Source: Streptomyces sp. DG1A-41
GTDB taxonomy: Bacteria; Actinomycetota; Actinomycetes; Streptomycetales; Streptomycetaceae
Assembly (NCBI RefSeq): GCF_037055355.1
Contig: NZ_CP146350.1
Location: 3,123,001-3,187,000, forward strand
DNA: 64,000 nucleotides
Direction: 5' to 3'
The notes under the pieces were generated by a model. That model had not been told where the DNA came from and did no database searches. It worked only from the letters and a program-made list of their open reading frames with translations. The position numbers and the translations under genes are program-made. Below, in pieces: positions 1 through 64,000 of the stretch (the stretch's first letter is position 1; every line of letters begins with the position of its first letter).

Positions 1-767
1 TCCAGGCCGGGGACGCGTTCCAGGACCGGGCGGACGTAGGTGTACGCGGTGAAGTGGCCGGTGACCAGCAGCGCTGTCGCCAGCAGGCCCCGGGACACCG
101 GCGGCGTGCGCAGCAGGGCGGGGAACGTGCCGAGCCTGACGGGGCGTTCGAGGGGCAGCGGCGGCAGGGCGAGGGCCAGGGCTGCGGCCACGGCCGCCGC
201 GAGGGCGGCCAGTGCGGCGAACGCCCAGCGCCAGCCCGCGAGTGCCCCGAGGTAGGTGCCGGCCGGGACGCCCAGCACCGACGCCACCGCTATCCCGCTG
301 AAGATCAGCGCGGTCGCCCGGCCCGCCCGGTCCGGCGGCATCAACCGTGTCCCCAGCCCGGCCGCGATCGCCCACACCCCGCCGATGCACACCCCGACCA
401 GGGCACGTGCGAGCAGCAGGACGGCGATGTGCGGGGCCACGGCGGACAGCGCGTTGGCGGCCGCGAGGAGGAGCAGCAGTGCGCACAGCACCGTGCGCCG
501 GTCGGCGCGGCGGGCCGCGACGGGCAGCAGTGGCGCGCTCGCCGCGGCGACCAGGCCGGGCAGGGTGACGGCGAGCCCGGCGGTGCCGGCGGAGACGCGC
601 AGGCCGGTGCCGAGCGAGGTGAGCAGGCCGACCGGGAGCATCTCGGTGGTGACGACGGCGAAGGTGGCGGTGGCCAGGGCCAGGACAGCGGGCCAGAGGC
701 GCGCCGGCCTGCCGGTGCCGGTCTGCGGGGCGGTGGTCATGGACGTCGTGGAGTTCGAGGAGGGCAT
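1..767 (-). CDS. MFS drug/sugar efflux transporter, 3' end cut by window edge
   Basis: A membrane exporter of the major facilitator superfamily, DHA1/AraJ-CmlA type by its look. About 255 residues are visible, starting MPSSNSTTSMTTAPQTG. They form a series of Ala/Leu/Val-rich membrane helices with short Arg-rich loops, including the RRADRRTV-type loop between helices 2 and 3 and PPDRAGRATA between helices 4 and 5. The ATG at 767 follows a GGAGG very closely; an in-frame ATG at 740 is the alternative. The gene is divergent from a LysR regulator 96 bp away, which suggests LysR control of export. The substrate cannot be read from the sequence, and the C-terminal third lies outside the window. 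Confidence 0.85.
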   Translation of the reverse strand, partial: MPSSNSTTSMTTAPQTGTGRPARLWPAVLALATATFAVVTTEMLPVGLLTSLGTGLRVSAGTAGLAVTLPGLVAAASAPLLPVAARRADRRTVLCALLLLLAAANALSAVAPHIAVLLLARALVGVCIGGVWAIAAGLGTRLMPPDRAGRATALIFSGIAVASVLGVPAGTYLGALAGWRWAFAALAALAAAVAAALALALPPLPLERPVRLGTFPALLRTPPVSRGLLATALLVTGHFTAYTYVRPVLERVPGL

Positions 768-863
768 GCCTCCACCCTTTTGCGCGGCCCGCCCGGGAAC
801 AACGGCGAAGTCCTCACCCTTGCATGAGCGGGACTGATCGATCGGAACCGAGGGGAAACGGCC

Positions 864-1724
864 GTGGCGGGGCTGGAGTTGCGTGAGCTGGAGTGCTTTC
901 TGGTGCTGTCCGAGGAGTTGCACTTCGGCCGGACCGGAGAGCGGCTGTACGTCTCGCAGAGCCGGGTGAGCCAGTTGCTGAGCTCGCTGGAGCGCCGGGT
1001 GGGGGGCCGTCTGGTGCACCGCACCAGCCGCCGGGTCGCCCTGACGCCGCTCGGCGAGCGGTTCGTGCAGCGGCTGCGTCCGGCGTACGGCGGGCTGCGG
1101 GAGGCCGTGGACGACGCGCGGGCCGCCGCCCGGGGTGTCGAGGGCGCCCTGCGGATCGGCTTCCAGGGGACGGCGGACACCGGGCTGACGGCGGCGGTGC
1201 GGGACTTCCGGTCCGCGCACCCGGAGTGCGAGACGGACGTGGTGGAGATTCCGCTCGCCGATCCCTTCGGCGCCGTGCGCGAGGGCGCGGTGGACGCGGC
1301 GGTCGTCCTGCTTCCCGTCCAGGAGCCGGACCTGGTGCTGGGACCGGTCTTCTCCGAGCGGCCCCAGACGGTCGCGGTCGGCCGGGACCACCCGTTCGCG
1401 TCCCTCGTGAAAGTGACCGCGGCGGAGGTGGCGGCGGCCCCGCTGGTCACGGCCGCTCCCCCGGCCCCCGCCTACTGGCGGGCCGTCCACGCCCCGTCCG
1501 CCGTGCCCGGCCCGGCGGTGACCACCCTCCAGGAGGGCCTGACCCAGGTCGCCGCGGGCCGCGCGGCCATGCTGCTGTGCCGGCCCACGGCCGCCTACCA
1601 CCGGCGCGAGGACGTGGTGTTCGTACCGGTGGAGGGCGTGCCCGAGTCGGCGCTCGGCCTCGTGTGGCACCGGGAGGGGGAGACGGCGGCGGTACGGGAG
1701 TTCGCGCGGACGCTCGCCGGGTGA
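864..1724 (+). CDS. LysR-family transcriptional regulator
   Basis: A 286-residue DNA-binding regulator. Residues about 3-62 form the winged helix-turn-helix typical of LysR proteins (ELRELECFLVLSEELHF, then SQSRVSQLLSSLERRVGG). The rest is a periplasmic-binding-like effector domain that starts around residue 90 with GALRIGFQG. The GTG start at 864 has GAGGGGAAA upstream. It is divergent from the MFS exporter at 1-767, the usual layout of a LysR gene with its target. A GATCGATC palindrome at about 836-843 lies in the shared promoter region and could be part of the operator. The effector is unknown. Confidence 0.93.
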   Translation: MAGLELRELECFLVLSEELHFGRTGERLYVSQSRVSQLLSSLERRVGGRLVHRTSRRVALTPLGERFVQRLRPAYGGLREAVDDARAAARGVEGALRIGFQGTADTGLTAAVRDFRSAHPECETDVVEIPLADPFGAVREGAVDAAVVLLPVQEPDLVLGPVFSERPQTVAVGRDHPFASLVKVTAAEVAAAPLVTAAPPAPAYWRAVHAPSAVPGPAVTTLQEGLTQVAAGRAAMLLCRPTAAYHRREDVVFVPVEGVPESALGLVWHREGETAAVREFARTLAG

Positions 1725-1815
1725 GGGGTATCCCTAGGAGATCCCCAGGTCGTCGCCTCGTGCGAAGCTGCCGTGGAAAGATGGCGCAACCCACCCATAC
1801 CGAGGAGATGACCGC

Positions 1816-4389
1816 GTGCCTGGCACAAACCTGACCCGCGAGGAGGCGCAGCAGCGGGCGAAGCTGCTCGCCGTTGACTCGTACGAGATCGAACTCGACC
1901 TCTCCGGCGCGCAGGAGGGCGGCACCTACCGGTCCGTGACCACGGTGCGCTTCGACGTCGCGGAGAACGGGGCGGAGTCGTTCATCGACCTGGTGGCCCC
2001 GGCCGTGCACGAGGTGACCCTCAACGGGGACTCCCTCGACCCCGCCGAGGTCTTCGCCGACTCCCGGATCGCCCTGCGCGGCCTGCTGGAGGGCCGCAAC
2101 ATCCTCCGGGTGGTCGCCGACTGCGCGTACACCAACACCGGTGAGGGCCTGCACCGTTTCGTCGACCCGGTCGACGACCAGGCCTACCTCTACACCCAGT
2201 TCGAGGTGCCGGACGCCCGCCGGGTGTTCGCGAGCTTCGAGCAGCCGGACCTGAAGGCGACCTTCCAGTTCACCGTGAAGGCGCCCGAGGGCTGGACCGT
2301 CGTCTCCAACTCACCCACGCCCGAACCCCGTGACAGCGTCTGGGTCTTCGAGCCGACGCCGCGCATCTCGACGTACATCACGGCGCTCATCGTCGGCCCG
2401 TACCACTCGGTGCACAGCGTGTACGAGAAGGACGGCCAGTCCGTCCCGCTGGGCATCTACTGCCGCCCCTCGCTCGCCGAGTACCTCGACTCGGACGCGA
2501 TCTTCGAGGTGACCCGGCAGGGCTTCGAGTGGTTCCAGGAGAAGTTCGACTACGCGTACCCGTTCAAGAAGTACGACCAGCTGTTCGTGCCGGAGTTCAA
2601 CGCGGGCGCGATGGAGAACGCGGGCGCGGTGACCATCCGCGACCAGTACGTGTTCCGGTCGAAGGTGACGGACGCGGCGTACGAGACGCGCGCGGAGACC
2701 ATCCTGCACGAGCTGGCCCACATGTGGTTCGGCGACCTGGTCACCATGGAGTGGTGGAACGACCTGTGGCTGAACGAGTCGTTCGCCACGTACACCTCCA
2801 TCGCCTGCCAGGCGCACGCGCCCGGGAGCCGGTGGCCGCACGCGTGGACCACCTTCGCCAACTCCATGAAGACCTGGGCCTACCGGCAGGACCAGCTGCC
2901 GTCCACCCACCCGATCATGGCCGAGATCCGGGACCTGGACGACGTCCTGGTCAACTTCGACGGCATCACGTACGCCAAGGGCGCCAGCGTCCTGAAGCAG
3001 CTCGTCGCCTATGTCGGCATGGACGAGTTCTTCCGGGGCGTGCAGGCCTACTTCAAGCGCCACGCCTACGGCAACACGCGCCTGTCCGACCTGCTGGGCG
3101 CCCTGGAGGAGACCTCCGGCCGCGATCTGAAGACATGGTCGGAGAAGTGGCTCGAGGCGGCCGGCATCAACATCCTGCGCCCGGAGATCGAGACGGACGC
3201 GGACGGTGTCGTCACCTCCTTCGCCATCCGCCAGGAAGCCCCGGCCCTGCCCGCCGGCGCGAAGGGCGAGCCGACGCTGCGCCCGCACCGGATCGCCGTC
3301 GGCCTGTACGAACTCGACGACGACAGCGGCAAGCTGGTCCGCGACGAGCGGATCGAGCTGGACGTGGACGGCGAGCGGACGCCCGTACCGCAGCTGGTGG
3401 GCAAGCGCCGCCCGGCCGTGATCCTGCTCAACGACGACGACCTGTCCTACGCGAAGGTCCGCCTGGACGAGCAGTCCCTGGCCTTCGTGACGGAACACCT
3501 CGGCGACTTCGAGTCCTCCCTTCCCCGCGCCCTGTCCTGGGCGTCGGCCTGGGACATGACCCGCGACGCCGAGCTGGCGGCCCGCGACTACCTCTCGCTG
3601 GTGCTGTCCGGCATCGGCAAGGAGTCCGACATCGGCGTCGTGCAGTCGCTGCACCGCCAGGTGAAGCTGGCGATCGACCTGTACGCCGACCCGGCCGCCC
3701 GCGAGGCGCTGCTGGCCCGCTGGACCGACGCGACGCTGGCCCATCTGCGGGCGGCGGCGCCGGGCAGCGACCACCAGCTGGCGTGGGCGCGCGCGTTCGC
3801 CGCGACGGCCCGCACGCCCGAGCAGCTGGACCTGCTGGACTCCCTGCTGGACGGCTCGAAGACCATCGAGGGCCTGGTCGTCGACACGGAGCTGCGGTGG
3901 GCGTTCGTACAGCGGCTCGCGGCGGTCGGCCGGTTCGACGAGACGGAGATCGCGGGCGAGTACGACCGTGACCGTACGGCCGCCGGTGAGCGCCACGCCG
4001 CCACGGCCCGCGCCGCCCGCCCGACCCCGGAGGCCAAGGCGGAGGCGTGGGCGTCGGTCGTCGACTCCGACAAGCTGCCGAACGCCGTGCAGGAGGCGGT
4101 CATCGCCGGCTTCGTCCAGACCGACCAGCGCGAGCTGCTCGCCCCGTACGCGGACCGCTACTTCGAGGTGGTCAAGGACATCTGGGAGTCCCGCTCCCAC
4201 GAGATGGCCCAGCAGATCGCCGTCGGCCTCTACCCGACGGTCCAGGTATCCCAGGAGACCCTGGACAAGACGGACGCCTGGCTGGCCTCCGCCGAGCCGA
4301 ACGCGGCCCTGCGGCGGCTGGTATCGGAGTCGCGGGCGGGCGTGGAGCGCGCACTGAGGGCTCAGCGGGCGGACGCGGCGGCTGAGTAG
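1816..4389 (+). CDS. pepN: Aminopeptidase N (M1 zinc metallopeptidase)
   Basis: An 857-residue cytoplasmic aminopeptidase that removes N-terminal residues from peptides. The substrate-anchoring GAMEN motif is at residues 264-268. The zinc site HELAH is at 298-302, with the third ligand in NESF at Glu321, exactly the HExxH-x18-E spacing of family M1. The length and the C-terminal ERAP1-like helical domain (about 530-840) match actinobacterial PepN. The GTG start at 1816 has a GAGGAG site 8 bases upstream. The gene appears monocistronic and ends in a strong hairpin terminator 23 bp downstream. Confidence 0.97.
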   Translation: MPGTNLTREEAQQRAKLLAVDSYEIELDLSGAQEGGTYRSVTTVRFDVAENGAESFIDLVAPAVHEVTLNGDSLDPAEVFADSRIALRGLLEGRNILRVVADCAYTNTGEGLHRFVDPVDDQAYLYTQFEVPDARRVFASFEQPDLKATFQFTVKAPEGWTVVSNSPTPEPRDSVWVFEPTPRISTYITALIVGPYHSVHSVYEKDGQSVPLGIYCRPSLAEYLDSDAIFEVTRQGFEWFQEKFDYAYPFKKYDQLFVPEFNAGAMENAGAVTIRDQYVFRSKVTDAAYETRAETILHELAHMWFGDLVTMEWWNDLWLNESFATYTSIACQAHAPGSRWPHAWTTFANSMKTWAYRQDQLPSTHPIMAEIRDLDDVLVNFDGITYAKGASVLKQLVAYVGMDEFFRGVQAYFKRHAYGNTRLSDLLGALEETSGRDLKTWSEKWLEAAGINILRPEIETDADGVVTSFAIRQEAPALPAGAKGEPTLRPHRIAVGLYELDDDSGKLVRDERIELDVDGERTPVPQLVGKRRPAVILLNDDDLSYAKVRLDEQSLAFVTEHLGDFESSLPRALSWASAWDMTRDAELAARDYLSLVLSGIGKESDIGVVQSLHRQVKLAIDLYADPAAREALLARWTDATLAHLRAAAPGSDHQLAWARAFAATARTPEQLDLLDSLLDGSKTIEGLVVDTELRWAFVQRLAAVGRFDETEIAGEYDRDRTAAGERHAATARAARPTPEAKAEAWASVVDSDKLPNAVQEAVIAGFVQTDQRELLAPYADRYFEVVKDIWESRSHEMAQQIAVGLYPTVQVSQETLDKTDAWLASAEPNAALRRLVSESRAGVERALRAQRADAAAE

Positions 4390-4411
4390 CCGTGCCCGTC
4401 CGTACGACTGT

Positions 4412-4446
4412 GGGGGCGCCCGGCACTGAGCCGGGCGCCCCCCTTT
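4412..4446 (+). terminator. Rho-independent terminator of pepN
   Basis: A perfect 13-bp inverted repeat (4412-4424 with 4430-4442), loop ACTGA, followed by CCCTTTCGTT. It sits 22 bp after the pepN stop. It also argues that the next coding region begins after it and not at 4392, where the reading frame is first open. Confidence 0.85.
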
Positions 4447-4499
4447 CGTTAGAGCTGCGGGCGGGGCTCTTCTCGACGTCAGAGGCTGATGAAGGGCGA

Positions 4500-4796
4500 G
4501 TGTTCGAGGAGCAGGAGGTGGGGCCGGTCCTTCTGGCGCTCGCCGACGGGAACCGGCGTCGGGTCGTGGCCGAACTCGCCGCACGGCCGGACGAGGAGCG
4601 GCTGTGCGCCTCCTTCGACCTGCCGGTCAGCAAGTCCAGCCGCACCCATCACTGGCGCGTGCTGCGCGAGGCAGGTCTGGTGTACCAGCGCGACGCCGGG
4701 AACAGGCTGTACATGCGCCTCCGCAAGGAGGACCTGGACCGCAGGTTCCCCGGCCTGGTCCAGGCCGTCATCGACGCGGACCGGGACCCGCGCTGA
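4500..4796 (+). CDS. Small ArsR-type winged-helix regulator
   Basis: A 98-residue helix-turn-helix protein if translated from the GTG at 4500 (GAAGGG just upstream). The frame is open back to 4392, but that stretch contains the pepN terminator. The core LLALADGNRRRVVAELAA, then SKSSRTHHWRVLREAGL, then a basic RDAGNRLYMRLRK wing, follows the ArsR/SmtB fold. No cysteine metal site is evident (one Cys in LCASF), so a metal-sensing role is not supported. The 3' end overlaps the convergent EamA exporter gene by 29 bp. The target is unknown. Confidence 0.8.
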   Translation: MFEEQEVGPVLLALADGNRRRVVAELAARPDEERLCASFDLPVSKSSRTHHWRVLREAGLVYQRDAGNRLYMRLRKEDLDRRFPGLVQAVIDADRDPR

Positions 4797-5739
4797 CGTA
4801 CGCCTCGGGCCCGCGGCGGCGCCGGGAAGAGGAAGGTCGTACCGCCCGGCTGACAGCGGAGGTGCGCACGGCTGCCGCCTTCCGCCGGGGCGTGATCTGC
4901 CCCGCCACCGTCGCCCCGAACGCCAGCGCCATGCCCGCCAGTTGCACCGGCGTCAGCACCTGGCCGAGCGCCGCCCAGCCGACGACGGCCGCGGTCAGCG
5001 GGGAGAGCGGGCCGAGGAAGGTGACCTGGGTGGCGGTGAGGCGGCCGATGCCGCGGAACCACAGCCAGTAGGCGATCGCCGTGTTCGCGACGGCGAGGTA
5101 GAGGTAGCCGCCGACCGCCCGGCCGTCCAGCGCCGGCGGCGGGCCCTCGACGAGGACGGCGAAGGGCGCGATGAGCAGGCCGCCCGCGGTCAGCTGCCAG
5201 CCGGCGAGGGCGAGCGGACCGACGCCCTCGGGGCGCCCCCACCGCTTGGTGAGCACGGTGCCGGTGGACATGGAAGCGGTGGAGGCGAAGGCCGCAAGCA
5301 CGCCCAGCACGTCCAGCGCCCCGGCCGCCTGGAGCACGACCAGACTGACGCCGGACGCGGCCGCGAACCCGGTGAGCACCATGCGCGGCGACGGCCGCTG
5401 CCCCAGCAGCAGGGCCGAGAGGCCGACCACGAACAGCGGCCCGACCGAGCCGACGACCGCCGCCATGCCGCCCGGCAGCCGGTACGCGGAGAGGAACAGC
5501 AGCGGGAAGAAGGCGCCGATGTTCAGAGCGCCGAGCACCCCCGACTTCCACCACCAGGCACCGCGCGGCAGCACCCGGGCGAGGGCGAGCAGGAGCAGGC
5601 CGGCGGGCAGGGCGCGCATGAGGCCGGTGAACAGGGGGCGGTCGGGCGGGAGGAACTCGGTGGTGACGGCGTAGGTGGTGCCCCAGGAGACGGGGGCGAG
5701 GGCGGTGAGGGCGATGAGAGCCGGGCGGGAGGTGGCCAT
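4768..5739 (-). CDS. EamA-family (DMT) exporter
   Basis: A 323-residue inner-membrane transporter of the drug/metabolite superfamily. Ten predicted helices form two EamA repeats, the first beginning LTALAPVSWGTTYAVTTEF and the second after about residue 155 (LGVLAAFASTASMSTGTVL). A basic tail of about 40 residues rich in Arg and Ser follows the last helix. It is divergent from a MarR-type gene (5846) with an inverted-repeat operator between them, the usual arrangement for a MarR-controlled exporter. The substrate is not predictable; the family exports amino acids, nucleosides and drugs. Confidence 0.92.
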   Translation of the reverse strand: MATSRPALIALTALAPVSWGTTYAVTTEFLPPDRPLFTGLMRALPAGLLLLALARVLPRGAWWWKSGVLGALNIGAFFPLLFLSAYRLPGGMAAVVGSVGPLFVVGLSALLLGQRPSPRMVLTGFAAASGVSLVVLQAAGALDVLGVLAAFASTASMSTGTVLTKRWGRPEGVGPLALAGWQLTAGGLLIAPFAVLVEGPPPALDGRAVGGYLYLAVANTAIAYWLWFRGIGRLTATQVTFLGPLSPLTAAVVGWAALGQVLTPVQLAGMALAFGATVAGQITPRRKAAAVRTSAVSRAVRPSSSRRRRGPEAYVSAGPGPRR

Positions 5740-5769
5740 GAGAGGCGCCCTTCAAGGTAGGTCGATGGC

Positions 5770-5808
5770 AAGTAGCTTAGCTCCAAGCAACTTCCCGTCA
5801 AGCTACTT
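5770..5808. promoter_or_regulatory. Probable MarR operator between exporter and regulator
   Basis: AAGTAGCTT at 5770-5778 and its exact reverse complement AAGCTACTT at 5800-5808, 31 bp upstream of the exporter start and 38 bp upstream of the MarR start. The spot is AT-rich compared with its surroundings. That it is a regulator binding site is inferred from symmetry and position. Confidence 0.55.
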
Positions 5809-5845
5809 TCTTGCCGACGACCCAGTGTCATTGGATACTCGTCCC

Positions 5846-6401
5846 ATGAGCGAACGCGCCGAGCAGCGCAAGGACCCCGTCGACGCGATCATCGACCAGT
5901 GGGCGAGAGTGCGGCCCGACCTCGACACCGCCGCCATGGAGGTCTTCGGCCGCATCTACCGGCTCTCCCGCGCGATGGGTGACCGGACGGAGAAGGCGTA
6001 CGCGCGGTTCGGGATCGGCCGCGGGGAGTTCGACGTCCTGGCGACCCTGCGCCGCGCCGGTGAGCCCTACACGCTGTCACCCCGGCAGCTCTCGGCCACG
6101 CTGATGCTCACGACGGGCGGAATGACGGGCCGCCTCGACAAGCTGGAGCGCGCCGGCCTGCTGCGCCGCTCCCCGATCCGCACGACCGGCGCGGCCTGCA
6201 CGTCACGCTCACCGACAAGGGCCTCGACCTGATCGACGAGGCGGTCGGCGCCGGACTCGCCGTCCAGACGGAGGCCCTGTCCGGCCTCGACACCGAGCAG
6301 GCCGGCCAACTGGCGGAACTGCTCAGGGAGTTGCTGCGGACGACGGAGGACCGGCAGGACTGCGCCGGCCTCGGACGCGTTCGCACCCCACTGGGCGGTG
6401 A
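5846..6401 (+). pseudogene. MarR-family regulator, broken by a one-base deletion
   Basis: The ATG at 5846 begins MSERAEQRKDPVDAIIDQW and continues through a good MarR winged helix (RFGIGRGEFDVLATL, SATLMLTTGGMTGRLDKLE). Reading then fails at RRSP: the C run at 6171-6174 has four C where five would give RRSPDPHDRRGLHVTLTDKG, the normal MarR wing. After the break the correct frame continues through LIDEAV...LAELLRELL, but it reaches no early stop and runs into the antisense end of the FAD monooxygenase gene, so the true end is unclear. It is either a sequencing error or a recent inactivation that would release the divergent EamA exporter from control. Confidence 0.8.
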
Positions 6402-7844
6402 CTACCCCACATGGGCGGCGACGGCCGCCTCGATCGCCCGGAGGGCCGCCGCGTCGGCCGCCCACGCCGCGTACCCGTCGGGCCGTACCAGCACCGTCGT
6501 ACGGCGGTCGCTCGCCCAGTGCTCCACGGCCAGCCGGTCCTCACGGCCGGCCCCGGCCTTGTACGGCTCCGGGGTGATCAGCACGAAGCGGCCGCCTCGC
6601 ATCGCCTCGTGCAGGCGACCGCCTCCGGCCAGGGCGACGTCCGGGACACGGAGGCCGGTGAAGCGGTGGGAGCCGCGGGGAGCGGGGTAGCGGTAGCCGA
6701 TGCCCGTGACCTGGCCGAGCGCCTTGCGCCGGGCCGGGCCGACGGTGTCGAGGAAGGCGGCGAAGGCGGTGCGCAGGGCGATCGTCCAGGGCCGCCTGGC
6801 CATGGCGGCACGCACGATGCCACCGCTGCTGCGCAGCACCGTCCTGCCGATGGGGTGACGTTCGGCCTGGTAGGTGTCGAGGAGCGGGTCGGCCGCGTGT
6901 CCCTTGAGGACGGCGGCCAGCTTCCAGCTCAGGTTGGCCGCGTCCTGGAGGCCGGTGTTCATGCCCTGGGCGCCGGCCGGGGTGTGGACGTGCGCGGCGT
7001 CCCCGGCGAGGAAGACGCGGCCGACACGGTAGGCGGGCGCCTGCCGTTCGTCGCTGTGGAAGCGGGACATCCAGCGGGGGTCGTGCATGCCGAAGTCACG
7101 GCCGAGGGCGCGCCGGGTGGTCTCCCTGATCTCGTCGAGCTCGACCGGCGCGTCGTCGGGAATCTCGCGGCCGCGGTCCCAGCAGACGACGCGGTGGTAG
7201 CCGTCGCCGAAGGGGACGAGGAAGGCGAAGGCGTCGCCGACGGCGTCGAAGGTGAGCAGTTCCCCGGGCTCCTCGGTCACCCGTACGTCCGCGAGCATGA
7301 CGGAGCGGATCACCGAACGGCCGGGGAACGGCAGCCCGATCGCGTTCCGCACCGTGCTGCGCATCCCGTCGGCGCCGACGACGTACGCCGCGCGCAGCGC
7401 CTCCGGGCCGCCGCCGGGTCCGCGGACCTCGACCGTCACACCCTCCGCGTCCTGCGTCAGCCCGGTCACCTCGGTCTCGTACCGGAACTGCGCCCCGGCC
7501 TCCCGCGCCCGCCGCCCCAGGGCCTTCTCCACCTCGTACTGCGGAAGGACGAGGAGGTGGTTGAAGCGGGAGGGGAGCGTGGCGAGGTCGAGGCCGAGGC
7601 GGCCGTAGAGGCGGAACCGGTCGAGCCGCCGGCCCATGGCGTCCAGTTCGTCGGCCAGCCCTCGGGCGTCGAACTGCTCCAGCGTGCGGGCGTGCAGGAC
7701 GAACGCGCGGGAGAGGTTGCTGATCCCGTGCGGGCGCTTCTCGACGACGGTGACGGGGACACCGGCGGTGGCCAGGTCACCGGCCAGGAGAAGGCCGGTG
7801 GGGCCGGAGCCGACGACGATCACGGTGCGGGGGGTGTCGCTCAT
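6402..7844 (-). CDS. FAD-dependent aromatic monooxygenase (PheA/TfdB type)
   Basis: A 480-residue flavoprotein hydroxylase. It has the N-terminal dinucleotide fold VVGSGPTGLLLAGDL (about residues 9-23), the DG motif VVGADGMRSTVRN near residue 165, and the second FAD motif FLAGDAAHVHTPAGAQG near residue 290. The C-terminal domain of about 100 residues is thioredoxin-like, as in phenol hydroxylases. Such enzymes hydroxylate aromatic or polyketide substrates with NAD(P)H and O2. The ATG at 7844 follows GGGAGGCT. It is divergent from a TetR regulator, with an operator array between them, so expression is probably induced by its substrate or an antibiotic. Tetracycline- or rifampicin-modifying enzymes belong to the same superfamily, but no specific match can be claimed. 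Confidence 0.92.
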   Translation of the reverse strand: MSDTPRTVIVVGSGPTGLLLAGDLATAGVPVTVVEKRPHGISNLSRAFVLHARTLEQFDARGLADELDAMGRRLDRFRLYGRLGLDLATLPSRFNHLLVLPQYEVEKALGRRAREAGAQFRYETEVTGLTQDAEGVTVEVRGPGGGPEALRAAYVVGADGMRSTVRNAIGLPFPGRSVIRSVMLADVRVTEEPGELLTFDAVGDAFAFLVPFGDGYHRVVCWDRGREIPDDAPVELDEIRETTRRALGRDFGMHDPRWMSRFHSDERQAPAYRVGRVFLAGDAAHVHTPAGAQGMNTGLQDAANLSWKLAAVLKGHAADPLLDTYQAERHPIGRTVLRSSGGIVRAAMARRPWTIALRTAFAAFLDTVGPARRKALGQVTGIGYRYPAPRGSHRFTGLRVPDVALAGGGRLHEAMRGGRFVLITPEPYKAGAGREDRLAVEHWASDRRTTVLVRPDGYAAWAADAAALRAIEAAVAAHVG

Positions 7845-7856
7845 CAGAGCCTCCCG

Positions 7857-7990
7857 GTAGGCCGACACGTGTGGGTCGATCCCGTTGGTCAACACACGTT
7901 TGCCAACGGTCGTTGACCAACGATCGTCGACCAACATAGAACCGCAGCCCTGCTTCGTCAACACTTGTTGGCCTACACATGTTGGCCTAC
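7857..7990. promoter_or_regulatory. Operator array between FAD monooxygenase and tetR genes
   Basis: Dense repeats fill the 156-bp divergent promoter. GTTGGTCAAC (7884-7893) is the exact reverse complement of GTTGACCAAC (7912-7921), with a further GTCGACCAAC at 7926-7935. TGTTGGCCTAC occurs twice as a direct repeat with 14-bp period (7966-7976, 7980-7990), and GTAGGCCGACAC at 7857-7868 is a related inverted copy. The second direct repeat ends 10 bp before the tetR start. The layout suggests several TetR dimers cover both promoters. Confidence 0.65.
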
Positions 7991-8000
7991 GGTTGTCGGC

Positions 8001-8579
8001 ATGCCCGACAGCAAGCGCACGACCCCCTCCAGACGCTCCGACGCCACCCGCGCCGCCATCCTCCACGCCGCCCGCGAGCGCTTCGCCGCCGACGGCTACG
8101 AGCGCGCCACCATCCGCACCATCGCGCGGGACGCGGACATCGACCCGTCCATGGTGATGCGGTACTACGGCAGCAAGGAGGGCCTGTTCGCGGCCGCCGT
8201 CGCCGTCGATCTGAAGCTGCCCGACCTGGACCCGCTGCCCCGGGACGAGGTCGGGTCCGCCCTCGTGACCCACTTCCTCGCCATGTGGGAGGAGAACGAG
8301 GTGCTCACGGCTCTGCTCCGGGTCGGTGCCACCAGCCAGGCCGGGGCCGAGCGCATGCAGGGCATCTTCCGGGACCAGCTGCTTCCGGTCGCCCGCCAGG
8401 TGTGCCCCGACCCCGAGCAGGTCCCGGTGCGGGCCGCGCTCACCTCCACGCAGCTGCTCGGGCTGGCGCTCACCCGCTACGTCCTGCGCCTCCCGCCGAC
8501 CGTGGCGCTCAGCCGCCAGGAGATCGTGGCGTGGCTGGCGCCGACGGTGCAGCGCTACCTGACGGCACCACATCCCTGA
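8001..8579 (+). CDS. TetR-family transcriptional repressor
   Basis: A 192-residue regulator. The N-terminal helix-turn-helix is clear: RAAILHAARERFAADGYERATI followed by IARDADIDPSMVMRYYGSKEGL, and then a helical ligand-binding domain of the TetR_C type. The ATG at 8001 is chosen because the protein then begins MPDSKRTTPSRR. Earlier in-frame codons fall within the operator repeats, and no Shine-Dalgarno is visible, so the transcript may be leaderless. It very probably represses itself and the divergent FAD monooxygenase. Confidence 0.93.
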   Translation: MPDSKRTTPSRRSDATRAAILHAARERFAADGYERATIRTIARDADIDPSMVMRYYGSKEGLFAAAVAVDLKLPDLDPLPRDEVGSALVTHFLAMWEENEVLTALLRVGATSQAGAERMQGIFRDQLLPVARQVCPDPEQVPVRAALTSTQLLGLALTRYVLRLPPTVALSRQEIVAWLAPTVQRYLTAPHP

Positions 8580-8640
8580 GCCTCGCCCACCGGAGAACCG
8601 GTAGCCCCGCCACCGGGAAGGGCCGAGGGCGCCCGGAAAG

Positions 8641-8707
8641 CCGAGGGCGCCGCCCCGGTCGTCGTACGGCGGCATGCGCGTACGTACGGCGGGGACGGCG
8701 CCCTCGG
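8641..8707. terminator. Long hairpin between convergent genes
   Basis: A perfect 12-bp inverted repeat (8641-8652 with 8696-8707) around a 43-base loop. The loop itself contains GTACG/CGTAC pairs. It lies between the tetR stop (8579) and the end of the leftward small membrane protein gene (8741), so it can serve as a bidirectional terminator. No long T tract is present, as is usual in Streptomyces. Confidence 0.55.
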
Positions 8708-8740
8708 AAAGGTGCGCGACGGACTCGGACGGAGCCCTGG

Positions 8741-9040
8741 TCAGGCCTTGGCTTCGGCCTTGGCGTCAGCCTTCGTGTCGGCCTTGGTCCTGATGTTGGA
8801 GCTGGTCGGGTCCTTCCGCTTGTGCGACTTGTCCCCGACCATCACCAGACCGGCGATGACCAGGTACAGCACGATCGGGGCCACGACGAAGAGGCCCAGC
8901 GTCTCGATGACGCTCAGGCCCGGGCCGGGGTCGTCACCGTCGTCGCGCGTGAGCGCGGAGGCGGGCGACGACATGAGCAGCATCATCAGCGTCGTACCGG
9001 CTGCCAGGGCGCCGGCGCGCAGGGCGTTCTTCTTGTCCAC
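8741..9040 (-). CDS. Small secreted or membrane-anchored protein
   Basis: A 99-residue protein beginning MDKKNALRAGALAAGTTLMM (GTG start at 9040). A signal-like segment ends in SSPASALTRDD, consistent with signal-peptidase cleavage after ASA. A second hydrophobic helix (ETLGLFVVAPIVLYLVIAGL) and a highly charged tail with KADTKADAKAEAKA repeats follow. The mature protein would be a short extracytoplasmic segment, one membrane anchor and a cytoplasmic Lys/Ala tail. No strong ribosome site is seen; GGCACC precedes the GTG. I do not recognise a named family. It lies 62 bp downstream of malQ and may be co-transcribed with it. Confidence 0.75.
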   Translation of the reverse strand: MDKKNALRAGALAAGTTLMMLLMSSPASALTRDDGDDPGPGLSVIETLGLFVVAPIVLYLVIAGLVMVGDKSHKRKDPTSSNIRTKADTKADAKAEAKA

Positions 9041-9102
9041 GGTGCCAAAAGTATCCAACGCCCGTCGCGGCCGCGCGCCCGGGGTGCCGTAAGAGTCCGG
9101 CC

Positions 9103-11196
9103 TCATCCCTGCGGCGCGCCGTCCGGCTGTCGCAGAACCTCGATGAGTGCGTGCAGCCGGGGCGACGCCGCCAGTTGCTCCAGAGTGACAGGACGTCCCC
9201 GCGCGTCCGCGATCGGCAGGCGCCAGTTCGGGTACTGGTCCCACGTTCCCGGGAGGTTCTGCGGACGGCGGTCGCCCACTCCGTCCGGGAGCCAGACGCC
9301 GACCATGCGGGCCGGGGTACGGCGCAGGAAGCGGTGGACGGCCTGGATCTCGGCCTCCTCCGAGGAGGCGTCGGTGCCGCCGGTGCCGTGCAGCAGACCG
9401 AGGTGGGTGAGCAGGGCCAGCCACTCGGCGGTGTCGGCGGCGGCCTCGGCGCGTTCCTCCTCCAGCGGGCGGGTCAGCAGGCCCAGGCTGTCGCGGAGTT
9501 CGACGTGCTCGCCGGTGAGGCGGGCGGCGGTGGAGGGCAGGTCGTGGGTGGTGGCGGTGGCCAGGCAGTCGGCGCGCCAGCGGTCGGGGGGCAGCGGGCG
9601 GCCGTCGCCCTCCCAGTCGCGTTCGAACCACAGCACGGACGTGCCGAGCACCCCGCGCTCGCGCAGCGCCTCGCGCACGCCCGGTTCGACGGTGCCCAGG
9701 TCCTCGCCGATCACCAGCGCCCCGGCCCGGGAGGCCTCCAGGACGAGGACGGCGAGCATGGCCTCGGCGTCGTAGCGGACGTACGTGCCCTCGGTCGGCG
9801 GACGGCCCTGCGGTACCCACCACAGGCGGAACAGGCCCATGACGTGGTCGATGCGCAGGGCTCCGGCGTAGCGGAACAGGGCGCGCAGCAGCTCGCGGAA
9901 CGGGGCGTATCCCGACTCGGCCAGGCGGTCGGGGCGCCAGGGCGGCAGGCCCCAGTCCTGGCCGCGGGCGTTGAAGGCGTCCGGCGGGGCGCCCACCGAC
10001 ATGCCGGCGGCGAAGTACTCCTGCTGGGCCCAGGCGTCGGCGCCGCCGGGGTGGACGCCGACCGCGAGGTCGTGCACGATCCCGACCGGCATCCCGGCCT
10101 CGCGCCCGGCGCGCTGCGCGGCGGTCAGCTGGGTGTCGGTGAGCCAGGCGAGCCGGGACCAGAAGTCCACCCGGTCCAGCAGTCCGTTGCGGGCCCGGAC
10201 GGTCTCGGCCGAGCGCGGGTCGCGCAGGCCGGTCGGCCAGCGGTGCCAGTCCGAGCCGTGCACCTCGGCGAGCGCGCACCAGGTGGCGTGGTCCTCCAGG
10301 GCCTGGCCCTGCTCGGCGAGGAAGTCGCAGTAGGCGGCGCGTCTGCCGGGGCCGAGCGGCACCTCGCACAGCAGCTCCAGCGCCTCCCGCTTGAGCTCCC
10401 ACACGGCGTCCCGGTCGATCAGCGCGCCCCGCTCCAGCACCGCTTCGCGCAGCCGGCCGGATCTTTCCAGCAGGGCGCGCAGCCGCTCGCGGTCCTCGAC
10501 GTACGCGCACTCGGGGACGTCCTCGATCCGCAGGTGCACGGGGTCGGGGAAGCGGCGGGAGGAGGGGCGGTACGGGGAGGGGTCGGTGGGGGCTCCGGGC
10601 ACGGCCGCGTGCAGCGGGTTGACCTGGACGAATCCGGCGCCGAGCGACCGTCCGGCCCAGCCGGCCAGCTCGGCGAGGTCGCCCAGGTCGCCCATGCCCC
10701 AGGAACGGTGCGACAGCAGGGAGTAGAGCTGGACGAGGAGTCCGTAGGAGCGTCCGGCGGGGCTGGGCAGGCGGGCCGGGGCGTTGACCAAGTGGGCGGT
10801 GGCCGTGCGGCCGTCGGGGACGGTGGCGGTCAGCCGGTGGACACCGGGTGGGAGGTGCTCGGCCGAGGCGAGCGTCTCGCCCTGCTCGGTCTCGATGCGC
10901 AGCCGGCTTCCCTCGGGGAGCGCGGCCAGGGCGGCCGGGGGGCTGGTGCCCCAGCCGACCAGGGTGGGCGGCAGCAGCCTCGCACCCAGGTGCCGCTCCC
11001 GGGCGGCGAGCGCGGCGCGGACGGCGCCGGGCGTGCTCGCGTCCACGCCGAGAGCGGCCAGGGTGAGGGTGACCGCGGTGGCCGAGGCCGCGACCGTACG
11101 GTCCGGGGACGGGCTGTACGAAGTGGCGACGCCGTGCAGTTCGGCGAGGCGGGACAGGTCCTCGGAAGGCGGTTCGGCCGGCCGGGGTGCGGTCAT
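9103..11196 (-). CDS. malQ: 4-alpha-glucanotransferase (amylomaltase, GH77)
   Basis: A 697-residue enzyme that transfers alpha-1,4-glucan segments between maltooligosaccharides, used in maltodextrin and glycogen metabolism. GH77 landmarks are YGLLVQLYSLLSHRSWGMGD and FVQVNPLHAAVPGAPTDPSP in the barrel, the nucleophile region LRIDHVMGLFRLWW, the acid/base VIGEDLGTVEPGVRE, and the transition-state stabiliser in THDLPSTAA. About 100 N-terminal residues precede the barrel, as in actinobacterial MalQ. The ATG at 11196 has GAGGT upstream. The stop of the small repeat protein gene lies immediately upstream, so the two are translationally adjacent. Confidence 0.97.
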   Translation of the reverse strand: MTAPRPAEPPSEDLSRLAELHGVATSYSPSPDRTVAASATAVTLTLAALGVDASTPGAVRAALAARERHLGARLLPPTLVGWGTSPPAALAALPEGSRLRIETEQGETLASAEHLPPGVHRLTATVPDGRTATAHLVNAPARLPSPAGRSYGLLVQLYSLLSHRSWGMGDLGDLAELAGWAGRSLGAGFVQVNPLHAAVPGAPTDPSPYRPSSRRFPDPVHLRIEDVPECAYVEDRERLRALLERSGRLREAVLERGALIDRDAVWELKREALELLCEVPLGPGRRAAYCDFLAEQGQALEDHATWCALAEVHGSDWHRWPTGLRDPRSAETVRARNGLLDRVDFWSRLAWLTDTQLTAAQRAGREAGMPVGIVHDLAVGVHPGGADAWAQQEYFAAGMSVGAPPDAFNARGQDWGLPPWRPDRLAESGYAPFRELLRALFRYAGALRIDHVMGLFRLWWVPQGRPPTEGTYVRYDAEAMLAVLVLEASRAGALVIGEDLGTVEPGVREALRERGVLGTSVLWFERDWEGDGRPLPPDRWRADCLATATTHDLPSTAARLTGEHVELRDSLGLLTRPLEEERAEAAADTAEWLALLTHLGLLHGTGGTDASSEEAEIQAVHRFLRRTPARMVGVWLPDGVGDRRPQNLPGTWDQYPNWRLPIADARGRPVTLEQLAASPRLHALIEVLRQPDGAPQG

Positions 11197-11466
11197 CTAG
11201 GACCTCGTGATGTCCGGGACGAAGGCTGAGGGTTCGCTGGTGAGGGGGGCGGATTCGGCGAGCGGCGGCTCGCTGGTGAGGGGGGCGGCGTCGGGCAGCG
11301 GCGTCTCGCTGGTCAGCGGGGGCTCGGCGCAGGTGCTCTCGGAGCTGAAGACGCAGTAGTGAGGGTCTTCGTAGCGGGGATCGTCATAGTGGGGGTCGAG
11401 GTCGGCGGACGTGTCCGCCACGGGTTTGGACGGGGCCGGGAGCGGAAGGAAAGTCATCGCAGCCAC
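11197..11466 (-). CDS. Small Pro/Glu/Ser-rich repeat protein upstream of malQ
   Basis: An 89-residue protein if started at the GTG at 11466, which has a perfect AAGGAGG five bases upstream. Residues 1-20 are a Pro-rich segment (MAAMTFLPLPAPSKP), followed by an acidic Asp/Tyr/His stretch with PHYDD, PRYED, PHYCV spacing and two cysteines. The C-terminal half is three 12-residue repeats built on PLTSE(P/T)PL. The DNA shows the same as a 36-bp tandem repeat (11234, 11270, 11306). Its stop codon abuts the malQ start. It has no membrane helix and matches no family I know; a precursor peptide or a linker-like adaptor are both possible. Confidence 0.55.
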   Translation of the reverse strand: MAAMTFLPLPAPSKPVADTSADLDPHYDDPRYEDPHYCVFSSESTCAEPPLTSETPLPDAAPLTSEPPLAESAPLTSEPSAFVPDITRS

Positions 11467-11690
11467 GGGGGCCTCCTTGTCGGGTACGGCATTCAAAGGG
11501 TCATCGCAGCCCTACCCAGTCGACGCGAAGGCAGACACCCCAGGCCGAACATCGTGCTTCTGCTCACATTCCGCTCCCCTCCACCCCTTCCAGATTCCGG
11601 CAATTCAGCCACAACGGCCAGTCTCGTTGACACCTTCACCGGGCGGGTGGTGGGCTCGTTCTCCCGGTCGGACACACCTGGAGGGGGCCT

Positions 11691-14606
11691 GTGGGACTGC
11701 GGCGTGGGAAGCGGGCGGCGGCTCTCGCCGTCGCCGTCGTCGCCGGAACCCTCGGCACTGCGCCCGCCGGTGTGGCGGCCCCGCCCTTTCCGGGAGCGAC
11801 CGCGACACCCGCCCCCGACACCGCCGAGCCGGACCTCTCCGTCTGGCCGCGCCCCCAGTTACTGCGCGCGAACGGCGCACCGGTCCCGGTCACCGACGAG
11901 GTCGCCCTGATCACGGACGCACAGGCCGACCCTCCCCCGAGTTCTCGGCTTCGCTCGAACAGGGTGGACCCCCATGCCGTCGAGGCCCTGCGCGAGTTGC
12001 TGCGGCGGGCCGGGGCCCGTCGGGTCACGGACTCCGCCGCTCCCGGGGCGCTGGTCGTGCGGGCGCGGACGGAACCCGTCCGCCGGGACGACCGCCGCGC
12101 CCTCCCCGCCGGGGGATACGAGCTGTCCGTGGGCGGGGACGGCGTCTTGCTCACCGGCACCGGCGAGGACGGCCTGTTCCACGCGGTCCAGACGCTGCGC
12201 CAGCTCCTGCGTCCCGACGGCACGATCGCCGCCGCCGTCGTACGCGACTGGCCGGGCACCGCGGTCCGCGGCATCACCGAGGGCTTCTACGGCACCCCGT
12301 GGACGCACCGGCAGCGGCTGGGGCAGCTCGACTTCATGGGGCGCACCAAGCAGAACCGTTACCTGTACGCCCCCGGTGACGACCCGTACCGGCAGGCACG
12401 CTGGCGTGAGCCGTACCCGGCGGGGCAGCGCGCCGAGTTCCGGGAGCTGGCCGAGCGGGCGCGCCGCAACCACGTCACGCTCGGCTGGGCGGTGACCCCG
12501 GGCCAGGCGATGTGCTTCGCGTCGGACGCCGACGTGCGCGCGCTGACGCGCAAGCTCGACGCGATGTGGGCGCTGGGCTTCCGGGCCTTCCAGCTCCAGT
12601 TCCAGGACGTCAGCTACAGCGAGTGGCACTGTGACGCGGACGCCGACCGGTTCGGCTCCGGCCCCCGGGCGGCCGCGCGGGCGCAGGCCCGGGTGGCGAA
12701 CGCGGTGGCCCGGCACCTGGCGGAACGGCACCCCGGGGCGGCCGGTCTGTCGCTGATGCCGACCGAGTACTACGAGGAGGGCACGACCGACTACCGCCGG
12801 GCCCTGGCGAGCACGCTGGACACGGCTGTCGAGGTGGCCTGGACGGGCGTCGGGGTGGTGCCCCGCACCATCACGGGCGGTGAACTGGCCGACGCCCGGG
12901 AGGCGTTCCGGCATCCGCTGGTCACGATGGACAACTACCCGGTCAACGACTACGAGCCCGGCCGTCTCTTCCTCGGCCCCTACCGGGGCCGCGAGCCGGC
13001 CGTCGCCGCCGGCTCGGCCGCCCTGCTCGCCAACGCGATGCAGCAGCCCGAGGCGTCCCGCATCCCGCTGTTCACAGCCGCCGACTACGCCTGGAACCCG
13101 CGCGCCTACCGCCCCGGGGAGTCCTGGCGCGCCGCGATCACCGATCTGGCGGGCGGGGACCGGCGCCGTGAGGAGGCCCTGGCCGCGCTCGCCGGGAACG
13201 ACGCGTCGTCGGTCCTCGGCGAGGAGGAGTCGGCGTATCTGCGTCCGCTGACCGAGGCGTACTGGCGGGCCCGTACGGCGGGCGGTGCCACAGCGAGTGG
13301 TCCCGGGGCGGACGGCGACGCCGCGCGGCGGCTGCGCGAGGCGTTCACCGTGCTGCGCGAGCTGCCCCGGCGGCTGAAGGGCACCGCCCTCGCCCCGGAG
13401 GTCGCCCCCTGGTCGGAGCAGCTGGCGCGCTACGGCGAGGCGGGCACGGCCGCTCTCGACATGCTGGACGCGCAGCGCGCCGGGGACGCGGCGGCGGCCT
13501 GGACGGCGTACCGCGCACTCGGCGCGCTGCGGGACCGGCTGGAGCCGGCACCGGTCAAGGTCGGCACGGACGTCCTGGACCCCTTTCTGGGTCGGGCGCA
13601 GAAGGCGTACACGGCCTGGTCGGGCATCGACCACGAGCCGCCCCCCAGCCCCGGCGACCCGGGCGACGGCCGCACCCTGCGCTTCCCGCACCCCCGGTTC
13701 CTGACGGTCGTGACGGCCCTCACCGACCCCGGCACCGAGGGTGACGTCCAGGTGCACGTACCGGGCCGGGGCTGGCGGCAGGCAGGCCGGCTGGCCGCTT
13801 CGGGCGCGACCGAGGTGCGGGCCGGGCAGCGGGTGGACGCCGTGCGGGTCACCGGTCCCGCGTCGTCCCGCGTACGCCACCTGGTCCCGTGGTTCGCGGA
13901 CTCCCCCGCCGCCTCCCTGGAGCTGACGCGCGACCGCGTGGACGCCGAGACCGGCAGGACGCGGCGGCTGACGGCCGGGCTGGGCTCGCTGCGCCCCGCA
14001 GACGCCCGCGGCAGGCTCACCGCCGAGGCACCCGAGGGCCTACGGGTGCGGGTGCCCGAGGCCGAACTGGCCGTGCCGCGCGGCACGAAGGTGGAGGTCC
14101 CGGTCGAGGTGACCGTGGAGCGCGGTGCGCCGAACCGGTCCTACGACATCCGGCTGGGGTTCGCGGGAGCGACCCGCACGCTCACCGTCCGGGCCTTCCC
14201 GCCCACCGGCGGGCCCGACCTGGCCCGCACCGGCACCGCGCGTTCCTCGGGCGACGAGACGCCCGACTTTCCCGCGTCGGCGGCGAACGACGGCGACCCG
14301 GACAGCCGCTGGTCGTCCCCGGTCGACGACGGCGCCTGGTGGCAGGTCGAGCTGCCCCGCCCGGCGCGGCTCGGGCAGGTCGTGCTGCGCTGGCAGGACG
14401 CCCACCCGTCGGCGTACCGCATCCAGGTCTCGCCGGACGGCCGCCGCTGGCGCACGGCGGCCGCGGTACGGGACGGCCGGGGCGGCCGTGAGAGCGTCCG
14501 GATGGACGAACGCGACGTGCGCTTCGTACGGGTACAGGGCGAGAAGCGGGCCACGCCGTACGGGTACTCGCTGTGGTCGGTGGAGGCGTACGCCGTCACG
14601 GACTAG
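11691..14606 (+). CDS. Secreted GH84 beta-N-acetylhexosaminidase with C-terminal CBM32
   Basis: A 971-residue exported glycosidase with GTG at 11691 behind GGAGGGGG. A signal peptide (about residues 1-29, ending AGVAAPP) is followed by a GH20/84 N-terminal alpha-beta domain and the NAGidase barrel with EGFYGTPWTHRQRLGQLDFM and KQNRYLYAPGDDPYR. C-terminally there is an NPCBM-like Ig domain, then a discoidin/F5-8C module (about 840-970, SANDGDPDSRWSSP and WWQVELPRPARLGQVVLRW). It probably hydrolyses terminal GlcNAc from glycoproteins or glycans outside the cell. One oddity: the family's catalytic Asp-Asp pair reads Gln305-Asp306 (FQDVS) here. Confidence 0.9.
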   Translation: MGLRRGKRAAALAVAVVAGTLGTAPAGVAAPPFPGATATPAPDTAEPDLSVWPRPQLLRANGAPVPVTDEVALITDAQADPPPSSRLRSNRVDPHAVEALRELLRRAGARRVTDSAAPGALVVRARTEPVRRDDRRALPAGGYELSVGGDGVLLTGTGEDGLFHAVQTLRQLLRPDGTIAAAVVRDWPGTAVRGITEGFYGTPWTHRQRLGQLDFMGRTKQNRYLYAPGDDPYRQARWREPYPAGQRAEFRELAERARRNHVTLGWAVTPGQAMCFASDADVRALTRKLDAMWALGFRAFQLQFQDVSYSEWHCDADADRFGSGPRAAARAQARVANAVARHLAERHPGAAGLSLMPTEYYEEGTTDYRRALASTLDTAVEVAWTGVGVVPRTITGGELADAREAFRHPLVTMDNYPVNDYEPGRLFLGPYRGREPAVAAGSAALLANAMQQPEASRIPLFTAADYAWNPRAYRPGESWRAAITDLAGGDRRREEALAALAGNDASSVLGEEESAYLRPLTEAYWRARTAGGATASGPGADGDAARRLREAFTVLRELPRRLKGTALAPEVAPWSEQLARYGEAGTAALDMLDAQRAGDAAAAWTAYRALGALRDRLEPAPVKVGTDVLDPFLGRAQKAYTAWSGIDHEPPPSPGDPGDGRTLRFPHPRFLTVVTALTDPGTEGDVQVHVPGRGWRQAGRLAASGATEVRAGQRVDAVRVTGPASSRVRHLVPWFADSPAASLELTRDRVDAETGRTRRLTAGLGSLRPADARGRLTAEAPEGLRVRVPEAELAVPRGTKVEVPVEVTVERGAPNRSYDIRLGFAGATRTLTVRAFPPTGGPDLARTGTARSSGDETPDFPASAANDGDPDSRWSSPVDDGAWWQVELPRPARLGQVVLRWQDAHPSAYRIQVSPDGRRWRTAAAVRDGRGGRESVRMDERDVRFVRVQGEKRATPYGYSLWSVEAYAVTD

Positions 14607-14654
14607 AACTCCCGGAGTTCGGGTGCGGACTTGCCCGGCGCCCACTATTCACTC

Positions 14655-14674
14655 AGTACATGTACTCAGTACAT
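14655..14674. promoter_or_regulatory. PadR-type operator
   Basis: AGTACATGTACT (14655-14666) overlaps ATGTACTCAGTACAT (14660-14674), a near-perfect ATGTACT/AGTACAT palindrome 9 bp upstream of the padR start. The ATGTAC...GTACAT pattern is typical of PadR boxes, so this is most likely autoregulatory. Confidence 0.7.
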
Positions 14675-14683
14675 AATGACGGC

Positions 14684-15217
14684 ATGAGCACCCGCCACAT
14701 CCTGCTGGGCCTGCTCGCCACGGGTCCGAGCCACGGCTACGACCTCAAGCGACGCCACGACGAGCGCTTCCCGCAGGCCCGTCCGCTGGCCTACGGGCAG
14801 GTTTACACGACCCTCCAGCGCCTCGTCCGGGACGGCCTCGCCGAGGTCGAGGGCACCGACTCGGACGGCGGCCCGGAGCGGACGATGTACCGCGCCACGG
14901 ACGAGGGGACGCGCGAACTGTTCCGCTGGGCCGTGGAGATCACGCCGCCCGCGCCGTTCGTGGCGAACGAGATCTTCGCCAAGGTCGTGGTCGCGATCCT
15001 CTCGGGCGGCGACCCGGCCGCCTATCTGAGCGCCCAGCGCGCCGCCCACATGGAACGGATGCGGGAGCTCACGGCGGTCAAGGCCGCCCAGGGCGCCGAT
15101 CTGGCGACCGTGCTCTCGGCGGACTACGCCCTCAACCACCTCGACGCCGACCTCCGCTGGATGAGCACCACGGCGGCCCGGCTCACCACCCTGACCGCGG
15201 AGGTCGACGCAGCATGA
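14684..15217 (+). CDS. PadR-family transcriptional regulator
   Basis: A 177-residue regulator starting MSTRHILLGLLATGPSHGYD, the PadR signature helix. The wing follows (AYGQVYTTLQRLVRDGLAEVE, RTMYRATDEGTRE), then the C-terminal dimerising helices (about 100-177). The ATG at 14684 sits directly after the operator palindrome. The gene overlaps the ABC ATPase start by 4 bp (ATGA), so repressor, ATPase and permease form one operon. Such units usually respond to a toxic amphipathic compound exported by the ABC pump. Confidence 0.95.
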   Translation: MSTRHILLGLLATGPSHGYDLKRRHDERFPQARPLAYGQVYTTLQRLVRDGLAEVEGTDSDGGPERTMYRATDEGTRELFRWAVEITPPAPFVANEIFAKVVVAILSGGDPAAYLSAQRAAHMERMRELTAVKAAQGADLATVLSADYALNHLDADLRWMSTTAARLTTLTAEVDAA

Positions 15218-15900
15218 GCAAACCCGTGCCTCTTCTCTCGGCGAGCGGCCTCACCAAAACGCACGGCAGGACACCTGCACTGCGCGGCGCCTCGGTCGAC
15301 CTGCACGCCGGCGAGATCCTCGCCGTGACCGGCGCGAGCGGCAGCGGGAAGTCGACGCTGCTGCACTGCCTCGCCGGGATCGTCCGCCCCGACGAGGGCT
15401 CCGTGTCGTACGACGGCCGGCGGCTGGAGGACCTGCCCGAGAAGCGGCTGAGCGAGCTGCGGCGGACCGAGTTCGGCGTGGTGTTCCAGTTCGGCCAGCT
15501 CATCCCCGAGCTGACGGCCCTGGACAACGTCGCCCTGCCGCTGCTGCTGGCCGGCACCGACCGCACGCAGGCCCGGGCCCGGGCCGGTGAGTGGCTGGAG
15601 CGGTTCGGCGTGCGCGGACAGGAGGACCTGCGGCCGGGGGAGATGAGCGGCGGCCAGGCCCAGCGGGCCGCACTGGCCCGGGCCCTGGTCACCGGCCCGA
15701 AGGTGGTCTTCGCCGACGAGCCGACGGGGGCCCTGGACTCGCTCTCCGGCGAGCAGGTCATGACGGCCCTGGTCCACACGGCCCGCGAGGCGGGCACGGC
15801 GGTCCTGCTGATCACCCACGACGCCCAGGTGGCGGCGTACGCGGACCGGGAGGTCCAGCTGCGGGACGGCGCTGTGACGCCGCTGGGGGTGACGGCATGA
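15214..15900 (+). CDS. ABC transporter ATP-binding protein (LolD/MacB type)
   Basis: A 228-residue ATPase. The Walker A GASGSGKST is at about residues 40-48, the Q-loop at FQFGQLIPELT, the signature at MSGGQAQRAALARAL, and the Walker B and D-loop at VVFADEPTGALD, with the H-loop His in LLITHDAQVA. Its overlaps on both sides (ATGA with padR, ATGA with the permease) show translational coupling. Paired with an FtsX-type permease it fits the MacB-like exporters that extrude antibiotics or lipids. Confidence 0.95.
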   Translation: MSKPVPLLSASGLTKTHGRTPALRGASVDLHAGEILAVTGASGSGKSTLLHCLAGIVRPDEGSVSYDGRRLEDLPEKRLSELRRTEFGVVFQFGQLIPELTALDNVALPLLLAGTDRTQARARAGEWLERFGVRGQEDLRPGEMSGGQAQRAALARALVTGPKVVFADEPTGALDSLSGEQVMTALVHTAREAGTAVLLITHDAQVAAYADREVQLRDGAVTPLGVTA

Positions 15901-17249
15901 ACCCGCTGCGTTCCGATCTGCGCCTCGCCTGGGAACTCACCCGTGGTTCCGATCGCGGCGAGTGGTGGCGGATCGTGCTGACGGCGACGGGCGCGGCGCT
16001 CGCGACGGGGTTCGCGCTGGCCGCCGTCGCCCTGGCCTCCCTGCGGGGCAGCTACCAGGTGCCCGTCGCCGCGGGCCTGCTGGACGAGCCAGGCACACGG
16101 TCCGGCGTGATCGTCGGCCTGCTGCTCCTGCTCGTGCCCGTGCTGGGGTTCCTCGGGCAGTGCGCCCGGATCGGCGCCGTGCACCGCGACCGGCGGCTGG
16201 CCGGGCTGCGGCTGGCCGGGGCGACGCCCCGGCAGGTGCGGCGGATCGCCGCGCTGGAGACCGGGCTGGCCTGTCTGCTGGGCTCGGCGGTCGCCACCGC
16301 CCTCTCGCTGCTGCTCCTGCTGCGCCAGTGGGACCGGCCGACCGTCCCGGCCTGGGCGGGGATCGCCCTGATCGCCGTCGCCGTACCGGTGCTGGGCGCG
16401 GCCGCGGGCGCACTGGCGCTGCGCCGGGTCGTGGCCTCCCCGCTCGGCTGGGTGCGCCGGGTCGGGCCGCGCGACGGACGGGGGCCCGGGCTGCTGTTCC
16501 TGGCCGGGATCCTGCTCGTCGCGGTGCTGGCGCTGCTGACCGTGGTCACCACGGCTCCGGCCGCCTCCAACCGGCCGGACGGCGGGCCGCCGCTGACGAT
16601 GATGGGCGTGGTCCTCGCGGTCGGCGCGGGCGCTGTGTGGCTGTCCGGGGTCACCGCGAAGGCGACCGGACGGATCCTCGCCGTCCGGGCCCGGTCGGCG
16701 GCGACGCTGATCGCGGCGGAACGGCTGCGCGACGACCCCTGGTCGGCCGCCCGCACCCATGCGGCGGTGCTGCTGGTGACGGTCGTCGGGACCGGCTTCA
16801 TGGGCATCCGGCAGGTGCTGAGCGATGTGGTACGCACCTCGCGGAACATCGGGCCCGCGCCCTACTACACCACCGGCCTCGACCTCACCGGCGCCGCCAT
16901 CGCCGTCGCCCTCGCGATCACTCTGTCCGGCCTCGCCGTCGGCACCGCCGAATCCCTGGCCACCCGCCGCCGGGGCCTGGCCGCGCAGGCCGCCGCCGGA
17001 GTGCCGCGCACGGTGCTCGGCCGGGCCCTGCTGCTGGAGACCGCACTGCCGCTCGCCCCCGCCGTACTGCTCTCGGGCCTGGGCGGCATGACCATCGGCA
17101 CGTGGTACGCCCTGCTCGCCGGCCGACCGGTGCCCTGGGCGATCTCCCTGGTGCCCGTCGCCGTCTACGCCGCCTGCCTGCTGGCCGCGGCCACCTCGCT
17201 GCCCCTGCTGCGCCGCTCGGTACGCCCGGGGGAGCTGCGGTACGTGTAA
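15897..17249 (+). CDS. FtsX-like ABC transporter permease
   Basis: A 450-residue membrane protein with start ATG at 15897 overlapping the ATPase stop. It begins MNPLRSDLRLAWELTRGSDR. About eight hydrophobic segments are arranged as two FtsX-type halves; the second half ends with LLLETALPLAPAVLLSG and SLVPVAVYAACLLAAATSLP. The long region between helices typical of FtsX/MacB is short here, as in actinobacterial peptide-resistance exporters. It is the last gene of the padR operon. The substrate is unknown. Confidence 0.9.
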   Translation: MNPLRSDLRLAWELTRGSDRGEWWRIVLTATGAALATGFALAAVALASLRGSYQVPVAAGLLDEPGTRSGVIVGLLLLLVPVLGFLGQCARIGAVHRDRRLAGLRLAGATPRQVRRIAALETGLACLLGSAVATALSLLLLLRQWDRPTVPAWAGIALIAVAVPVLGAAAGALALRRVVASPLGWVRRVGPRDGRGPGLLFLAGILLVAVLALLTVVTTAPAASNRPDGGPPLTMMGVVLAVGAGAVWLSGVTAKATGRILAVRARSAATLIAAERLRDDPWSAARTHAAVLLVTVVGTGFMGIRQVLSDVVRTSRNIGPAPYYTTGLDLTGAAIAVALAITLSGLAVGTAESLATRRRGLAAQAAAGVPRTVLGRALLLETALPLAPAVLLSGLGGMTIGTWYALLAGRPVPWAISLVPVAVYAACLLAAATSLPLLRRSVRPGELRYV

Positions 17250-17359
17250 GCGCCCTCCTCATGGCGGGCCTGCCCGGGAACGGGGGTTCTCCGGGCCGGT
17301 CGGCCGGCCGCACGCGGCAGCACGAAGGGCGCGCGGCCATACGAAAGCCCGGATCATCG

Positions 17360-17896
17360 TCAGGCGGAAATGCCGTCGATCCGGGCCAAGGCGTCGTCCG
17401 CGCCGTACGGCTGCAAGTACGGCAGCCAGCGCGGGTCCCGATGGCCGGTCCCGATGATGCGCCAGGCCAGGCCGGTGGGCGGGGCGGGTTTGTGGCGCAG
17501 CCGCCAGCCGATCTCGAAGAGGTGCCGGTCGGCCTTCACGTGGTTGCAGCGGCGGCAGGACGCCACCACGTTGTCCCAGACGTGCTTGCCCCCGCGGCTG
17601 CGCGGGATGACGTGGTCGACGCTGGTTGCGACGCCACCGCAGTACATGCACCGGCCCCCGTCACGGGCGAACAGCGCCCGGCGGGTCAGAGGAACGGGCC
17701 CCCGATAGGGAACCCGGACGAATCGCTTGAGCCGGACCACGCTGGGTGCGGGGACTGTGACGGTCGCGCTGTGCAGATAGGCGCCGGACTCCTCGAGGCA
17801 TACGGCCTTGTTCTCGAGGACGAGGACGAGCGCGCGGCGGAGCGGTACGACACCGAGTGGCTCGTACGACGCGTTGAGGACCAGGACGTGCGGCAC
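17360..17896 (-). CDS. HNH endonuclease
   Basis: A 178-residue protein. The HNH/zinc site is CMYCGGVATSVDHVIPRSRG, then DNVVASCRRCNHVKADR, with four cysteines as zinc ligands. The N-terminal half (HVLVLNASYEPLGVVPLRRA) matches the conserved actinobacterial HNH family. The GTG at 17896 has a perfect AAGGAGG upstream, so the longer open frame back to 18019 is not needed. The family is widespread in the chromosome of actinobacteria; its cellular role is not established. It is convergent with the ABC permease. Confidence 0.92.
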   Translation of the reverse strand: MPHVLVLNASYEPLGVVPLRRALVLVLENKAVCLEESGAYLHSATVTVPAPSVVRLKRFVRVPYRGPVPLTRRALFARDGGRCMYCGGVATSVDHVIPRSRGGKHVWDNVVASCRRCNHVKADRHLFEIGWRLRHKPAPPTGLAWRIIGTGHRDPRWLPYLQPYGADDALARIDGISA

Positions 17897-18281
17897 GGAT
17901 GCCTCCTTGGACGCCGGCGGCGCGTGGCTCGCGCCGGGACGATTCGTAGCCAGTCTCCCCTCATGCCTGGTGAAAGCGCCACCATGTCCCCGTAACGGGC
18001 TGGGAGTGTTTTCGACCACATCTGATTCTCCCCCGGATCATGGCCTGTTCAAGCCCAGGTGAGCACGGTCTCTCCTTCACACATCCCGCGGAAGCACACA
18101 CAATGCCCCGTTAGTGTGGTGGTTCTGCCCCCGCGGTGACCGCGTCGTGACCTCGACCCCCTGAACCACCGCACCGGGGCGGACCGCTGTACTTGGAGGT
18201 ACCTGCCGTGTCCCTGTCCGCTGCCCTGCTCGCCGCCGGCCCGTCGCCGTCGCCGGCCCCTCGGATACGGAGACCCCGAGA

Positions 18282-19310
18282 GTGCCCTCGCTCCAGGACG
18301 CCCAGGAGAGCGCGACGAACGCCGCCGGCTGGGTCGAGCAGAACTGGTCGACGTGGCTCGCGATCGGCCTGCGGGTCCTGCTGATCGTGGTGATAGCGGC
18401 GGTGCTGAGGGTCGTCGTCCGGCGTGCGATCACCAAGCTGATAGACCGCATGAACCGGACCGGCCAGTCCGTGGACGGCTCCGGGCTCGGCGGGCTGCTG
18501 GTCAATGTCGAGCGCCGCCGCCAGCGCTCGCAGGCGATCGGCTCGGTGCTGCGCTCGGTGGCGTCGTTCCTGATCATGGGCACGGCCGCGCTGATGGTCC
18601 TGGGCACCTTCCAGATCAACCTTGCCCCGCTGCTGGCCTCGGCCGGTGTCGCCGGTGTGGCGATCGGTTTCGGAGCCCGCAACCTGGTCACGGACTTCCT
18701 CTCCGGCGTCTTCATGATCCTTGAGGACCAGTACGGCGTCGGCGACACGATCGACGCGGGCGTCGCCTCCGGCGAGGTCATCGAGGTGGGCCTACGGGTA
18801 ACCAAGCTGCGCGGTGACGGCGGCGAGATCTGGTACGTCCGCAACGGCGAGGTCAAGCGCATCGGCAACCTCTCCCAGGGCTGGGCCACCGCCAACGTCG
18901 ACGTCACGGTCCACTCCGGCGAGGATCTGGACAAGGTGAAGGCGGCCCTGGACGAGGTCGCCGAGAAGATGAGCGCCGAGGAGCCCTGGAACGAGCTGCT
19001 GTGGGGCCCGATCGAGGTCCTCGGCCTGGACAGCGTCCTGCTGGACTCCATGGTCGTGCGCATCTCGGCGAAGACCATGCCGGGCAAGTCCCTGACCGTG
19101 GAGCGCGAGCTGCGCTGGCGCATCAAGCGGGCCTTCGACGCGGCGGACATCCGGATCGTCGGCGGCGCCACGGCCCCGGTGGAGGAGACGCCCGCCGACC
19201 CGACGGCGGGGATGGCGCCCCCGTCGGTGTACGCGAACTCGGCGTCCCCGCAGTCGGCGGCGGCGTCCCCGCTCACACCCGCCGCACCGCCGACGAGCAC
19301 CACGAAATAG
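18282..19310 (+). CDS. Small-conductance mechanosensitive channel (MscS family)
   Basis: A membrane channel that opens under osmotic downshock. From the GTG at 18282 it reads MPSLQDAQESATNAAGWVEQ. A membrane helix LRVLLIVVIAAVLRVVVRRA follows, then a second helix and the pore helix AGVAGVAIGFGARNLVTDFL, and the beta domain GDTIDAGVASGEVIEVGLRV. The C-terminal tail of about 45 residues is Pro/Ser/Ala-rich. A better start probably lies at GTG 18208 (GGAGGT seven bases upstream), whose reading frame MSLSAALLAAGPSPSP joins this one only if one C is restored in the run at 18257-18260. The break looks like a sequencing error. Confidence 0.92.
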   Translation: MPSLQDAQESATNAAGWVEQNWSTWLAIGLRVLLIVVIAAVLRVVVRRAITKLIDRMNRTGQSVDGSGLGGLLVNVERRRQRSQAIGSVLRSVASFLIMGTAALMVLGTFQINLAPLLASAGVAGVAIGFGARNLVTDFLSGVFMILEDQYGVGDTIDAGVASGEVIEVGLRVTKLRGDGGEIWYVRNGEVKRIGNLSQGWATANVDVTVHSGEDLDKVKAALDEVAEKMSAEEPWNELLWGPIEVLGLDSVLLDSMVVRISAKTMPGKSLTVERELRWRIKRAFDAADIRIVGGATAPVEETPADPTAGMAPPSVYANSASPQSAAASPLTPAAPPTSTTK

Positions 19311-19336
19311 CCGTCCCGGAGAGGGCGGCACGACGA

Positions 19337-19372
19337 GGGCGGCACCCGGGCCTTCCGGGTGCCGCCCTTTTC
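19337..19372 (+). terminator. Rho-independent terminator after MscS gene
   Basis: A perfect 13-bp stem (19337-19349 with 19355-19367), loop GCCTT, followed by TTTTC. It starts 27 bp after the channel stop codon. Confidence 0.85.
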
Positions 19373-19495
19373 GCATGCCCGGGTGACGACTGCGTCGCCT
19401 GAACCGTCCCTGTTGCCGTTGCCGCCCGCGCGGCGCCGGACTTCCTTTCCCACCAATGGGAACTTTCCTCATAAGAGCTGAGCCGAAGTGGGCGC

Positions 19496-19613
19496 ATGGC
19501 AGGAACCGCCGGCACGCCTGGCACCCCGCGCTTCCAGCGCGCCATGAACGACCGGGCGCCCTGGACCTGCTGCTGAAGCACGGGCGGCTGTCCCGTACGA
19601 GGTCAACCCGGCG
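19496..19613 (+). pseudogene. N-terminal remnant of a ROK-family repressor (csnR-like)
   Basis: The ATG at 19496 starts MAGTAGTPGTPRFQRAMNDR. With one missing G near 19557 restored, it continues ALDLLLKHGRLSRT, which is the opening of a ROK repressor's winged helix (MNDRAALDLLLEHGPLSRT-type). The rest of the gene is gone; the next recognisable sequence belongs to a GH4 glycosidase. Upstream, GGGAACTTTCC near 19458-19468 resembles the GGAAA/TTTCC palindromes I associate with CsnR boxes (from memory). It appears to be the left end of a deleted csnR-csnEFGHK operon. Confidence 0.6.
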
Positions 19614-19617
19614 GCCG

Positions 19618-20343
19618 GTTACGCCGCCGGATCAACCACCTCACCTGGGAAACGGGAGTACGCCTCGGCGGCCCGGAAGGCGAGGACGTCCTGCCCAAGC
19701 TGCTGACCGACCACGGCGACACCATCGCCTCGGACCTACGCCTCCCCCTCCACCCTGCTCGACCGCCTGGGCGTGGTCCCGTCGCACTACCAGCGCTACT
19801 ACTACGCGCACGACGAGGCCGTACGAGAACTCGGGACGAAGCCGTCCCGCGCGGCCGAGGTGGCGGGCCATGGAACGGCAACTGCTGACGATGTACGCCG
19901 ACCCGTCCCTGTACGAGAAGCCGGCCCCGCTCGCCAAACGGGGCGGCGCCCACTACTCGGAGGCGGCGGTGGACCTGGCGGCGGCCCTGCTGGGCGGTGG
20001 CGGCACCCCGTACCAGGTGGTGAACACGTACAACCGGGGCACGCTCCCCTTTCTCCCCGAGGACGCGGTGATCGAGGTCCAGGCGGCGGTGGGCGCGCAG
20101 GGAGCGTCCCCCCTCCCGGTCCCGGCCGTGGACCAGCCTGTCCTCCTGGGCGCCGGGGTCCTGGCCGCTCAGCACTCGCAGCTCAACGGCATGATCACCG
20201 ACCTGCTGGCCGACAGAGCACCCAAGGCGTCCCCTCCGGTGGTCACGGCCAGCCCTGTCCTCGGGGCGGTGCTGCTGGGGCTGGACAGACTGGGAGCGAG
20301 GAAGGGGGCGCAGGGACGTCTGCGGGCGTACCTCGGGACGTAG
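19618..20343 (+). pseudogene. Fused remnants of GH4 glycosidase (csnH-like) and sugar kinase (csnK-like)
   Basis: In shifting frames this reads RINHLTWETGVRLGGPEGED, then LGVVPSHYQRYYYAHDEAV, then MERQLLTMYADPSLYEKPAP and QVVNTYNRGTLPFLPEDAV. That is the middle and C-terminal part of a GH4 6-phospho-beta-glucosidase. Frame breaks fall near 19750 and 19866. After about residue AVDQ the sequence becomes PVLLGAGVLAAQHSQLNGMI and VVTASPVLGAVLLGLDRLG, the C-terminus of a sugar kinase. The open frame from ATG 19870 to 20343 could still be translated as a chimera, but both enzymes are clearly dead. Confidence 0.7.
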
Positions 20344-20438
20344 GACAGGCCCGCCTACGAACCGGCCGGGGCCGTGCCGCCCAACGGAACGTGGACAGAC
20401 GCAGGCAGCAGAACACGCGAGGGCGCATACTAGGGGCA

Positions 20439-20660
20439 ATGACAAAGCCTGCTGCACCTAAGCGCCATCTGCCCACCAGCCCCTTCAAGGCCCCGGTCAT
20501 TCCGGCCCCGAAGCACTTCTCCGTGGGCGACCAGGTCACACACGACATGTACGGCCTCGGCCGGGTCATCGGCATCGAGGACGGGATCGCGGTCCTCGTG
20601 GATTTCGGCTCGGCCCAGAAGCGGATCCTGAGCCCGTACGCCAAGATGACCAAGCTCTGA
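20439..20660 (+). CDS. Small CarD/CdnL-like domain protein
   Basis: A 73-residue protein beginning MTKPAAPKRHLPTSPFKAPV. Its second half, FSVGDQVTHDMYGLGRVIGI then VLVDFGSAQKRILSPYAKM, is the Tudor-like beta barrel seen at the N-terminus of CarD/TRCF RNA-polymerase-interacting proteins, but without the DNA-binding helical domain. CATACT lies 9 bases upstream of the ATG and no good Shine-Dalgarno is seen, so the mRNA may be leaderless. It is a stand-alone short version conserved in streptomycetes to my knowledge; its function is unknown. Confidence 0.82.
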   Translation: MTKPAAPKRHLPTSPFKAPVIPAPKHFSVGDQVTHDMYGLGRVIGIEDGIAVLVDFGSAQKRILSPYAKMTKL

Positions 20661-20726
20661 CACCGCTGTGCCCGGTCACGGCACACCAGGCCCCATCCGG
20701 GACCTGGCACCAGAAGGAGACCTCTC

Positions 20727-20882
20727 ATCGATCTGACCTCGCTCTTCTCCGCCCCGGAAGGGGCACCCGGCTCCACGGCCACGGCCTCACCGCCGCCGGC
20801 CACGAACCCCTTCCAGGCCCCGGACTTCGGAGAGGACGACAGCGCGACAGCGCCGGAGCCGCTCAACGGCGACTGGCACTGA
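20727..20882 (+). CDS. Small acidic Pro-rich protein without a canonical start codon
   Basis: An AAGGAGA ribosome site at 20714-20720 is followed 6 bases later by ATC GAT CTG ACC TCG. The frame then reads 51 codons (DLTSLFSAPEGAPG, then ATNPFQAPDFGEDD, ending EPLNGDWH) to TGA at 20882. Only an ATC stands where the initiator is expected. A single error turning ATG into ATC would explain this, and a non-standard start is the alternative. It follows the CarD-like gene by 66 bp and may share its transcript. No homologous family is recognised. Confidence 0.4.
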   Translation: MDLTSLFSAPEGAPGSTATASPPPATNPFQAPDFGEDDSATAPEPLNGDWH

Positions 20883-21088
20883 CTTGAGCCCGCCCCTGGG
20901 CCGCCGTGGGCTCGACCGGCGGCCCGGTCATCGCGAACACGGCTTGACGCGTTCGCGTCCCGCTGCGCGGCGCGACACGCACGCAGGGGCACGCAGCATG
21001 AACCCAGGGTCACTACGCCCCTGGGTAACAGGCTCAGACCGGACGCCGCACCGGCAACCTCCACCGGCCCCAGCACTACGGTGCTCGC

Positions 21089-21361
21089 ATGACACCCAAC
21101 GCCCCCTCCCCCGCTGACATCGCGTCGATGCCCAGGGCAGTGTTCGCCTTTCCTGGCTCACTGCGCGACAAGCTCGTGGCAGCGATCCTCAACGGCTCCA
21201 AGACCTCCACCACAGGACTCGTCGTCGCCTGCGAGCATGAGGGAGAGCCCTTGCCGGCAGCCGGGGCGCGTTCGGTCGTCGTCGACTCGGACGATCACCC
21301 GGTCGCGATCGTCGAGGTGACCAGCGTGCGCGTCCTCCCGCTAGGGAAAGTGGATCTTGAC
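21089..21361 (+). pseudogene. ASCH-domain protein, truncated at 3' end
   Basis: The ATG at 21089 gives MTPNAPSPADIASMPRAVFA, FPGSLRDKLVAAILNGSKTS, TTGLVVACEHEGEPLPAAGA and VAIVEVTSVRVLPLGKVDLD. This is the first two thirds of an ASCH (PUA-like, putative RNA-binding) domain with its GxKxxT-like loop. After about codon 91 the family sequence stops. The frame stays open to 21571, but that tail is the antisense of other sequence, including a replication-initiator fragment. The gene was probably cut by insertion or deletion involving a mobile element. Confidence 0.65.
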
Positions 21362-21450
21362 CACGTTAGGTGCCCAACCTTGGTGGCGTACTTGGCCACG
21401 TACGAGGCGACAGCCTGCTCACCGGCAGCGTGGCTGAGACCGGTGGGGGT
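21355..21450 (-). pseudogene. Fragment of a RepSA-like replication initiator
   Basis: Read leftward from about 21450 the sequence gives PTGLSHAAGEQAVASYVAKY followed by ATKVGHLTW. GEQ/K-VAxYVAKYATK is a conserved block of the RepSA-type initiators of actinomycete integrative conjugative elements (pSAM2, SLP1). Only about 30 residues remain, ending at the junction with the truncated ASCH gene. It is a probable footprint of a lost integrative element. Short match, so moderate confidence only. Confidence 0.4.
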
Positions 21451-21626
21451 GCGGCGAGGGTGCCGGCCGCCAGCCGAGTGCGGCAAAGTCGGGCCGTCTC
21501 TGGGCCGTCCGAGGGCGCTCGACATTGGCCCAGGACGACCACCCACCGACAGGCCCTTACTTGCCCGTTGAGATCCCGCCGACCTCCCTGCGCATCGTGG
21601 ACGGTGGGCCTGGCAGCATGCCCGCC

Positions 21627-21928
21627 ATGGATCAGGTTTTGAAGACCCTGGAGCATGAGTTCCGTTCCGAGCCCGGAAGTTTCCTGCTGGGACTGCGAAG
21701 TGATCTGGTCTGGGACCGAGGCGCCTTCTCCCGGCTGGAGAAAGCAATGCGCACTGCCTGCGAACGCTTGCAGGACGCCGAGGAGCTTCCCCGATGGTTG
21801 GCAACTTCCCTCGGCCGGAGCCAAAGGAGTACTACGCCGCGTGCATAGAGCGGCTGACGGATCTAGCGGACTGGTTCTTCCGAGGGGAGCACGCCTACAT
21901 GGAGCCGCACACCTGGTCGGAGCTGTAG
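21627..21928 (+). pseudogene. Decayed copy of the 117-residue orphan protein at 47831
   Basis: The ATG at 21627 starts MDQVLKTLEHEFRSEPGSFL and is nearly identical to the intact gene at 47831-48184 up to ELPRWLA. A net 52-base deletion near 21805 then removes the region EGYYHVATDVPSWTAHP and shifts the frame. The remaining C-terminus (YYAACIERLTDLADWFFRG, PHTWSEL) is still readable in another frame to TAG at 21928. About 25 bases upstream of the ATG are also shared between the copies. Confidence 0.85.
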
Positions 21929-22137
21929 GCCACGGTGACGGCCGCTCCCTGGGGGCGGATACGTGGGATGCTCTGAGCTTGAGTTTCAACCTCTGCCTAC
22001 GTGTTGAGAGTTGCTGCGCGGCACGAATGGGCAGGGCGTATTGCTCTCAATCCCGGTTCTGCCCCTCTAGACGAGGGTTTCGGGACACCGACGGTGGGGC
22101 GCAAGGTCTGCCGGTGTTCCCCAACGCCCATCCCAGC

Positions 22138-22989
22138 TCACGAGGTCTCGGGCTGCCGTACCCACGCGGTCAGTAGCCGAAGCGCCTCTTCGGAGCTGGA
22201 GCCTGCCTCGGCGGTGTAGACACTCAGCCGCTGGTCCGGGTCGGCGGGCAGGGTGAGGGACTCGTAATTGAGAGTGAGCGGGCCGACGATCGGGTGGTGG
22301 AAGTGTTTGCTGCCATGCGTGTGCCGATACACGTTCTGGTCGGCCCACCAGCGGCGGAAGTCCTCATCCATGATCGAGAGTTCGCCGACGAGTTCGGCCA
22401 GCAGTGGATCGTGGGGATGGCGTCCGGCGTCGCGCCGGAGCGAGGCGACAATGTCCTGGGCGTGGGTGTCCCAGTGGGTATACAGCGAGCGGGCGGTCTC
22501 GTCGCAGAACATGAACCGCACCAGGTTCCGCTCGCGGTGCGGCAGCGCGTCGAAATCGGTGAGCAGCGCACGTGCCATCTGGTTGGACGCAAGTACGTCC
22601 AGTCGCCGCCCCAGCACAAGGGCGGGGGTGTGCTCGAGGATCCGGAGCAGGTCGCGCAGCCCCGGGCGGACCGGCTGCGGACGCGTCGCCGTGCGGCGGG
22701 GCCTGCCTGTGGCGGGCTTGGCGAGCTGGAACAGATGGGTGCGTTCGACGGGATCGAGGCGTAGCGCGCGGGAGATGGCGTCCAGCACGGTCTCGGAGAC
22801 GTTCAGTCGGCGTCCGCGTTCCAGGCGTACGTAGTAGTCGACGCTCACGCCCGCCAGTTGCGCGATCTCTTCGCGGCGCAGTCCTGGCACTCGCCGAGGG
22901 CCGCCGTCGTCGGACAGGCCCGCCTGGCGCGGGGTGATCCGTGCCCGCCGAGAGCGGAGGAACTCACCGAGAGCTGTGTTGCGGTCCAT
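22138..22989 (-). CDS. XRE-type regulator with MmyB-like ligand domain
   Basis: A 283-residue regulator starting MDRNTALGEFLRSRRARITP (ATG at 22989; a GTG three codons earlier is possible). The helix-turn-helix runs over about residues 35-65 (REEIAQLAGVSVDYYVRLER). The rest is the MmyB-like domain with LRDLLRILEHTPALVLGRRL, NLVRFMFCDE and FHHPIVGPLTLNYESLTLP. The family often controls an adjacent oxidoreductase and binds a small lipid-like ligand. It is divergent from the SDR gene 206 bp away, its likely target. Confidence 0.95.
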   Translation of the reverse strand: MDRNTALGEFLRSRRARITPRQAGLSDDGGPRRVPGLRREEIAQLAGVSVDYYVRLERGRRLNVSETVLDAISRALRLDPVERTHLFQLAKPATGRPRRTATRPQPVRPGLRDLLRILEHTPALVLGRRLDVLASNQMARALLTDFDALPHRERNLVRFMFCDETARSLYTHWDTHAQDIVASLRRDAGRHPHDPLLAELVGELSIMDEDFRRWWADQNVYRHTHGSKHFHHPIVGPLTLNYESLTLPADPDQRLSVYTAEAGSSSEEALRLLTAWVRQPETS

Positions 22990-23195
22990 GCCGTTCACGA
23001 TAGGACCCGAGATCGCCCCGACGGCCCGAGAAAGGGGGACTGGCAGTCCCCCGGTCCGGCTGTCCCCGGGGCGAAGCGGACCCCCCGGAAGTCGGTCAGC
23101 AGCCGATTCCGGTGCTGAAGTGGAACGTGTCGAGACCGACCGGGGCCCAACCGCCCCGGTCGGCTTCTGTTTTGCATCGCACGAAGGGAACTCCT

Positions 23196-24047
23196 GTGTC
23201 GGACACCAAGACATTCCTGATCACCGGCGTCAGCACCGGCCTGGGCCGTGCACTCGCGCGCGCGGCGTTGGCCGCGGGCCACCGGGTGGTGGGCACGGTG
23301 CGCACGCCCGCCGACGCACGGGCCTTTGAGGCGCTCGCCGGCGACGCGCACGCGCGCATCCTGGACGTGACCGACCATGACGCGGTGGACACGGTCGTGG
23401 ACGAGACCGAGCGCGACCTGGGCCCGGTCGACGTACTCGTCGCCAACGCCGGGTACGGCCATGACGGCCTCTTCGAGGAGTCGTCGATGGATGACCTTCG
23501 CCGTCAGTTCGAGGTGAACGTCTACGGAACCGTGGCGGTGATCAAGGCCCTGCTGCCGCACATGCGAGAGCGCCGTTCGGGCCACATCATCGCCGTCACC
23601 TCGATGGGCGGGCTGATCACCATGCCGGGCCTCAGCTTCTACCACGGCAGCAAGTTCGCGGTGGAGGGCATCCTCGAAACACTCGGCAAGGAGGTCGCCG
23701 ATCTCGGCATCCATGTCACCGCCGTCGAGCCGGGCAGTTTCCGGACCGACTGGGCCGGCCGCTCGATGATCCGCGCACCCCGTGTGATCGCCGACTACGA
23801 CGAGCTGTTCGAGCCGCTGCGCGCCCGGCGCATCCACGGCAGCGGGCACCAGCCGGGCGACCCGGACAAGGCCGCGGCCGCGGTGCTGCGAATCGTGGCG
23901 GCCGACCAGCCGCCGACGCGCCTGCTGCTCGGCACCGACGCGCTTCAGCTCGTCCAGGCCGGACGCGACGCCTTCGAGCGCGACATGCTGGCATGGGCCG
24001 AGCTGTCGGCCTCCACCGACTTCGACGACGTCAGCCGGTCCGCCTGA
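23196..24047 (+). CDS. Short-chain dehydrogenase/reductase
   Basis: A 283-residue NAD(P)-dependent oxidoreductase. The cofactor motif TGVSTGLG is at residues 10-17, the NAG motif at VLVANAGYG, the catalytic Ser near 137 (AVTSMGG), and the YxxxK pair at about Tyr149/Lys153 (FYHGSKFAVEG). The GTG at 23196 follows GAAGGGAA. A frame open upstream to 23112 lacks a ribosome site and is ignored. Divergent from an MmyB-like regulator, it is probably induced under that regulator's control. The substrate is unknown. Confidence 0.95.
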   Translation: MSDTKTFLITGVSTGLGRALARAALAAGHRVVGTVRTPADARAFEALAGDAHARILDVTDHDAVDTVVDETERDLGPVDVLVANAGYGHDGLFEESSMDDLRRQFEVNVYGTVAVIKALLPHMRERRSGHIIAVTSMGGLITMPGLSFYHGSKFAVEGILETLGKEVADLGIHVTAVEPGSFRTDWAGRSMIRAPRVIADYDELFEPLRARRIHGSGHQPGDPDKAAAAVLRIVAADQPPTRLLLGTDALQLVQAGRDAFERDMLAWAELSASTDFDDVSRSA

Positions 24048-24070
24048 CGTCACTCGTTGTCGGGCCCCCA

Positions 24071-24107
24071 GCGCGGGGCGCTGCCGGGGACCGGGGGCGC
24101 CCCGCGC
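24071..24107 (+). terminator. GC-rich hairpin after SDR gene
   Basis: A perfect 11-bp inverted repeat GCGCGGGGCGC (24071-24081) with 24097-24107, loop 15 bases, 24 bp after the SDR stop. Confidence 0.65.
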
Positions 24108-24277
24108 GGGGCCTCGACGGCGGCCGTCATCACCAAGCTGTCCCGCTCATGGTCCACCACAGCCGAACCTGCTTGTAGCCGTTCACGCCGCCCAGCGCCT
24201 CCTGGTAACCGGGTGGAGGTTAAAACTTGAGCTGAGTGCTCATGCCACCCCCTCCGGCTTTGACGAAAGAGGTTCTG

Positions 24278-25153
24278 ATGCCCCCTCGGCCCGAGCCGTC
24301 ACCGCCGTTGTCGCCACTGCCGTCGGTCACACTGCGTGGGTATGGCGACATCGTATGGCTGGAGGGCCGGGCGGTAGTGCTGGACCAGAAAGGGCTGCGA
24401 CGGCGGATACCGGTCGAGGCCATAGAGGAGACGCGGGTCGTGGGCCGGGGGCAGCGCTCGGTCGAGATCGCGCTGTGGGGCGTGGACGGCGCTCCGGGGC
24501 CCGTGTTCACCCTGCAAGGCCGCGACGCCGCCCAAGCGGCCCGGCTCGTCGCGGCGGCCAACGGGGCACGTTCCAGAAGTGGTCCGCCGCAGGGCGGGGC
24601 GGCCCTGGTCGAGGAGCGGCCGACGAGCACCTCCGGCCGGAAGAAGGGCCTGGGGCTGACACGACGTGAACGCGCCGCGGGCATCGCTCTCCTTCACGTA
24701 TACGTCGGCGGGTTCGCCCTGCTGGCGTGGGCCGGCGAACCGCAACAGGCGGCGTTGTGGCTGCTCGGGGTGGCGCCCGCCCTCTTCGGTCTGTTCATCG
24801 TGGTGCCCTCGCTCCGGTGGGCGTGGAAGCGGCGGACCGTGCGCAGGCACGGTGTCACGGTCGTCGCGGTGTTCGCACGGAGAGAGGGGAAGCGGACGTT
24901 CTTCCGGTACACCGACCTGGACGGCGGGACGCACGAGATCGAGCCTGACTACGCTGCCAGGGGCATCGGCGGGGACCCGAAACGCATCGAAGTCGTCTAC
25001 GACCGTCAGCAGCCCGGCAGGGCTATCTGCTCACTGGCAGCCTCGACCCTGCTGTGGCGCACAGCGGGCGTGACGCTGGCCGGCGGACTGCTGCTGTCGC
25101 TCGCGTTCATCCTGATGCCCCTGCAACTGATATTCCTGGTGCTCGGGACCTGA
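24278..25153 (+). CDS. DUF3592-type membrane protein
   Basis: A 291-residue protein from the ATG at 24278 (GAGG five bases upstream), beginning MPPRPEPSPPLSPLPSVTLR. The N-terminal 110 residues look like a PH-like soluble domain (GDIVWLEGRAVVLDQKGLRR). Two helices follow (GIALLHVYVGGFALLAWAG, ALFGLFIVVPSLRW), then a DUF3592-like beta domain (RRHGVTVVAVFARREGKRTF, FRYTDLDGGTHEIEPDYAA, RIEVVYDRQQPGRA) and a last helix pair. The role of the family is not known. It stands alone between ettA and the SDR gene. Confidence 0.8.
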   Translation: MPPRPEPSPPLSPLPSVTLRGYGDIVWLEGRAVVLDQKGLRRRIPVEAIEETRVVGRGQRSVEIALWGVDGAPGPVFTLQGRDAAQAARLVAAANGARSRSGPPQGGAALVEERPTSTSGRKKGLGLTRRERAAGIALLHVYVGGFALLAWAGEPQQAALWLLGVAPALFGLFIVVPSLRWAWKRRTVRRHGVTVVAVFARREGKRTFFRYTDLDGGTHEIEPDYAARGIGGDPKRIEVVYDRQQPGRAICSLAASTLLWRTAGVTLAGGLLLSLAFILMPLQLIFLVLGT

Positions 25154-25403
25154 CCGGCCCATTCACCGGCAGGCGACCGCCGATGTGGGCTACCGAATGA
25201 TCATTTCTGGGCCGTCCCTGGGCCCTGCGAGGGCGCCCGAGGCCGGCCGACGGCGGCCGGCAGTGAGAGGCGAGTCCCAGCTGCCAACCACGAAACCCAA
25301 GGTCAGGAGCCCTCCGGCATACGCGTTTCCACCCAGGGGTGGCGGTACGGCAAGATGGGGTGTATCTGCCCACTGCCGTATTCAAGCTGCCGGACGGTTT
25401 CTC

Positions 25404-27068
<1,665 letters not shown>

Positions 27069-27070
27069 TC

Positions 27071-27481
27071 TTGCGGCACATCTACCGCTGCCCGCTGCGC
27101 TGGGCGGACATGGACGCGTACGGCCACGTCAACAACGTGGTGTTCCTCCGCTACCTGGAGGAGGCCCGTATCGACTTCCTGTTCCGCCCGGAGAAGGACT
27201 TCAAGCAGGGGTCCGTGGTGGCACGCCATGAGATCGACTACAAGCGGCAGCTGGTCCACCGGCACACCCCCGTGGACATCGAGCTGTGGGTCACGGAGAT
27301 CAGGGCGGCGTCCTTCACCCTCACCTACGAGGTGAAGGACGACGACCTGGTCTACGTCCGGGCCTCGACGGTGATAGTGCCGTTCGACTTCGAGGCCCAG
27401 CGCCCGCGCCGGCTCACCCTGGAGGAACGGGAGTTCCTCCGGGAGTACACGGACGACGAGGAGGAGGCCGTCGCCGCATGA
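27071..27481 (+). CDS. Hotdog-fold acyl-CoA thioesterase (4HBT)
   Basis: A 136-residue enzyme from TTG 27071, immediately after the ettA stop. The active-site helix RWADMDAYGHVNNVVFLRYL carries the conserved Asp of 4-hydroxybenzoyl-CoA thioesterase-like proteins. The beta sheet follows (EIDYKRQLVHRHTPVDIELW, SFTLTYEV). It hydrolyses an acyl-CoA thioester; chain preference cannot be inferred. It is translationally coupled to ettA upstream and overlaps the next gene by 4 bp (ATGA). Confidence 0.9.
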   Translation: MRHIYRCPLRWADMDAYGHVNNVVFLRYLEEARIDFLFRPEKDFKQGSVVARHEIDYKRQLVHRHTPVDIELWVTEIRAASFTLTYEVKDDDLVYVRASTVIVPFDFEAQRPRRLTLEEREFLREYTDDEEEAVAA

Positions 27482-28146
27482 CGGTGCTCCACCTGGCAGA
27501 CGAGGGGGAGGCGGCGGATCTCGCGGCCTTCCTCTCCCGGCTGCTCCACTACGACCGTGGGGCCGCGGTGCGCCTCCAGGCGGCGGGCACCGCCCTGGCC
27601 GTGTTCGGGCGGCCGCCGTCCTTCGAGGTGCTGGCCGTGCGAGCGGTGCGGCTGGCCAAGCCGTACGAGGACGGGCTCGACGTCACGCTGGACGTGACCG
27701 TGTCCGCCGGTGAGCTGCTGGAGTCGGTGGACGAGAGGGGCGCCACGGCGGTCGTGCCGGGTGCGGTGACCGGGCCGCCGTGGGCGGGCGTGCTGCCGCC
27801 GCGCGGTGGCTGGCGGCCCGAGCCGGGGCTGCCGGCGCCCGACGCGCTGCGGTCCCTCGTGGCCGCCGCCGTCGCCGAGTTCCGGTCCCGTACGCAGGAG
27901 TTGCCGCCGGAGCGGCGTACGAGGGCCGAGCTGGACCGGATCGGGCGGGACATCTGGTCCCGTGCGGTCGGCGACACCCGGCTCCCGGTCCGCGCCGTGC
28001 ACGCGGCACAGTCCCTCGGCTTCCTGCGGCCCGGCGTGCCACTGGGGCTGTTCTCGTCGGGCGCGTGGCTACGGCTGCGCACGCCGTACGGGTCCATCGC
28101 CGTACGACAGGCCGGGCTCGGGGCGTTGGACGTCAGCGTCCGCTGA
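27478..28146 (+). CDS. Conserved hypothetical protein downstream of thioesterase
   Basis: A 222-residue soluble protein starting MTVLHLADEGEAADLAAFLS. It has an alpha/beta N-terminal half (AVRLQAAGTALAVFGRPPSF, EVLAVRAVRLAKPYEDG) and a C-terminal part with a conserved-looking FLRPGVPLGLFSSGAWLRLR. There is no signal, membrane helix or known catalytic motif. The third gene of the ettA operon by 4-bp overlap, it may be linked to translation or CoA metabolism by position only. Confidence 0.8.
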   Translation: MTVLHLADEGEAADLAAFLSRLLHYDRGAAVRLQAAGTALAVFGRPPSFEVLAVRAVRLAKPYEDGLDVTLDVTVSAGELLESVDERGATAVVPGAVTGPPWAGVLPPRGGWRPEPGLPAPDALRSLVAAAVAEFRSRTQELPPERRTRAELDRIGRDIWSRAVGDTRLPVRAVHAAQSLGFLRPGVPLGLFSSGAWLRLRTPYGSIAVRQAGLGALDVSVR

Positions 28147-28167
28147 CCCTCGCGACGCCCCTGCGGG

Positions 28168-28581
28168 TCAGCCCGGGGTGTTGACCATCGACGCCGCCGC
28201 GTACGTCAGGTAGTTCCACAGCGTCCGCTCGTGCTCCTCGGAGAGACCGAGCTCCTCGACGGCGACCCGCATGTGCTTCAACCAGGCGTCGTGCGCCGCA
28301 CGGTCGACCGTGAAGGGCGCGTGCCGCATCCGCAGGCGCGGGTGGCCGCGGTTGTCGCTGTACGTCGTGGGGCCGCCCCAGTACTGGACGAGGAACAGCG
28401 TGAGGCGCTCCTCGGCCGGTCCCAGGTCCTCCTCGGGGTACATGGGCCGCAGCAGCGGGTCCTCGGCGACTCCCTCGTAGAAACGGTGGACGAGCCGACG
28501 GAAGGTCTCCTCCCCGCCGACCTGCTCGTAGAAGGTCTGCTCCTGAAGCGTGCCGCGCCGAATCTCATTCACGCCCCCCAT
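28168..28581 (-). CDS. glbO: Truncated hemoglobin, group II (trHbO)
   Basis: A 137-residue globin. TFYEQVGGEETFRRLVHRFY is the start of the 2/2 fold, followed by DPLLRPMYPEEDLGPAEERL, the proximal-His region RMRHAPFTVDRAAHDAWLKH with the group II Trp at G8, and TLWNYLTYAAASMVNTPG. It binds O2 or NO and is thought to aid oxygen supply or detoxification in actinobacteria. The start ATG is at 28581; GTG at 28572 (MNEIRRGTLQ) is an equally good alternative. It is convergent with the ettA operon and divergent from the methyltransferase. Confidence 0.95.
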   Translation of the reverse strand: MGGVNEIRRGTLQEQTFYEQVGGEETFRRLVHRFYEGVAEDPLLRPMYPEEDLGPAEERLTLFLVQYWGGPTTYSDNRGHPRLRMRHAPFTVDRAAHDAWLKHMRVAVEELGLSEEHERTLWNYLTYAAASMVNTPG

Positions 28582-28647
28582 GCTCTCAGACGTGAGGACA
28601 TAGGACTCAAGGCCTAGGACCGGCCCCGGTGCCCTTACTGTGGGGGT

Positions 28648-29630
28648 ATGGGCGGGCATGCACCCGACAGGGAACAGGACGATCTCGCCGTCTCCGCGCG
28701 GGCGGCGCTGGTGCGCCGGATCGACGCGAGCGGGGCCTGGGCCGCCGACCCGGTGTGGCGGGAGGCGTTCGCGGCGGTCCCGCGCCACCTCTTCGTGCCG
28801 TACTACTACGTCGGCGTCGCCGACGGCTACGAACGCCGGTGGGGCGAGAGCCCCGACCCGCAGGCGCGCCAGCGGTGGCTGCGGGGCGCCTACGAGGACA
28901 CCCCGCTGGCGACCCGGCTGCGCGACGGCGAACTGCTCTCCTCCAGCAGCCAGCCGTCCCTGATGGCGGACATGCTGGCCGTGCTGCGTGTGGAGGACGG
29001 GAACACGGTCCTGGAGATCGGCGCCGGCACCGGCTACAACGCCGCGCTGCTCGCCCACCGGCTGGGCGACGACCACGTCACCACCGTCGATCTCGACCCG
29101 GAGATCACCGAGTCGGCCCGCCGGCACCTGGCCGCGGCCGGATACCACCCGGTCGTCGTCACCGGCGACGGCGCCCGGGGCGTGCCCGAGCGCGCGCCGT
29201 TCGACCGGATCATCGCCACCTGCGCGCTGAGCACCGTGCCGTGCGCCTGGCTCGCCCAGAGCCGCCCCGGGGGCCGGATCCTGATGCCGCTCGCCACCGG
29301 CCTGGTCGTGCTCACGGTGAGCGACGCCGAGCACGCCGAGGGGCGCTTCCTGCACACGCCCGCCTACTTCGTGCCGCTGCGCGGCGGAGCCGGCCCGGGG
29401 GCGAGCCGCTCCAGCTGGGCGGTGTACCGCGTCGGGCCAGGGAGGACGACCTGTTCCGTTTCCTGCTGGCCCTGACCCGCGGCAGCCTCGACCCGCAGGA
29501 GGCGCACGCGCTGTGGGAGCAGGAGGGCATGCCGCAGCGCGAGCGCTACGGCATCACCGTCAGCGGGGACCGGGAGTGGGCCTGGCTGGACGACCCGGAG
29601 GGGCCGTACGCCTGGCCCCTCCCGTCCTGA
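28648..29630 (+). CDS. PIMT-type SAM methyltransferase, interrupted by one-base deletion
   Basis: From the ATG at 28648 (MGGHAPDREQDDLAVSARAA) a 260-residue Rossmann methyltransferase can be read, with motif I VLEIGAGTGYNAALLAHRLG, acidic loop VDLDPEI and motif VTGDGARGVPE, all as in protein-isoaspartate methyltransferases. At GTCGGGCCAGG (G run 29434-29436) the frame slips. With one more G the protein would continue AREDDLFRFLLALTRGSLDP and end YAWPLPS at 29630, about 326 residues. TACTGT 7 bases before the ATG and no ribosome site suggest a leaderless mRNA. In actinobacteria such enzymes also modify ribosomal peptides, but no precursor is visible nearby. Confidence 0.85.
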
Positions 29631-29672
29631 GCCTGGCTCCTGTTCTGAGCCTGACTCCCTGTCCTGAGCGGC

Positions 29673-31055
29673 TCAGCCGCGGCGGATCGTGATCGTCGTC
29701 CAGGCGCCCACGTGTACCCGGTCGCCGTCCTGGAGCGGTACCGGGACGAACGGCTGGATGGGCTCCTCCGAGCCGTTGACCGTCGTGCCGTTCGTCGAGT
29801 TCTGGTCGACGACCGCCCAGCTGCCGTCGGGCTGCTGGACCAGCACCGCGTGCTGGTGCGAGACGCCCGGGTCCTCCGGCGGCACCGAGAGATCGATGTC
29901 GGGGGTGTCGCCGGTGGAGTGCCGACGGCGGCCGATCGTGATCTGGTTGCCGGTGAGCGTGCGCTGCTGCTCGGGCGAGTACGCGGGCAGGTTCAGACCC
30001 GCGGCCTCGGGGCCGGAGCGCTGCATCATCGCCATGAAGTACTCGCGGTCCGGGGCGATGGTCGCGGTCCAGGTTGCCGGTCCCTGGGGCGCCTGGGGCT
30101 GCTGCGGGAAGCCGCCGGGGCCGGGAGGGGCCTGGGTCGCGCCGGGCTGCGGATAGCCGTAGCCACCGCCCTGACCGCCGCCGGGGCCGGGAGGGGCCTG
30201 GGTCGCGCCGGGCTGCGGATAGCCGTAGCCACCGCCCTGACCGCCACCGGGGCCGCCGCCCGGGCCGGTGGACGACGGCGGGGAGAGCACCCAGTCGTCA
30301 CCGCCACCGCCGAAGGACTGACCGCCCTGCTGCGGACGCTGGGTCTCCTGCGGGAACCCGGGAGGAGCTGGCGGGCCTGACTGCTGGAAGCCCTGCGGAG
30401 CGCCACCGGGGCCACCATGGCCACCCGGCGCACCGGGCCCGGGCGGCGGCGGGACCGGTCGCGAGGGGTCGGCACCGAATCCGGGCGGGCCGGGAGGACC
30501 GCCGGGGCCGCCCGGGCCGCCGGGCCCACCCGGACCCCCAGGACCGGGACGGCCGCCGGGGCCCGGGTGGCCCGAGGGCTCGCCGCCGAAGGGCGGGATC
30601 GGCTCGGCCGGGCGGTTCACCTGCGACGGGCGGGAGCTCTGGTACTCGTACGAGTCACCGCCGCCGTACGACGGACCAGACGGACCTGACGGGCCGGGCC
30701 TGCCCGGCGGCTGGAAGCGCACGCCCGGGCCGGGCGGGGGCGGGGCGGCGGGCGTGTACGAAGTCGCCGTGTTCGTCAGGAAGTTCCACCGGCACTCCTC
30801 GCAGAACGGTGCGCCGCCCTCACGCGGCGTACGGCACTGCGGGCAGAGCTCCGGCTCCGCGTTCGGTACGGCGGACAGGTGCGGAGGGCGCCCGCCGTGG
30901 GGGCCACCCGGGCCGCCGGGGGGCGGGAAGCCGTAGCCGCCGCCGGGCGGGGGCGGCGGGGGAGGAGGCGGAGGCACGGCACCCGCCATGCGGTGACCGC
31001 AGACCTCGCACCAGTCGTCGGAACCCGACTGGTGTCCGTTCGGGCAGGTCGGCAT
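29673..31055 (-). CDS. Zinc-ribbon / Pro-Gly-rich / FHA-domain protein
   Basis: A 460-residue protein. Two zinc ribbons come first (CPNGHQSGSDDWCEVCGHRM and CPQCRTPREGGAPFCEECRW). About 230 residues of Pro/Gly/Gln-rich low complexity follow, with a perfect 22-residue tandem repeat, then a C-terminal FHA domain (about 360-455: ITIGRRRHSTGDTPDIDLSV, VSHQHAVLVQQPDGSWAVVD, NSTNGTTVNGSEE) that binds phosphothreonine. It is the last gene of the leftward pknG cluster. By analogy with GarA/OdhI it could be a phospho-dependent output partner, but it lacks an obvious N-terminal TQ/ETTS phosphosite. Confidence 0.92.
   Translation of the reverse strand: MPTCPNGHQSGSDDWCEVCGHRMAGAVPPPPPPPPPPGGGYGFPPPGGPGGPHGGRPPHLSAVPNAEPELCPQCRTPREGGAPFCEECRWNFLTNTATSYTPAAPPPPGPGVRFQPPGRPGPSGPSGPSYGGGDSYEYQSSRPSQVNRPAEPIPPFGGEPSGHPGPGGRPGPGGPGGPGGPGGPGGPPGPPGFGADPSRPVPPPPGPGAPGGHGGPGGAPQGFQQSGPPAPPGFPQETQRPQQGGQSFGGGGDDWVLSPPSSTGPGGGPGGGQGGGYGYPQPGATQAPPGPGGGQGGGYGYPQPGATQAPPGPGGFPQQPQAPQGPATWTATIAPDREYFMAMMQRSGPEAAGLNLPAYSPEQQRTLTGNQITIGRRRHSTGDTPDIDLSVPPEDPGVSHQHAVLVQQPDGSWAVVDQNSTNGTTVNGSEEPIQPFVPVPLQDGDRVHVGAWTTITIRRG
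30115..30246. repeat. 66-bp tandem duplication inside the FHA gene
   Basis: Two back-to-back 66-bp units (30115-30180 and 30181-30246) differ only at the last base and encode the 22-residue repeat with GGYGYPQPGATQAPPGP. Near-identity implies recent duplication or gene conversion, and copy number may vary between strains. Confidence 0.9.
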
Positions 31056-31087
31056 GTCGGCGCGTCCCTCCTTCGATTCCTTCTAGG

Positions 31088-32434
31088 TCACTTCTTCACG
31101 CGAACAGTCTTGGTGGACCGGGTCTCGAGCGTCATCTCGTCGGCCTCTTCGACCTTCGCCTTCAGTCGCACAGTACCGGTCGCGGCATCGACCACGTCCA
31201 CCACCTTCGCAAGCAGTTTCGCAGTATCGGCGTTCCCGGAGGCACTCGCGAGCTGAACGGCCCGGCCCAGTTTGGCCGTTGCTCCGTCCATATCTCCCGA
31301 CTTACGAAGATCCAGCCCTTGTTGGATGACTTGCGCCAGTTCCGCCTGCCCGGTGTAGTGGGCGACTTGGGGGTTGATCGACGTCGAGGCGACCATGTCG
31401 TCCGTCCACACGGCGCGGACCAGGCCCTGCGCGCCGAGGTTCTGAACGGTGCCGTCGGGCCGCGGAATGACCAGCGAGATCCGGGCCGCCAGCATCTCCT
31501 GCCCGATGTTCGCGGCCGGGACCTCCACGCATACGTGGTAGTCACGGGACTCGTCGCCCCAGGAACCCAGGGGGTAGTCGCCGGCGCGCGGGCCCGCCTC
31601 GGTGCGCCTGTCGGTCAGTTCCTCGACCGTGGGCGCGACCTGCTTGACGAACTTCACGGTGGTGTCGACCGGGGTCCACAGCCGCAGGGAGACGTCCGCG
31701 ACCTCCTTGCCCATCGCCGTCTCCATCATCTGCGTGAAGTCGGCGGCGAGCCCGGCCGGGTCGGCGACGATGTCGGCGGTGCCGAGCAGGGCGGAGGCGA
31801 TCCCTGTGACTTCTTTCACTTCCCAGTCGGTGCCCACGCCGCGCGCGTCACAGGTGAAGCGCCCCGCGCACACGTCGAGCGCGGCCTTCAGGTCCTGGGG
31901 TGCCTCGTGTTCGTTGCGGCCGTCCGTGAGCAGGATGCCGTGCCGGATGGCGACGTCCGCGGAGGACAGCAGGCGGTCGGCCAGTCTCAGCCAGGTGCCG
32001 ATGGCCGTGCCGCCGCCCGCGCTGAGCGAGCGCAGCGCCCGTTTCGCCTGCTCGCGGGTGGTGGCGTCGGCGACCGCGAGGCGACCGCCGCCCGGGTAGA
32101 CCTCCTTGGCCACGTGCGTCCCGCCGATCACCGCGAAGTGCACGCCGTCGCGCAGGGTGCCGATCGCGGCGGCCGTGGCGTCGCGGGCGTTGCGCATCTT
32201 GGTCGCCGGGTAGTCCATCGACCCGGAGCAGTCGACCATGATCACCACGGCCGCGGACGGGCCCTGGCCGGGCGAGAAGAGGTGGGGCGCCGAGACCGCG
32301 CTGCCGATCGTGCCGCCGCCGGTCGCCGTCACCGTGACGATGGCGTTGACCTCGCCGGCGCCCTCCGGCAGGTACTCGTTCTGGTACACGTCCACCGAGA
32401 ACTGGGGCACGTTCGACTTCGAGAAATTGGCCAT
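31088..32434 (-). CDS. von Willebrand factor A domain protein of the pknG cluster
   Basis: A 448-residue cytoplasmic protein (no signal) starting MANFSKSNVPQFSVDVYQNE. The vWA domain has an intact MIDAS motif DCSGSM near residue 69, with the supporting Thr in SAGGGTAIGT and Asp in LLTDGRNEH. A beta-rich middle and a helical C-terminus (LAQVIQQGLDLRKSGDMDGA, LLAKVVDVVDAATGTVRLK) follow. It lies between the PP2C and FHA genes on the same strand and may be a scaffold for the kinase/phosphatase pair. Confidence 0.93.
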   Translation of the reverse strand: MANFSKSNVPQFSVDVYQNEYLPEGAGEVNAIVTVTATGGGTIGSAVSAPHLFSPGQGPSAAVVIMVDCSGSMDYPATKMRNARDATAAAIGTLRDGVHFAVIGGTHVAKEVYPGGGRLAVADATTREQAKRALRSLSAGGGTAIGTWLRLADRLLSSADVAIRHGILLTDGRNEHEAPQDLKAALDVCAGRFTCDARGVGTDWEVKEVTGIASALLGTADIVADPAGLAADFTQMMETAMGKEVADVSLRLWTPVDTTVKFVKQVAPTVEELTDRRTEAGPRAGDYPLGSWGDESRDYHVCVEVPAANIGQEMLAARISLVIPRPDGTVQNLGAQGLVRAVWTDDMVASTSINPQVAHYTGQAELAQVIQQGLDLRKSGDMDGATAKLGRAVQLASASGNADTAKLLAKVVDVVDAATGTVRLKAKVEEADEMTLETRSTKTVRVKK

Positions 32435-32552
32435 GCCTGCTTCGATCCCCCTCGAAAGCCCCCACCGGAGCGGGGTGATGACGGTAGGCGGACCGGCCCC
32501 CTCCGGTCCGCTGAGGCATCCCCGTAACGCGGCCTCAGGCCGATCCTGCCCC

Positions 32553-33997
32553 CTACGGCACGGCCGGGAACGGCACGAGGGCCACTGTTACGTTGTCGTG
32601 GCCCCCGCCGTCCAGGGCGTGGCCGACGAGCACCCGGGCGCTGTGCAGCGGATGCCCGGCCGCGTCGAGCGGGACGACCCGGGCCATCTCCTCCGCCGCC
32701 TCCGCGTAGTTCCACAGGCCGTCCGTGCAGACGACGACCACCCCAGGCCGATCGGGCTTGAACGCGGCGGTGTGCGGCTCCAGTTCATAGGCGTCCGCGC
32801 CGAGCCAGCCGGTGATCGCGTGGGCGCGCTCGTCGGCGTAGGCCTCGGCCTCGCTCATCAGGCCCGCGGCGACCATCTGCGCCGCCCACGAGTCGTCCTC
32901 GGTGAGCCGGGCGGGGGGCGCGCTCCGGTCGACCGGGACCCAGTAGGCGCGGCTGTCGCCGACCCAGCCGACGATCAGCAGGCCCGAGGTGACCACGGCG
33001 CCGACGATGGTGCACGCGGGCGCGTTCTGGTGCGGGGCGTGCTCGCGGGCCGTGGCGGGCTCCGCGGCGAGCGAGTTGACCGCGCGCGAGGCGGCGATGA
33101 TCGCGTCGTGCATCGCCTGCTGCGGGTGCGTGCCGCGCGGCAGGGCGGTCAGCAGTGCCTCGCTCGCCGCCTTCGACGCCGCCATCGAGGCGTCGTCGGG
33201 GCGGGTCGCCGAGGAGACTCCGTCGCAGACGATCGCCACGGAGGCGGGCGAGCCGTCCGGCAGCGCGGTACTGCCGATGGCGAACGCGTCCTCGTTGCGG
33301 TGGTGGCGCAGGCCGCGGTCGCTGACCGCGGCCACCGGGCCGGACTCCTGCTCCATGTGGTCCCGTTCGCGCGGCTGGGCGTGGCCGCAGTTCTCGCAGT
33401 AGCCGTCGTCGTCCACGCGGCCGGCCCGGCAGGCCACGCAGACCTTGCCGCCGGAGCCCGCGGCCTGGGCCGCCGGGTCGGCGGACACCCGTGGGTCCGG
33501 TGCCTGGAGGAGGTACTCGTCGGGCTGCTGTGCTTGGTAGGTCTCGGAGTGTGCCGGATATCCCTCGGGCTGTGGGGCGTAGCCGGGCGGCACGGGGTGT
33601 CCCCGGCCTGGGGCGGATGGTCGAAGCGGACCCCCGCTGCCGGGGCCGGCGGGGCGCTGGGGGGCGGGGGGGTGTCCGGGGGCAGGACGGAGCCGCCCGA
33701 GTCCGTGCCCGGGAGGTCCGTCGGCAGATGCGCCGCTTGCGATCCGCCCGCGCCGTCCGGCCCGGGGACGGGCCAGGCCGCGCCCGCGGGTGGCACCGAG
33801 GGCGGCTCGGGATACGCACCGGCTGCCGGAGCGCCCTGCGCGGGCACCGAGCCGTTCATGGTGATGGTCGGGTTGTCCTCCGGCCGTGCCGGCACGGCGG
33901 ACAGGTCGTATCCGCACGCGCCGCAGAAACGGTCACCCGATTCGAGGGGTTCCTCGCAACTCGGGCAGGCGGACAACTGGGGCATCTGCGACATCAA
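32553..33997 (-). CDS. PP2C Ser/Thr phosphatase with zinc ribbons, interrupted by one-base deletion
   Basis: The start MMSQMPQLSACPSCEEPLES has a zinc ribbon and a Pro-rich linker up to FDHPPQAGDTP. There the frame fails at a G run on the plus strand (33594-33597, four where five are expected). In the second frame it resumes VPPGYAPQPEGYP, a second zinc ribbon (VCVACRAGRVDDDGYCENCG), and a PP2C domain with RHHRNEDAFAIGS, IVCDGVSSATRPDDA, GWVGDSRAYWV and DGGGHDNVTVALV, the last two carrying metal-binding aspartates. The full protein would be about 482 residues. It is the natural antagonist of the kinase upstream (1-bp separation from the pknG stop). Confidence 0.9.
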
Positions 33998-36652
33998 CTA
34001 CACCCACGTCCGGGGGCGGTAACGATTGGCACGTTCCACCAGGTCGATCCTCTCCTCGCCGCCCCGCGCCAGCCGGGCCAGCGTGCGGTACGAGCGTTCC
34101 AGGCCGAAACGCAGGCCACGCTCGTCCAGGCCGCTGCCGAGCAGCGTCCGTCCCCCGGCGGCCGGAGGGGCGGAACCCTGGCCCCCGGAGAGTACCCAGT
34201 CCAGCGCGCAGCCGAGGACTTCGGCCGACAACTGCTCGCGGCGCGCCGGGTCCAGACCGTACGCCTCCAGCGCCTCGACCTGCGCCGCGGCGGCCGTGAG
34301 GTCCTCCAGAAACACGTCCGAGGCGGTCGCCGTGCGCTGCCGCAGCCGCGCCCGGACGGCGGCCACGCGCGCTGCCGTGTAGTGGATGGAGGACTCCGGG
34401 ACCGACTCCAGCGTCCGTACCGCGCTGCGCCGGTCCCCGGTCGCCAGCTGTACGCGGGCCAGTCCGAACGCGGCGCTCACATAGCTCGGGTCGGTCGACC
34501 ACACCAGCCGGTAGTACTCGGCGGCGTTGTCGAGCTGGCCCAGCACCTCCGCGCACAGGCCCAGCGCCAGCTTGGGCGCGATCTCGCCCGGGAAGGCGTC
34601 GTAGATCGCGTCGAAGGCGAGCGCGGCGCCCTCGTCGTCGCCCGTCACCAGCGCGGCCACGCCCCGGTACCAGACCACCCGCCAGTCGTCGGGCCGCTCA
34701 CCCTCCAGCGTGACCAGCGCCTCCAGCGCGGCGGCCGGATCGCCGGTCTCCAGCCAGGCCCGGATCTGCCGCAGCCGCGTCTCGATCGACGGGGCCGGAG
34801 CCACCGCGAGGGCGCCGAGCAGCTCGGCCGGGGCGGAGGTCATCAGGCCCGCCAGGAAACCGGCGTTGGGGTCGGACGGGTCGACGCGGGGGACGGGGAG
34901 GGCGAGGGCGGCGGCGGGGGTGTCGACGGGTTTGACGAGGTTGTGGGGGGTGGGGAGGCCCTGTGCGCCGCCGGGGCCCGGCCCTGTCGCGGCTCCTCCG
35001 GGCCCGGCAGCGAGCTGGGCCGCGTGGGGTTGAGAGGGGACAGCGGGCAGCGCCGCTGCCGTCGCGGAGTGGCGCCGTTTCCGCACCACCCTCGCCCCGA
35101 GCCGCGACACCTCACCGTCCAGCCTCGGGAACAACTCCGTGTCCGTGACCCGCAGCTCCGGCCCGAACAGTGTGGACAGGGCGGGCCGGGCGCGGCCCGT
35201 CTGGAGGGAGACGACCTCCCGCAGGACACCGGTCAGCTGCTCGGTCATCTCCTGCGCGGAGGCGAACCGGCGGGCCGGGTCGGGGTCCGTGGCGCGGACC
35301 AGGAGCCGGTAGAACGACTCGTACTGCCGGAAGACCTCGATGTTGTCCGGGTCGGGCAGGGAGTCCACGTAGACGTTCGTGTAGCCCTGGAAGTCGAAGG
35401 TCAGCACGGCGAGGGTGCGGGCGACGGTGTAGAGGTCGCTCGCCACCGAGGGGCCGGCCTCGGCGACCTCCGGCGCCTGGTACCCGACCGTGCCGTAGAT
35501 GGCCGACTCCTCGTCGTCCATCCTGCGCACCGCGCCCATGTCGATCAGCTTGAGCTGGTCCTCGGTCTGGATCGCGTTGTCGACCTTGAAGTCGCAGTAC
35601 AGCAGGTTGCGGCTGTGCAGATGGCCGAGCGCCTCCAGGGCCTCCAGGCCGTAGGCGCAGGCCTGTTCCACCGGCAGCGGGTCGCGCCTGCCCTGCGGGG
35701 TACGGCGGGCGTTGGCGATCTCCTTCAGCGACTTGCCGCCGACGTACTCCATGACGATGTAGCCGTCCAGGGAGCCCGTGCGCTGGTCCAGGTGCTCGAC
35801 GAAGTTGTAGATCCGCACGATGTTGGCGTGCTCGATCTCCGCCAGGAAGCGCCGCTCGGAGATCGCCGCGGCCATCGCGTCCTGGTCGCCGGTGTCCAGC
35901 AGGCCCTTGAGGACCACCCAGCGGTCGGATACCGCCCGGTCGACGGCCAGGTAGATCCAGCCCAGGCCGCCGTGCGCGAGGCAGCCCACCACCTCGTACT
36001 GGCCGTGCACGACGTCCCCGGCCTTCAGCTTCGGCACGAACGAGTACGGATGGCCGCACTTGGTGCAGAAGCCCTCCGTGCGCCCCGGTCGGTCACCACG
36101 CGCACGGCCCACCTGGGCGCCGCAGTCGGAGCGCGAGCAGAACCGCTTCCGCTCGGGCACCTCGGGGTTGTCCAGGACCATTTCGCGCGGGTCGGGCCGC
36201 GGGATCGGCGGGACCTGGACCAGCCCGGCGCCCAGCCGGCCCCGGGACGAGGAACCGGCGGCGGAGCCGGAGCTGCGCACCGACACCGAGCGGCCCGTCG
36301 CCTTGCCCGACAGGGAGCGCGAGAGGCGTCCCGACACCGAGCGGCGGGACTTCGACGACTGGGACGACGTACGGGAAGTGCGGCTGCTGGAGCGGGAGCT
36401 GCCGCTGCCCCGCGAGCCGCCCTTGCCGCCGGCGGTGATGCCGGTGGGGGATGACCCGACCATGCCGTTCGGTGCGACGACCGGGGCGAGGCCGCAGGTG
36501 TCGCAGTACAGTTCACCGCCGCCCACGTCCTCGTAGGTGCCGCCGCAGGCGGGGCGCTGGCAGGTGCGTCGCGGCTCGCCCCGTGTCTCGTCCGGTGATG
36601 GGCTCGGTGGTTCGTTCGGTGCCTGAGTCACGGACTCCCCCTTGTCGCTCAT
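33998..36652 (-). CDS. pknG: Serine/threonine protein kinase PknG
   Basis: An 884-residue soluble kinase from the ATG at 36652, which overlaps the upstream stop by 4 bp. In order: Cys motif CQRPACGG...CDTCG, a Ser/Arg-rich segment, a rubredoxin-like CxxxxC pair (CSRSDCGAQ, CTKCGHPYSF), then a kinase domain with the Gly-rich loop CLAHGGLGWIYLAVDRA, VVLKGLLD, the catalytic loop LLYCDFKVDNAIQ and LIDMGAVRRMDD in place of DFG. C-terminally there is a TPR domain (ETGDPAAALEALVTLEGERP and on). This order is characteristic of mycobacterial PknG, which controls glutamate and TCA flux through GarA/OdhI. Confidence 0.95.
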   Translation of the reverse strand: MSDKGESVTQAPNEPPSPSPDETRGEPRRTCQRPACGGTYEDVGGGELYCDTCGLAPVVAPNGMVGSSPTGITAGGKGGSRGSGSSRSSSRTSRTSSQSSKSRRSVSGRLSRSLSGKATGRSVSVRSSGSAAGSSSRGRLGAGLVQVPPIPRPDPREMVLDNPEVPERKRFCSRSDCGAQVGRARGDRPGRTEGFCTKCGHPYSFVPKLKAGDVVHGQYEVVGCLAHGGLGWIYLAVDRAVSDRWVVLKGLLDTGDQDAMAAAISERRFLAEIEHANIVRIYNFVEHLDQRTGSLDGYIVMEYVGGKSLKEIANARRTPQGRRDPLPVEQACAYGLEALEALGHLHSRNLLYCDFKVDNAIQTEDQLKLIDMGAVRRMDDEESAIYGTVGYQAPEVAEAGPSVASDLYTVARTLAVLTFDFQGYTNVYVDSLPDPDNIEVFRQYESFYRLLVRATDPDPARRFASAQEMTEQLTGVLREVVSLQTGRARPALSTLFGPELRVTDTELFPRLDGEVSRLGARVVRKRRHSATAAALPAVPSQPHAAQLAAGPGGAATGPGPGGAQGLPTPHNLVKPVDTPAAALALPVPRVDPSDPNAGFLAGLMTSAPAELLGALAVAPAPSIETRLRQIRAWLETGDPAAALEALVTLEGERPDDWRVVWYRGVAALVTGDDEGAALAFDAIYDAFPGEIAPKLALGLCAEVLGQLDNAAEYYRLVWSTDPSYVSAAFGLARVQLATGDRRSAVRTLESVPESSIHYTAARVAAVRARLRQRTATASDVFLEDLTAAAAQVEALEAYGLDPARREQLSAEVLGCALDWVLSGGQGSAPPAAGGRTLLGSGLDERGLRFGLERSYRTLARLARGGEERIDLVERANRYRPRTWV

Positions 36653-37983
36653 GCGCCCGGCCCCCTCCGGTCGTCCTCCGGCACGCCCTGGTCCGGCACC
36701 CGGGGGCCGCCGAGCAGTTCGGCGGCAGCCTGCTGGTAGCGCAGCACGGCCTGTTCGGCGGCGCGCAGGTCGCAGGGGGCGCTCCACAGCATGCGGCGGG
36801 CCTTCTCGTACCGCTCGATCAGCAGCGTGTCCTCGGCGAAGCCGTGCCGGGCGACCTTCGCCTTGTACGCGTCGAGACGGCCGCGCAGCTCGGCCCGGAC
36901 CGCCAGGGGCGCGGTGACCGCCGTCAACGACTCGCGGGCGCGCAGCAGTTCGTCCTCCGCCTTCTGCTCCAGCGACTCCAGGAGCGGGGACAGGCGATGC
37001 CACTGCGCCTGCCTGCGGTACTCCGCGGCCGCCGCCAGCTGCTCCTGCAGCGCGGTCGGCGGTCCGCTGACGACCGGCACCTCCGTCGCCGCGATCTTCG
37101 CGAGGACCTCGCCGCGGGCGGTGCGCGCCTCGGCGAGCGTACGGTCCGCGCGGCTGAGGACGTCACGCAGTTTGACGATCCGCTTCTCGGCGTCCTGTCG
37201 TACCGTCAGGACCGCGTCGATCTCCCGGCGTACGTCCTCCAGGGCGCGCGCCTCCCGGTCGTACACCGTGGTGTCCGGCCTGCCGCCGCCCGGAGCCGAA
37301 CTGCCCTCCGCGGCCTGCCAGAACGCCAGCGGGTCGGAGATCACCTGCTCGCGCAGCTTCGTGAGTGTGCGGGTGATGCGCTCCAGGTCGTCACCCGCCG
37401 GGTGCTCGCCGGGGCGCACCCCGACCGAGTGCGCGAGCCGGCGGGTGCGCTGGAGTTCGGCCGCCAGCAGATCGATCCGGGCGGGCAGCGCCGACCAGAC
37501 CGCGTCGGCCGCGACGACCATGTCCAGGCTCGTCGCGTACAGCTCGTTCATCCGGTCGACGAGGGTGGCGAGCGAGTAGCGCTCGCTGAGTTTGTTCCCC
37601 GTGCCGTGCAGGGTCGGGGCGTTGGCCGTCGCGGTGGCGCTGCCCGCGACGGTGACCGACTCGCCGTTCAGCAGCTCCGTCAGCTCCACCAGGTCCTCGC
37701 GGCTGGACCAGCGGCGGCGGGCGCGGATCTCCCGGGCGGTGCGCAAGGCGTCCGTGTACGCGTCGAAGTACGTCCACAGCAGCGTGATCGAGGCCTCCGC
37801 GGACGTCCAGCGCTCCTGGGTGACGCCGGTGAGCTCGGCGCCCTCCAGGAGTCTGCGGCCCGCGTGGTCCTGGAGGGCGAGGAGCGAGGTCTCGATCGCC
37901 TCGTGCTCCGCGCCGAGCCGCGCCAGCGCACGGTCCACCTCGTCCCGGTCCATCACCGGCCCGGTGGATCCCGTGACGCCCAT
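36649..37983 (-). CDS. Coiled-coil protein of the pknG cluster, function unknown
   Basis: A 444-residue soluble and almost entirely helical protein starting MGVTGSTGPVMDRDEVDRAL behind GAGAGGTGA. Long heptad-like regions include EREIRARRRWSSREDLVELT-type segments, LEDVRREIDAVLTVRQDAEK and LLESLEQKAEDELLRARESL. There is no signal or membrane helix. Its 3' end overlaps the pknG start (ATGA), so the two are made together. It is not part of the mycobacterial pknG-glnX-glnH locus and could be an adaptor between membrane sensor and kinase; that role is inferred from position only. Confidence 0.85.
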   Translation of the reverse strand: MGVTGSTGPVMDRDEVDRALARLGAEHEAIETSLLALQDHAGRRLLEGAELTGVTQERWTSAEASITLLWTYFDAYTDALRTAREIRARRRWSSREDLVELTELLNGESVTVAGSATATANAPTLHGTGNKLSERYSLATLVDRMNELYATSLDMVVAADAVWSALPARIDLLAAELQRTRRLAHSVGVRPGEHPAGDDLERITRTLTKLREQVISDPLAFWQAAEGSSAPGGGRPDTTVYDREARALEDVRREIDAVLTVRQDAEKRIVKLRDVLSRADRTLAEARTARGEVLAKIAATEVPVVSGPPTALQEQLAAAAEYRRQAQWHRLSPLLESLEQKAEDELLRARESLTAVTAPLAVRAELRGRLDAYKAKVARHGFAEDTLLIERYEKARRMLWSAPCDLRAAEQAVLRYQQAAAELLGGPRVPDQGVPEDDRRGPGA

Positions 37984-38031
37984 CGATCACCTCTCGCTGC
38001 GGTTGTGCCGGTTGGGGGGTCGGTGCGGTTG

Positions 38032-39102
38032 TCAGGTCGTGCGGAGGTACTGCGGTGCCGGTGGTTCCGACTTCTCCGAATCCTTGCCCAGTGTCGCCGA
38101 CAGCCATTTGTCGTACGACGCCTGCCAGCCGTTCGCGGTGTCCTTGCGGTAGTCCACCAGGATCTGGTTGACCCGGCGTACCAGATCGTCGGCTTCCTTC
38201 TTCATCGCCACGCCGTAGTACTCGGCAGTGAAGGCGTCACCCTTGAGCTGGACCGTCGGATCCTGTGCCGCCTGGCTCGCGGCGAGCGCGCCGTCGGTGA
38301 CCACCGCGTCGGCCTCGCCGAGCTGGAGCCTGACCAGGCAGTCGAGTTGGTTCGGCACCGTCGTGGAGATGTCGGTGGTGGCGGGGAGTTTGCCGTCCTT
38401 CTTGTCCGCTTCCAGCGTGGAGTACGCCGTGGAGCCCGCCGCCGTGCAGATCCTCTTGTCGGCGAGCGTGTCGTCGTAGCCCTTGATCGGCGAGGATTTG
38501 GGGGCCAGGACCTGCTGTCCCGTCTTGAAGTAGGGCGCGGAGAAGGCGACGTCCTCGATGCGTTCGCAGTTGATCGTCATCGTGCGGACGACCATGTCCA
38601 CGCGGCCGTCCTGGATCGCCGGGATGCGTTGGTTGGTGGGGATCGCCTTGAACTGGACCGCGTCCGGGTCGCCGAGTATGTCCTCGGCGATGCGGTGGAC
38701 CAGGTCGATGTCGAAGCCCTCGAGCTCCGCCGTCTTGCCGCTGTTGGGGTTGCGGTAGCCCCAGCGGTAACTGTTCTGGTCGACGCCGACGATCAGTTTG
38801 CGCTTCTCGCCTTCGCGGTTCCTGATCGCCTGGATGGTGTCGCCGTCGGCGGAGGAGGGCGACAGGGTCTGCTTCTCGGGGGCCTCGCAGTCCTCTTCGG
38901 CCTTCTCGGCCTTGACCCGGGCCGACTGGGCGACGGCCTGGTCGTCCACGGTGCCCGGTCCGGACAGCGGGACGCACAGTGCGAAGACGGCCACCAGGGC
39001 GCAGACGACCGCCATCGCGGCCACCCCGCCCCAGCCCTTCAGACTGGCCCGCAGACGTCGTGCTCGCATGGTCGCGCCCCCTTTCACCCGTGTCCCGTTC
39101 AT
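38032..39102 (-). CDS. glnH: Glutamate/aspartate-binding extracytoplasmic protein GlnH-like
   Basis: A 356-residue exported solute-binding protein. A membrane anchor or signal (GWGGVAAMAVVCALVAVFAL) is followed by Cys, but the FALC context is a poor lipobox, so it may be membrane-anchored. The SBP_bac_3 domain reads LIVGVDQNSYRWGYRNP, ELEGFDIDLVHRIAEDILG, DMVVRTMTINCERIEDVAFS and ADAVVTDGALAASQA, with the amino-acid-binding Asp and Arg regions in place. The ATG at 39102 overlaps the glnX stop. ATG 39069 with GGGGGCGA is an alternative. In mycobacteria GlnH senses Asp/Glu and signals via GlnX to PknG. Confidence 0.92.
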   Translation of the reverse strand: MNGTRVKGGATMRARRLRASLKGWGGVAAMAVVCALVAVFALCVPLSGPGTVDDQAVAQSARVKAEKAEEDCEAPEKQTLSPSSADGDTIQAIRNREGEKRKLIVGVDQNSYRWGYRNPNSGKTAELEGFDIDLVHRIAEDILGDPDAVQFKAIPTNQRIPAIQDGRVDMVVRTMTINCERIEDVAFSAPYFKTGQQVLAPKSSPIKGYDDTLADKRICTAAGSTAYSTLEADKKDGKLPATTDISTTVPNQLDCLVRLQLGEADAVVTDGALAASQAAQDPTVQLKGDAFTAEYYGVAMKKEADDLVRRVNQILVDYRKDTANGWQASYDKWLSATLGKDSEKSEPPAPQYLRTT

Positions 39103-40535
39103 CGGTACTCCGACAGCCTGCGCCCGATGCCCAGCACCGCGCCGGCGGCGCCGAGCACCGCGAGGACGGCCGCGCCTGCCGCCAGGCCCGTCAGGGCGTC
39201 CCGGCCGTCATCGGCCGCGCGCTTGAACTCGGTTTCCTCGTGTGCCAGTGCGGTGCGCAGGTTCTCGTCGACGCTGTCGAAGCACTCACCGGTCGCGTTC
39301 TCGGTACCGATGACCATGTCCAGCGCCTGCTGGTAGTTGCCCTTCTCGTCCTGCTCGCGGGCCGCGGTGTGGCGCTTCTTCCACTCCGTCATGTTGCCGA
39401 CGGCGGCGGTGACGGGGCTTTCGCCCGAGGCGTCGTCGGCGAGCTTGCCGGCGGCCGCCAGATGTTTGCCCAGCGCGGTCATGTCCGTGCGGAAGTCGTA
39501 GTCGTAGGCGTCGTAGGTCTCTTCGCCGACCTTCTTCGTCTCGGCGCCGCGGGCCACGAGGGTGAGGTTCTCGTTGCCCCGTGCCTTGAGGGAGGCGATA
39601 CGGGCGTCGTGCAACACGTTCAGGGAGCGGACGCCGTGGTCGTAGGAGTCGTTCAGGCCCGCGCGGGCGATGCTGTGGCCGACGACCAGCCAGAGGAGGA
39701 CCACGGTCGCGGCGGCCGTGGCGGCGACCAGGCCGTGGTTCAGGACGCGGTTCGTGCGCTGGTAGTTGCGGTGCTGGGCCCAGGCGAGCGCGGCCAGGGC
39801 GGCGATGCCGAGGCCGATGGCGGCCCAGGGGTAGGGCGTGGCGTCCGCGTAGTCGGCGCGCAGGCGCTGGTTCTCCTTCTTGTACAGGTCCTCCGCCGCC
39901 GGGAGCATCTGCTGCTGCATTTTCTCGTTGGCGTAGCGGAGATAGGCGCCGCCGACCGGGAAGCCCTGGCGGTTGTAGGTGCGGGCGCGTTCGACCAGGC
40001 CCTTGTACTCCGGGAGGAGTCTGTTGAGCTTGGCGATGGTCGCCGCGGACGGGGAGGTGGGGTCCGAGTTGGCGGCGGCTTTGACGAGTTTCTCCGCGGC
40101 CGTGCGGATGTCCTTCTCGTAGCGGTCGCGGGAGGCGGCCGTCTCCTGGCCGCCGGCGAGGAATCCGCTGGAGGCGGCGGTGTTGGCGTCCGCGAGGGAG
40201 CGGTAGATGTCGGCCGCGTCCGAACTGAGGGGCTGACTGCTGGTGAGGACGTCGTCGGCGGCGGCGGCGCGGTCGGTCATCTGCCAGGCGGTGACGGCGC
40301 CGAAGGCGACGACGAGGAGCGCCAGGAACGCGCCGATGATCCGGAGGCGGCCGGGCTCCGTGACGGCGGCGGCACGGAGTTGGTCCAGTCCCTCGGCGAA
40401 GGCGGTACGGCGGGGCTGAGGTCCCGTAGGACCAGGAGGCGCCTGGGCCGGTGGTACCGGTTGGGCCGGTACTGCCGGGAGGGTGGGCAGGCCCGGGCCC
40501 GTTGGTGGTGTGCCGCTCGTCGGCAGGTGTGTCAC
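39099..40535 (-). CDS. glnX: Membrane signal-transducing protein GlnX-like
   Basis: A 478-residue membrane protein. The GTG at 40535 is chosen because GGGGGAGG lies four bases upstream. A Pro-rich cytoplasmic N-terminus is followed by a helix (IIGAFLALLVVAFGAVTAWQ), an extracytoplasmic helical domain (SSGFLAGGQETAASRDRYEK), a paired helix in the middle (WAAIGLGIAALAALAW, AATAAATVVLLWLVVGHSI), a second extracytoplasmic domain and a final helix (LTGLAAGAAVLAVLGAAGAV). The two tandem sensor-like modules resemble four-helix sensory domains, and the topology fits GlnX, the partner of GlnH and PknG. It is the first gene of the cluster. Confidence 0.88.
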   Translation of the reverse strand: MTHLPTSGTPPTGPGLPTLPAVPAQPVPPAQAPPGPTGPQPRRTAFAEGLDQLRAAAVTEPGRLRIIGAFLALLVVAFGAVTAWQMTDRAAAADDVLTSSQPLSSDAADIYRSLADANTAASSGFLAGGQETAASRDRYEKDIRTAAEKLVKAAANSDPTSPSAATIAKLNRLLPEYKGLVERARTYNRQGFPVGGAYLRYANEKMQQQMLPAAEDLYKKENQRLRADYADATPYPWAAIGLGIAALAALAWAQHRNYQRTNRVLNHGLVAATAAATVVLLWLVVGHSIARAGLNDSYDHGVRSLNVLHDARIASLKARGNENLTLVARGAETKKVGEETYDAYDYDFRTDMTALGKHLAAAGKLADDASGESPVTAAVGNMTEWKKRHTAAREQDEKGNYQQALDMVIGTENATGECFDSVDENLRTALAHEETEFKRAADDGRDALTGLAAGAAVLAVLGAAGAVLGIGRRLSEYR

Positions 40536-40698
40536 TGTGACCTCCCCCATGGTCATCCGTCGCCGCAAGTATCCCTTCCGGCTCTGACATCCGCACCGGC
40601 CTTGCCCCGATCTTGATCTGATCGCAGCGCGAGGCACCACCTCTTGCCCGGAAACACGTCGGGGGAATCGGTTCGGTTCCCGTCGGGAATGCGCACGG

Positions 40699-41139
40699 CT
40701 ACTCCACGTAGCGGCGAAACCCTTGCGCCAGCGCCTTGAAGCCGCACGCTTCGTAGAAGCTGTGCACGTACGCGTCGTCCGCTGCCAGCAACTGCACCTT
40801 GTAGCAGCCGGCCGACTTCCCCAGCCGCACGGCCGCTTCCATCAGTCGACGCCCGATGCCCCGCCGCTGGAAGCAGCCGGCCACCACCACGTTCTCCACG
40901 AAGAGGACGGCCCGGCCGCCACGGGTGAGATTCGGCATCACGATGCAGTCCGCCGTCCCGGCCACCGTGCCGTCGGCCTCGGCGACCAGGACGGTCCGCC
41001 CCTGCTGCCCGGATATGGCCGCCCAGACGGCATCCGCGGCCGCTTGGGACAACGGCGCGTCGTCCGGGTTCAGTTCGCTGTAGAGACCCAGCAGCGCTGT
41101 CAGATCGGCCTCGCCCGCCGCCCGCACCCTGATCTTCAC
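40699..41139 (-). CDS. GNAT-family N-acetyltransferase
   Basis: A 146-residue enzyme beginning MKIRVRAAGEADLTALLGLY. The acetyl-CoA binding motif A is VVVAGCFQRRGIGRRLMEAA (Q/RxxGxG/A), followed by VQLLAADDAYVHSFYEACGF, as in small GNATs acting on amino groups. It is not part of the glnX operon, with about 160 bp between. The substrate is unknown. Confidence 0.93.
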   Translation of the reverse strand: MKIRVRAAGEADLTALLGLYSELNPDDAPLSQAAADAVWAAISGQQGRTVLVAEADGTVAGTADCIVMPNLTRGGRAVLFVENVVVAGCFQRRGIGRRLMEAAVRLGKSAGCYKVQLLAADDAYVHSFYEACGFKALAQGFRRYVE

Positions 41140-41185
41140 GGGCTGAGCGTAGAGCGAGGCCTGCCTCGGGGAGACCTCGGGACGG

Positions 41186-42594
41186 TCACTCCCCCGTCGG
41201 TGCCTCCCGGCGGCGGAGCACGATCAGGGTTCCCCCGCCGATCAGGACCAGGGTGATGGCGATGCCGGCGATGAGGGGGGTGACCCCGGAGCTGCCGGTC
41301 TCGGCGAGGTTGGTGTCGGTGGCCGTGCCGCCCACCGGGGCCGGGCTCGGCTCGCTGAGCGTCTGTGTGGCCGTGCCCGTCTCGCTGCCCTGGATCCGGC
41401 AGTCCAGCATCCCGGTGAAGCGCTGGGTGAAGCCGCCCGGGCCGCGGATCGTGAAGTCGTACGCCTGGTCCTCCTGGAGCGGCACCGTCACCGTTCGGGA
41501 CTCGCCCGGGGCGATGGTGTGCTCAAGGCCCGCCAGTTCGAAGGTGAACGGCTCGTCGCCCTTGTTGGACGCGATGATGTCCACGCCGCCCTCGGCGCAG
41601 TTCTTCGCCGCCGACAGCGCCGGGATCGCGCCCTCCTTCGCCCAGGTCGCCCCCGCCGTCGCCGACACCGTCGACTCGCTGGAACCGGCCAGGATCTGCG
41701 TCTGGCTCCGGCTCTCGGAGGCGAAGGCACGGCCGACCGGCACCGTGGTCGAGGCCTGCACGGTCAGTTCCGCCGTGCCGGGCGCCGCGTCCTCGGGCAC
41801 CTCGAAGAACACCTGTCCGCCGTCGTACGTGGAGGTGACGGCCTTGCCCTGCTTGTCGACGATCCGGACCCCGCTCGTGGCGGCGTCCGCGGGCGGGCTC
41901 ACCGTCACGCTGCCGGCGTTCGTGTGCACCGTCACCGGACCCAGCCGCTCCCCGGCCGGCCGGAGACCGCCGGCGGGTCGAGGGTGAGCGAGGCCCGGGG
42001 CTCCGGCAGGCTGCGGGCGTTCTTCTCCAGGTAGTCCGCGAGCTGCTCGGCCTGCGGGTCGAGCGCGTCGACGGCCACGTCGTCCGAGTACCGCCAGATC
42101 GCCACCTGTGTGCCTGCCGCCGCGTCCTGCTCGGTCAGCGCACCGCGGACGCCCGCCTTCCGTGCCAGCGCCGCGAGGTCGTTCACCTGCGGGTAGGAGT
42201 TCTGGAGGATCCAGCGGATCCGCCCGGCGTCCTTGTTGGCGCCCAGGGACGTGCCGCTCCAGGGCGTCTCGTGGTACTTGGCGTCCCGCTGCGTCGGGTT
42301 GTGCAGGTCGACGCAGTACGTCTGGAGCATGCCGCCGCCCTCGACGGACATCTCGAACAGGCCCGCCGACACCTGCTGGTCCCCGGTGTCGCCATGTATC
42401 ACCGCGGTGCCGTACGTCTTGAGCCCGGCTGTCGTCGCGGTCGCTCCGCCCTGACTCCGCGTCGTCTCCTCGGCGGCCGCCTGGCCGACGCCGGCCAGCA
42501 CGCCCGCGGCGACAAGCCCGGACACGAGCGTCGCGGCACCGAGGCGGGCGGCCCCTCGCCTGCGTACGAACACCGCGGAGAACGAAGCAAACAC
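41186..42594 (-). CDS. Thioester-domain LAXTG surface protein, interrupted by one-base deletion
   Basis: The GTG at 42594 (AAAGGGA upstream) gives a signal peptide (AATLVSGLVAAGVLAGVGQA) and a thioester domain with LQTYCVDLHN and AAGTQVAIWRYSD, the Cys and Gln that form the internal thioester. At the C run 41950-41953 one base is missing. With it, GRPGERLGPVTVHTNAG would connect to beta-sandwich repeats, a Thr/Pro stalk, NLAETGSSG (LAXTG sortase E signal), a membrane helix and the RRRE tail. The full length is about 469 residues. Such proteins attach covalently to host or environmental surfaces through the thioester and are sorted to the Streptomyces aerial-hyphal wall. Confidence 0.9.
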
Positions 42595-42872
42595 CAAATT
42601 CCCTTTCGAGCAGGACCCGTTGACGTGGGGGGTACGGTCCCACCTGCAGAATCGGAAGCCTCGCAGGCCACAAGAGCCTCGAGAACCATGCCCGGCATCC
42701 TAGGTATGCGGCGGACGCCTCTCGCCGGTGGGACGGTCGGACGAGTGATCCGACTCGGAATCGTTATCGCCAAGACCCCTTGTGAGCAGGGCTTATCGAC
42801 AAGTCCACCCCCGATTTTCGGTGCGTACTCGCCGATAAGCCGCAGTCCGGGCAGACAAGCGGGTGATTGATG

Positions 42873-43349
42873 TCATGTCAACATGACGGATTCCGGGGGT
42901 TGTTGAGAATGAGCGCCCGTGGGATTCGGCGAACCGGCCAGGGGTGTCCCCCAGTTGGGTTCGGGCTGCGTCGGCGCGGACACCGTTTCCGGCTTGCCTG
43001 CGCGGCGGAACGCCGAGGTGCCCCAGGCCAGGTCGTGTCCGATCGCGACCGCGTCGATGTCCGTCGAGGTCCAGCTCTGGCCCTCACGCACGTCGGTCCG
43101 GACCTTCAGCCTGCCCTGTACGATCACGGGCTCGCCCACCGTCAGCGACGCCGCCGTGTTCGTGGCGAGCTGGCGGTTCGCCCACACCGTGAAGAAGTTG
43201 GTGTGCCCGTCCGTCCACATGTTCTTCTCGCGGTCCCAGTAGCGGGCGGTCGCCGCCAGCCGGAACCTCGCCGACGGGCCGGACGCCATCTCCCGGTACA
43301 CCGGCTGCGTCGCCACCCTGCCGACCGCGCAGACCATGGTCTCGTTCAT
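42873..43349 (-). CDS. ssbB: Single-stranded DNA-binding protein, SsbB paralogue
   Basis: A 158-residue OB-fold protein starting MNETMVCAVGRVATQPVYRE. Core strands are ARFRLAATARYWDREKNMWT, FFTVWANRQLATNTAASLTV and PVIVQGRLKVRTDVREGQSW. The C-terminal tail lacks the DDDIPF-type acidic tip, which points to the SsbB paralogue and not the replicative SsbA. Its location next to dynB matches the locus in S. coelicolor, where SsbB supports chromosome segregation at sporulation (from memory). Confidence 0.93.
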   Translation of the reverse strand: MNETMVCAVGRVATQPVYREMASGPSARFRLAATARYWDREKNMWTDGHTNFFTVWANRQLATNTAASLTVGEPVIVQGRLKVRTDVREGQSWTSTDIDAVAIGHDLAWGTSAFRRAGKPETVSAPTQPEPNWGTPLAGSPNPTGAHSQQPPESVMLT

Positions 43350-43678
43350 CGCGAACCCCTCCCTCGCCCGGACTGCGACGCCGGGCCTACATGCGTACGA
43401 GCCCGTCCCGTACGGCTGTGTCTGTCAGACTGCCGCCGCCGGGCCGAGCCCGCTGAGCACTGTGGATCACCGTCCGCCTGTGGATAACGCCGCCCCCCGG
43501 ACGGGTGATCCCAAGCGGTGAGGGATGCCGAGCGGCGAGTGATGCAAGGGGGCGGGTCACGCCGAGTCGGGGTGACGCCGAGTGACATCTGCGGCCCGTC
43601 ACAACCGCCACGCCCCGGAGTCACCGTCCCGGCCAAGGCGTCACCACCCCCGCACAGGCGCCGCCCCCTACGCAGGCG
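43350..43678. other. Intergenic region between ssbB and dynB
   Basis: 329 bp without a convincing gene. It holds the ssbB promoter region (GGGAGGGG ribosome site at its left edge) and short direct repeats of GCCGAG/GGCGAGTGA and ACGCCGAGT (about 43525-43585). No terminator-grade hairpin was found by eye. Confidence 0.5.
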
Positions 43679-45552
43679 TCACTTCCCCGCGCCCACCACC
43701 CTCCCGTACTGCTCCCGAACCTCCCGATACCGCAGCAGCTCCGCCGCCACCGGATCCAGCACCCGGGCCCTCCCGCACCCGGCCGCAGCCTCCCGCAACC
43801 GGCGTTCCGCCTCCAGGCCGTAGCGCCGGGCCGGCCCCGTGCCGCCATCCGGCAGCTCCACTCGATGAGCGGGCCGCCGACGATGCCGATCACCATCAGC
43901 AGCACCGGCACGCCCAGGTTCGGCGACATGACCCCGACGATCTGGCCCAGCAGCCACAGACCGCCCAGGAACTGGAGGATCGTCATGGACGCCTGGGACA
44001 GCACGGCCATCGGCCACCACCCCGGTCGCGGCGGCCGCCCCGTCGGCACTCCCGCGCGCACGCTCAGCTCGTCCAGCGCCTCGGGCAGCCCCTGGGAGCC
44101 GCGAGCGGCCGCCTCGCGCACCGCCTGCGCCCAGGGCGAGGGCAGGCCGACCGAGGCCCGGTCGGCCACCGTCCGTACCGCCTGTTCGACCCGCTGCCGG
44201 GCGGTGGCCTCCTCGTCGGCCTGCGTGCGCGAGGGGAGCCGCCCCGCGGTGGGCTCGCCGCGGTCCTGGTACCAGCGCCACAACCGCAGCCAGGGCGTAC
44301 CGCAGGCGCGGTTGGCGTTGCGCAGCCACGCACGTTCGGCGGCCTCGCCCGCCGCCGCGGCGCCCACCGCGTCCGCGAGCCGGTCCGCGAACTCCTCCCG
44401 GGCCTGTTCGCTGAGCCCGGTCCGGCGCTGCGTGGCGTAGACGGGCCACAGCCGGGCCGCCGCGATGTCCACGTCGGCCGAGATACGGCGGGCCGGCGCC
44501 GTGCGCTCCGCGACGAACTGGCCAAGCGCCTCGCGCAGTTCCCCGACGCCGTCCCCGGTGAGCGCGGACAGCGCGAGCACGGTCGCCCCCGGTTCGCCGT
44601 ACTCCCCGAGGGCGATGCCGTCCTCGTCGAGGAGCCGCCGCAGGTCGTCGAGGACCTGCTCGGCGGCCTCTCCGGGCAGCCGGTCGATCTGGTTGAGGAC
44701 GACGAACATGACCTCCGCGTGGGCCGCCATCGGCCGCAGATAGCGCTCATGGAGGATGGCATCGGCGTACTTCTCGGGGTCGACGACCCAGACGACCGCG
44801 TCGACGAGCGCCAGGATGCGGTCCACGTGCTCGCGGTGCTGTACGGCCGCGGAGTCGTGGTCGGGCAGGTCGATGAGGACGAGTCCGCGCAGCTGGGACT
44901 CGCCGTCCCCGGTCGGCAGCGGACGCCGGCGCAGCCGTGGCGGGATGCCGAGCCGTTCGATGAGGCTCGCGGCCCCGTCGCTCCAACTGCACGCGATGGG
45001 CGCCGCGGTGGTGGGGCGGCGTACTCCCGTCTCCGAGATGGCCACCCCGGCGAGCGCGTTGAACAACTGAGACTTGCCGCTGCCCGTGGCGCCCGCGATG
45101 GCGACGACGGTGTGCTGCCCGGAGAGCCTGCGCCGGGCGGAGGCCTCGTCGAGCACCCGGCCCGCCTCCGCCAGCGTCCGGCTGTCGAGCCGGGTGCGGG
45201 AGAGCCCCACCAGTTCGCGCAGGGCCTCCAGCCGGGAGCGCAGCGGCCCGTCGTAGACGAGCGGGGACACCGTCGGCGGGGCGGCGGTACGGCTGTCCAA
45301 CACGGCGTACTGGTTTCCTGCGGTGGCCTCGTCGACCCGCCGTGCGATGAGCCCGTCGTCCCAGGCACCCGGGGAGTCCGTACGGGAGGAGGCGTCGCCG
45401 TCCGGCACGCGCGCGCGGGTGTCGTCCGTGCGCTCGCCCTGGGAGGCGCTCTCGGGGGGCTTCGCCGGTGGGTTCTCGGCGGCTCCCGCATTGTCCGCGT
45501 CGTCCGGCTGGTCGGGGCGCTCGGCGTGGTCCTGGTCAGTGACGGCGGTCAC
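43679..45552 (-). CDS. dynB: Dynamin-like GTPase DynB, interrupted by one-base deletion
   Basis: The GTG at 45552 starts a protein with an acidic N-terminal 90 residues and a G domain: G1 IAGATGSGKSQ at about 152-162, G3 LIDLPDHDS, G4 VLNQIDRLPG. Helical stalk regions and two membrane segments (MTILQFLGGLWLLGQIVGVM, VPVLLMVIGIVGGPLIEW) follow. At the C run 43835-43838 the frame slips. Restored, it would continue PARRYGLEAERRLREAAAG and end YGRVVGAGK at 43679. DynB is the membrane-anchored half of the pair that stabilises FtsZ rings in sporulation septation. The stop of dynA is 4 bp upstream. Confidence 0.88.
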
Positions 45553-45555
45553 CGG

Positions 45556-47163
45556 TCACCTCTCCTTCTGAAGTACGGACAGGGCGGCGATGAGTTCGGC
45601 CTGGGGCTCCGGGTGGACGTCGAGGGCGTCGAGCGGGGCGAGCCGGCGCTCGCGTTCGGTGTGCAGGATTCGGTGGACGTGCTCGGTGAGCAGCCGTCCG
45701 GCCCGGTCGCGCAGCCGCAGCGCGCCGTGGGCGCCGATCCGCTCGGCGAGCCCTTCCCCGGCCATCCGTCCCCGGCGGCCGCCCAGCAGGGAGGCGGCGA
45801 CCAGGGCGGCGACCAGCTCGGGGTCGGGCGCGAGGTTCCGGTCTAGCTCGCGCACCTCGTCCTCGGCGTACTCCTCGAGCTCCCGCCGCCACCGCCGTAG
45901 GGCGAGACCGATCCGGTGCTCGGCGCTCTCCGCGGCGGGTTCGCGGTCGGCGAGCCCGGGTGCGGCCGCCGCGGGTTCGCGCCGCCAGGCGTCGTCGATG
46001 CGCTCGTCGGCGGCGGTGACGGCGCACAGCAGCAGCGTGCTCAGGCTCTCCACGAGCGCGTCGAGGAGTTCGCCGGCGGTGCAGTCCAGGGGGAAGGCGC
46101 GCCACCGCTTGAGGGCGTCCCCGGCGAGCACCGCCCCGGCCTGCAAACGGCCCCGCACGCGCGCGTGCTCGCTGTCGTACGCCCCGTCGACCGCGGCGGT
46201 GAGCCGCAGTGCGGCGGCGTACTGTGCGGCGGCGGCACCGGCCAGCTCGGGCATCCGCGACTTGAGGGAGTCGAGGACGCCGTGCGCGGTGCGCGCCATG
46301 ACCTGCTGCCGGGCCGCCGGATTCTGGACCTGGTGGACCAGCCAGGTGCGCAGCTGGGCCACGGCACTGGCCGGCAGGAGCCCGCCGCCCCAGGCCGACT
46401 CGGGCAGTTCGGGCACGGTGAACCTCGGCACCTCGCCGAGTCCGGCCTTGGTGAGCAGGGCCCCGTACTGCCGCGACACCTCGGCGACCACCTGGTGGGG
46501 CACCCGGTCCAGGACGGTGACGAGGGTGACGTCGTACTCCTTGGCGGTGCGCAGCATGTGCCAGGGCACGGCGTCGGCGTAGCGGGCGGCCGTGGTGACC
46601 ATGATCCAGATGTCGGCCGCGCAGATGAGCTCGGCGGCCAGGACGCGGTTGTCGGAGACCAGCGAGTCGATGTCGGGGGCGTCGAGGAGGGCGAGGCCGG
46701 GCGGCAGCGTCTCGGTGGTCTCGACGCGCAGCACGCGCGCGGGGTTCTCGCCCGGGAGCAGCAGATCGTCCGTGGGGTCCTGCTGGGGCACCCACACACG
46801 GGTGAGATCGGGCAGCACCCGCATTCCGCTGAACCAGTGATGGTCCTCCGGATGGCAGACCAGCACGGGAGTCCGTGTCGTCGGCCGCAGCACCCCGGCC
46901 TCGCTGACCCGCCGTCCCACGAGGGAGTTCACCAGCGTGGACTTCCCGGCTCCGGTGGAACCCCCCACGACGGCCAGAAGTGGCGCTTCGGGGTCTCTCA
47001 ACCGGGGCACCAAGTAGTCGTCGAGCTGGGCGAGCAGTTCGTCGCGACTGGCACGCGCGCGTGGGGCCCCCGCCAGGGGCAGCGGGAAGCGTGCGGCGGC
47101 GACACGGTCGCGCAGGGCGGAGAGTGCGTTGAGCAGCTGAGGCCGTACGTCCAAGGTCACCAC
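45556..47163 (-). CDS. dynA: Dynamin-like GTPase DynA
   Basis: A 535-residue GTPase from GTG 47163 ([20 protein letters not shown]). G1 [12 protein letters not shown] is at about residues 65-76, followed by the switch region [19 protein letters not shown]3 [14 protein letters not shown] and G4-like [10 protein letters not shown]. The remainder is a long helical stalk with no membrane helix, which distinguishes it from DynB. It is first in the two-gene dyn operon, with 3 bp before the dynB start. Known function: it works with DynB and SsgB to stabilise Z-rings during sporulation-specific cell division. Confidence 0.93.
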
Positions 47164-47482
47164 ATGCGAAGAATGCCCAATTTTAGGGGAATTCTGAAGC
47201 ATATGAGCATGTCTGCGCGCCGACAGAACACAAGGGACGGAAGGGACTACTGGGACACGGGCAAACTCCAGGCATAACGAGTGCACAACACCCGGTGCCT
47301 CTGACGCCAAAAGCGGTGCACGATTCGTACCTGCCTGCGATTATCAGGACCGCTTCACCGAACCTCCACATCGAGGCACGGAGGCGAAGCAACAGGGACA
47401 AGGACGCGGGAGCCCTATCCTTGTCCCCGGCAACGTCACGATCGGCCCACACCAGGGCACCACGACAGAGGCCACCACACCG
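47164..47482. other. Divergent promoter region of dynA and tRNA-Arg
   Basis: 319 bp without a gene. It is relatively AT-rich near the dynA start (CCTAAAATT at about 47183) and contains the tRNA promoter to the right. Several short frames exist but none has codon bias or a ribosome site. Confidence 0.6.
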
Positions 47483-47555
47483 GCCCCCGTAGCTCAGTGG
47501 ATAGAGCAGGCGCCTTCTAAGCGCTTGGCCGCAGGTTCGAGTCCTGCCGGGGGCG
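47483..47555 (+). tRNA. tRNA-Arg (anticodon TCT)
   Basis: A cloverleaf by eye: acceptor GCCCCCG pairs with CGGGGGC (47548-47554), and the D arm is GCTC...GAGC. The anticodon stem GGCGC pairs with GCGCT around the loop CTTCTAA with anticodon TCT, and the T arm is GCAGG-TTCGAGT-CCTGC. The discriminator is G at 47555. CCA is not encoded. It reads AGA codons, rare in this genome, and is adjacent to accessory sequence, a common insertion spot. Confidence 0.95.
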
Positions 47556-47564
47556 CAAGTCTCC

Positions 47565-47589
47565 GCCCTCCCGTTTGGGAGGGCTTTTT
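47565..47589 (+). terminator. Terminator of tRNA-Arg
   Basis: Stem GCCCTCCC (47565-47572) with GGGAGGGC (47577-47584), loop GTTT, then TTTTTG. A textbook intrinsic terminator, 10 bp after the tRNA. Confidence 0.93.
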
Positions 47590-47622
47590 GCTGGTCAGGG
47601 CGGATGCCAGCCGACACGACGA

Positions 47623-47683
47623 AGCCCCGGAGGCCCTCTCAGTGATCAAGGGCGGGCTCCGGGGCTGTCCGGCTGTCACCGGG
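47623..47683. repeat. Direct repeat, left copy (hairpin-forming)
   Basis: About 61 bp, nearly identical to 48298-48359; the two flank the 117-residue orphan gene about 675 bp apart. Each copy carries AGCCCCGGAG and CTCCGGGGCT as inverted arms (47623-47632, 47657-47666), followed by GTCCGGCTGTCACCGGG. They may be transcription terminators or the borders of a mobile or recombined segment. Confidence 0.75.
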
Positions 47684-47830
47684 TTTTTGCGGGTGGCCGT
47701 GTCGAATACGTGTCGAAGTTCTCGGCCAACGGATCAGCCGGCGCCGGACACCTCCAGGCCGTCACTTGCCCGGTCAGAGACCATCCACCCTCCTGTATGG
47801 GGTGGACGGTGGGCTGGCAACATCTGCGCC

Positions 47831-48184
47831 ATGGACCAAGCTTTGAAGACCTTGGAGCACGAGTTCCGTTCCGAGCCCGGAAGCTTCCTGCTGGGACTGC
47901 GAGGCGACTTGGTCTGGGATCGAGACGCCTTCTCCCGGTTGGAGAAAGCCATGCGCACTGTCTGTGAACGCTGGCAGGAAGCCGAGGAGCTTCCCCGATG
48001 GCTGGCTGAGGGCTACTACCACGTGGCCACGGACGTTCCCTCATGGACGGCGCACCCCAACTTTCCTCGCCCGGAACCGGCGGACTACTACACCGCATGC
48101 ATCGAACGGCTTACGGATCTGGCGGACTGGTTCTTCCGAGGGTGGCACGCCTACATGGAGCCGCATACCTGGTCGGATCTTTAG
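47831..48184 (+). CDS. 117-residue orphan protein (intact copy)
   Basis: The ATG at 47831 starts MDQALKTLEHEFRSEPGSFL. It is soluble, acidic and rich in Trp and aromatics (GLRGDLVWDRDAFSRLE, ADYYTACIERLTDLADWFFR). No signal, membrane helix or known motif is seen. A decayed copy sits at 21627-21928 near a replication-initiator fragment, and this copy lies just after tRNA-Arg between direct repeats, so an accessory-element origin is likely. Immunity or regulatory protein is only a guess. No clear ribosome site precedes the ATG. Confidence 0.75.
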   Translation: MDQALKTLEHEFRSEPGSFLLGLRGDLVWDRDAFSRLEKAMRTVCERWQEAEELPRWLAEGYYHVATDVPSWTAHPNFPRPEPADYYTACIERLTDLADWFFRGWHAYMEPHTWSDL

Positions 48185-48297
48185 GAAGATAGACCGCCTC
48201 TGCCCGTCGGCTGACGGTAGCGAGCCCGGACGGTGGCGCACACCGACATCCCCTCCGGCCGTCCCACCGACCGGCAACGACCCCAGAAGCACACTTC

Positions 48298-48359
48298 AGC
48301 CCCGGAGCCCCTCTCGATAATCAAGGGCGGACTCCGGGGCTGTCCGGCTGTCACCGGGG
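48298..48359. repeat. Direct repeat, right copy
   Basis: Second copy of the 47623-47683 repeat, with the same AGCCCCGGAG...CTCCGGGGCT arms and the shared tail TGTCCGGCTGTCACCGGG. It lies 114 bp after the orphan gene stop. Just beyond it, GGGGTTCGAACTCGG resembles a tRNA T-loop, but no cloverleaf forms. Confidence 0.75.
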
Positions 48360-48521
48360 TTCGAACTCGGCCGACCTAATGGATAGGGCCGGAAGCCATG
48401 AGTGGATCACTGCATAGAACGGCGTGCGGTCAAAGACGATGCCTCCGGCGGGGGATCGGCCGGCACCGGGATGGAGGGGGCGCCGTCGCCGACTGCGAGT
48501 CCGTTGTGGCGTGCGCGGGAG

Positions 48522-48592
48522 GCTCCCATCCCGTACGCCATCGACCCAGGCAGAGCCGAGCAGACGCGGCCCATGGCGTACGGGATGGGAGC
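48522..48592. repeat. Perfect 20-bp inverted repeat with 31-base loop
   Basis: The arm at 48522-48541 and its exact reverse complement at 48573-48592 (core CATCCCGTACGCCAT) form a 20-bp stem without mismatch. No coding region spans it convincingly, and no T tract follows. It sits in the 553-bp gap between the orphan gene and the leftward operon at 48738-49824. It could be a terminator for that operon, a recombination or transposon end, or a structured RNA. Confidence 0.8.
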
Positions 48593-48737
48593 TGGGGAGA
48601 GTGGTGGGTTGCTGAAGCGGGTAGCGCGGTGCACCGCGACGAAGCCGCCAACGGCATCTAGAACCATCTAGGGGTAACTAGGGCCCGTCTTCAAGGCGAC
48701 CATGGCCGGGCAGAGTCGGTCGCAATGTGCCGCCGAA

Positions 48738-49349
48738 TCACTCGCCCGCACCCCCACCCGGGCAGTCAACCTCCCTGATGGGGTTACGCACGCCGTCGCG
48801 GAACGCGCCGAGCCCGGCATCGAAGTCGACCGCTGAGCCGACGAACAACGTCGACTCGTCGGGTGCCACGTAGATTTTGCCGCCGCCGCGCACGGCGTGG
48901 ACGAGGCAGATACCCAGTCCGTCCGGCAATTCCACGATGTTCACGACCGGATCGGTCGTGAACTCCGCGAGCAGGCTGAGCCCCACCGCGACGAGCCGAT
49001 CGGTACCGCCGGTGACTGCGGCCGCGCCGTCGGCGGCCGCAGCCGACAAGGGCCGGGGCACCTCGGCACTTGCCGGCTCGGTCAATTCGATCAGGTAGCC
49101 CGCACGGGCGGCCGCCTCAAGGAAAGCATCGAGGTCGGATGACTCGCGCAAAAGCGCACCGAGCTCCCCCTCGGTTTCAGCCAGCTGGAAGCTGGCGGTC
49201 GCGAACGAATGCGTCACCGGGGAGTTTCCCGCAGGGAGCGGCGGAACGGAGGTGCTGACCAGGAGCCCCGGCTCACCGCGAATCTCCAGCGCCACCCGCC
49301 CGCCCCGCAGCAGCCGGTAGCTGCGCGTTACCTCGGACGCGCCGCTCAC
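48738..49349 (-). CDS. Unknown protein, third gene of overlapping operon
   Basis: A 203-residue soluble protein from GTG 49349 (GGAGGGCGGG upstream), beginning MSGASEVTRSYRLLRGGRVA. Beta-rich N-terminal strands (VALEIRGEPGLLVSTSVPPL), a helical middle (LAETEGELGALLRESSDLDA, FLEAAARAGYLIELTEP) and a C-terminal part (GGGKIYVAPDESTLFVGSAV) follow. The GTG overlaps the stop of a 31-codon gene (GTGA). No family is recognised. Confidence 0.7.
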   Translation of the reverse strand: MSGASEVTRSYRLLRGGRVALEIRGEPGLLVSTSVPPLPAGNSPVTHSFATASFQLAETEGELGALLRESSDLDAFLEAAARAGYLIELTEPASAEVPRPLSAAAADGAAAVTGGTDRLVAVGLSLLAEFTTDPVVNIVELPDGLGICLVHAVRGGGKIYVAPDESTLFVGSAVDFDAGLGAFRDGVRNPIREVDCPGGGAGE

Positions 49350-49441
49350 GGCCCGCCCTCCGCTCCGCTGACCTGCTCGAGGCATGCGAGCATCATCAGA
49401 TCGTCCTTGCAGTACGCCGTCGCGGAACCCTTCTGGGTCAT
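49346..49441 (-). CDS. 31-residue microprotein in overlapping operon
   Basis: The ATG at 49441 overlaps the upstream stop (ATGA), and its own stop overlaps the next start (GTGA). The product is MTQKGSATAYCKDDLMMLAC followed by LEQVSGAEGGP. It has two Cys, no signal peptide and a short amphipathic middle. The coupling on both sides is the main evidence that it is translated. It could be a peptide subunit or regulator of the flanking proteins. Confidence 0.6.
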   Translation of the reverse strand: MTQKGSATAYCKDDLMMLACLEQVSGAEGGP

Positions 49442-49824
49442 CACGAGGTGCCGCCATGGCCCTGGAGGCTGTCCCGGTCGGGCACGGGGACACCGGCCAA
49501 AGTGAAGGGGTCGAGGAGAGCGCGGTACTGAGCTTCGGTCAGTTTCATGCGCTTGTGCACCGCCCGTGCGGCAATGACGCAAGCAGACTTGCTGTCCGAG
49601 TGAAGGCTTGCGCGGATTTGCTCCAGCTCGACGGCACGGGGGAGCAACGCCGATCTGACGGCGTGGTCGATCCAGGAGTGCTCCGAGGCGGACACTCGCG
49701 CCACCCGGCTGCCCTCGCGGCCGCCCCGGGGCCACCGCTCCATGAAAGCCTCGTACAGCGCCGCGAGTGCGGCAGCCGGTAGGGCCGTGGCGGACGAGAC
49801 GAAGCGGGCGGTCGTGGGATCCAC
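49441..49824 (-). CDS. Unknown protein, first gene of overlapping operon
   Basis: A 127-residue protein from GTG 49824 with AGGAGGT at the right spacing, starting MDPTTARFVSSATALPAAAL. It is helical and basic (YEAFMERWPRGGREGSRVAR, LEQIRASLHSDSKSACVIAA, RAVHKRMKLTEAQYRALLDP). No known motif. It opens a three-gene unit with the 31- and 203-residue products, all joined by 4-bp overlaps. Confidence 0.72.
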   Translation of the reverse strand: MDPTTARFVSSATALPAAALAALYEAFMERWPRGGREGSRVARVSASEHSWIDHAVRSALLPRAVELEQIRASLHSDSKSACVIAARAVHKRMKLTEAQYRALLDPFTLAGVPVPDRDSLQGHGGTS

Positions 49825-50437
49825 GGGTATACCTCCTGAGTCGTGTGAACGCGGCCAGGGTACGGTCTGGGTCGGACAGCGTCCCGGCGGGCGAAGCGAG
49901 CGAGGAGGGGGATCGGGATAGCGGAGCAGTACCACGTGAGCGGACCTTTGAGAGCAGCCCCTTGGCGACGTACGACACCCTCGCGGCATCCCGACCCGAT
50001 ATGAGAAGACCGCCACCTCCTACGCGGCGGCGGCACGCTCGCGTCATTCCTGCTCTGGGGCAAGATCCGTTTGCATCACCGTTCACGGGTTCCCTTGGTA
50101 GTTCCTCTGCACAGCTGTCAAGGGGAGCCCTGGCACCTGACAACCAGCGGCTGACACCAACAGACGCGGACGAGGGCGGTCAGACGCGGCTCCCAGCGGA
50201 AGCGCATCCGAGGCCGAGAGCTCGTTAGCTGGTGTCGTCAGCTCACCGTGATCGACCTGATAAGGATGAGGACAGCCCTCACCCTGTGGCTTGGCCGGGC
50301 CGCTGAAAGCTCCGCCGATCGTGTGGGTATGCCGATCCGGCAGTAGCGAGGTCAGATTCCTCATGGCCGTGTTCTGGGGACCGATGCGTGCAATCATGCT
50401 GATTTCCAGGCGTGTTGCGCGATGTGGATGGGGGCGC
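49825..50437. other. 613-bp region without a supported gene
   Basis: It contains the promoter of the leftward 127-residue gene. Frames open on both strands here lack ribosome sites and typical codon bias and look like chance in GC-rich DNA. Base composition is slightly lower in GC than the neighbours, consistent with accessory DNA. Confidence 0.5.
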
Positions 50438-50560
50438 ATGGCGGCGCTGCAGTGGGTGGTGGCGGTAGTGGCCTCGGCGGCGGCGTTCTTCGCCGTCGCG
50501 GTTCCTTGGGCCGTGCTGTCCACGGGTGGAGATGCCCCGTGGGATGAAGTTTCCCCGTGA
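50438..50560 (+). CDS. 40-residue single-pass membrane microprotein
   Basis: The ATG at 50438 follows GGATGGGGG. The product has one hydrophobic helix (LQWVVAVVASAAAFFAVAVP, WAVLS) and an acidic C-terminal tail (TGGDAPWDEVSP), topology probably N-in or a signal anchor. The frame is open upstream to 50291 but only this part shows bias. It resembles the many short membrane peptides of streptomycetes; function unknown. Confidence 0.5.
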   Translation: MAALQWVVAVVASAAAFFAVAVPWAVLSTGGDAPWDEVSP

Positions 50561-50702
50561 TGTTGGACACTCGATGCTTACGCCGCGAGAAATGAGGAGC
50601 CTGGCGGGGCCGATCCCCAGGGGAGCGTCACCGACTCCGCCTCTTGAGCGGGTCCCCCAGGACCGCGGTGTCTCAACCCCCCCGGCCCTGCCCCCGAGGC
50701 CG

Positions 50703-51893
50703 TTAGCGGTTGATCACCGAACCGTCGTACACGTGGTCCGGGGTGGCGACGGACGTGACCGCCCGCGCGAGCAGCGTGGACGGCTCCTGCCCCTCGGCCA
50801 CGACATCCGTGTTGATCATGATGACCAGGGTGGCCCGCCGCGGTGGCAGATACACCGTCACGGTCTCGTAGCCCGGGATCGAGCCGTTGTGCCCGATCCA
50901 CCCGTTGGTCTCGAAGATGCCGAGTCCGTACGTCGTACCGGGGTAGCCCGTCGGCAGCGTCCTGAGCCGCTGCGCCTGGGTCTCGGGGCTGAGCAGCAGG
51001 CCCGTGGCGAGGATCGGGGCCCAGCGGCGCAGGTCGTGCAGGTTGGAGATCATCGCCCCGGCCGCCCACGCCCAGCTGGGGTTCCAGTCGGTGACGTCCT
51101 CGACCTCGCCGCTCAGCGTCTGGTCGGTGTAGCCGCGCGGATGCGGCTCGGGAAACTCGCCGCCCTTCGGGAACAGGGTGTGGTGCAGTCCGGCCGGGCG
51201 GAGCACGCGCTCGTGGAGGAAGTCGGCGAGCCGCCGTCCGCTGACCTTCTCGATCACCAGCCCCAGCAGGACGAGGTTGGTGTTGGAGTACTGGAACTCC
51301 TGCCCCGGCGCGAAGGTGTTCGCGTGCCGGAAGCCGTACGCGAGGACCTGGCGCGGGGTGAAGGAGCGCTGCGGGTGGCTCAGCAGCTCGTGGATGAAGT
51401 CGGGGTCGGCGGTGTACGGGAACAGCCCGCTACGCATCCCGGCTAGGTGCCGCAGCGTGATCCGGTGCCCATTGGGCACGCCCTTGACGTACCGGGAGAT
51501 CGGGTCGTCCAGCCCGATCCGGCCGTCGTCAACGAGCATGAGCAGCGCGGTGACGGTGAAGGTCTTGGTCTCGCTGCCGATCCGGACGTACGAGTCCACC
51601 GCCATGGGCTCACCCGTCCCGGTGTCGGCCACCCCGAACGAACGGACGTAGCTGCCCCGGCCCGGCATCCACAGCCCGACGACGGCACCGGGGATGCCCG
51701 CCTGCCCCCGGGTGTCCTCGACGGTCCCGTCCAGCAGGGCGGTGAGCTCACGCCCGAGGCCGTGCGGCGGACAGTCGTCGGCGTCGTGCCGGGCGAGACC
51801 CGCGGCGTGGCCGGCAGCGGCGGGCGTGGCCACCAGGGCGATCAGCCCCGCGGCGAACATCCGGCGGGAAGGAGTACGTCGAGTACGTCGCAT
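50703..51893 (-). CDS. Secreted serine hydrolase (beta-lactamase/DD-peptidase family, S12)
   Basis: A 396-residue exported protein from ATG 51893. The N-terminus MRRTRRTPSRRMFAAGLIAL is a signal peptide with a basic n-region, cleaved near AAAGHA. The catalytic SxxK is in IGSETKTFT, the YxN in FQYSNTN, and the third motif HNGS in WIGHNGSIPGYE, together the class C/DD-carboxypeptidase set. It could act as a D-alanyl-D-alanine carboxypeptidase or esterase on cell wall or secreted compounds. It is monocistronic. Confidence 0.93.
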   Translation of the reverse strand: MRRTRRTPSRRMFAAGLIALVATPAAAGHAAGLARHDADDCPPHGLGRELTALLDGTVEDTRGQAGIPGAVVGLWMPGRGSYVRSFGVADTGTGEPMAVDSYVRIGSETKTFTVTALLMLVDDGRIGLDDPISRYVKGVPNGHRITLRHLAGMRSGLFPYTADPDFIHELLSHPQRSFTPRQVLAYGFRHANTFAPGQEFQYSNTNLVLLGLVIEKVSGRRLADFLHERVLRPAGLHHTLFPKGGEFPEPHPRGYTDQTLSGEVEDVTDWNPSWAWAAGAMISNLHDLRRWAPILATGLLLSPETQAQRLRTLPTGYPGTTYGLGIFETNGWIGHNGSIPGYETVTVYLPPRRATLVIMINTDVVAEGQEPSTLLARAVTSVATPDHVYDGSVINR

Positions 51894-52006
51894 GGGAGGC
51901 GCCTCTTTCGGGGTGGCGGACACGAGGATCATCACCACCCGCCCCACCCCCCGGCACCCCCTCACGACCGGCCCGGATCGGAGTCCACTCGTTCGGAGGC
52001 AGCGGT

Positions 52007-52033
52007 GAGCCCCCTCCGCAGCGGAGGGGGCTC
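52007..52033. terminator. Perfect 13-bp palindromic hairpin
   Basis: GAGCCCCCTCCGC at 52007-52019 and its exact reverse complement at 52021-52033. It lies 114 bp upstream of the serine hydrolase start, so it does not terminate that gene. It may be the terminator of a gene that once lay to its right. Confidence 0.6.
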
Positions 52034-52149
52034 GACCGGGTTCTCCACTCAGTGCGCGTGCCCGCTCGGGGTCGGTGAAGTCCCCTTGCCGCATGCTGAC
52101 ATCAACACCCCGGACGGCGGCGACACACAGCAGCCACGTGTGGCACCGA

Positions 52150-52640
52150 TGCACGAGGCAGATCCCACCTCGTGCACGGTTGCTGGCGGATCTCGCCGAT
52201 GCCACCGGGCTGACCAGCTCCTACTCCGCCGCGCTGGGGCTGCTTCGCCCACGCGGCACTGGTCATGACTCGGGCCGGATCGCCACCGACCTCGCGGTGA
52301 TGCTGGCTGATGGCGGCGAGGCGATCGTGGATCTGGTCGTGCTGCGCGACCAGGGCGAGGTGGTTCAGCCCTGTCGCCTCGACACCGACTTCCTGGCGGC
52401 TGCTGGCCGCCGTCGACGAACGCGTACTGGACCGTCTGCGGTCGGCCCGCGCTCAGGCCCGGACAACAGCCTGGCTGCAGGCATGCGAGACCGCTCCGGC
52501 ATAACGGCGGCGAAAGCTGGTGGACGGGAAGTGCCCGCCCTGGTCCTGGACATCGACGCCACACTGATTCACCTGCCACTTGGAGAAGGGCCAGGCCGCA
52601 CCCACCTACAAAGGCGACTTCGGTCGAGGACCGTGACCAG
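52150..52640 (+). pseudogene. N-terminal part of IS1380-family transposase
   Basis: In shifting frames it reads LTSSYSAALGLLRPRGTGHD, IATDLAVMLADGGEAIVDLV, VLRDQGEVVQPCRLDTDF, then RVLDRLRSARAQAR, then VPALVLDIDATL and HLEKGQAAPTYKGDFG. LVLDIDAT carries the first catalytic Asp of IS1380 DDE transposases. The sequence stops at about 52623, before the middle of the protein. A matching C-terminal part lies at 55888-56637 on the same strand. Confidence 0.75.
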
Positions 52641-52792
52641 GCGCGCGCCCGCCTTCCCGGCCGCGGCTAGCTCGTCGTCGGCGCGGGCACTGACGGAGAG
52701 GTCGGCACTGATCACCGGTGGCAGTTGGCCAGAGCTGGTGAAGGGAGTCCACTGATCCTGAGGGGCCCGCGAATACGGGTCCCTCCAGGGCG

Positions 52793-54610
52793 TCAGCTAG
52801 GGCACCTCGGGATCGAGTTGAGGTTCTTTACGTAGCGGGCGGTGACCCAGCCGCGTGGGTCGCGGGCGAGTTTGTACCAGCGGTTGTTGCCGCCCACGGG
52901 TTGTCCGGTGGCCTTGCACCGGATGGCGATGGTCTGGCCGGCTCGGAGGGTGCCGACGGCCTTGGCGTCGATCCTGGGTGCCTGGCGGACCGTCAGCATG
53001 TGCTTGGAGACGACCTTGCCCTTTCCGGGCTTGTGGCCGCCGTGACCGCCCCCGCCGCCGCCGTTGTTGTCGCAGCCGCAGTCGACGATGGTGACGGTGA
53101 CCGGGCCGGACGTCGACACCTCGCATTCGAGGTCACCGTTGTACCGGGCGGTGAGCGTGTGCGCGCCCAGCGCCAGATCGGTCAGGACGAGCTCGGCCCG
53201 GGCAGTGGTGGCAGTGGCGTCCTTCAGCGCACGGGTGCCACGCTCGGCCGTCCCTTCCAGGAACGTCACGGTCCCCGTCGGGGTGGCATTGGGGCAGGTG
53301 ACCGTGGCGGTGAAGGTGACCGGGTTTCCGGACAGCTCCCGCACGGGCACTGCCGCGAGCACCGTCGTGGTCGGATCCGGAACCGCCGGCAAAGCATAGC
53401 TGGCGTATCCATTGCCGGTGACTCTGGCGATCTTGACGTTGCCCGGGATCTGCACCGGCCCAGGCCTGTCGCGTTGCGGGACGGTGGGGTCGCCGAGCTG
53501 GCCGTCGATGTCCGCTCCCCAGGACAGCACCTGCCCGGTAGTGGTCACGGCCAGACTGTAGCCTTGGCCTGCGGCAACGTCCCTCACCCGCGTCCCTTCG
53601 GGCAGCGCCAGCAACCTCGGACAGTCGATTTGCAACGTGGGGTGCTCCCATTTGCTGACACAGTTGTTGGGGCTGTCTTGCCCAGCTCCCACCTGGTCCG
53701 TGACATTGAAGCCCCAGCCGAACAGGCGCCCGCCGGCGTCGATCGCCAGGGTGTGCTGGGCGTTAGCGCCCGCGTCGATCTTCACGATGCGGGTCTGGGG
53801 CGGGATCAGCACGTGTACCGGCGGGTACTGGACGCCATTAGGTCCGCCAGTACCGCGGCCCGTCTGCCCCCAATCGTTTCTGCCCCAGGCGTATACCCAG
53901 CCGGTCTCGGTCAAGGCAACCGAGTGAGTATTGCCGGCGGCGACAGAGATGAAGTCGTTGAGCAGTCCCGCCCAATGCACCTGAACGGGCGTAGTGCTCT
54001 CTTTCAGGTCCACGGCCGAGGGGTCGCCCAACTGGCCGTACGTGTTGTCTCCCCAGGCCAGCACCCTGCCGTCGGACGTCACGGCCAGGCTGTGGCGGAA
54101 TCCGGCATCGATCCCGGTGATCTTGGCGCCACTGGGGAGCTGCACCCACACCGGCGTGGCACTGGGCTGTTTGCTGCCGTTGCCCAGCTGGCCGTGGTCG
54201 TTGTCCCCCCAGGCCAGCACCCTGCCGTCTGAGGTCAACGCCAGGTTGTGACGGTTTCCGGCCGCGATCGCGGTGATCGTGATACCGGCGGGAAACGGTA
54301 CCTCCGTCGGCAACGTGGTCGTAGGGTTGTTTCCGCCGGGCCAGCTCAACACCCTGCCGTCGACGGTCAACATCAGCCCGTGGTCGCCGTCGATGTCCTT
54401 GATCCTGACACCCGCGGGTAGCTTCGCCTGCGTCGGGGTGGATACAAAATTGCCTCCCCATGCGAAGACCGTGTCGCTCGCGGCGCTTGCCGTCGGTGCG
54501 GGCACGCCCGCCAGGACGACAGCGGCCATCCCCCCGGCGACGACACACCGCAGGGCAGCCTGGGCCCGACGGCGCCAGCGAAATGGCCTGTGACGATTCG
54601 TCAGATACAC
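52793..54610 (-). CDS. Secreted RCC1-repeat protein with Ig-like and SH3b domains
   Basis: A 605-residue exported protein from GTG 54610 (GAAAGG upstream). After a signal peptide (AAVVLAGVPAPTASAASD), about seven RCC1 repeats run over residues 45-400, with VLAWGDNDHGQLGNGS, VLAWGDNTYGQLGDPS, VYAWGRNDWGQTGRGT and VLSWGADIDGQLGDPT. A Big_3 Ig-like domain (SGNPVTFTATVTCPNATPTG) comes next, then CGCDNN and a Gly/His linker, then an SH3b domain (LTVRQAPRIDAKAVGTLRAG, WYKLARDPRGWVTARYVKNL). RCC1 propellers bind proteins or DNA; here the protein is extracellular and may bind cell-wall or partner ligands through SH3b. It lies between two halves of an IS1380 transposase. Confidence 0.9.
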   Translation of the reverse strand: MYLTNRHRPFRWRRRAQAALRCVVAGGMAAVVLAGVPAPTASAASDTVFAWGGNFVSTPTQAKLPAGVRIKDIDGDHGLMLTVDGRVLSWPGGNNPTTTLPTEVPFPAGITITAIAAGNRHNLALTSDGRVLAWGDNDHGQLGNGSKQPSATPVWVQLPSGAKITGIDAGFRHSLAVTSDGRVLAWGDNTYGQLGDPSAVDLKESTTPVQVHWAGLLNDFISVAAGNTHSVALTETGWVYAWGRNDWGQTGRGTGGPNGVQYPPVHVLIPPQTRIVKIDAGANAQHTLAIDAGGRLFGWGFNVTDQVGAGQDSPNNCVSKWEHPTLQIDCPRLLALPEGTRVRDVAAGQGYSLAVTTTGQVLSWGADIDGQLGDPTVPQRDRPGPVQIPGNVKIARVTGNGYASYALPAVPDPTTTVLAAVPVRELSGNPVTFTATVTCPNATPTGTVTFLEGTAERGTRALKDATATTARAELVLTDLALGAHTLTARYNGDLECEVSTSGPVTVTIVDCGCDNNGGGGGGHGGHKPGKGKVVSKHMLTVRQAPRIDAKAVGTLRAGQTIAIRCKATGQPVGGNNRWYKLARDPRGWVTARYVKNLNSIPRCPS

Positions 54611-55052
54611 GATGAGCCTTTCGTGTGCAGGTACGGCAGCGGATGGCCGAGCAAGAGCGGCCCTCCTGGCGGGCCGATCGCTGATCCACCGTCATGGCCC
54701 TGTCTCCAGGGCGCCGTCGCCGATCGACGGGCTGGGCGACTCAAGCCTGCCCAACAGATGATCATCGTGCATCCGGGGCACTCCTGGCGGTGCCAAAGCA
54801 GCGTCCATTCGGCCGAGCCGGGCCAGCCCTCCCAGCTGACCGACACGACGCATCCCACGCGCCCGCCGAGATCGAACAGCCGACCGTGTGATCAGACCAT
54901 GTATGCGGGGGCGTGCTTCGATAGGCGGCCGCGGCAGTGCCGGCCCGCATGGGAGGCAACCTGAGCCCGGGGATTCCCGCGATTCATGGGCCTTGCCCCT
55001 TGATCCTGGACACACGAGAACTGGATCCTGGGGATCTGAGAACGGACATCTC
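54611..55052. other. 442-bp gap: RCC1 promoter and IS3 left end
   Basis: No supported gene. The left part is the upstream region of the RCC1 gene. The right 60 bp (TGATCCTGGACACACGAG and GAACTGGATCCTGGGGATC) look like the terminal region of the IS3 fragment that follows, with a repeated GATCCTGG. Confidence 0.5.
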
Positions 55053-55250
55053 GTGGTCATGAAGAACTATCCGCCGCAGTTCAAGGCGGACGCGGTCGCG
55101 CTGTACCAGTCGCGGCCCGAGGCGACGATCCGGCAGGTCGCTGCCGATCTGGGGATCAATCCCGAGACCCTGCGCAACTGGGTCCGGGCAGCCGGTGCGA
55201 GCCGGCCGCGGGGACGCCGGGCGGAGGCGCCGACCGAGCCGCCGACGCCG
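55053..55250 (+). pseudogene. IS3-family transposase OrfA, 5' fragment
   Basis: From GTG 55053 / ATG 55059: MKNYPPQFKADAVALYQSRP, EATIRQVAADLGINPETLRN and WVRAAGASRPRGRRAEAP. This is the helix-turn-helix of IS3 OrfA. Homology ends near PTEPPTP at about 55250, before the leucine zipper and the whole of OrfB. The frame stays open to 55313 with unrelated residues. Confidence 0.85.
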
Positions 55251-55327
55251 TGTCAGAGGGTTGTCCACAGGCCGCACCGCAAGATACCGCGTGCGTCATA
55301 CCGTGCCTTGTGAAGCGCGCCGCGCTC

Positions 55328-55350
55328 CGCGTCACCTGTCAGGTGACGCG
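55328..55350 (-). terminator. Hairpin at end of broken leftward gene
   Basis: CGCGTCACCT (55328-55337) and AGGTGACGCG (55341-55350), loop GTC, overlapping the last codons of the leftward reading frame that ends at 55339. Confidence 0.5.
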
Positions 55351-55885
55351 GGAGGACCGATGGGAGAGAGTGGGACGGGGATCCAAGAAGCGGCCGGAGG
55401 CGGAGAACGCGGCCGCGCTGAAGCCCTCTGCCCGCATGTCAACCGCGGGGAACTCCTTACAGGCGGTCTGCGGCTGGGCCGTGGATTTGTCGAACCGGCA
55501 GGCGACACCGGTGAGCCTGATGGTGCTGAAGTCCGCGATCTGGGATCCGAACTCGATGGGCCTCCCGCCGATGGTGATGTCCACGACGCGAAAACCCTTT
55601 TGCCGGGGGCACTTCGTAGACGGCGCGGACACGGTGCTGCGAGTCGCCTCTCAAATAGGTCCAGAAGCTCTTCGGGTCGGAGCCGTCCGGGGTCTCCCAG
55701 CCATCTGTAGCCAGGTCGTCGAAGTACAGGCCCACAGGGTCGGTGAGGCTGATGTCGGCCTTCTGGCGAGCCAGGGGTTCACTCCTGCGCCGATATGGGG
55801 ATCGCTGTTGCGCTCTGCGGCACCGTACTTGCTGCAAGTGATGAGCTCCTGCTCAGCGGTCAGCTCCTGGCCGTTGATGAGGCGC
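55339..55885 (-). pseudogene. Unknown protein, frame-broken and 5'-truncated
   Basis: Three frames together read INGQELTAEQELITCSKYGA, then (after the G run 55775-55778) LARQKADISLTDPVGLYFDD and GSDPKSFWTYLRGDSQHRVR, then (after the A run 55591-55594) GFRVVDITIGGRPIEFGSQI and IRLTGVACRFDKSTAQPQTA. Restoring one C and removing one T gives a continuous protein of about 180 residues, so it was a real gene. Its upstream end abuts the transposase fragment near 55885. I do not recognise the family. Confidence 0.55.
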
Positions 55886-55887
55886 CG

Positions 55888-56637
55888 AATGGTGGCTGCC
55901 GCAGCCAGGGCATCCTCATCCGCACCGACAGCGCCGGGGGCACGAAGGCATTCCTGCACCACATACGTGCCCTGCGTGTGACCAGGGCATCCTCGCCTCA
56001 TTCTCCGTCGGACATTCCGTCACCGAACCAGTTCGCCGGGCAATCCGGGCCCTGCCCGACTATTTCTGGCATCCAGCGCTGGAGCAGGACGGCTCCTTGC
56101 GCGAGGGGTCCGAGGTCGCCGAGTTGACCGGCGCGGTCGACCTTGACGGCTACCCCGACAACACCCGCATCCTGGTGCGGCGTGAGCGTCCCCGTCCCGG
56201 CGCCCAGCTCTCCCTGTTCGATCTCGACGAAGGCATGCGCCACCAGGTCTTCCTCACCGACACCCCCGACGGCGAAGGCTCGCTGCAGCAGCTGGAAGTA
56301 CGTCACCGCGCCCACGCCCGCGTCGAGGACCGCATCCGCTGCGGGAAGACCACCGGCTTCGGTCGCTTCCCCTCCCGCCACTTCTCGATCAACGCTGCCT
56401 GGCTCGAACTGGCTCTGACCGGCGTCGACCTGTCGCCTGGACTCAAATACTCCTGCTGGAAGATGAGTTGGCAACTTCTGAGCCGAAGAAGCTCCGCTAC
56501 CGGCTGCTGCACGCAGCCGCCCGCATCACCCGTGGAGGCCGCCGCCTCCACCTGCGGATCGCCGCGACCCGGCCCTGGCGACACGAGCTGACCAGCGCAT
56601 TCACCCGCCTCGCGGCCCTGCCCCGACCAGCTACCTG
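55888..56637 (+). pseudogene. C-terminal part of IS1380-family transposase
   Basis: It reads ILIRTDSAGGTKAFLHHIRA, then SFSVGHSVTEPVRRAIRALP, then WHPALEQDGSLREGSEVAEL, GAQLSLFDLDEGMRHQVFLT, ARVEDRIRCGKTTGFGRFPS and NAAWLELALTGVDL. After a lost C near 56431 it continues EPKKLRYRLLHAAARITRGG and ends LAALPRPAT at 56637. ARVEDRIRCGKTTGFGRFPS is the IS1380 C-terminal catalytic block. Frame breaks near 55977 and 56431 show it is dead. It is the likely other end of the fragment at 52150-52640. Confidence 0.85.
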
Positions 56638-56730
56638 AACCGCGACAGAACCTGCCCGCCCACGACCCGAGGAATCCTGGAGCACCACAGATCCACCAGC
56701 CCAGCCACCCGAAGCGAAACAGGGAGGCTA

Positions 56731-56940
56731 GTGCTGCCCAAGCAGCAGGCGTCGTCGGCCAGCCTGCACGACGAGCTGCGCGTGGTGAGCCGCAAACCGG
56801 TGCTGCTGGCCATCGCCACCACCGCGGTCGGCTTCTCCGGCGTCGCCGTCGTCTTCACCTACATCGCGCCGCTGCTCACCCGCAATGCCGGATTCTCCCC
56901 GGCCGCCGTCTCCGCCCTCCTGACCACCCCCGTCTCCCGA
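56731..56940 (+). pseudogene. Fragment of an MFS efflux transporter
   Basis: It reads SLHDELRVVSRKPVLLAIAT, TAVGFSGVAVVFTYIAPLLT and RNAGFSPAAVSALL. This is one helix pair of a DHA1-type exporter, near its middle. Both ends are missing: a transposase end lies 95 bp to the left, and the sequence to the right turns into Pro-rich non-homologous codons before the next gene. Confidence 0.7.
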
Positions 56941-57069
56941 CCACCCCGCCTCCTGCACCACCCCGCCCCCTGCCCCCTCCCCCCTCCACGCCGCCGGAAG
57001 CCCTTCCCGCCGCCCCACTCATCCCCGATCATGGCCTTGGAACCGGATCAGGCCGTGGAGAGGTGTGAC

Positions 57070-58035
57070 GTGCCGCTGCGCTGTGCTGTGCTGGACGACT
57101 TTCAGAAGGTGGCGACCGAGGTCGCCGACTGGTCGGTGGTCGCGGACGACGTGGAGGTCGTGTCCTTCGACAGCCACCTCGCCGACGAGGACGCCCTGGC
57201 CGCGGCGCTGGCCGACTTCGACATCGTGGTGACCCTGCGCGAGCGCGTGCCGTTCCCCGGGTCGCTGATCGCCCGGCTGCCCCGGCTGAAACTGCTCGTC
57301 GCCTCCGGCATGCGCAACTCGGTCATCGACTACGCGGCCGCCGAGTCGCACGGCGTCACGGTGTGCGGCACGGCCAGTTCCTCCACTCCGCCGGTCGAAC
57401 TGACCTGGGCGCTGCTGCTCGGCCTCGCCCGCGGCATCGTCGAGGAGAGTGGCGCCCTGCGCTCCGGCGGCCCCTGGCAGAGCACGGTCGGCGCCGACCT
57501 GCACGGCCGGCGTCTCGGGCTTCTCGGCCTGGGGAAGATCGGCAGCCGCGTCGCCCGGGTCGGCCTCGCCTTCGGCATGGAGGTCCACGCCTGGAGCCGG
57601 AACCTCACCCGCGAGCGCGCCGACGAGGTCGGCGTGGAACTCGCACCCTCCAAGGAAGACCTGCTCGCGAACAGCGACTTCGTGTCGGTCCACCTCGCTC
57701 TGAGCGACCGCACCCGCGGCCTGCTCGGCCCCGCCGAACTCGCCCTCCTGAAGCCGACCGCGTACCTGGTCAACACCTCGCGTGCGGCCATCGTCGACCA
57801 GGACGCTCTCCTCGCCGCCCTGCACGAGGGCCGGATCGCCGGCGCCGGCGTCGACGTCTTCGACATCGAGCCCCTGCCCGCCGACCACCCGATGCGCACG
57901 GCCCCGCGCCTGCTCGCCACCCCGCACCTCGGCTACGTCTCCCGGACCAACTACGCGACGTACTACGGCCAGGCGGTCGAGAACATCCGGGTTTTTCTGG
58001 CCGGGACGCCCATACGGCTCCTGGCCCCCCGCTGA
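57070..58035 (+). CDS. D-2-hydroxyacid dehydrogenase
   Basis: A 321-residue NAD-dependent oxidoreductase from GTG 57070 (GGAGAGGTG upstream), starting MPLRCAVLDDFQKVATEVAD. The nucleotide-binding motif GLGKIGSRVARVGLAFGMEV begins at about 152. The catalytic triad is Arg238 (NTSRAAIVD), Glu267 (FDIEPLP) and His286 (TPHLGYV). It reduces a 2-keto acid to the D-hydroxy acid, or the reverse. The frame is open upstream through the MFS fragment, but the ribosome site and start point to 57070. Confidence 0.93.
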   Translation: MPLRCAVLDDFQKVATEVADWSVVADDVEVVSFDSHLADEDALAAALADFDIVVTLRERVPFPGSLIARLPRLKLLVASGMRNSVIDYAAAESHGVTVCGTASSSTPPVELTWALLLGLARGIVEESGALRSGGPWQSTVGADLHGRRLGLLGLGKIGSRVARVGLAFGMEVHAWSRNLTRERADEVGVELAPSKEDLLANSDFVSVHLALSDRTRGLLGPAELALLKPTAYLVNTSRAAIVDQDALLAALHEGRIAGAGVDVFDIEPLPADHPMRTAPRLLATPHLGYVSRTNYATYYGQAVENIRVFLAGTPIRLLAPR

Positions 58036-58189
58036 GGTGTGCCGCCTGGTGACGCCCTGCCCGGCGGTCACGGCGCACGCGCCGACGGCGGCTGCAACCG
58101 GCAGGCCCCCGCGGTACGCCCACAGGCCTCGCCGTGCCCGTTCGCGTACCGCGCGTACGCAGCCGCACCCCGCACACGGCTCGTACGGA

Positions 58190-59056
58190 CTACGCGTACC
58201 GGTAGATCCGACTGTGGTCCTCCAACTGGTCCGGTGTGACGTTCCACGGCGGCATCCTCTCGTGCCGCGCGACGACTCGGCCGTGTTGTGCGTCCCGCCG
58301 GGCGAGCGGCTTCGCGGGGAGGTAGCGGGCGCCCGGGTGCCGCCGCTGCCAACGGGTCCAGAGAAGGTCCACAAAGGCGTGGTGGAACCAGAAGACGGGA
58401 TCGTTGACAGATGCGCCGCCCATCATGTGGCCGCCGACCCAACGGTGGACCCGGTTGTGGGTGCGCCAAGAAGCGGCGCCCCGCCCGGGCCCCCACCCCT
58501 CCAGCTTGTTGCGGAACCCTTTGGTCGATAGGGAGTTCCAGGGTGCCGTGTCGTAGACGGGATCCTTGAGGGCTCCTTCGAGATCCCCGGCCCTGGGCAG
58601 CGCGATCGGATCCCGGGGGCGGCCCAGCTCACGCGTGAGGTACTCGGTGTCGGTGATCCCCACCTTGATCGCCCACTTACCGTGACGGTAGGCGAAGGGG
58701 CCGGACATCACCTGCCGGTCGGAACGCCGCCCGGTGCCGCCGAGCAGGTCATCGGTCCACGGTACGGCCGTCGGCGTGCGGTTGCGCGTCCAGTCCCAGT
58801 ACGGAACGGTCACCGACTCGTCCACGCGGCGCAGCGCGTTCTCCAGGTCCAGCAGGAACTTGCGGTGCCAGGGCAGGAAGGAAGGCGCCATGTGGGCGGC
58901 GCGCAGGCCGCCCTCACCGTCGGGTGTGTAGTACTCGATGTGCGTACGCACGAACTCGTCGTACTCACCGCGTCGTTTGAGCTCCAGAAACGCGTTGACG
59001 AGCCGGCGTCGTTCCGACCGGGTGAGCGTGCTGACGTCCTTACGCGTGTACACCAT
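58190..59056 (-). CDS. melC2: Tyrosinase MelC2
   Basis: A 288-residue type-3 copper enzyme that oxidises tyrosine to dopaquinone for melanin. CuA His residues are His39, His55 and His64 (THIEYY, AAHMAPSFLPWHRKFLLDLE). CuB lies in WRTHNRVHRWVGGHMM and DPVFWFHHAFVDLLWTRW. The length is the same as streptomycete MelC2. It has no signal peptide and depends on MelC1 for copper loading and export. The ATG at 59056 lies 17 bp inside the melC1 3' end. Confidence 0.97.
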   Translation of the reverse strand: MVYTRKDVSTLTRSERRRLVNAFLELKRRGEYDEFVRTHIEYYTPDGEGGLRAAHMAPSFLPWHRKFLLDLENALRRVDESVTVPYWDWTRNRTPTAVPWTDDLLGGTGRRSDRQVMSGPFAYRHGKWAIKVGITDTEYLTRELGRPRDPIALPRAGDLEGALKDPVYDTAPWNSLSTKGFRNKLEGWGPGRGAASWRTHNRVHRWVGGHMMGGASVNDPVFWFHHAFVDLLWTRWQRRHPGARYLPAKPLARRDAQHGRVVARHERMPPWNVTPDQLEDHSRIYRYA

Positions 59057-59588
59057 GGCGATGTTCCCCCTCGGCGCCCTTGGTCCCGTTCTCCGTACGG
59101 TGGTCCTCCGTGCGACTGTCCCGCTCACCCGGCGGGCCCAGCCGTGCGCCGGGGCCGAGTTCGTCGACGGCAGCGCGCGCGGCGGCGAGCGGGGTCGCGT
59201 ACGACTGGTAGTGGTCGACCATGCTCATCCAGCTGCCGTCCGCCCGGCGCATCAGATGCAACGGCCGCCCGTCCACGGTGACGTGCCACGCGCTCGGGCC
59301 GTCTTCCCCGGGCCGCCCGGAGTCGTACCTGACACCTGCGACGCGGTGCCCGCGGTACGTCTCTTCGAACCGTTCCTCGTCTCCGGCCGGTCCCGCCGCC
59401 TTCCCCGCCGATCCCGACGCCCCCGGGGTCGTCCCCGACGCCACCAGGGTCGGGGCGAGAGCCACCGTGAACGCCGATGCGAACAGCCCCCACAGCGCCC
59501 GACGTCGCACCGTGGCCCTTGCGGGGTCAACGGCGGGCGACTTCGTCGCAGGGCAGGCAGAGTCGGGAGCCGCGGGTGTGGCCGTCAT
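59040..59588 (-). CDS. melC1: Tyrosinase copper chaperone MelC1
   Basis: A 182-residue exported cofactor from ATG 59588. The N-terminus is longer than usual (about 30 residues before VRRRALWGLFASAFTVALAP, a twin-arginine-like signal). The MelC1 core follows: FEETYRGHRVAGVRYDS, AWHVTVDGRPLHLMRRADGS and WMSMVDHYQSYATPLAAARA, with the His residues used to hand over copper. A charged, His-containing tail ends EGEHRHGVHA. It overlaps melC2. Confidence 0.93.
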   Translation of the reverse strand: MTATPAAPDSACPATKSPAVDPARATVRRRALWGLFASAFTVALAPTLVASGTTPGASGSAGKAAGPAGDEERFEETYRGHRVAGVRYDSGRPGEDGPSAWHVTVDGRPLHLMRRADGSWMSMVDHYQSYATPLAAARAAVDELGPGARLGPPGERDSRTEDHRTENGTKGAEGEHRHGVHA

Positions 59589-59732
59589 GGGCGCCGCGGG
59601 GCGCGCTGGTTTTGGGTGCAGTGGTTTGCCGGTTCGCAATGCCTGCCTCTTCCTCGCCCTGAAAGGCGGTCGCATGACACTTGCTCGACGGGCCGATCCC
59701 AGGCACGGTGAAATCGGTCCGGGGGGAACTGC

Positions 59733-60011
59733 TCAGCCCTGCGCCTGCAGTCCGGGCGCCAGTCGGGCGCTCTCACGGTCGAGGGCGTTCTTCGTCTGCT
59801 TGAGGGAGCTGGGCCGGAAACTCTTGTTCGGCGTGTCGAGCGCCTCCGGCTGGTAGTCCGCCAGCCGCTGGTCGACATGCTTCCTGACCTTGTTCGCCGC
59901 TTCGGGGTCGGCGGTTTCGGCCTTCGGCGCGTCGAGAGCGACAGCGGGAGCGGCGGCACCGGCCATGACCAGGGACCCGACGACGAGGGCGGCAGCCTTC
60001 AGAGACTTCAT
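59733..60011 (-). CDS. Small secreted protein, function unknown
   Basis: A 92-residue protein starting MKSLKAAALVVGSLVMAGAA, a signal peptide cleaved near AVALDA. The mature part is about 65 residues, helical and charged (ETADPEAANKVRKHVDQRLA, DYQPEALDTPN), with no cysteines. AAAGGAA is upstream. It sits 144 bp downstream of melC1 on the same strand orientation but ahead of it in transcription, so it may precede the melC operon. No family is recognised. Confidence 0.75.
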   Translation of the reverse strand: MKSLKAAALVVGSLVMAGAAAPAVALDAPKAETADPEAANKVRKHVDQRLADYQPEALDTPNKSFRPSSLKQTKNALDRESARLAPGLQAQG

Positions 60012-60832
60012 CACGTTCCTTTCCGCGCCAACTCGGAAGTCACCAGGGGAATCACCACGCCCCCTTCAACGAGGCCCGGACTGAGTGGAAACCCCGCACG
60101 CAGGAATTATGGCGGCTCACGCGGAACGTCACCCGAATGAAGGGCACGTCTTATCCGCCTTTCTCATCCTCACATGAGCAGGGAAAAGACACGGTCCGGC
60201 CGTAGGGAAAGAATCGCCGTACCGGCCCACTGGGGGCCCCGCGCCGGGTTCGTCGACACCGACGGGGCACTCGGCACCACGGGGGCCGCGGGAGTGGCGA
60301 GAACCGTCGAGCTCATCCCGGCGGCGGTGGCGGCCCTGGCAGTGGCGGTCCCGGCGGCCTCGCCACTCCCTCCGCGGCGGAAGCTGACCGCTTTCAGCCT
60401 TGAGCGCTGCGTCCACCAGCTGCGACGGGAGCCGCGACGCCGAGAACGAGGGTGGCGCACAGCGCGGACGACGCGATACGCCGTGCCGAGAGAGGGGCAT
60501 GGACGTTTTCTTTCGCAGGTGCTGCGCAGGGTTCTCGCGTCTGTCGTGACGCCGCGTCAGGTGTGCCGTCTGGCCGCAGCGGACCCCGAGCGGCGCCTCG
60601 GCCAGTGACGCAGCCACCACATTTGAGTATGTATGCATGTCTTATCCCATATGTCCTTAATGCCGTTATAGAGTGACGCGTCGAACCAACCGACAACCTG
60701 ATGTTTCCGTGAAGGAGCACCGCCGGTCATGCGTCACTCCCAAGGTCTCTCCACCACGGCGTGCAGGGTGGTCCGCCTGCCTGATGGCCGGTCGAAGCAG
60801 GACGGTCGTCTTCAAGGCTGTCCCGCACGGTG
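60012..60832. other. 821-bp region: decayed small exported-protein gene and AT-rich promoter
   Basis: Leftward from about 60510, PLSARRIASSALCATLVLGV and AAPVAA look like a signal peptide, but the frame ends after about 40 codons and the rest is spread over other frames (to TGA near 60177). It is probably a broken small secreted protein. At 60615-60672 there is an unusually AT-rich stretch (ATTTGAGTATGTATGCATGT, CCATATGTCC, GTTATAGAG), a probable promoter for the rightward exopolysaccharide cluster or a leftward gene. Confidence 0.45.
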
Positions 60833-62073
60833 ATGGCCGGCCGGCTTTCCGGATCGTCACGCGGCGCGAGCGGACGGGCCGCCCCTCTCCCGCTGACGCG
60901 GCTGGGGACCCCGCCGCGCGTCCTCCACGTCACCCAGCCGGTGGACGGCGGCGTCGCCGGCGTGGTCGCCGAACTGGTGCGCGCCCAGCATGCGGCCGGT
61001 TTCGACGTCACGGTCGCTTGCCCCGACGGCGGCCTGCGGCACGCACTGCGGGAACTGGGCGCGGACGTACGGCACTGGCCCGCCACACGGGCGCCGGGAC
61101 CGTCGCTTGCCGGTGAGGTGCTCCGGCTCGCCCGCGTCGTCGAACAGGTGCGGCCCGATGTGCTGCACGCGCACAGCGCCAAGGCCGGACTCGCAACCCG
61201 GATGACGGTGCGGGGGCGGATCCCAACGGTGTTCCAGCCGCACGCCTGGTCGTTCGAGGCGGTCCACGGCGTTACCGCGGCGGTCGCCACGGCGTGGGAA
61301 CGGTGGGCGGCGCGCTGGACCACCCGCGTGGTGTGCGTCAGCGAGGGGGAGCGCGCCCGAGGCCAACGCGCTGGAGTGCGCGCTCACTGGCGGTTGATCC
61401 CCAACGGCATCGATCCGCTGCGTTTCCACCCCGCCGCCGTCGCCGCCGTACGCCCGGCCCTCGCACCGCTCGCCGACCTTGATCCGGCCGCATTGCTGGT
61501 GGTCTGCGTGGGGCGGCTGTGCCGGCAGAAGGGCAGGACGTGCTGCTCGAGGCGTGGCCCTCGGTGCTGCGACGAGTGCCCGCGGCCCGGCTGGCGCTCG
61601 TCGGGGACGGGCCGCGGGAGCGGCCGCTGCGGTACCGCGCCCCCGAAGGCGTGCTGTTCACCGGGGCCGTCGCCGATGTCGTCCCCTGGTACCAGGCCGC
61701 CGACCTGGTGGTGCTGCCGTCCCGTTGGGAAGGCATGGCGCTCGCCCCTCTGGAGGCGATGGCGTGCGGGCGTCCCGTGGTGGTCACGGACGTGGCCGGA
61801 GCGCGCGAGAGTCTGCCGCCCGGTCACACAACGCACTGTCTGGTGCCAGCGGGCCGGCCCGGCCCGCTGGCCGACGCGCTCACCAGGGCGCTGCTCGACC
61901 CGCTGCTGCGCGAGTCGCTCGCAGCCGAGGGGCGCCGCCACGTATTGGCCGCGCACGACGTGCGGCGCTCGGCCGAGGCGGTCGCGGACCTCTACCGCGA
62001 ACTGCTCGGCGTCCGGCGCACGGTGGCCCACCGCGCGGAACCCACCGAGTGCAGGGAGTCGAGCCGCCCGTGA
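60833..62073 (+). CDS. GT4-type glycosyltransferase, interrupted by one-base deletion
   Basis: The ATG at 60833 starts MAGRLSGSSRGASGRAAPLP. It then has the GT-B N-domain (RVLHVTQPVDGGVAGVVAEL, PDVLHAHSAKAGLATRM, VCVSEGERARGQ, WRLIPNGIDPLRFHP) and the C-domain start LLVVCVGRLCRQKG. At the G run 61531-61533 one G is missing. Restored, it reads QDVLLEAWPSVLRRVPAARL and continues to VVLPSRWEGMALAPLEAMAC, the GT4 ExxxxE nucleotide-sugar motif, and TGA at 62073. About 413 residues. It adds a sugar in exopolysaccharide assembly. It overlaps the next gene by 4 bp (GTGA). Confidence 0.85.
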
Positions 62074-63542
62074 CCGCCGAACGTACCGTCACTCCCCCCG
62101 GTGGCGTGCCACCGGAGCGAGGATTCCCACCCGTCTCGGTCATCCACCCGCGCGGCGCCGGCGGCGGCTTGCGGCTCCCCGCCGGGCGGCGGACCGCCGG
62201 GCGGCGCACCGCCGGGCTGCCCCTGCTCGCCGCGGACGCGGCCGCCGCGCTCACCGCCGCCCCCGCACTCCCGCATCCCCTGATGACCGCACCCCTGCTG
62301 CTCGCCGTCCTCTGTCTGAACGCCCGGGCGGCTCTGTACCGCCCCGCCGCCGTGCCCGCCGTCCTCGACGAACTCCCCGCCGTCTGCGCACGGATCACGG
62401 TGAGCTGGTGCGCGCTCGCGGCCGTGGTCGCGGCGCTCTCCCCCGCACATGCCCTGTCCGTCCGTACGCTGCTGACCGGCTGCGTCCTGCAGTCGGCGGC
62501 GAGTTGGACGGGCCGCGGCGCGGTGCACTGGCACCGCCGCCGGACACTGACCCGCCACCCCGCCGCGGCCCTCGTCGTCGGCCCGGCCGCCACCGCCCCG
62601 CGTGTGGCCGCCGCCTTCCTGCGCCACCCCGGGTGCGGCCTCAGACCGGTCGGCGTCCTCGCCGACGGCGGGGCCGGTGGCGAGGAGCTGCCGGTGCTCA
62701 GCACGGACGAGGAGGCGCAGCGGGCCGTCATCCAGAACAACGTGCGGGCCGTGCTCATCGTGGGCCCCGTAGGAGAACACGCCCCTCTGCTACGGAAGCT
62801 GGCCGCGGCCGACTGCGTGCTCTGGGAGGTCGACGCGGACCTGCCGGCACCCGAGCGGGCCGGGGACACGGCATACGACGAGGCCGGACACACGCCCCGC
62901 CGCCGGTCCCAGGGCGAGCGGATCGCGGGCTTCTCCTGCCGTCGCCTGGATGTCGGGCGACGCCCCGACAGCCCTGCCAAGCGGGTCCTCGACGTCCTTG
63001 TCTCCGGGATTCTGCTCCTCCTCGCCGCCCCGGTGCTGCTGGTCTGCGGGGTCGTACTGCGGGTCAGCGACGGGCCCCGGGTGCTCTTCCGCCAGGAGCG
63101 CGTCGGCAAGAACGGCCGCCCCTTCACGCTGCTGAAGTTCCGCACCCATCGCCCGGCCGACCCGCACGAGGCGGCGACCCGCTGGAGCGTGGCGGGCGAG
63201 CGGAACATGAGTCGCTTCTGCCGCTTCCTGCGCCGCACCTCGCTCGACGAGCTGCCCCAGCTGTGGAACGTCTTCCGGGGCGACATGACCCTGGTCGGGC
63301 CGCGCCCCGAACGGCCCTACTTCGTCGCCGTGTTCAGCCAGACCTACCCCGGTTACGCCGCCCGGCACCGCATCCGGACCGGCCTCACCGGGCTTGCCCA
63401 GATTCACGGGCTGCGCGGCGACACCTCCATCGAGGACCGCGCCCGGTTCGACAACGCGTACATCGACGACTGGTCGCTGTGGCAGGACGTCTGCATCCTG
63501 CTGCGCACCGCCGCCACGCTGGTCCGGCCGACGGGGAGCTGA
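62070..63542 (+). CDS. Undecaprenyl-phosphate sugar-1-phosphate transferase (WcaJ-like)
   Basis: A 490-residue polyprenol-phosphate hexose-1-phosphate transferase. The N-terminal half has membrane helices (PLLAADAAAALTAAPALPHP, LLAVLCLNARAALY, ARITVSWCALAAVVAALSP) and a CoA-binding-like fold (AALVVGPAATAPRVAAAFLR). The C-terminal catalytic domain starts KRVLDVLVSGILLLLAAPVL, with FRQERVGKNGRPFTLLKFRT, FLRRTSLDELPQLWNVFRGD and MTLVGPRPERPYFV. It starts a lipid-linked repeat unit for exopolysaccharide. The GTG at 62070 is coupled to the glycosyltransferase. Confidence 0.93.
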   Translation: MTAERTVTPPGGVPPERGFPPVSVIHPRGAGGGLRLPAGRRTAGRRTAGLPLLAADAAAALTAAPALPHPLMTAPLLLAVLCLNARAALYRPAAVPAVLDELPAVCARITVSWCALAAVVAALSPAHALSVRTLLTGCVLQSAASWTGRGAVHWHRRRTLTRHPAAALVVGPAATAPRVAAAFLRHPGCGLRPVGVLADGGAGGEELPVLSTDEEAQRAVIQNNVRAVLIVGPVGEHAPLLRKLAAADCVLWEVDADLPAPERAGDTAYDEAGHTPRRRSQGERIAGFSCRRLDVGRRPDSPAKRVLDVLVSGILLLLAAPVLLVCGVVLRVSDGPRVLFRQERVGKNGRPFTLLKFRTHRPADPHEAATRWSVAGERNMSRFCRFLRRTSLDELPQLWNVFRGDMTLVGPRPERPYFVAVFSQTYPGYAARHRIRTGLTGLAQIHGLRGDTSIEDRARFDNAYIDDWSLWQDVCILLRTAATLVRPTGS

Positions 63543-63548
63543 ACACCG

Positions 63549-64000
63549 GTGAGCCACGCATGCGCCCCGCCCGCCGCGCGCGGGCTGGCACCCGTCCTGC
63601 CGGTGGTCGCGGTGATCGCCCTGCTCGCGCTGCCCGTCGCGCCGGGCGGGGAGGGCGGCGCGACCCTCGCCGACGCCGCCTCCGGTGCCGTCGTACTGTG
63701 CTGCGCCGTACGTCTGCTGTACCTCCGGCGACGCCCCCTGTCGCCCACCGCCGCCGTGGTCCTGGGCCTGCCCGTGGTGGGGATCGCGGTCGCGGCCGCG
63801 GGAGCCGAGGTGCCGGGCACGGCGGTCGCGGGCTTCTCGCGCTATCTGCAGATCTTCGTCCTCGTCCCGGCCGCCGTCCTGCTGCTCGTCCGCGACCGGC
63901 GGGACGTCCGGCTGCTGGCCTGGTCGGTGGTGGCGCTCGCGGTGTGGCAGGGAGCCGTCGGGGTGCACCAGTACGCGACCGGGACCGGTGCCTCGTACAT
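63549..64000 (+). CDS. O-antigen ligase/polymerase-like membrane protein, 3' end outside window
   Basis: The GTG at 63549, 6 bp after the previous stop, opens a frame running to the window end (150 codons). It begins MSHACAPPAARGLAPVLPVV. Hydrophobic helices follow: AVIALLALPVAP, AASGAVVLCCAVRLLYL, SPTAAVVLGLPVVGIAVAAA and LQIFVLVPAAVLLLVRDR, with LLAWSVVALAVWQGAVGVHQ near the edge. The helix spacing and the GFSRYLQIFVLVP segment resemble Wzy/WaaL proteins. Position in the exopolysaccharide cluster supports a polymerase or ligase role. Confidence 0.75.
   Translation, partial: MSHACAPPAARGLAPVLPVVAVIALLALPVAPGGEGGATLADAASGAVVLCCAVRLLYLRRRPLSPTAAVVLGLPVVGIAVAAAGAEVPGTAVAGFSRYLQIFVLVPAAVLLLVRDRRDVRLLAWSVVALAVWQGAVGVHQYATGTGASY

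Follow-up and report, generated by a model that had tools for sequence, protein, structure and literature searches.

The window analysed is a stretch of 64,000 nucleotides from Streptomyces sp. DG1A-41 (contig NZ_CP146350.1, positions 3,123,001 to 3,187,000), and all positions below refer to it. Seven genes are located on the minus strand at 29673-40640, in the order glnX, glnH, CC (a helical protein), pknG, PP2C, vWA and FHA. A preliminary description, made from the sequence alone, had placed seven leftward genes of these families here, and strand, position and family matches all agreed with it. Its account of genes and families stands, while the PP2C start, the gap sizes and the description of the coiled-coil protein are corrected below. 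The genes had been described as joined by 4-bp overlaps or short gaps. Two junctions (glnX/glnH and CC/pknG) are 4-bp overlaps of stop and start codon, and the gaps counted from ORF starts are 3 bp (pknG-PP2C), 32 bp (vWA-FHA) and 48 bp (glnH-CC; 78 bp if CC starts at 37953), but 118 bp separate PP2C from vWA. A promoter scan of 28000-42700 found no sigma-70-like site. The same interval contains five terminator-like sites, all on the plus strand (shuffled mean 3.1, sd 2.1).

Genes and predicted proteins of the locus

The glnX ORF (39099..40640, minus strand) encodes a membrane signal transducer of the GlnX family (NF058618, 511.7 bits, cut-off 250); its true start probably lies inside the ORF, at about 40556 or 40535. 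The solute-binding sensor GlnH (38032..39102, minus strand) matches SBP_bac_3 in Pfam with 93 bits, and its top PDB match is GlnH of M. tuberculosis (6h2t, E 3.2e-42). Both genes are linked to pknG, as in the GlnH-GlnX-PknG operon. Pocket mapping places the pocket residues at 38560-38592 (VVRTMTINCER) and 38338-38361 (TVPNQLDC), on the minus strand. In M. tuberculosis the ligand side chain is contacted by Arg147, Thr162 and Trp232. The equivalents of Arg147 and Thr162 are kept here, while the position of Trp232 is occupied by Gln, as it is in 13 of 14 further Streptomyces-family GlnH rows (the 14th is gapped). Specificity for Asp/Glu is therefore not claimed, and the earlier assumption of Asp/Glu sensing as in mycobacteria is not simply transferable.

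The CC gene (36649..37983, minus strand) precedes pknG in all 80 named close relatives. Its product had been called a coiled-coil protein; the predicted model is indeed helical, helices 230-290 and 302-370 forming a long hairpin, and is better described as all-helical. The model (m9be4d40eadb9) has a mean pLDDT of 81.4 and a pTM of 0.69; the alignment behind it is shallow, with 31 close relatives. No fold match in the PDB was found at E ≤ 0.001; an F-BAR fold was considered and not used, the best PDB match having an E-value of 0.11.

The Ser/Thr kinase PknG (33998..36652, minus strand) shows the rubredoxin, kinase and TPR architecture, with Pfam matches of 104.2 bits (PknG_rubred, PF16919), 87.9 bits (PF00069) and 297.7 bits (PknG_TPR, PF16918), and it matches the structure 2pzi (E 1.4e-169). 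K249, D354, N359 and D371, which we take to be the catalytic residues, are each conserved at 1.00 in 95 aligned rows. Ahead of the rubredoxin part a cysteine pattern predicts an N-terminal zinc ribbon, CQRPACGGTYEDVGGGELYCDTC (36494..36562, minus strand). This ribbon occurs in 74 of 74 close relatives with the module and, beyond them, in 36 of 49 module kinases by the strict pattern, or 43 of 49 if the last Cys is not demanded.

The phosphatase gene (32553..33994, minus strand) matches PP2C_2 with 50.3 bits in Pfam. Residues D232, G233, D399 and D441, presumably those of the metal-binding motif, are conserved at 0.90, 0.89, 1.00 and 1.00, respectively, in 72 rows. The catalytic frame covers 32553-33917, and the ATG at 33994 lies in another frame. 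The GTG at 33917 is unlikely to be the N-terminus: relatives start at the ATG equivalent to 33994, 3 nt past the pknG stop, and their zinc ribbon comes first. Counted from ATG 33994, predicted ribbon 1, CPSCEEPLESGDRFCGAC, lies at 33914..33967 (minus strand), in a frame different from that of the catalytic part, as a comparison with relatives shows. Predicted ribbon 2, CVACRAGRVDDDGYCENC, lies at 33387..33440 (minus strand). The frame switch sits in a Pro-rich linker between ribbon 1 and the part that holds ribbon 2 and the catalytic domain. Both ribbons share one frame in 69 of 74 relatives by the strict pattern; of the remaining five, L082, L101 and L104 are spelling variants, L039 has the frame seen here, and L107 is ambiguous.

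The vWA protein (31088..32434, minus strand) has a C-terminal PF18571 domain (80 bits in Pfam). A full-length homologue of solved structure, 4fx5, carries the title 'von Willebrand factor type A' and aligns with residues 6-448 of the protein at E 2.6e-137. Its MIDAS (DxSxS...T...D), formed by D68, S70, S72, T143 and D171, is conserved at 0.99-1.00 in 69 rows. The C-terminal tail DEMTLETRSTKT (31106..31141, minus strand) is rich in Ser and Thr with the consensus LDTxSTKT; its last Thr (T443) is present in 69 of 69 aligned rows and S440 is 97% conserved. The tail is a candidate phospho-docking site.

The FHA protein (29673..31055, minus strand) carries two ribbons predicted from cysteine patterns, CPNGHQSGSDDWCEVC (30999..31046, minus strand) and CPQCRTPREGGAPFCEEC (30792..30845, minus strand), a Pro/Gly linker and a C-terminal FHA domain at about 29706-29942 (PF00498, 61.5 bits, residues 372-450). 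R376 (0.97), S399 (1.00) and N422 (1.00), conserved over 63 rows, are assumed to bind phospho-Thr. A zinc-ribbon FHA protein had already been proposed and was confirmed at the level of prediction; the predicted ribbons of PknG and PP2C and the conserved vWA tail are new here. The strict cysteine pattern was found in 51 of 54 PP2C and 42 of 48 FHA ORFs versus 6 of the 4,794 remaining mechanical ORFs at those loci, most of these controls not being real genes. Such patterns are common, and the likeness of the ribbons may be convergent.

Conservation and evolution of the module

The seven-gene order is intact in 62 of the 80 named close relatives, the remaining 18 running off contig ends. Because a globin gene downstream is retained at the same 62 loci, Streptomyces synteny alone is weak evidence, and it was discarded as proof. 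The globin is consistent with an explanation that we regard as unlikely, namely that PknG acts solely on GarA and that PP2C, vWA and FHA form a separate unit, kept nearby by shared regulation or chromosomal inertia. Other observations in its favour are loci that keep pknG but lose vWA or FHA, and GarA-type matches in 381 of 394 genomes, far above the number with pknG. Five f89/f90 loci (L151, L154, L167, L169 and L193) are without one or more module parts.

Beyond the genus, however, the PP2C-vWA-FHA block persists in families where the globin does not: near pknG at non-Streptomyces loci no globin was found above 22 bits, whereas PP2C with vWA and/or FHA adjoins pknG at 48 of the 74 pknG places examined outside Streptomyces (families f7, f83, f89, f90, f98, f109 and f41, and two f3 genomes). 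PF18571 is also nearly restricted to genomes with pknG. It was detected in 101 of 394 genomes, 97 of which have PknG (PknG_rubred); the four others are G410, G478, G501 and G658, two of these matches being weak. In a sample of 40 genomes of the same genus, 38 have both domains and two have neither. At least 81 of 120 PF18571 places have a PknG_rubred place no more than 8 kb away (median 4.6 kb); among the matches listed, 39 of 120 are not near pknG, 33 of them in f90. The N-terminal ribbon of PknG further argues against mere neighbourhood, since it was found in none of 18 short-operon kinases of f3 and f113, by strict or relaxed pattern, and is present in both f3 module copies. Conservation of the seven-gene order across actinobacteria had been proposed as a check, and a lack of co-occurrence of the extra genes with pknG as part of a refutation; the full order was found in the close relatives, and the block co-occurs with pknG over several actinobacterial families.

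The Mycobacteriaceae-like loci examined are mostly without four of the seven module genes. In a quick, midpoint-rooted PknG tree with long outgroup branches, the f3 short-operon clade adjoins the two f3 module copies and is nested in a set otherwise made up of f113 (short operon) and f89, the f89 rows having the module in 25 of 30 cases. The module label changes 11 times on this tree versus a shuffled mean of 25.6, which indicates that module parts come and go. From its position among module lineages, the mycobacterial short operon is probably a reduced, derived form and the full module probably ancestral. The direction, loss versus gain, hangs on the root, and a root at the f3 short clade would mean gain. 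The circuit had been called one not described for the mycobacterial system; this wording understates the case, as the short operon looks derived.

GarA and the module FHA protein

The GarA orthologue (C1:1313410) is encoded about 1.8 Mb from the module, scores 187.9 bits with the OdhI model (cut-off 200) and has the ETTS motif. With the same model the module FHA protein scores 23.1 bits, and it was therefore rejected as GarA itself. That it could be an alternative GarA, binding 2-oxoglutarate dehydrogenase or glutamate enzymes, is highly improbable: the fold is weakly related to GarA (6i2q, E 0.0025) and the gene adjoins the kinase region, but the true GarA is found elsewhere and the ETTS motif was not found by eye in the module FHA sequence. 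With GarA encoded elsewhere in the genome, the known output of PknG is probably kept. The proposed 'self-contained' circuit was thus not upheld, nor was the Asp/Glu carry-over; of the earlier interpretation, the part that holds is that the extra genes belong with pknG.

A ribbon is present in 32 of 32 GarAs from genomes labelled as module and in 25 of 26 from genomes labelled as having no clear pknG, but in none of 33 from genomes labelled as short operon, these labels being our own, many from family searches and only some from loci examined ('module' G469 is without vWA/FHA at the locus, 'module' G600 is cut by a contig end, and G719 and G640, among the 33, also have a module copy). The GarA ribbon was dismissed as a marker of the module, as it occurs with or without pknG and follows lineage.

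Proposed circuit and related systems

GlnH, GlnX and PknG are encoded in one operon in the Mycobacterium/Corynebacterium pathway (PMC6069109, PMC8546545), the two genera covered by the PknG literature available here. The DG1A-41 genome likewise groups this sensor, membrane protein and kinase in a single operon and encodes GarA, but adds CC, PP2C, vWA and FHA, and its PknG has the N-terminal predicted ribbon. The available passages of the two papers do not mention the extra neighbours, and their main texts do not contain the word 'phosphatase', though Fig. 2B of PMC6069109 may draw some of the neighbours. A text search of the open library for PknG together with vWA led to one paper, PMC1262709, which in its available portion does not describe the module locus.

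The preferred reading, given a probability of roughly 0.55, is that the locus encodes a full, probably ancestral GlnH-GlnX-PknG nutrient-sensing system, with PknG marking the vWA tail, FHA reading the mark and PP2C erasing it. Conservation, co-occurrence, active-site residues, cysteine patterns, the tail motif and the tree position of the short operon were obtained by computation; every binding, metal-binding and phosphorylation step, like the direction of evolution, is inferred. GlnH would bind a small extracellular amino acid, and GlnX would relay the signal across the membrane to switch PknG on, a mechanism that published work has put forward for the short operon. PknG would then phosphorylate a Thr of the vWA tail and, perhaps, the Ser/Arg-rich linker in its own N-terminal part. 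The FHA protein would dock on the phospho-Thr of the tail, and PP2C would reverse the modification. The N-terminal predicted ribbons of PknG, PP2C and FHA might help to keep these components associated or adjust them to metal or redox state. GarA, which has a ribbon and an ETTS site of its own, is the probable metabolic output. More tentatively, the mycobacterial PknG operon could be the remnant of an older actinobacterial phospho-switch. In that switch the ribbons of PknG, PP2C and FHA, together with those that GarA has outside the mycobacterial line, would assemble a single metal-tuned complex and so connect nutrient sensing with a second output besides GarA.

An analogous arrangement is described in the available text of PMC7472852 for S. 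acidocaldarius, where ArnC phosphorylates the vWA protein ArnB in its C-terminal domain, ArnB is the partner of the FHA protein ArnA, and PP2A reverses the phosphorylation. By this description both systems have an FHA and vWA pair with kinase and phosphatase, linked to nutrients, and PknG, FHA and PP2C could act on the vWA tail in a similar way. The Arn system differs in being archaeal, in its phosphatase, PP2A, and in that no GlnH/GlnX input is named there.

Kinase, PP2C and vWA genes are also combined in conflict systems, and it is conceivable, though improbable, that the locus is a TerY-P-like or GAP1-N2-like module for stress or defence with GlnH/GlnX added as input. As far as the accessible text goes, TerY-P comprises vWA, PP2C and a kinase with a zinc ribbon as neighbours (PMC11090510), and an actinobacterial GAP1-N2 theme places a kinase, often fused to a ribbon, beside PP2C and a lone vWA (PMC7159879). 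By Pfam families the three neighbouring genes are present here, and in PADLOC several kinase models hit PknG. On the other hand, two of its Pfam hits are PknG-specific, the six other proteins have no PADLOC hits, and the operon shows no recognisable defence effector. Membership of TerY-P itself was rejected: the ribbon is N-terminal on the kinase versus C-terminal in TerY-P, and the C-terminus is a TPR domain; sensor genes and an FHA gene are further differences. The GAP1-N2 theme centres on a GAP1-N2 GTPase gene, and none showed among the seven genes when these were scanned with Pfam. The seven genes and the scanned neighbours include no Ter or restriction gene.

This Streptomyces-type genome carries a larger, conserved form of a kinase operon known from tuberculosis bacteria. 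If the nutrient-sensing module works as proposed, PknG would have a dedicated phosphatase, reader and scaffold, and the vWA tail Thr would be a concrete candidate phosphosite. Amino-acid sensing would also gain a further output in Streptomyces, which produce antibiotics. In Saccharopolyspora, according to the part of the report available, a phosphoablative GarA doubled the erythromycin yield (PMC12321487).

Gene layout and the PP2C reading frame

The genome of strain DG1A-41 is a single contig (C1) of 8.99 Mb, with the window at C1:3123001-3187000 and one match to PknG_rubred, the PknG rubredoxin domain. The genes glnX, glnH, a coiled-coil gene (CC), pknG, PP2C, vWA and FHA lie in that order on the minus strand, from 40640 to 29673. 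Judged from ORF starts, glnX/glnH and CC/pknG each overlap by 4 bp; 48 bp separate glnH from CC, 118 bp PP2C from vWA, and 32 bp vWA from FHA. The likely ATG of PP2C, at 33994, is 3 bp past pknG. A bacterial globin gene (28168-29355, minus strand) follows directly downstream of FHA. Upstream, the gene at 41186-42673 (minus strand) has a LAETG sortase signal at its end (NF041528, 52.7 bits), and an SSB gene (42873-43349) adjoins an adjacent pair of dynamin-like GTPase genes (43621-45552 and 45556-47310, minus strand).

The preliminary description read PP2C from a GTG at 33917. Both the catalytic domain and the second zinc ribbon do lie in that frame. The GTG is nevertheless probably not the start: relatives begin 77 bases earlier, with a first ribbon. 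In the window the first ribbon is out of frame with ribbon 2 and the catalytic part, the frame changing within a Pro-rich linker. Both ribbons share one frame in 69 of 74 relatives (strict pattern); the other five are three spelling variants, L039 with a window-like frame, and the ambiguous L107. The frame change may reflect a true mutation or an assembly error, the linker being GC-rich.

Conservation and evolution of the module

The best 80 of 555 PknG relatives were taken, 79 titled Streptomyces and one 'Actinobacteria bacterium'. The seven-gene order is complete in 62 of these close relatives, and the other 18 follow it as far as the contig end. Because the relatives are close and the globin gene is retained in the same 62, gene order within Streptomyces alone proves little. 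Therefore 80 pknG or pknG-like places were taken, mostly from other families (74 outside the Streptomyces family), and a module was scored where PP2C plus vWA and/or FHA shared the strand of pknG and lay no more than 9 kb from it. Modules were found at 48 of the 74 places; four were cut by contig ends and 22 were short or partial. The latter comprise 15 from family f3, which we infer to be Mycobacteriaceae-like, two from f113 and five others retaining some parts (L151, L154, L167, L169, L193). In most f89 loci the glnX-glnH matches lie past FHA, not ahead of pknG. A divergent CC-like ORF ahead of pknG was also recognized by eye in f7, f83 and f109 loci, from similar C-terminal ends. Outside Streptomyces no globin match near pknG exceeded 22 bits; the sole matches (20-22 bits, opposite strand) were in two f3 loci. 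Genome G189, outside the class, also has a module locus. In G369 (Streptomyces family, locus L202) glnX, glnH, pknG and vWA are broken and CC, PP2C and FHA look intact, reflecting either decay or poor assembly.

Among 394 genomes of the class, PknG_rubred was found in 144, the C-terminal vWA domain VWA_3_C (PF18571) in 101, and both in 97. The odds ratio is about 100, computed on 96 genomes with both among 143 with PknG_rubred, leaving out the weak match of G369. Four genomes have PF18571 without PknG_rubred (G410, G658 and, by weak matches, G478 and G501), and 47 have PknG without PF18571, 32 of them f3. At least 81 of 120 PF18571 places have a listed PknG_rubred place no more than 8 kb away on their contig; 33 of the 39 without a nearby listed place are in f90. 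Both domains occur in 38 of 40 own-genus genomes, counting G369 with its visibly decayed locus, and neither in two (G635, G667).

A PknG tree of 87 rows was built with a quick method, SH-aLRT support and a midpoint root. The clade of f3 short operons (glnX/glnH/pknG, mostly without CC, PP2C, vWA and FHA; support 100) has the two f3 module copies as its neighbours, with a joint support of 99; f113 comes next (96). All of these are nested in a larger set with support 95; its remaining 30 rows come from f89, and 25 of those bear the module. The tree requires 11 changes of the module label, whereas shuffled labels need 25.6 on average. The most economical interpretation is that the module is ancestral and was cut down in the mycobacterial lineage, alongside local losses elsewhere and perhaps transfer; the direction could shift under another root.

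Predicted zinc ribbons and the vWA tail

The zinc ribbon proposed earlier for the FHA protein is borne out as a prediction, the strict Cys pattern being present in 42 of 48 FHA ORFs. Predicted ribbons in other module proteins are new relative to that description. The strict pattern occurs in 51/54 PP2C and 4/53 vWA ORFs, in none of 173 glnX, glnH and CC ORFs, and in 6 of 4,794 other mechanical ORFs of at least 150 aa, mostly not real genes. In PknG a ribbon pattern precedes the rubredoxin domain in all 74 close relatives. In other module loci it is strict in 36/49, or 43/49 if the last Cys, substituted in part of f90, is not demanded; the six misses are L149, L162, L163 and L185 of f89 (ribbon without the aromatic residue) and the truncated sequences L143 and L202. 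None of 18 f3/f113 short-operon PknGs has the N-terminal pattern; both f3 module PknGs do. It occurs in 2/4 partial loci of f89, 0/1 of f90 and 4/5 Streptomyces paralogues.

The vWA protein has a solved full-length homologue (4fx5), and the MIDAS (vWA metal site), kinase, PP2C and FHA residues are conserved among aligned homologues. In 69 aligned vWA rows (matches scoring 150 bits or more, with close relatives thinned to one in four) the C-terminal tail has the consensus DEMxLDTxSTKTxR, with Leu436 in 96%, Asp437 in 64% (Glu in the window), Thr438 in 77%, Ser440 in 97%, Thr441 in 83%, Lys442 in 58% and Thr443 in 69/69. Some Streptomyces carry a second, divergent PknG-like kinase followed by a vWA (L197, L198, L200, L201), possibly a mini-version of the module. 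A CC-like ORF precedes the kinase in L197, L198 and L200; in L197 and L198 the vWA has (L/V)DST(R/K)T, then a fused zinc ribbon.

Proposed circuit, GlnH pocket and GarA

In the best-supported reading, whose binding and phosphorylation steps we infer throughout, input would pass through GlnH-GlnX-PknG, following the proposal made for the short operon. PknG would phosphorylate the tail of vWA, itself (in the N-terminal linker) or both, the FHA protein would read this mark, PP2C would erase it, and the predicted ribbons would assemble the parts. A precedent for the vWA/FHA switch is Sulfolobus ArnA (FHA) and ArnB (vWA); in the portion of the source consulted, the ArnB C-terminal domain is phosphorylated by ArnC and dephosphorylated by PP2A (PMC7472852). 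TerY-P (PMC11090510) and the GAP1-N2 theme (PMC7159879), as excerpted, are sets of other kinds that combine a kinase, PP2C and vWA. The accessible parts of two papers describe pknG together with glnX and glnH and contain no mention of a PP2C, vWA or local FHA gene beside it (PMC6069109, PMC8546545). Literature searches, mostly at title and abstract level, found no published description of the module locus.

Ligand contacts named for M. tuberculosis GlnH include, in the excerpt available, Arg147, Thr162, Arg169 and Asp250 (PMC6069109). The window GlnH retains equivalents of these four, but Lys161 is Arg, Ser164 is Thr and Trp232 is Gln, so an acidic ligand would be plausible. Gln also occupies the Trp232 position in 13 of 14 further rows of the Streptomyces family (one gapped). 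It is Trp in 15/16 f3 and 2/2 f113 rows, Tyr in 27/27 f89 rows and varied in f90 and f7, the alignment of distant rows being less sure.

GarA, the known PknG target, is encoded at C1:1313410 (L222) with the ETTS motif and its own predicted ribbon. At E <= 1e-25, 381 of the 394 genomes have a GarA-type match. Among 91 GarA loci read, the ribbon is missing in all 33 from f3 (31) and f113 (2) and in one from f6; pknG loci were also read in 11 of the 31 f3 genomes. The remaining 57 have it. Outside the mycobacterial line GarA usually bears such a ribbon, predicted at its N-terminus, whether pknG is present or not.
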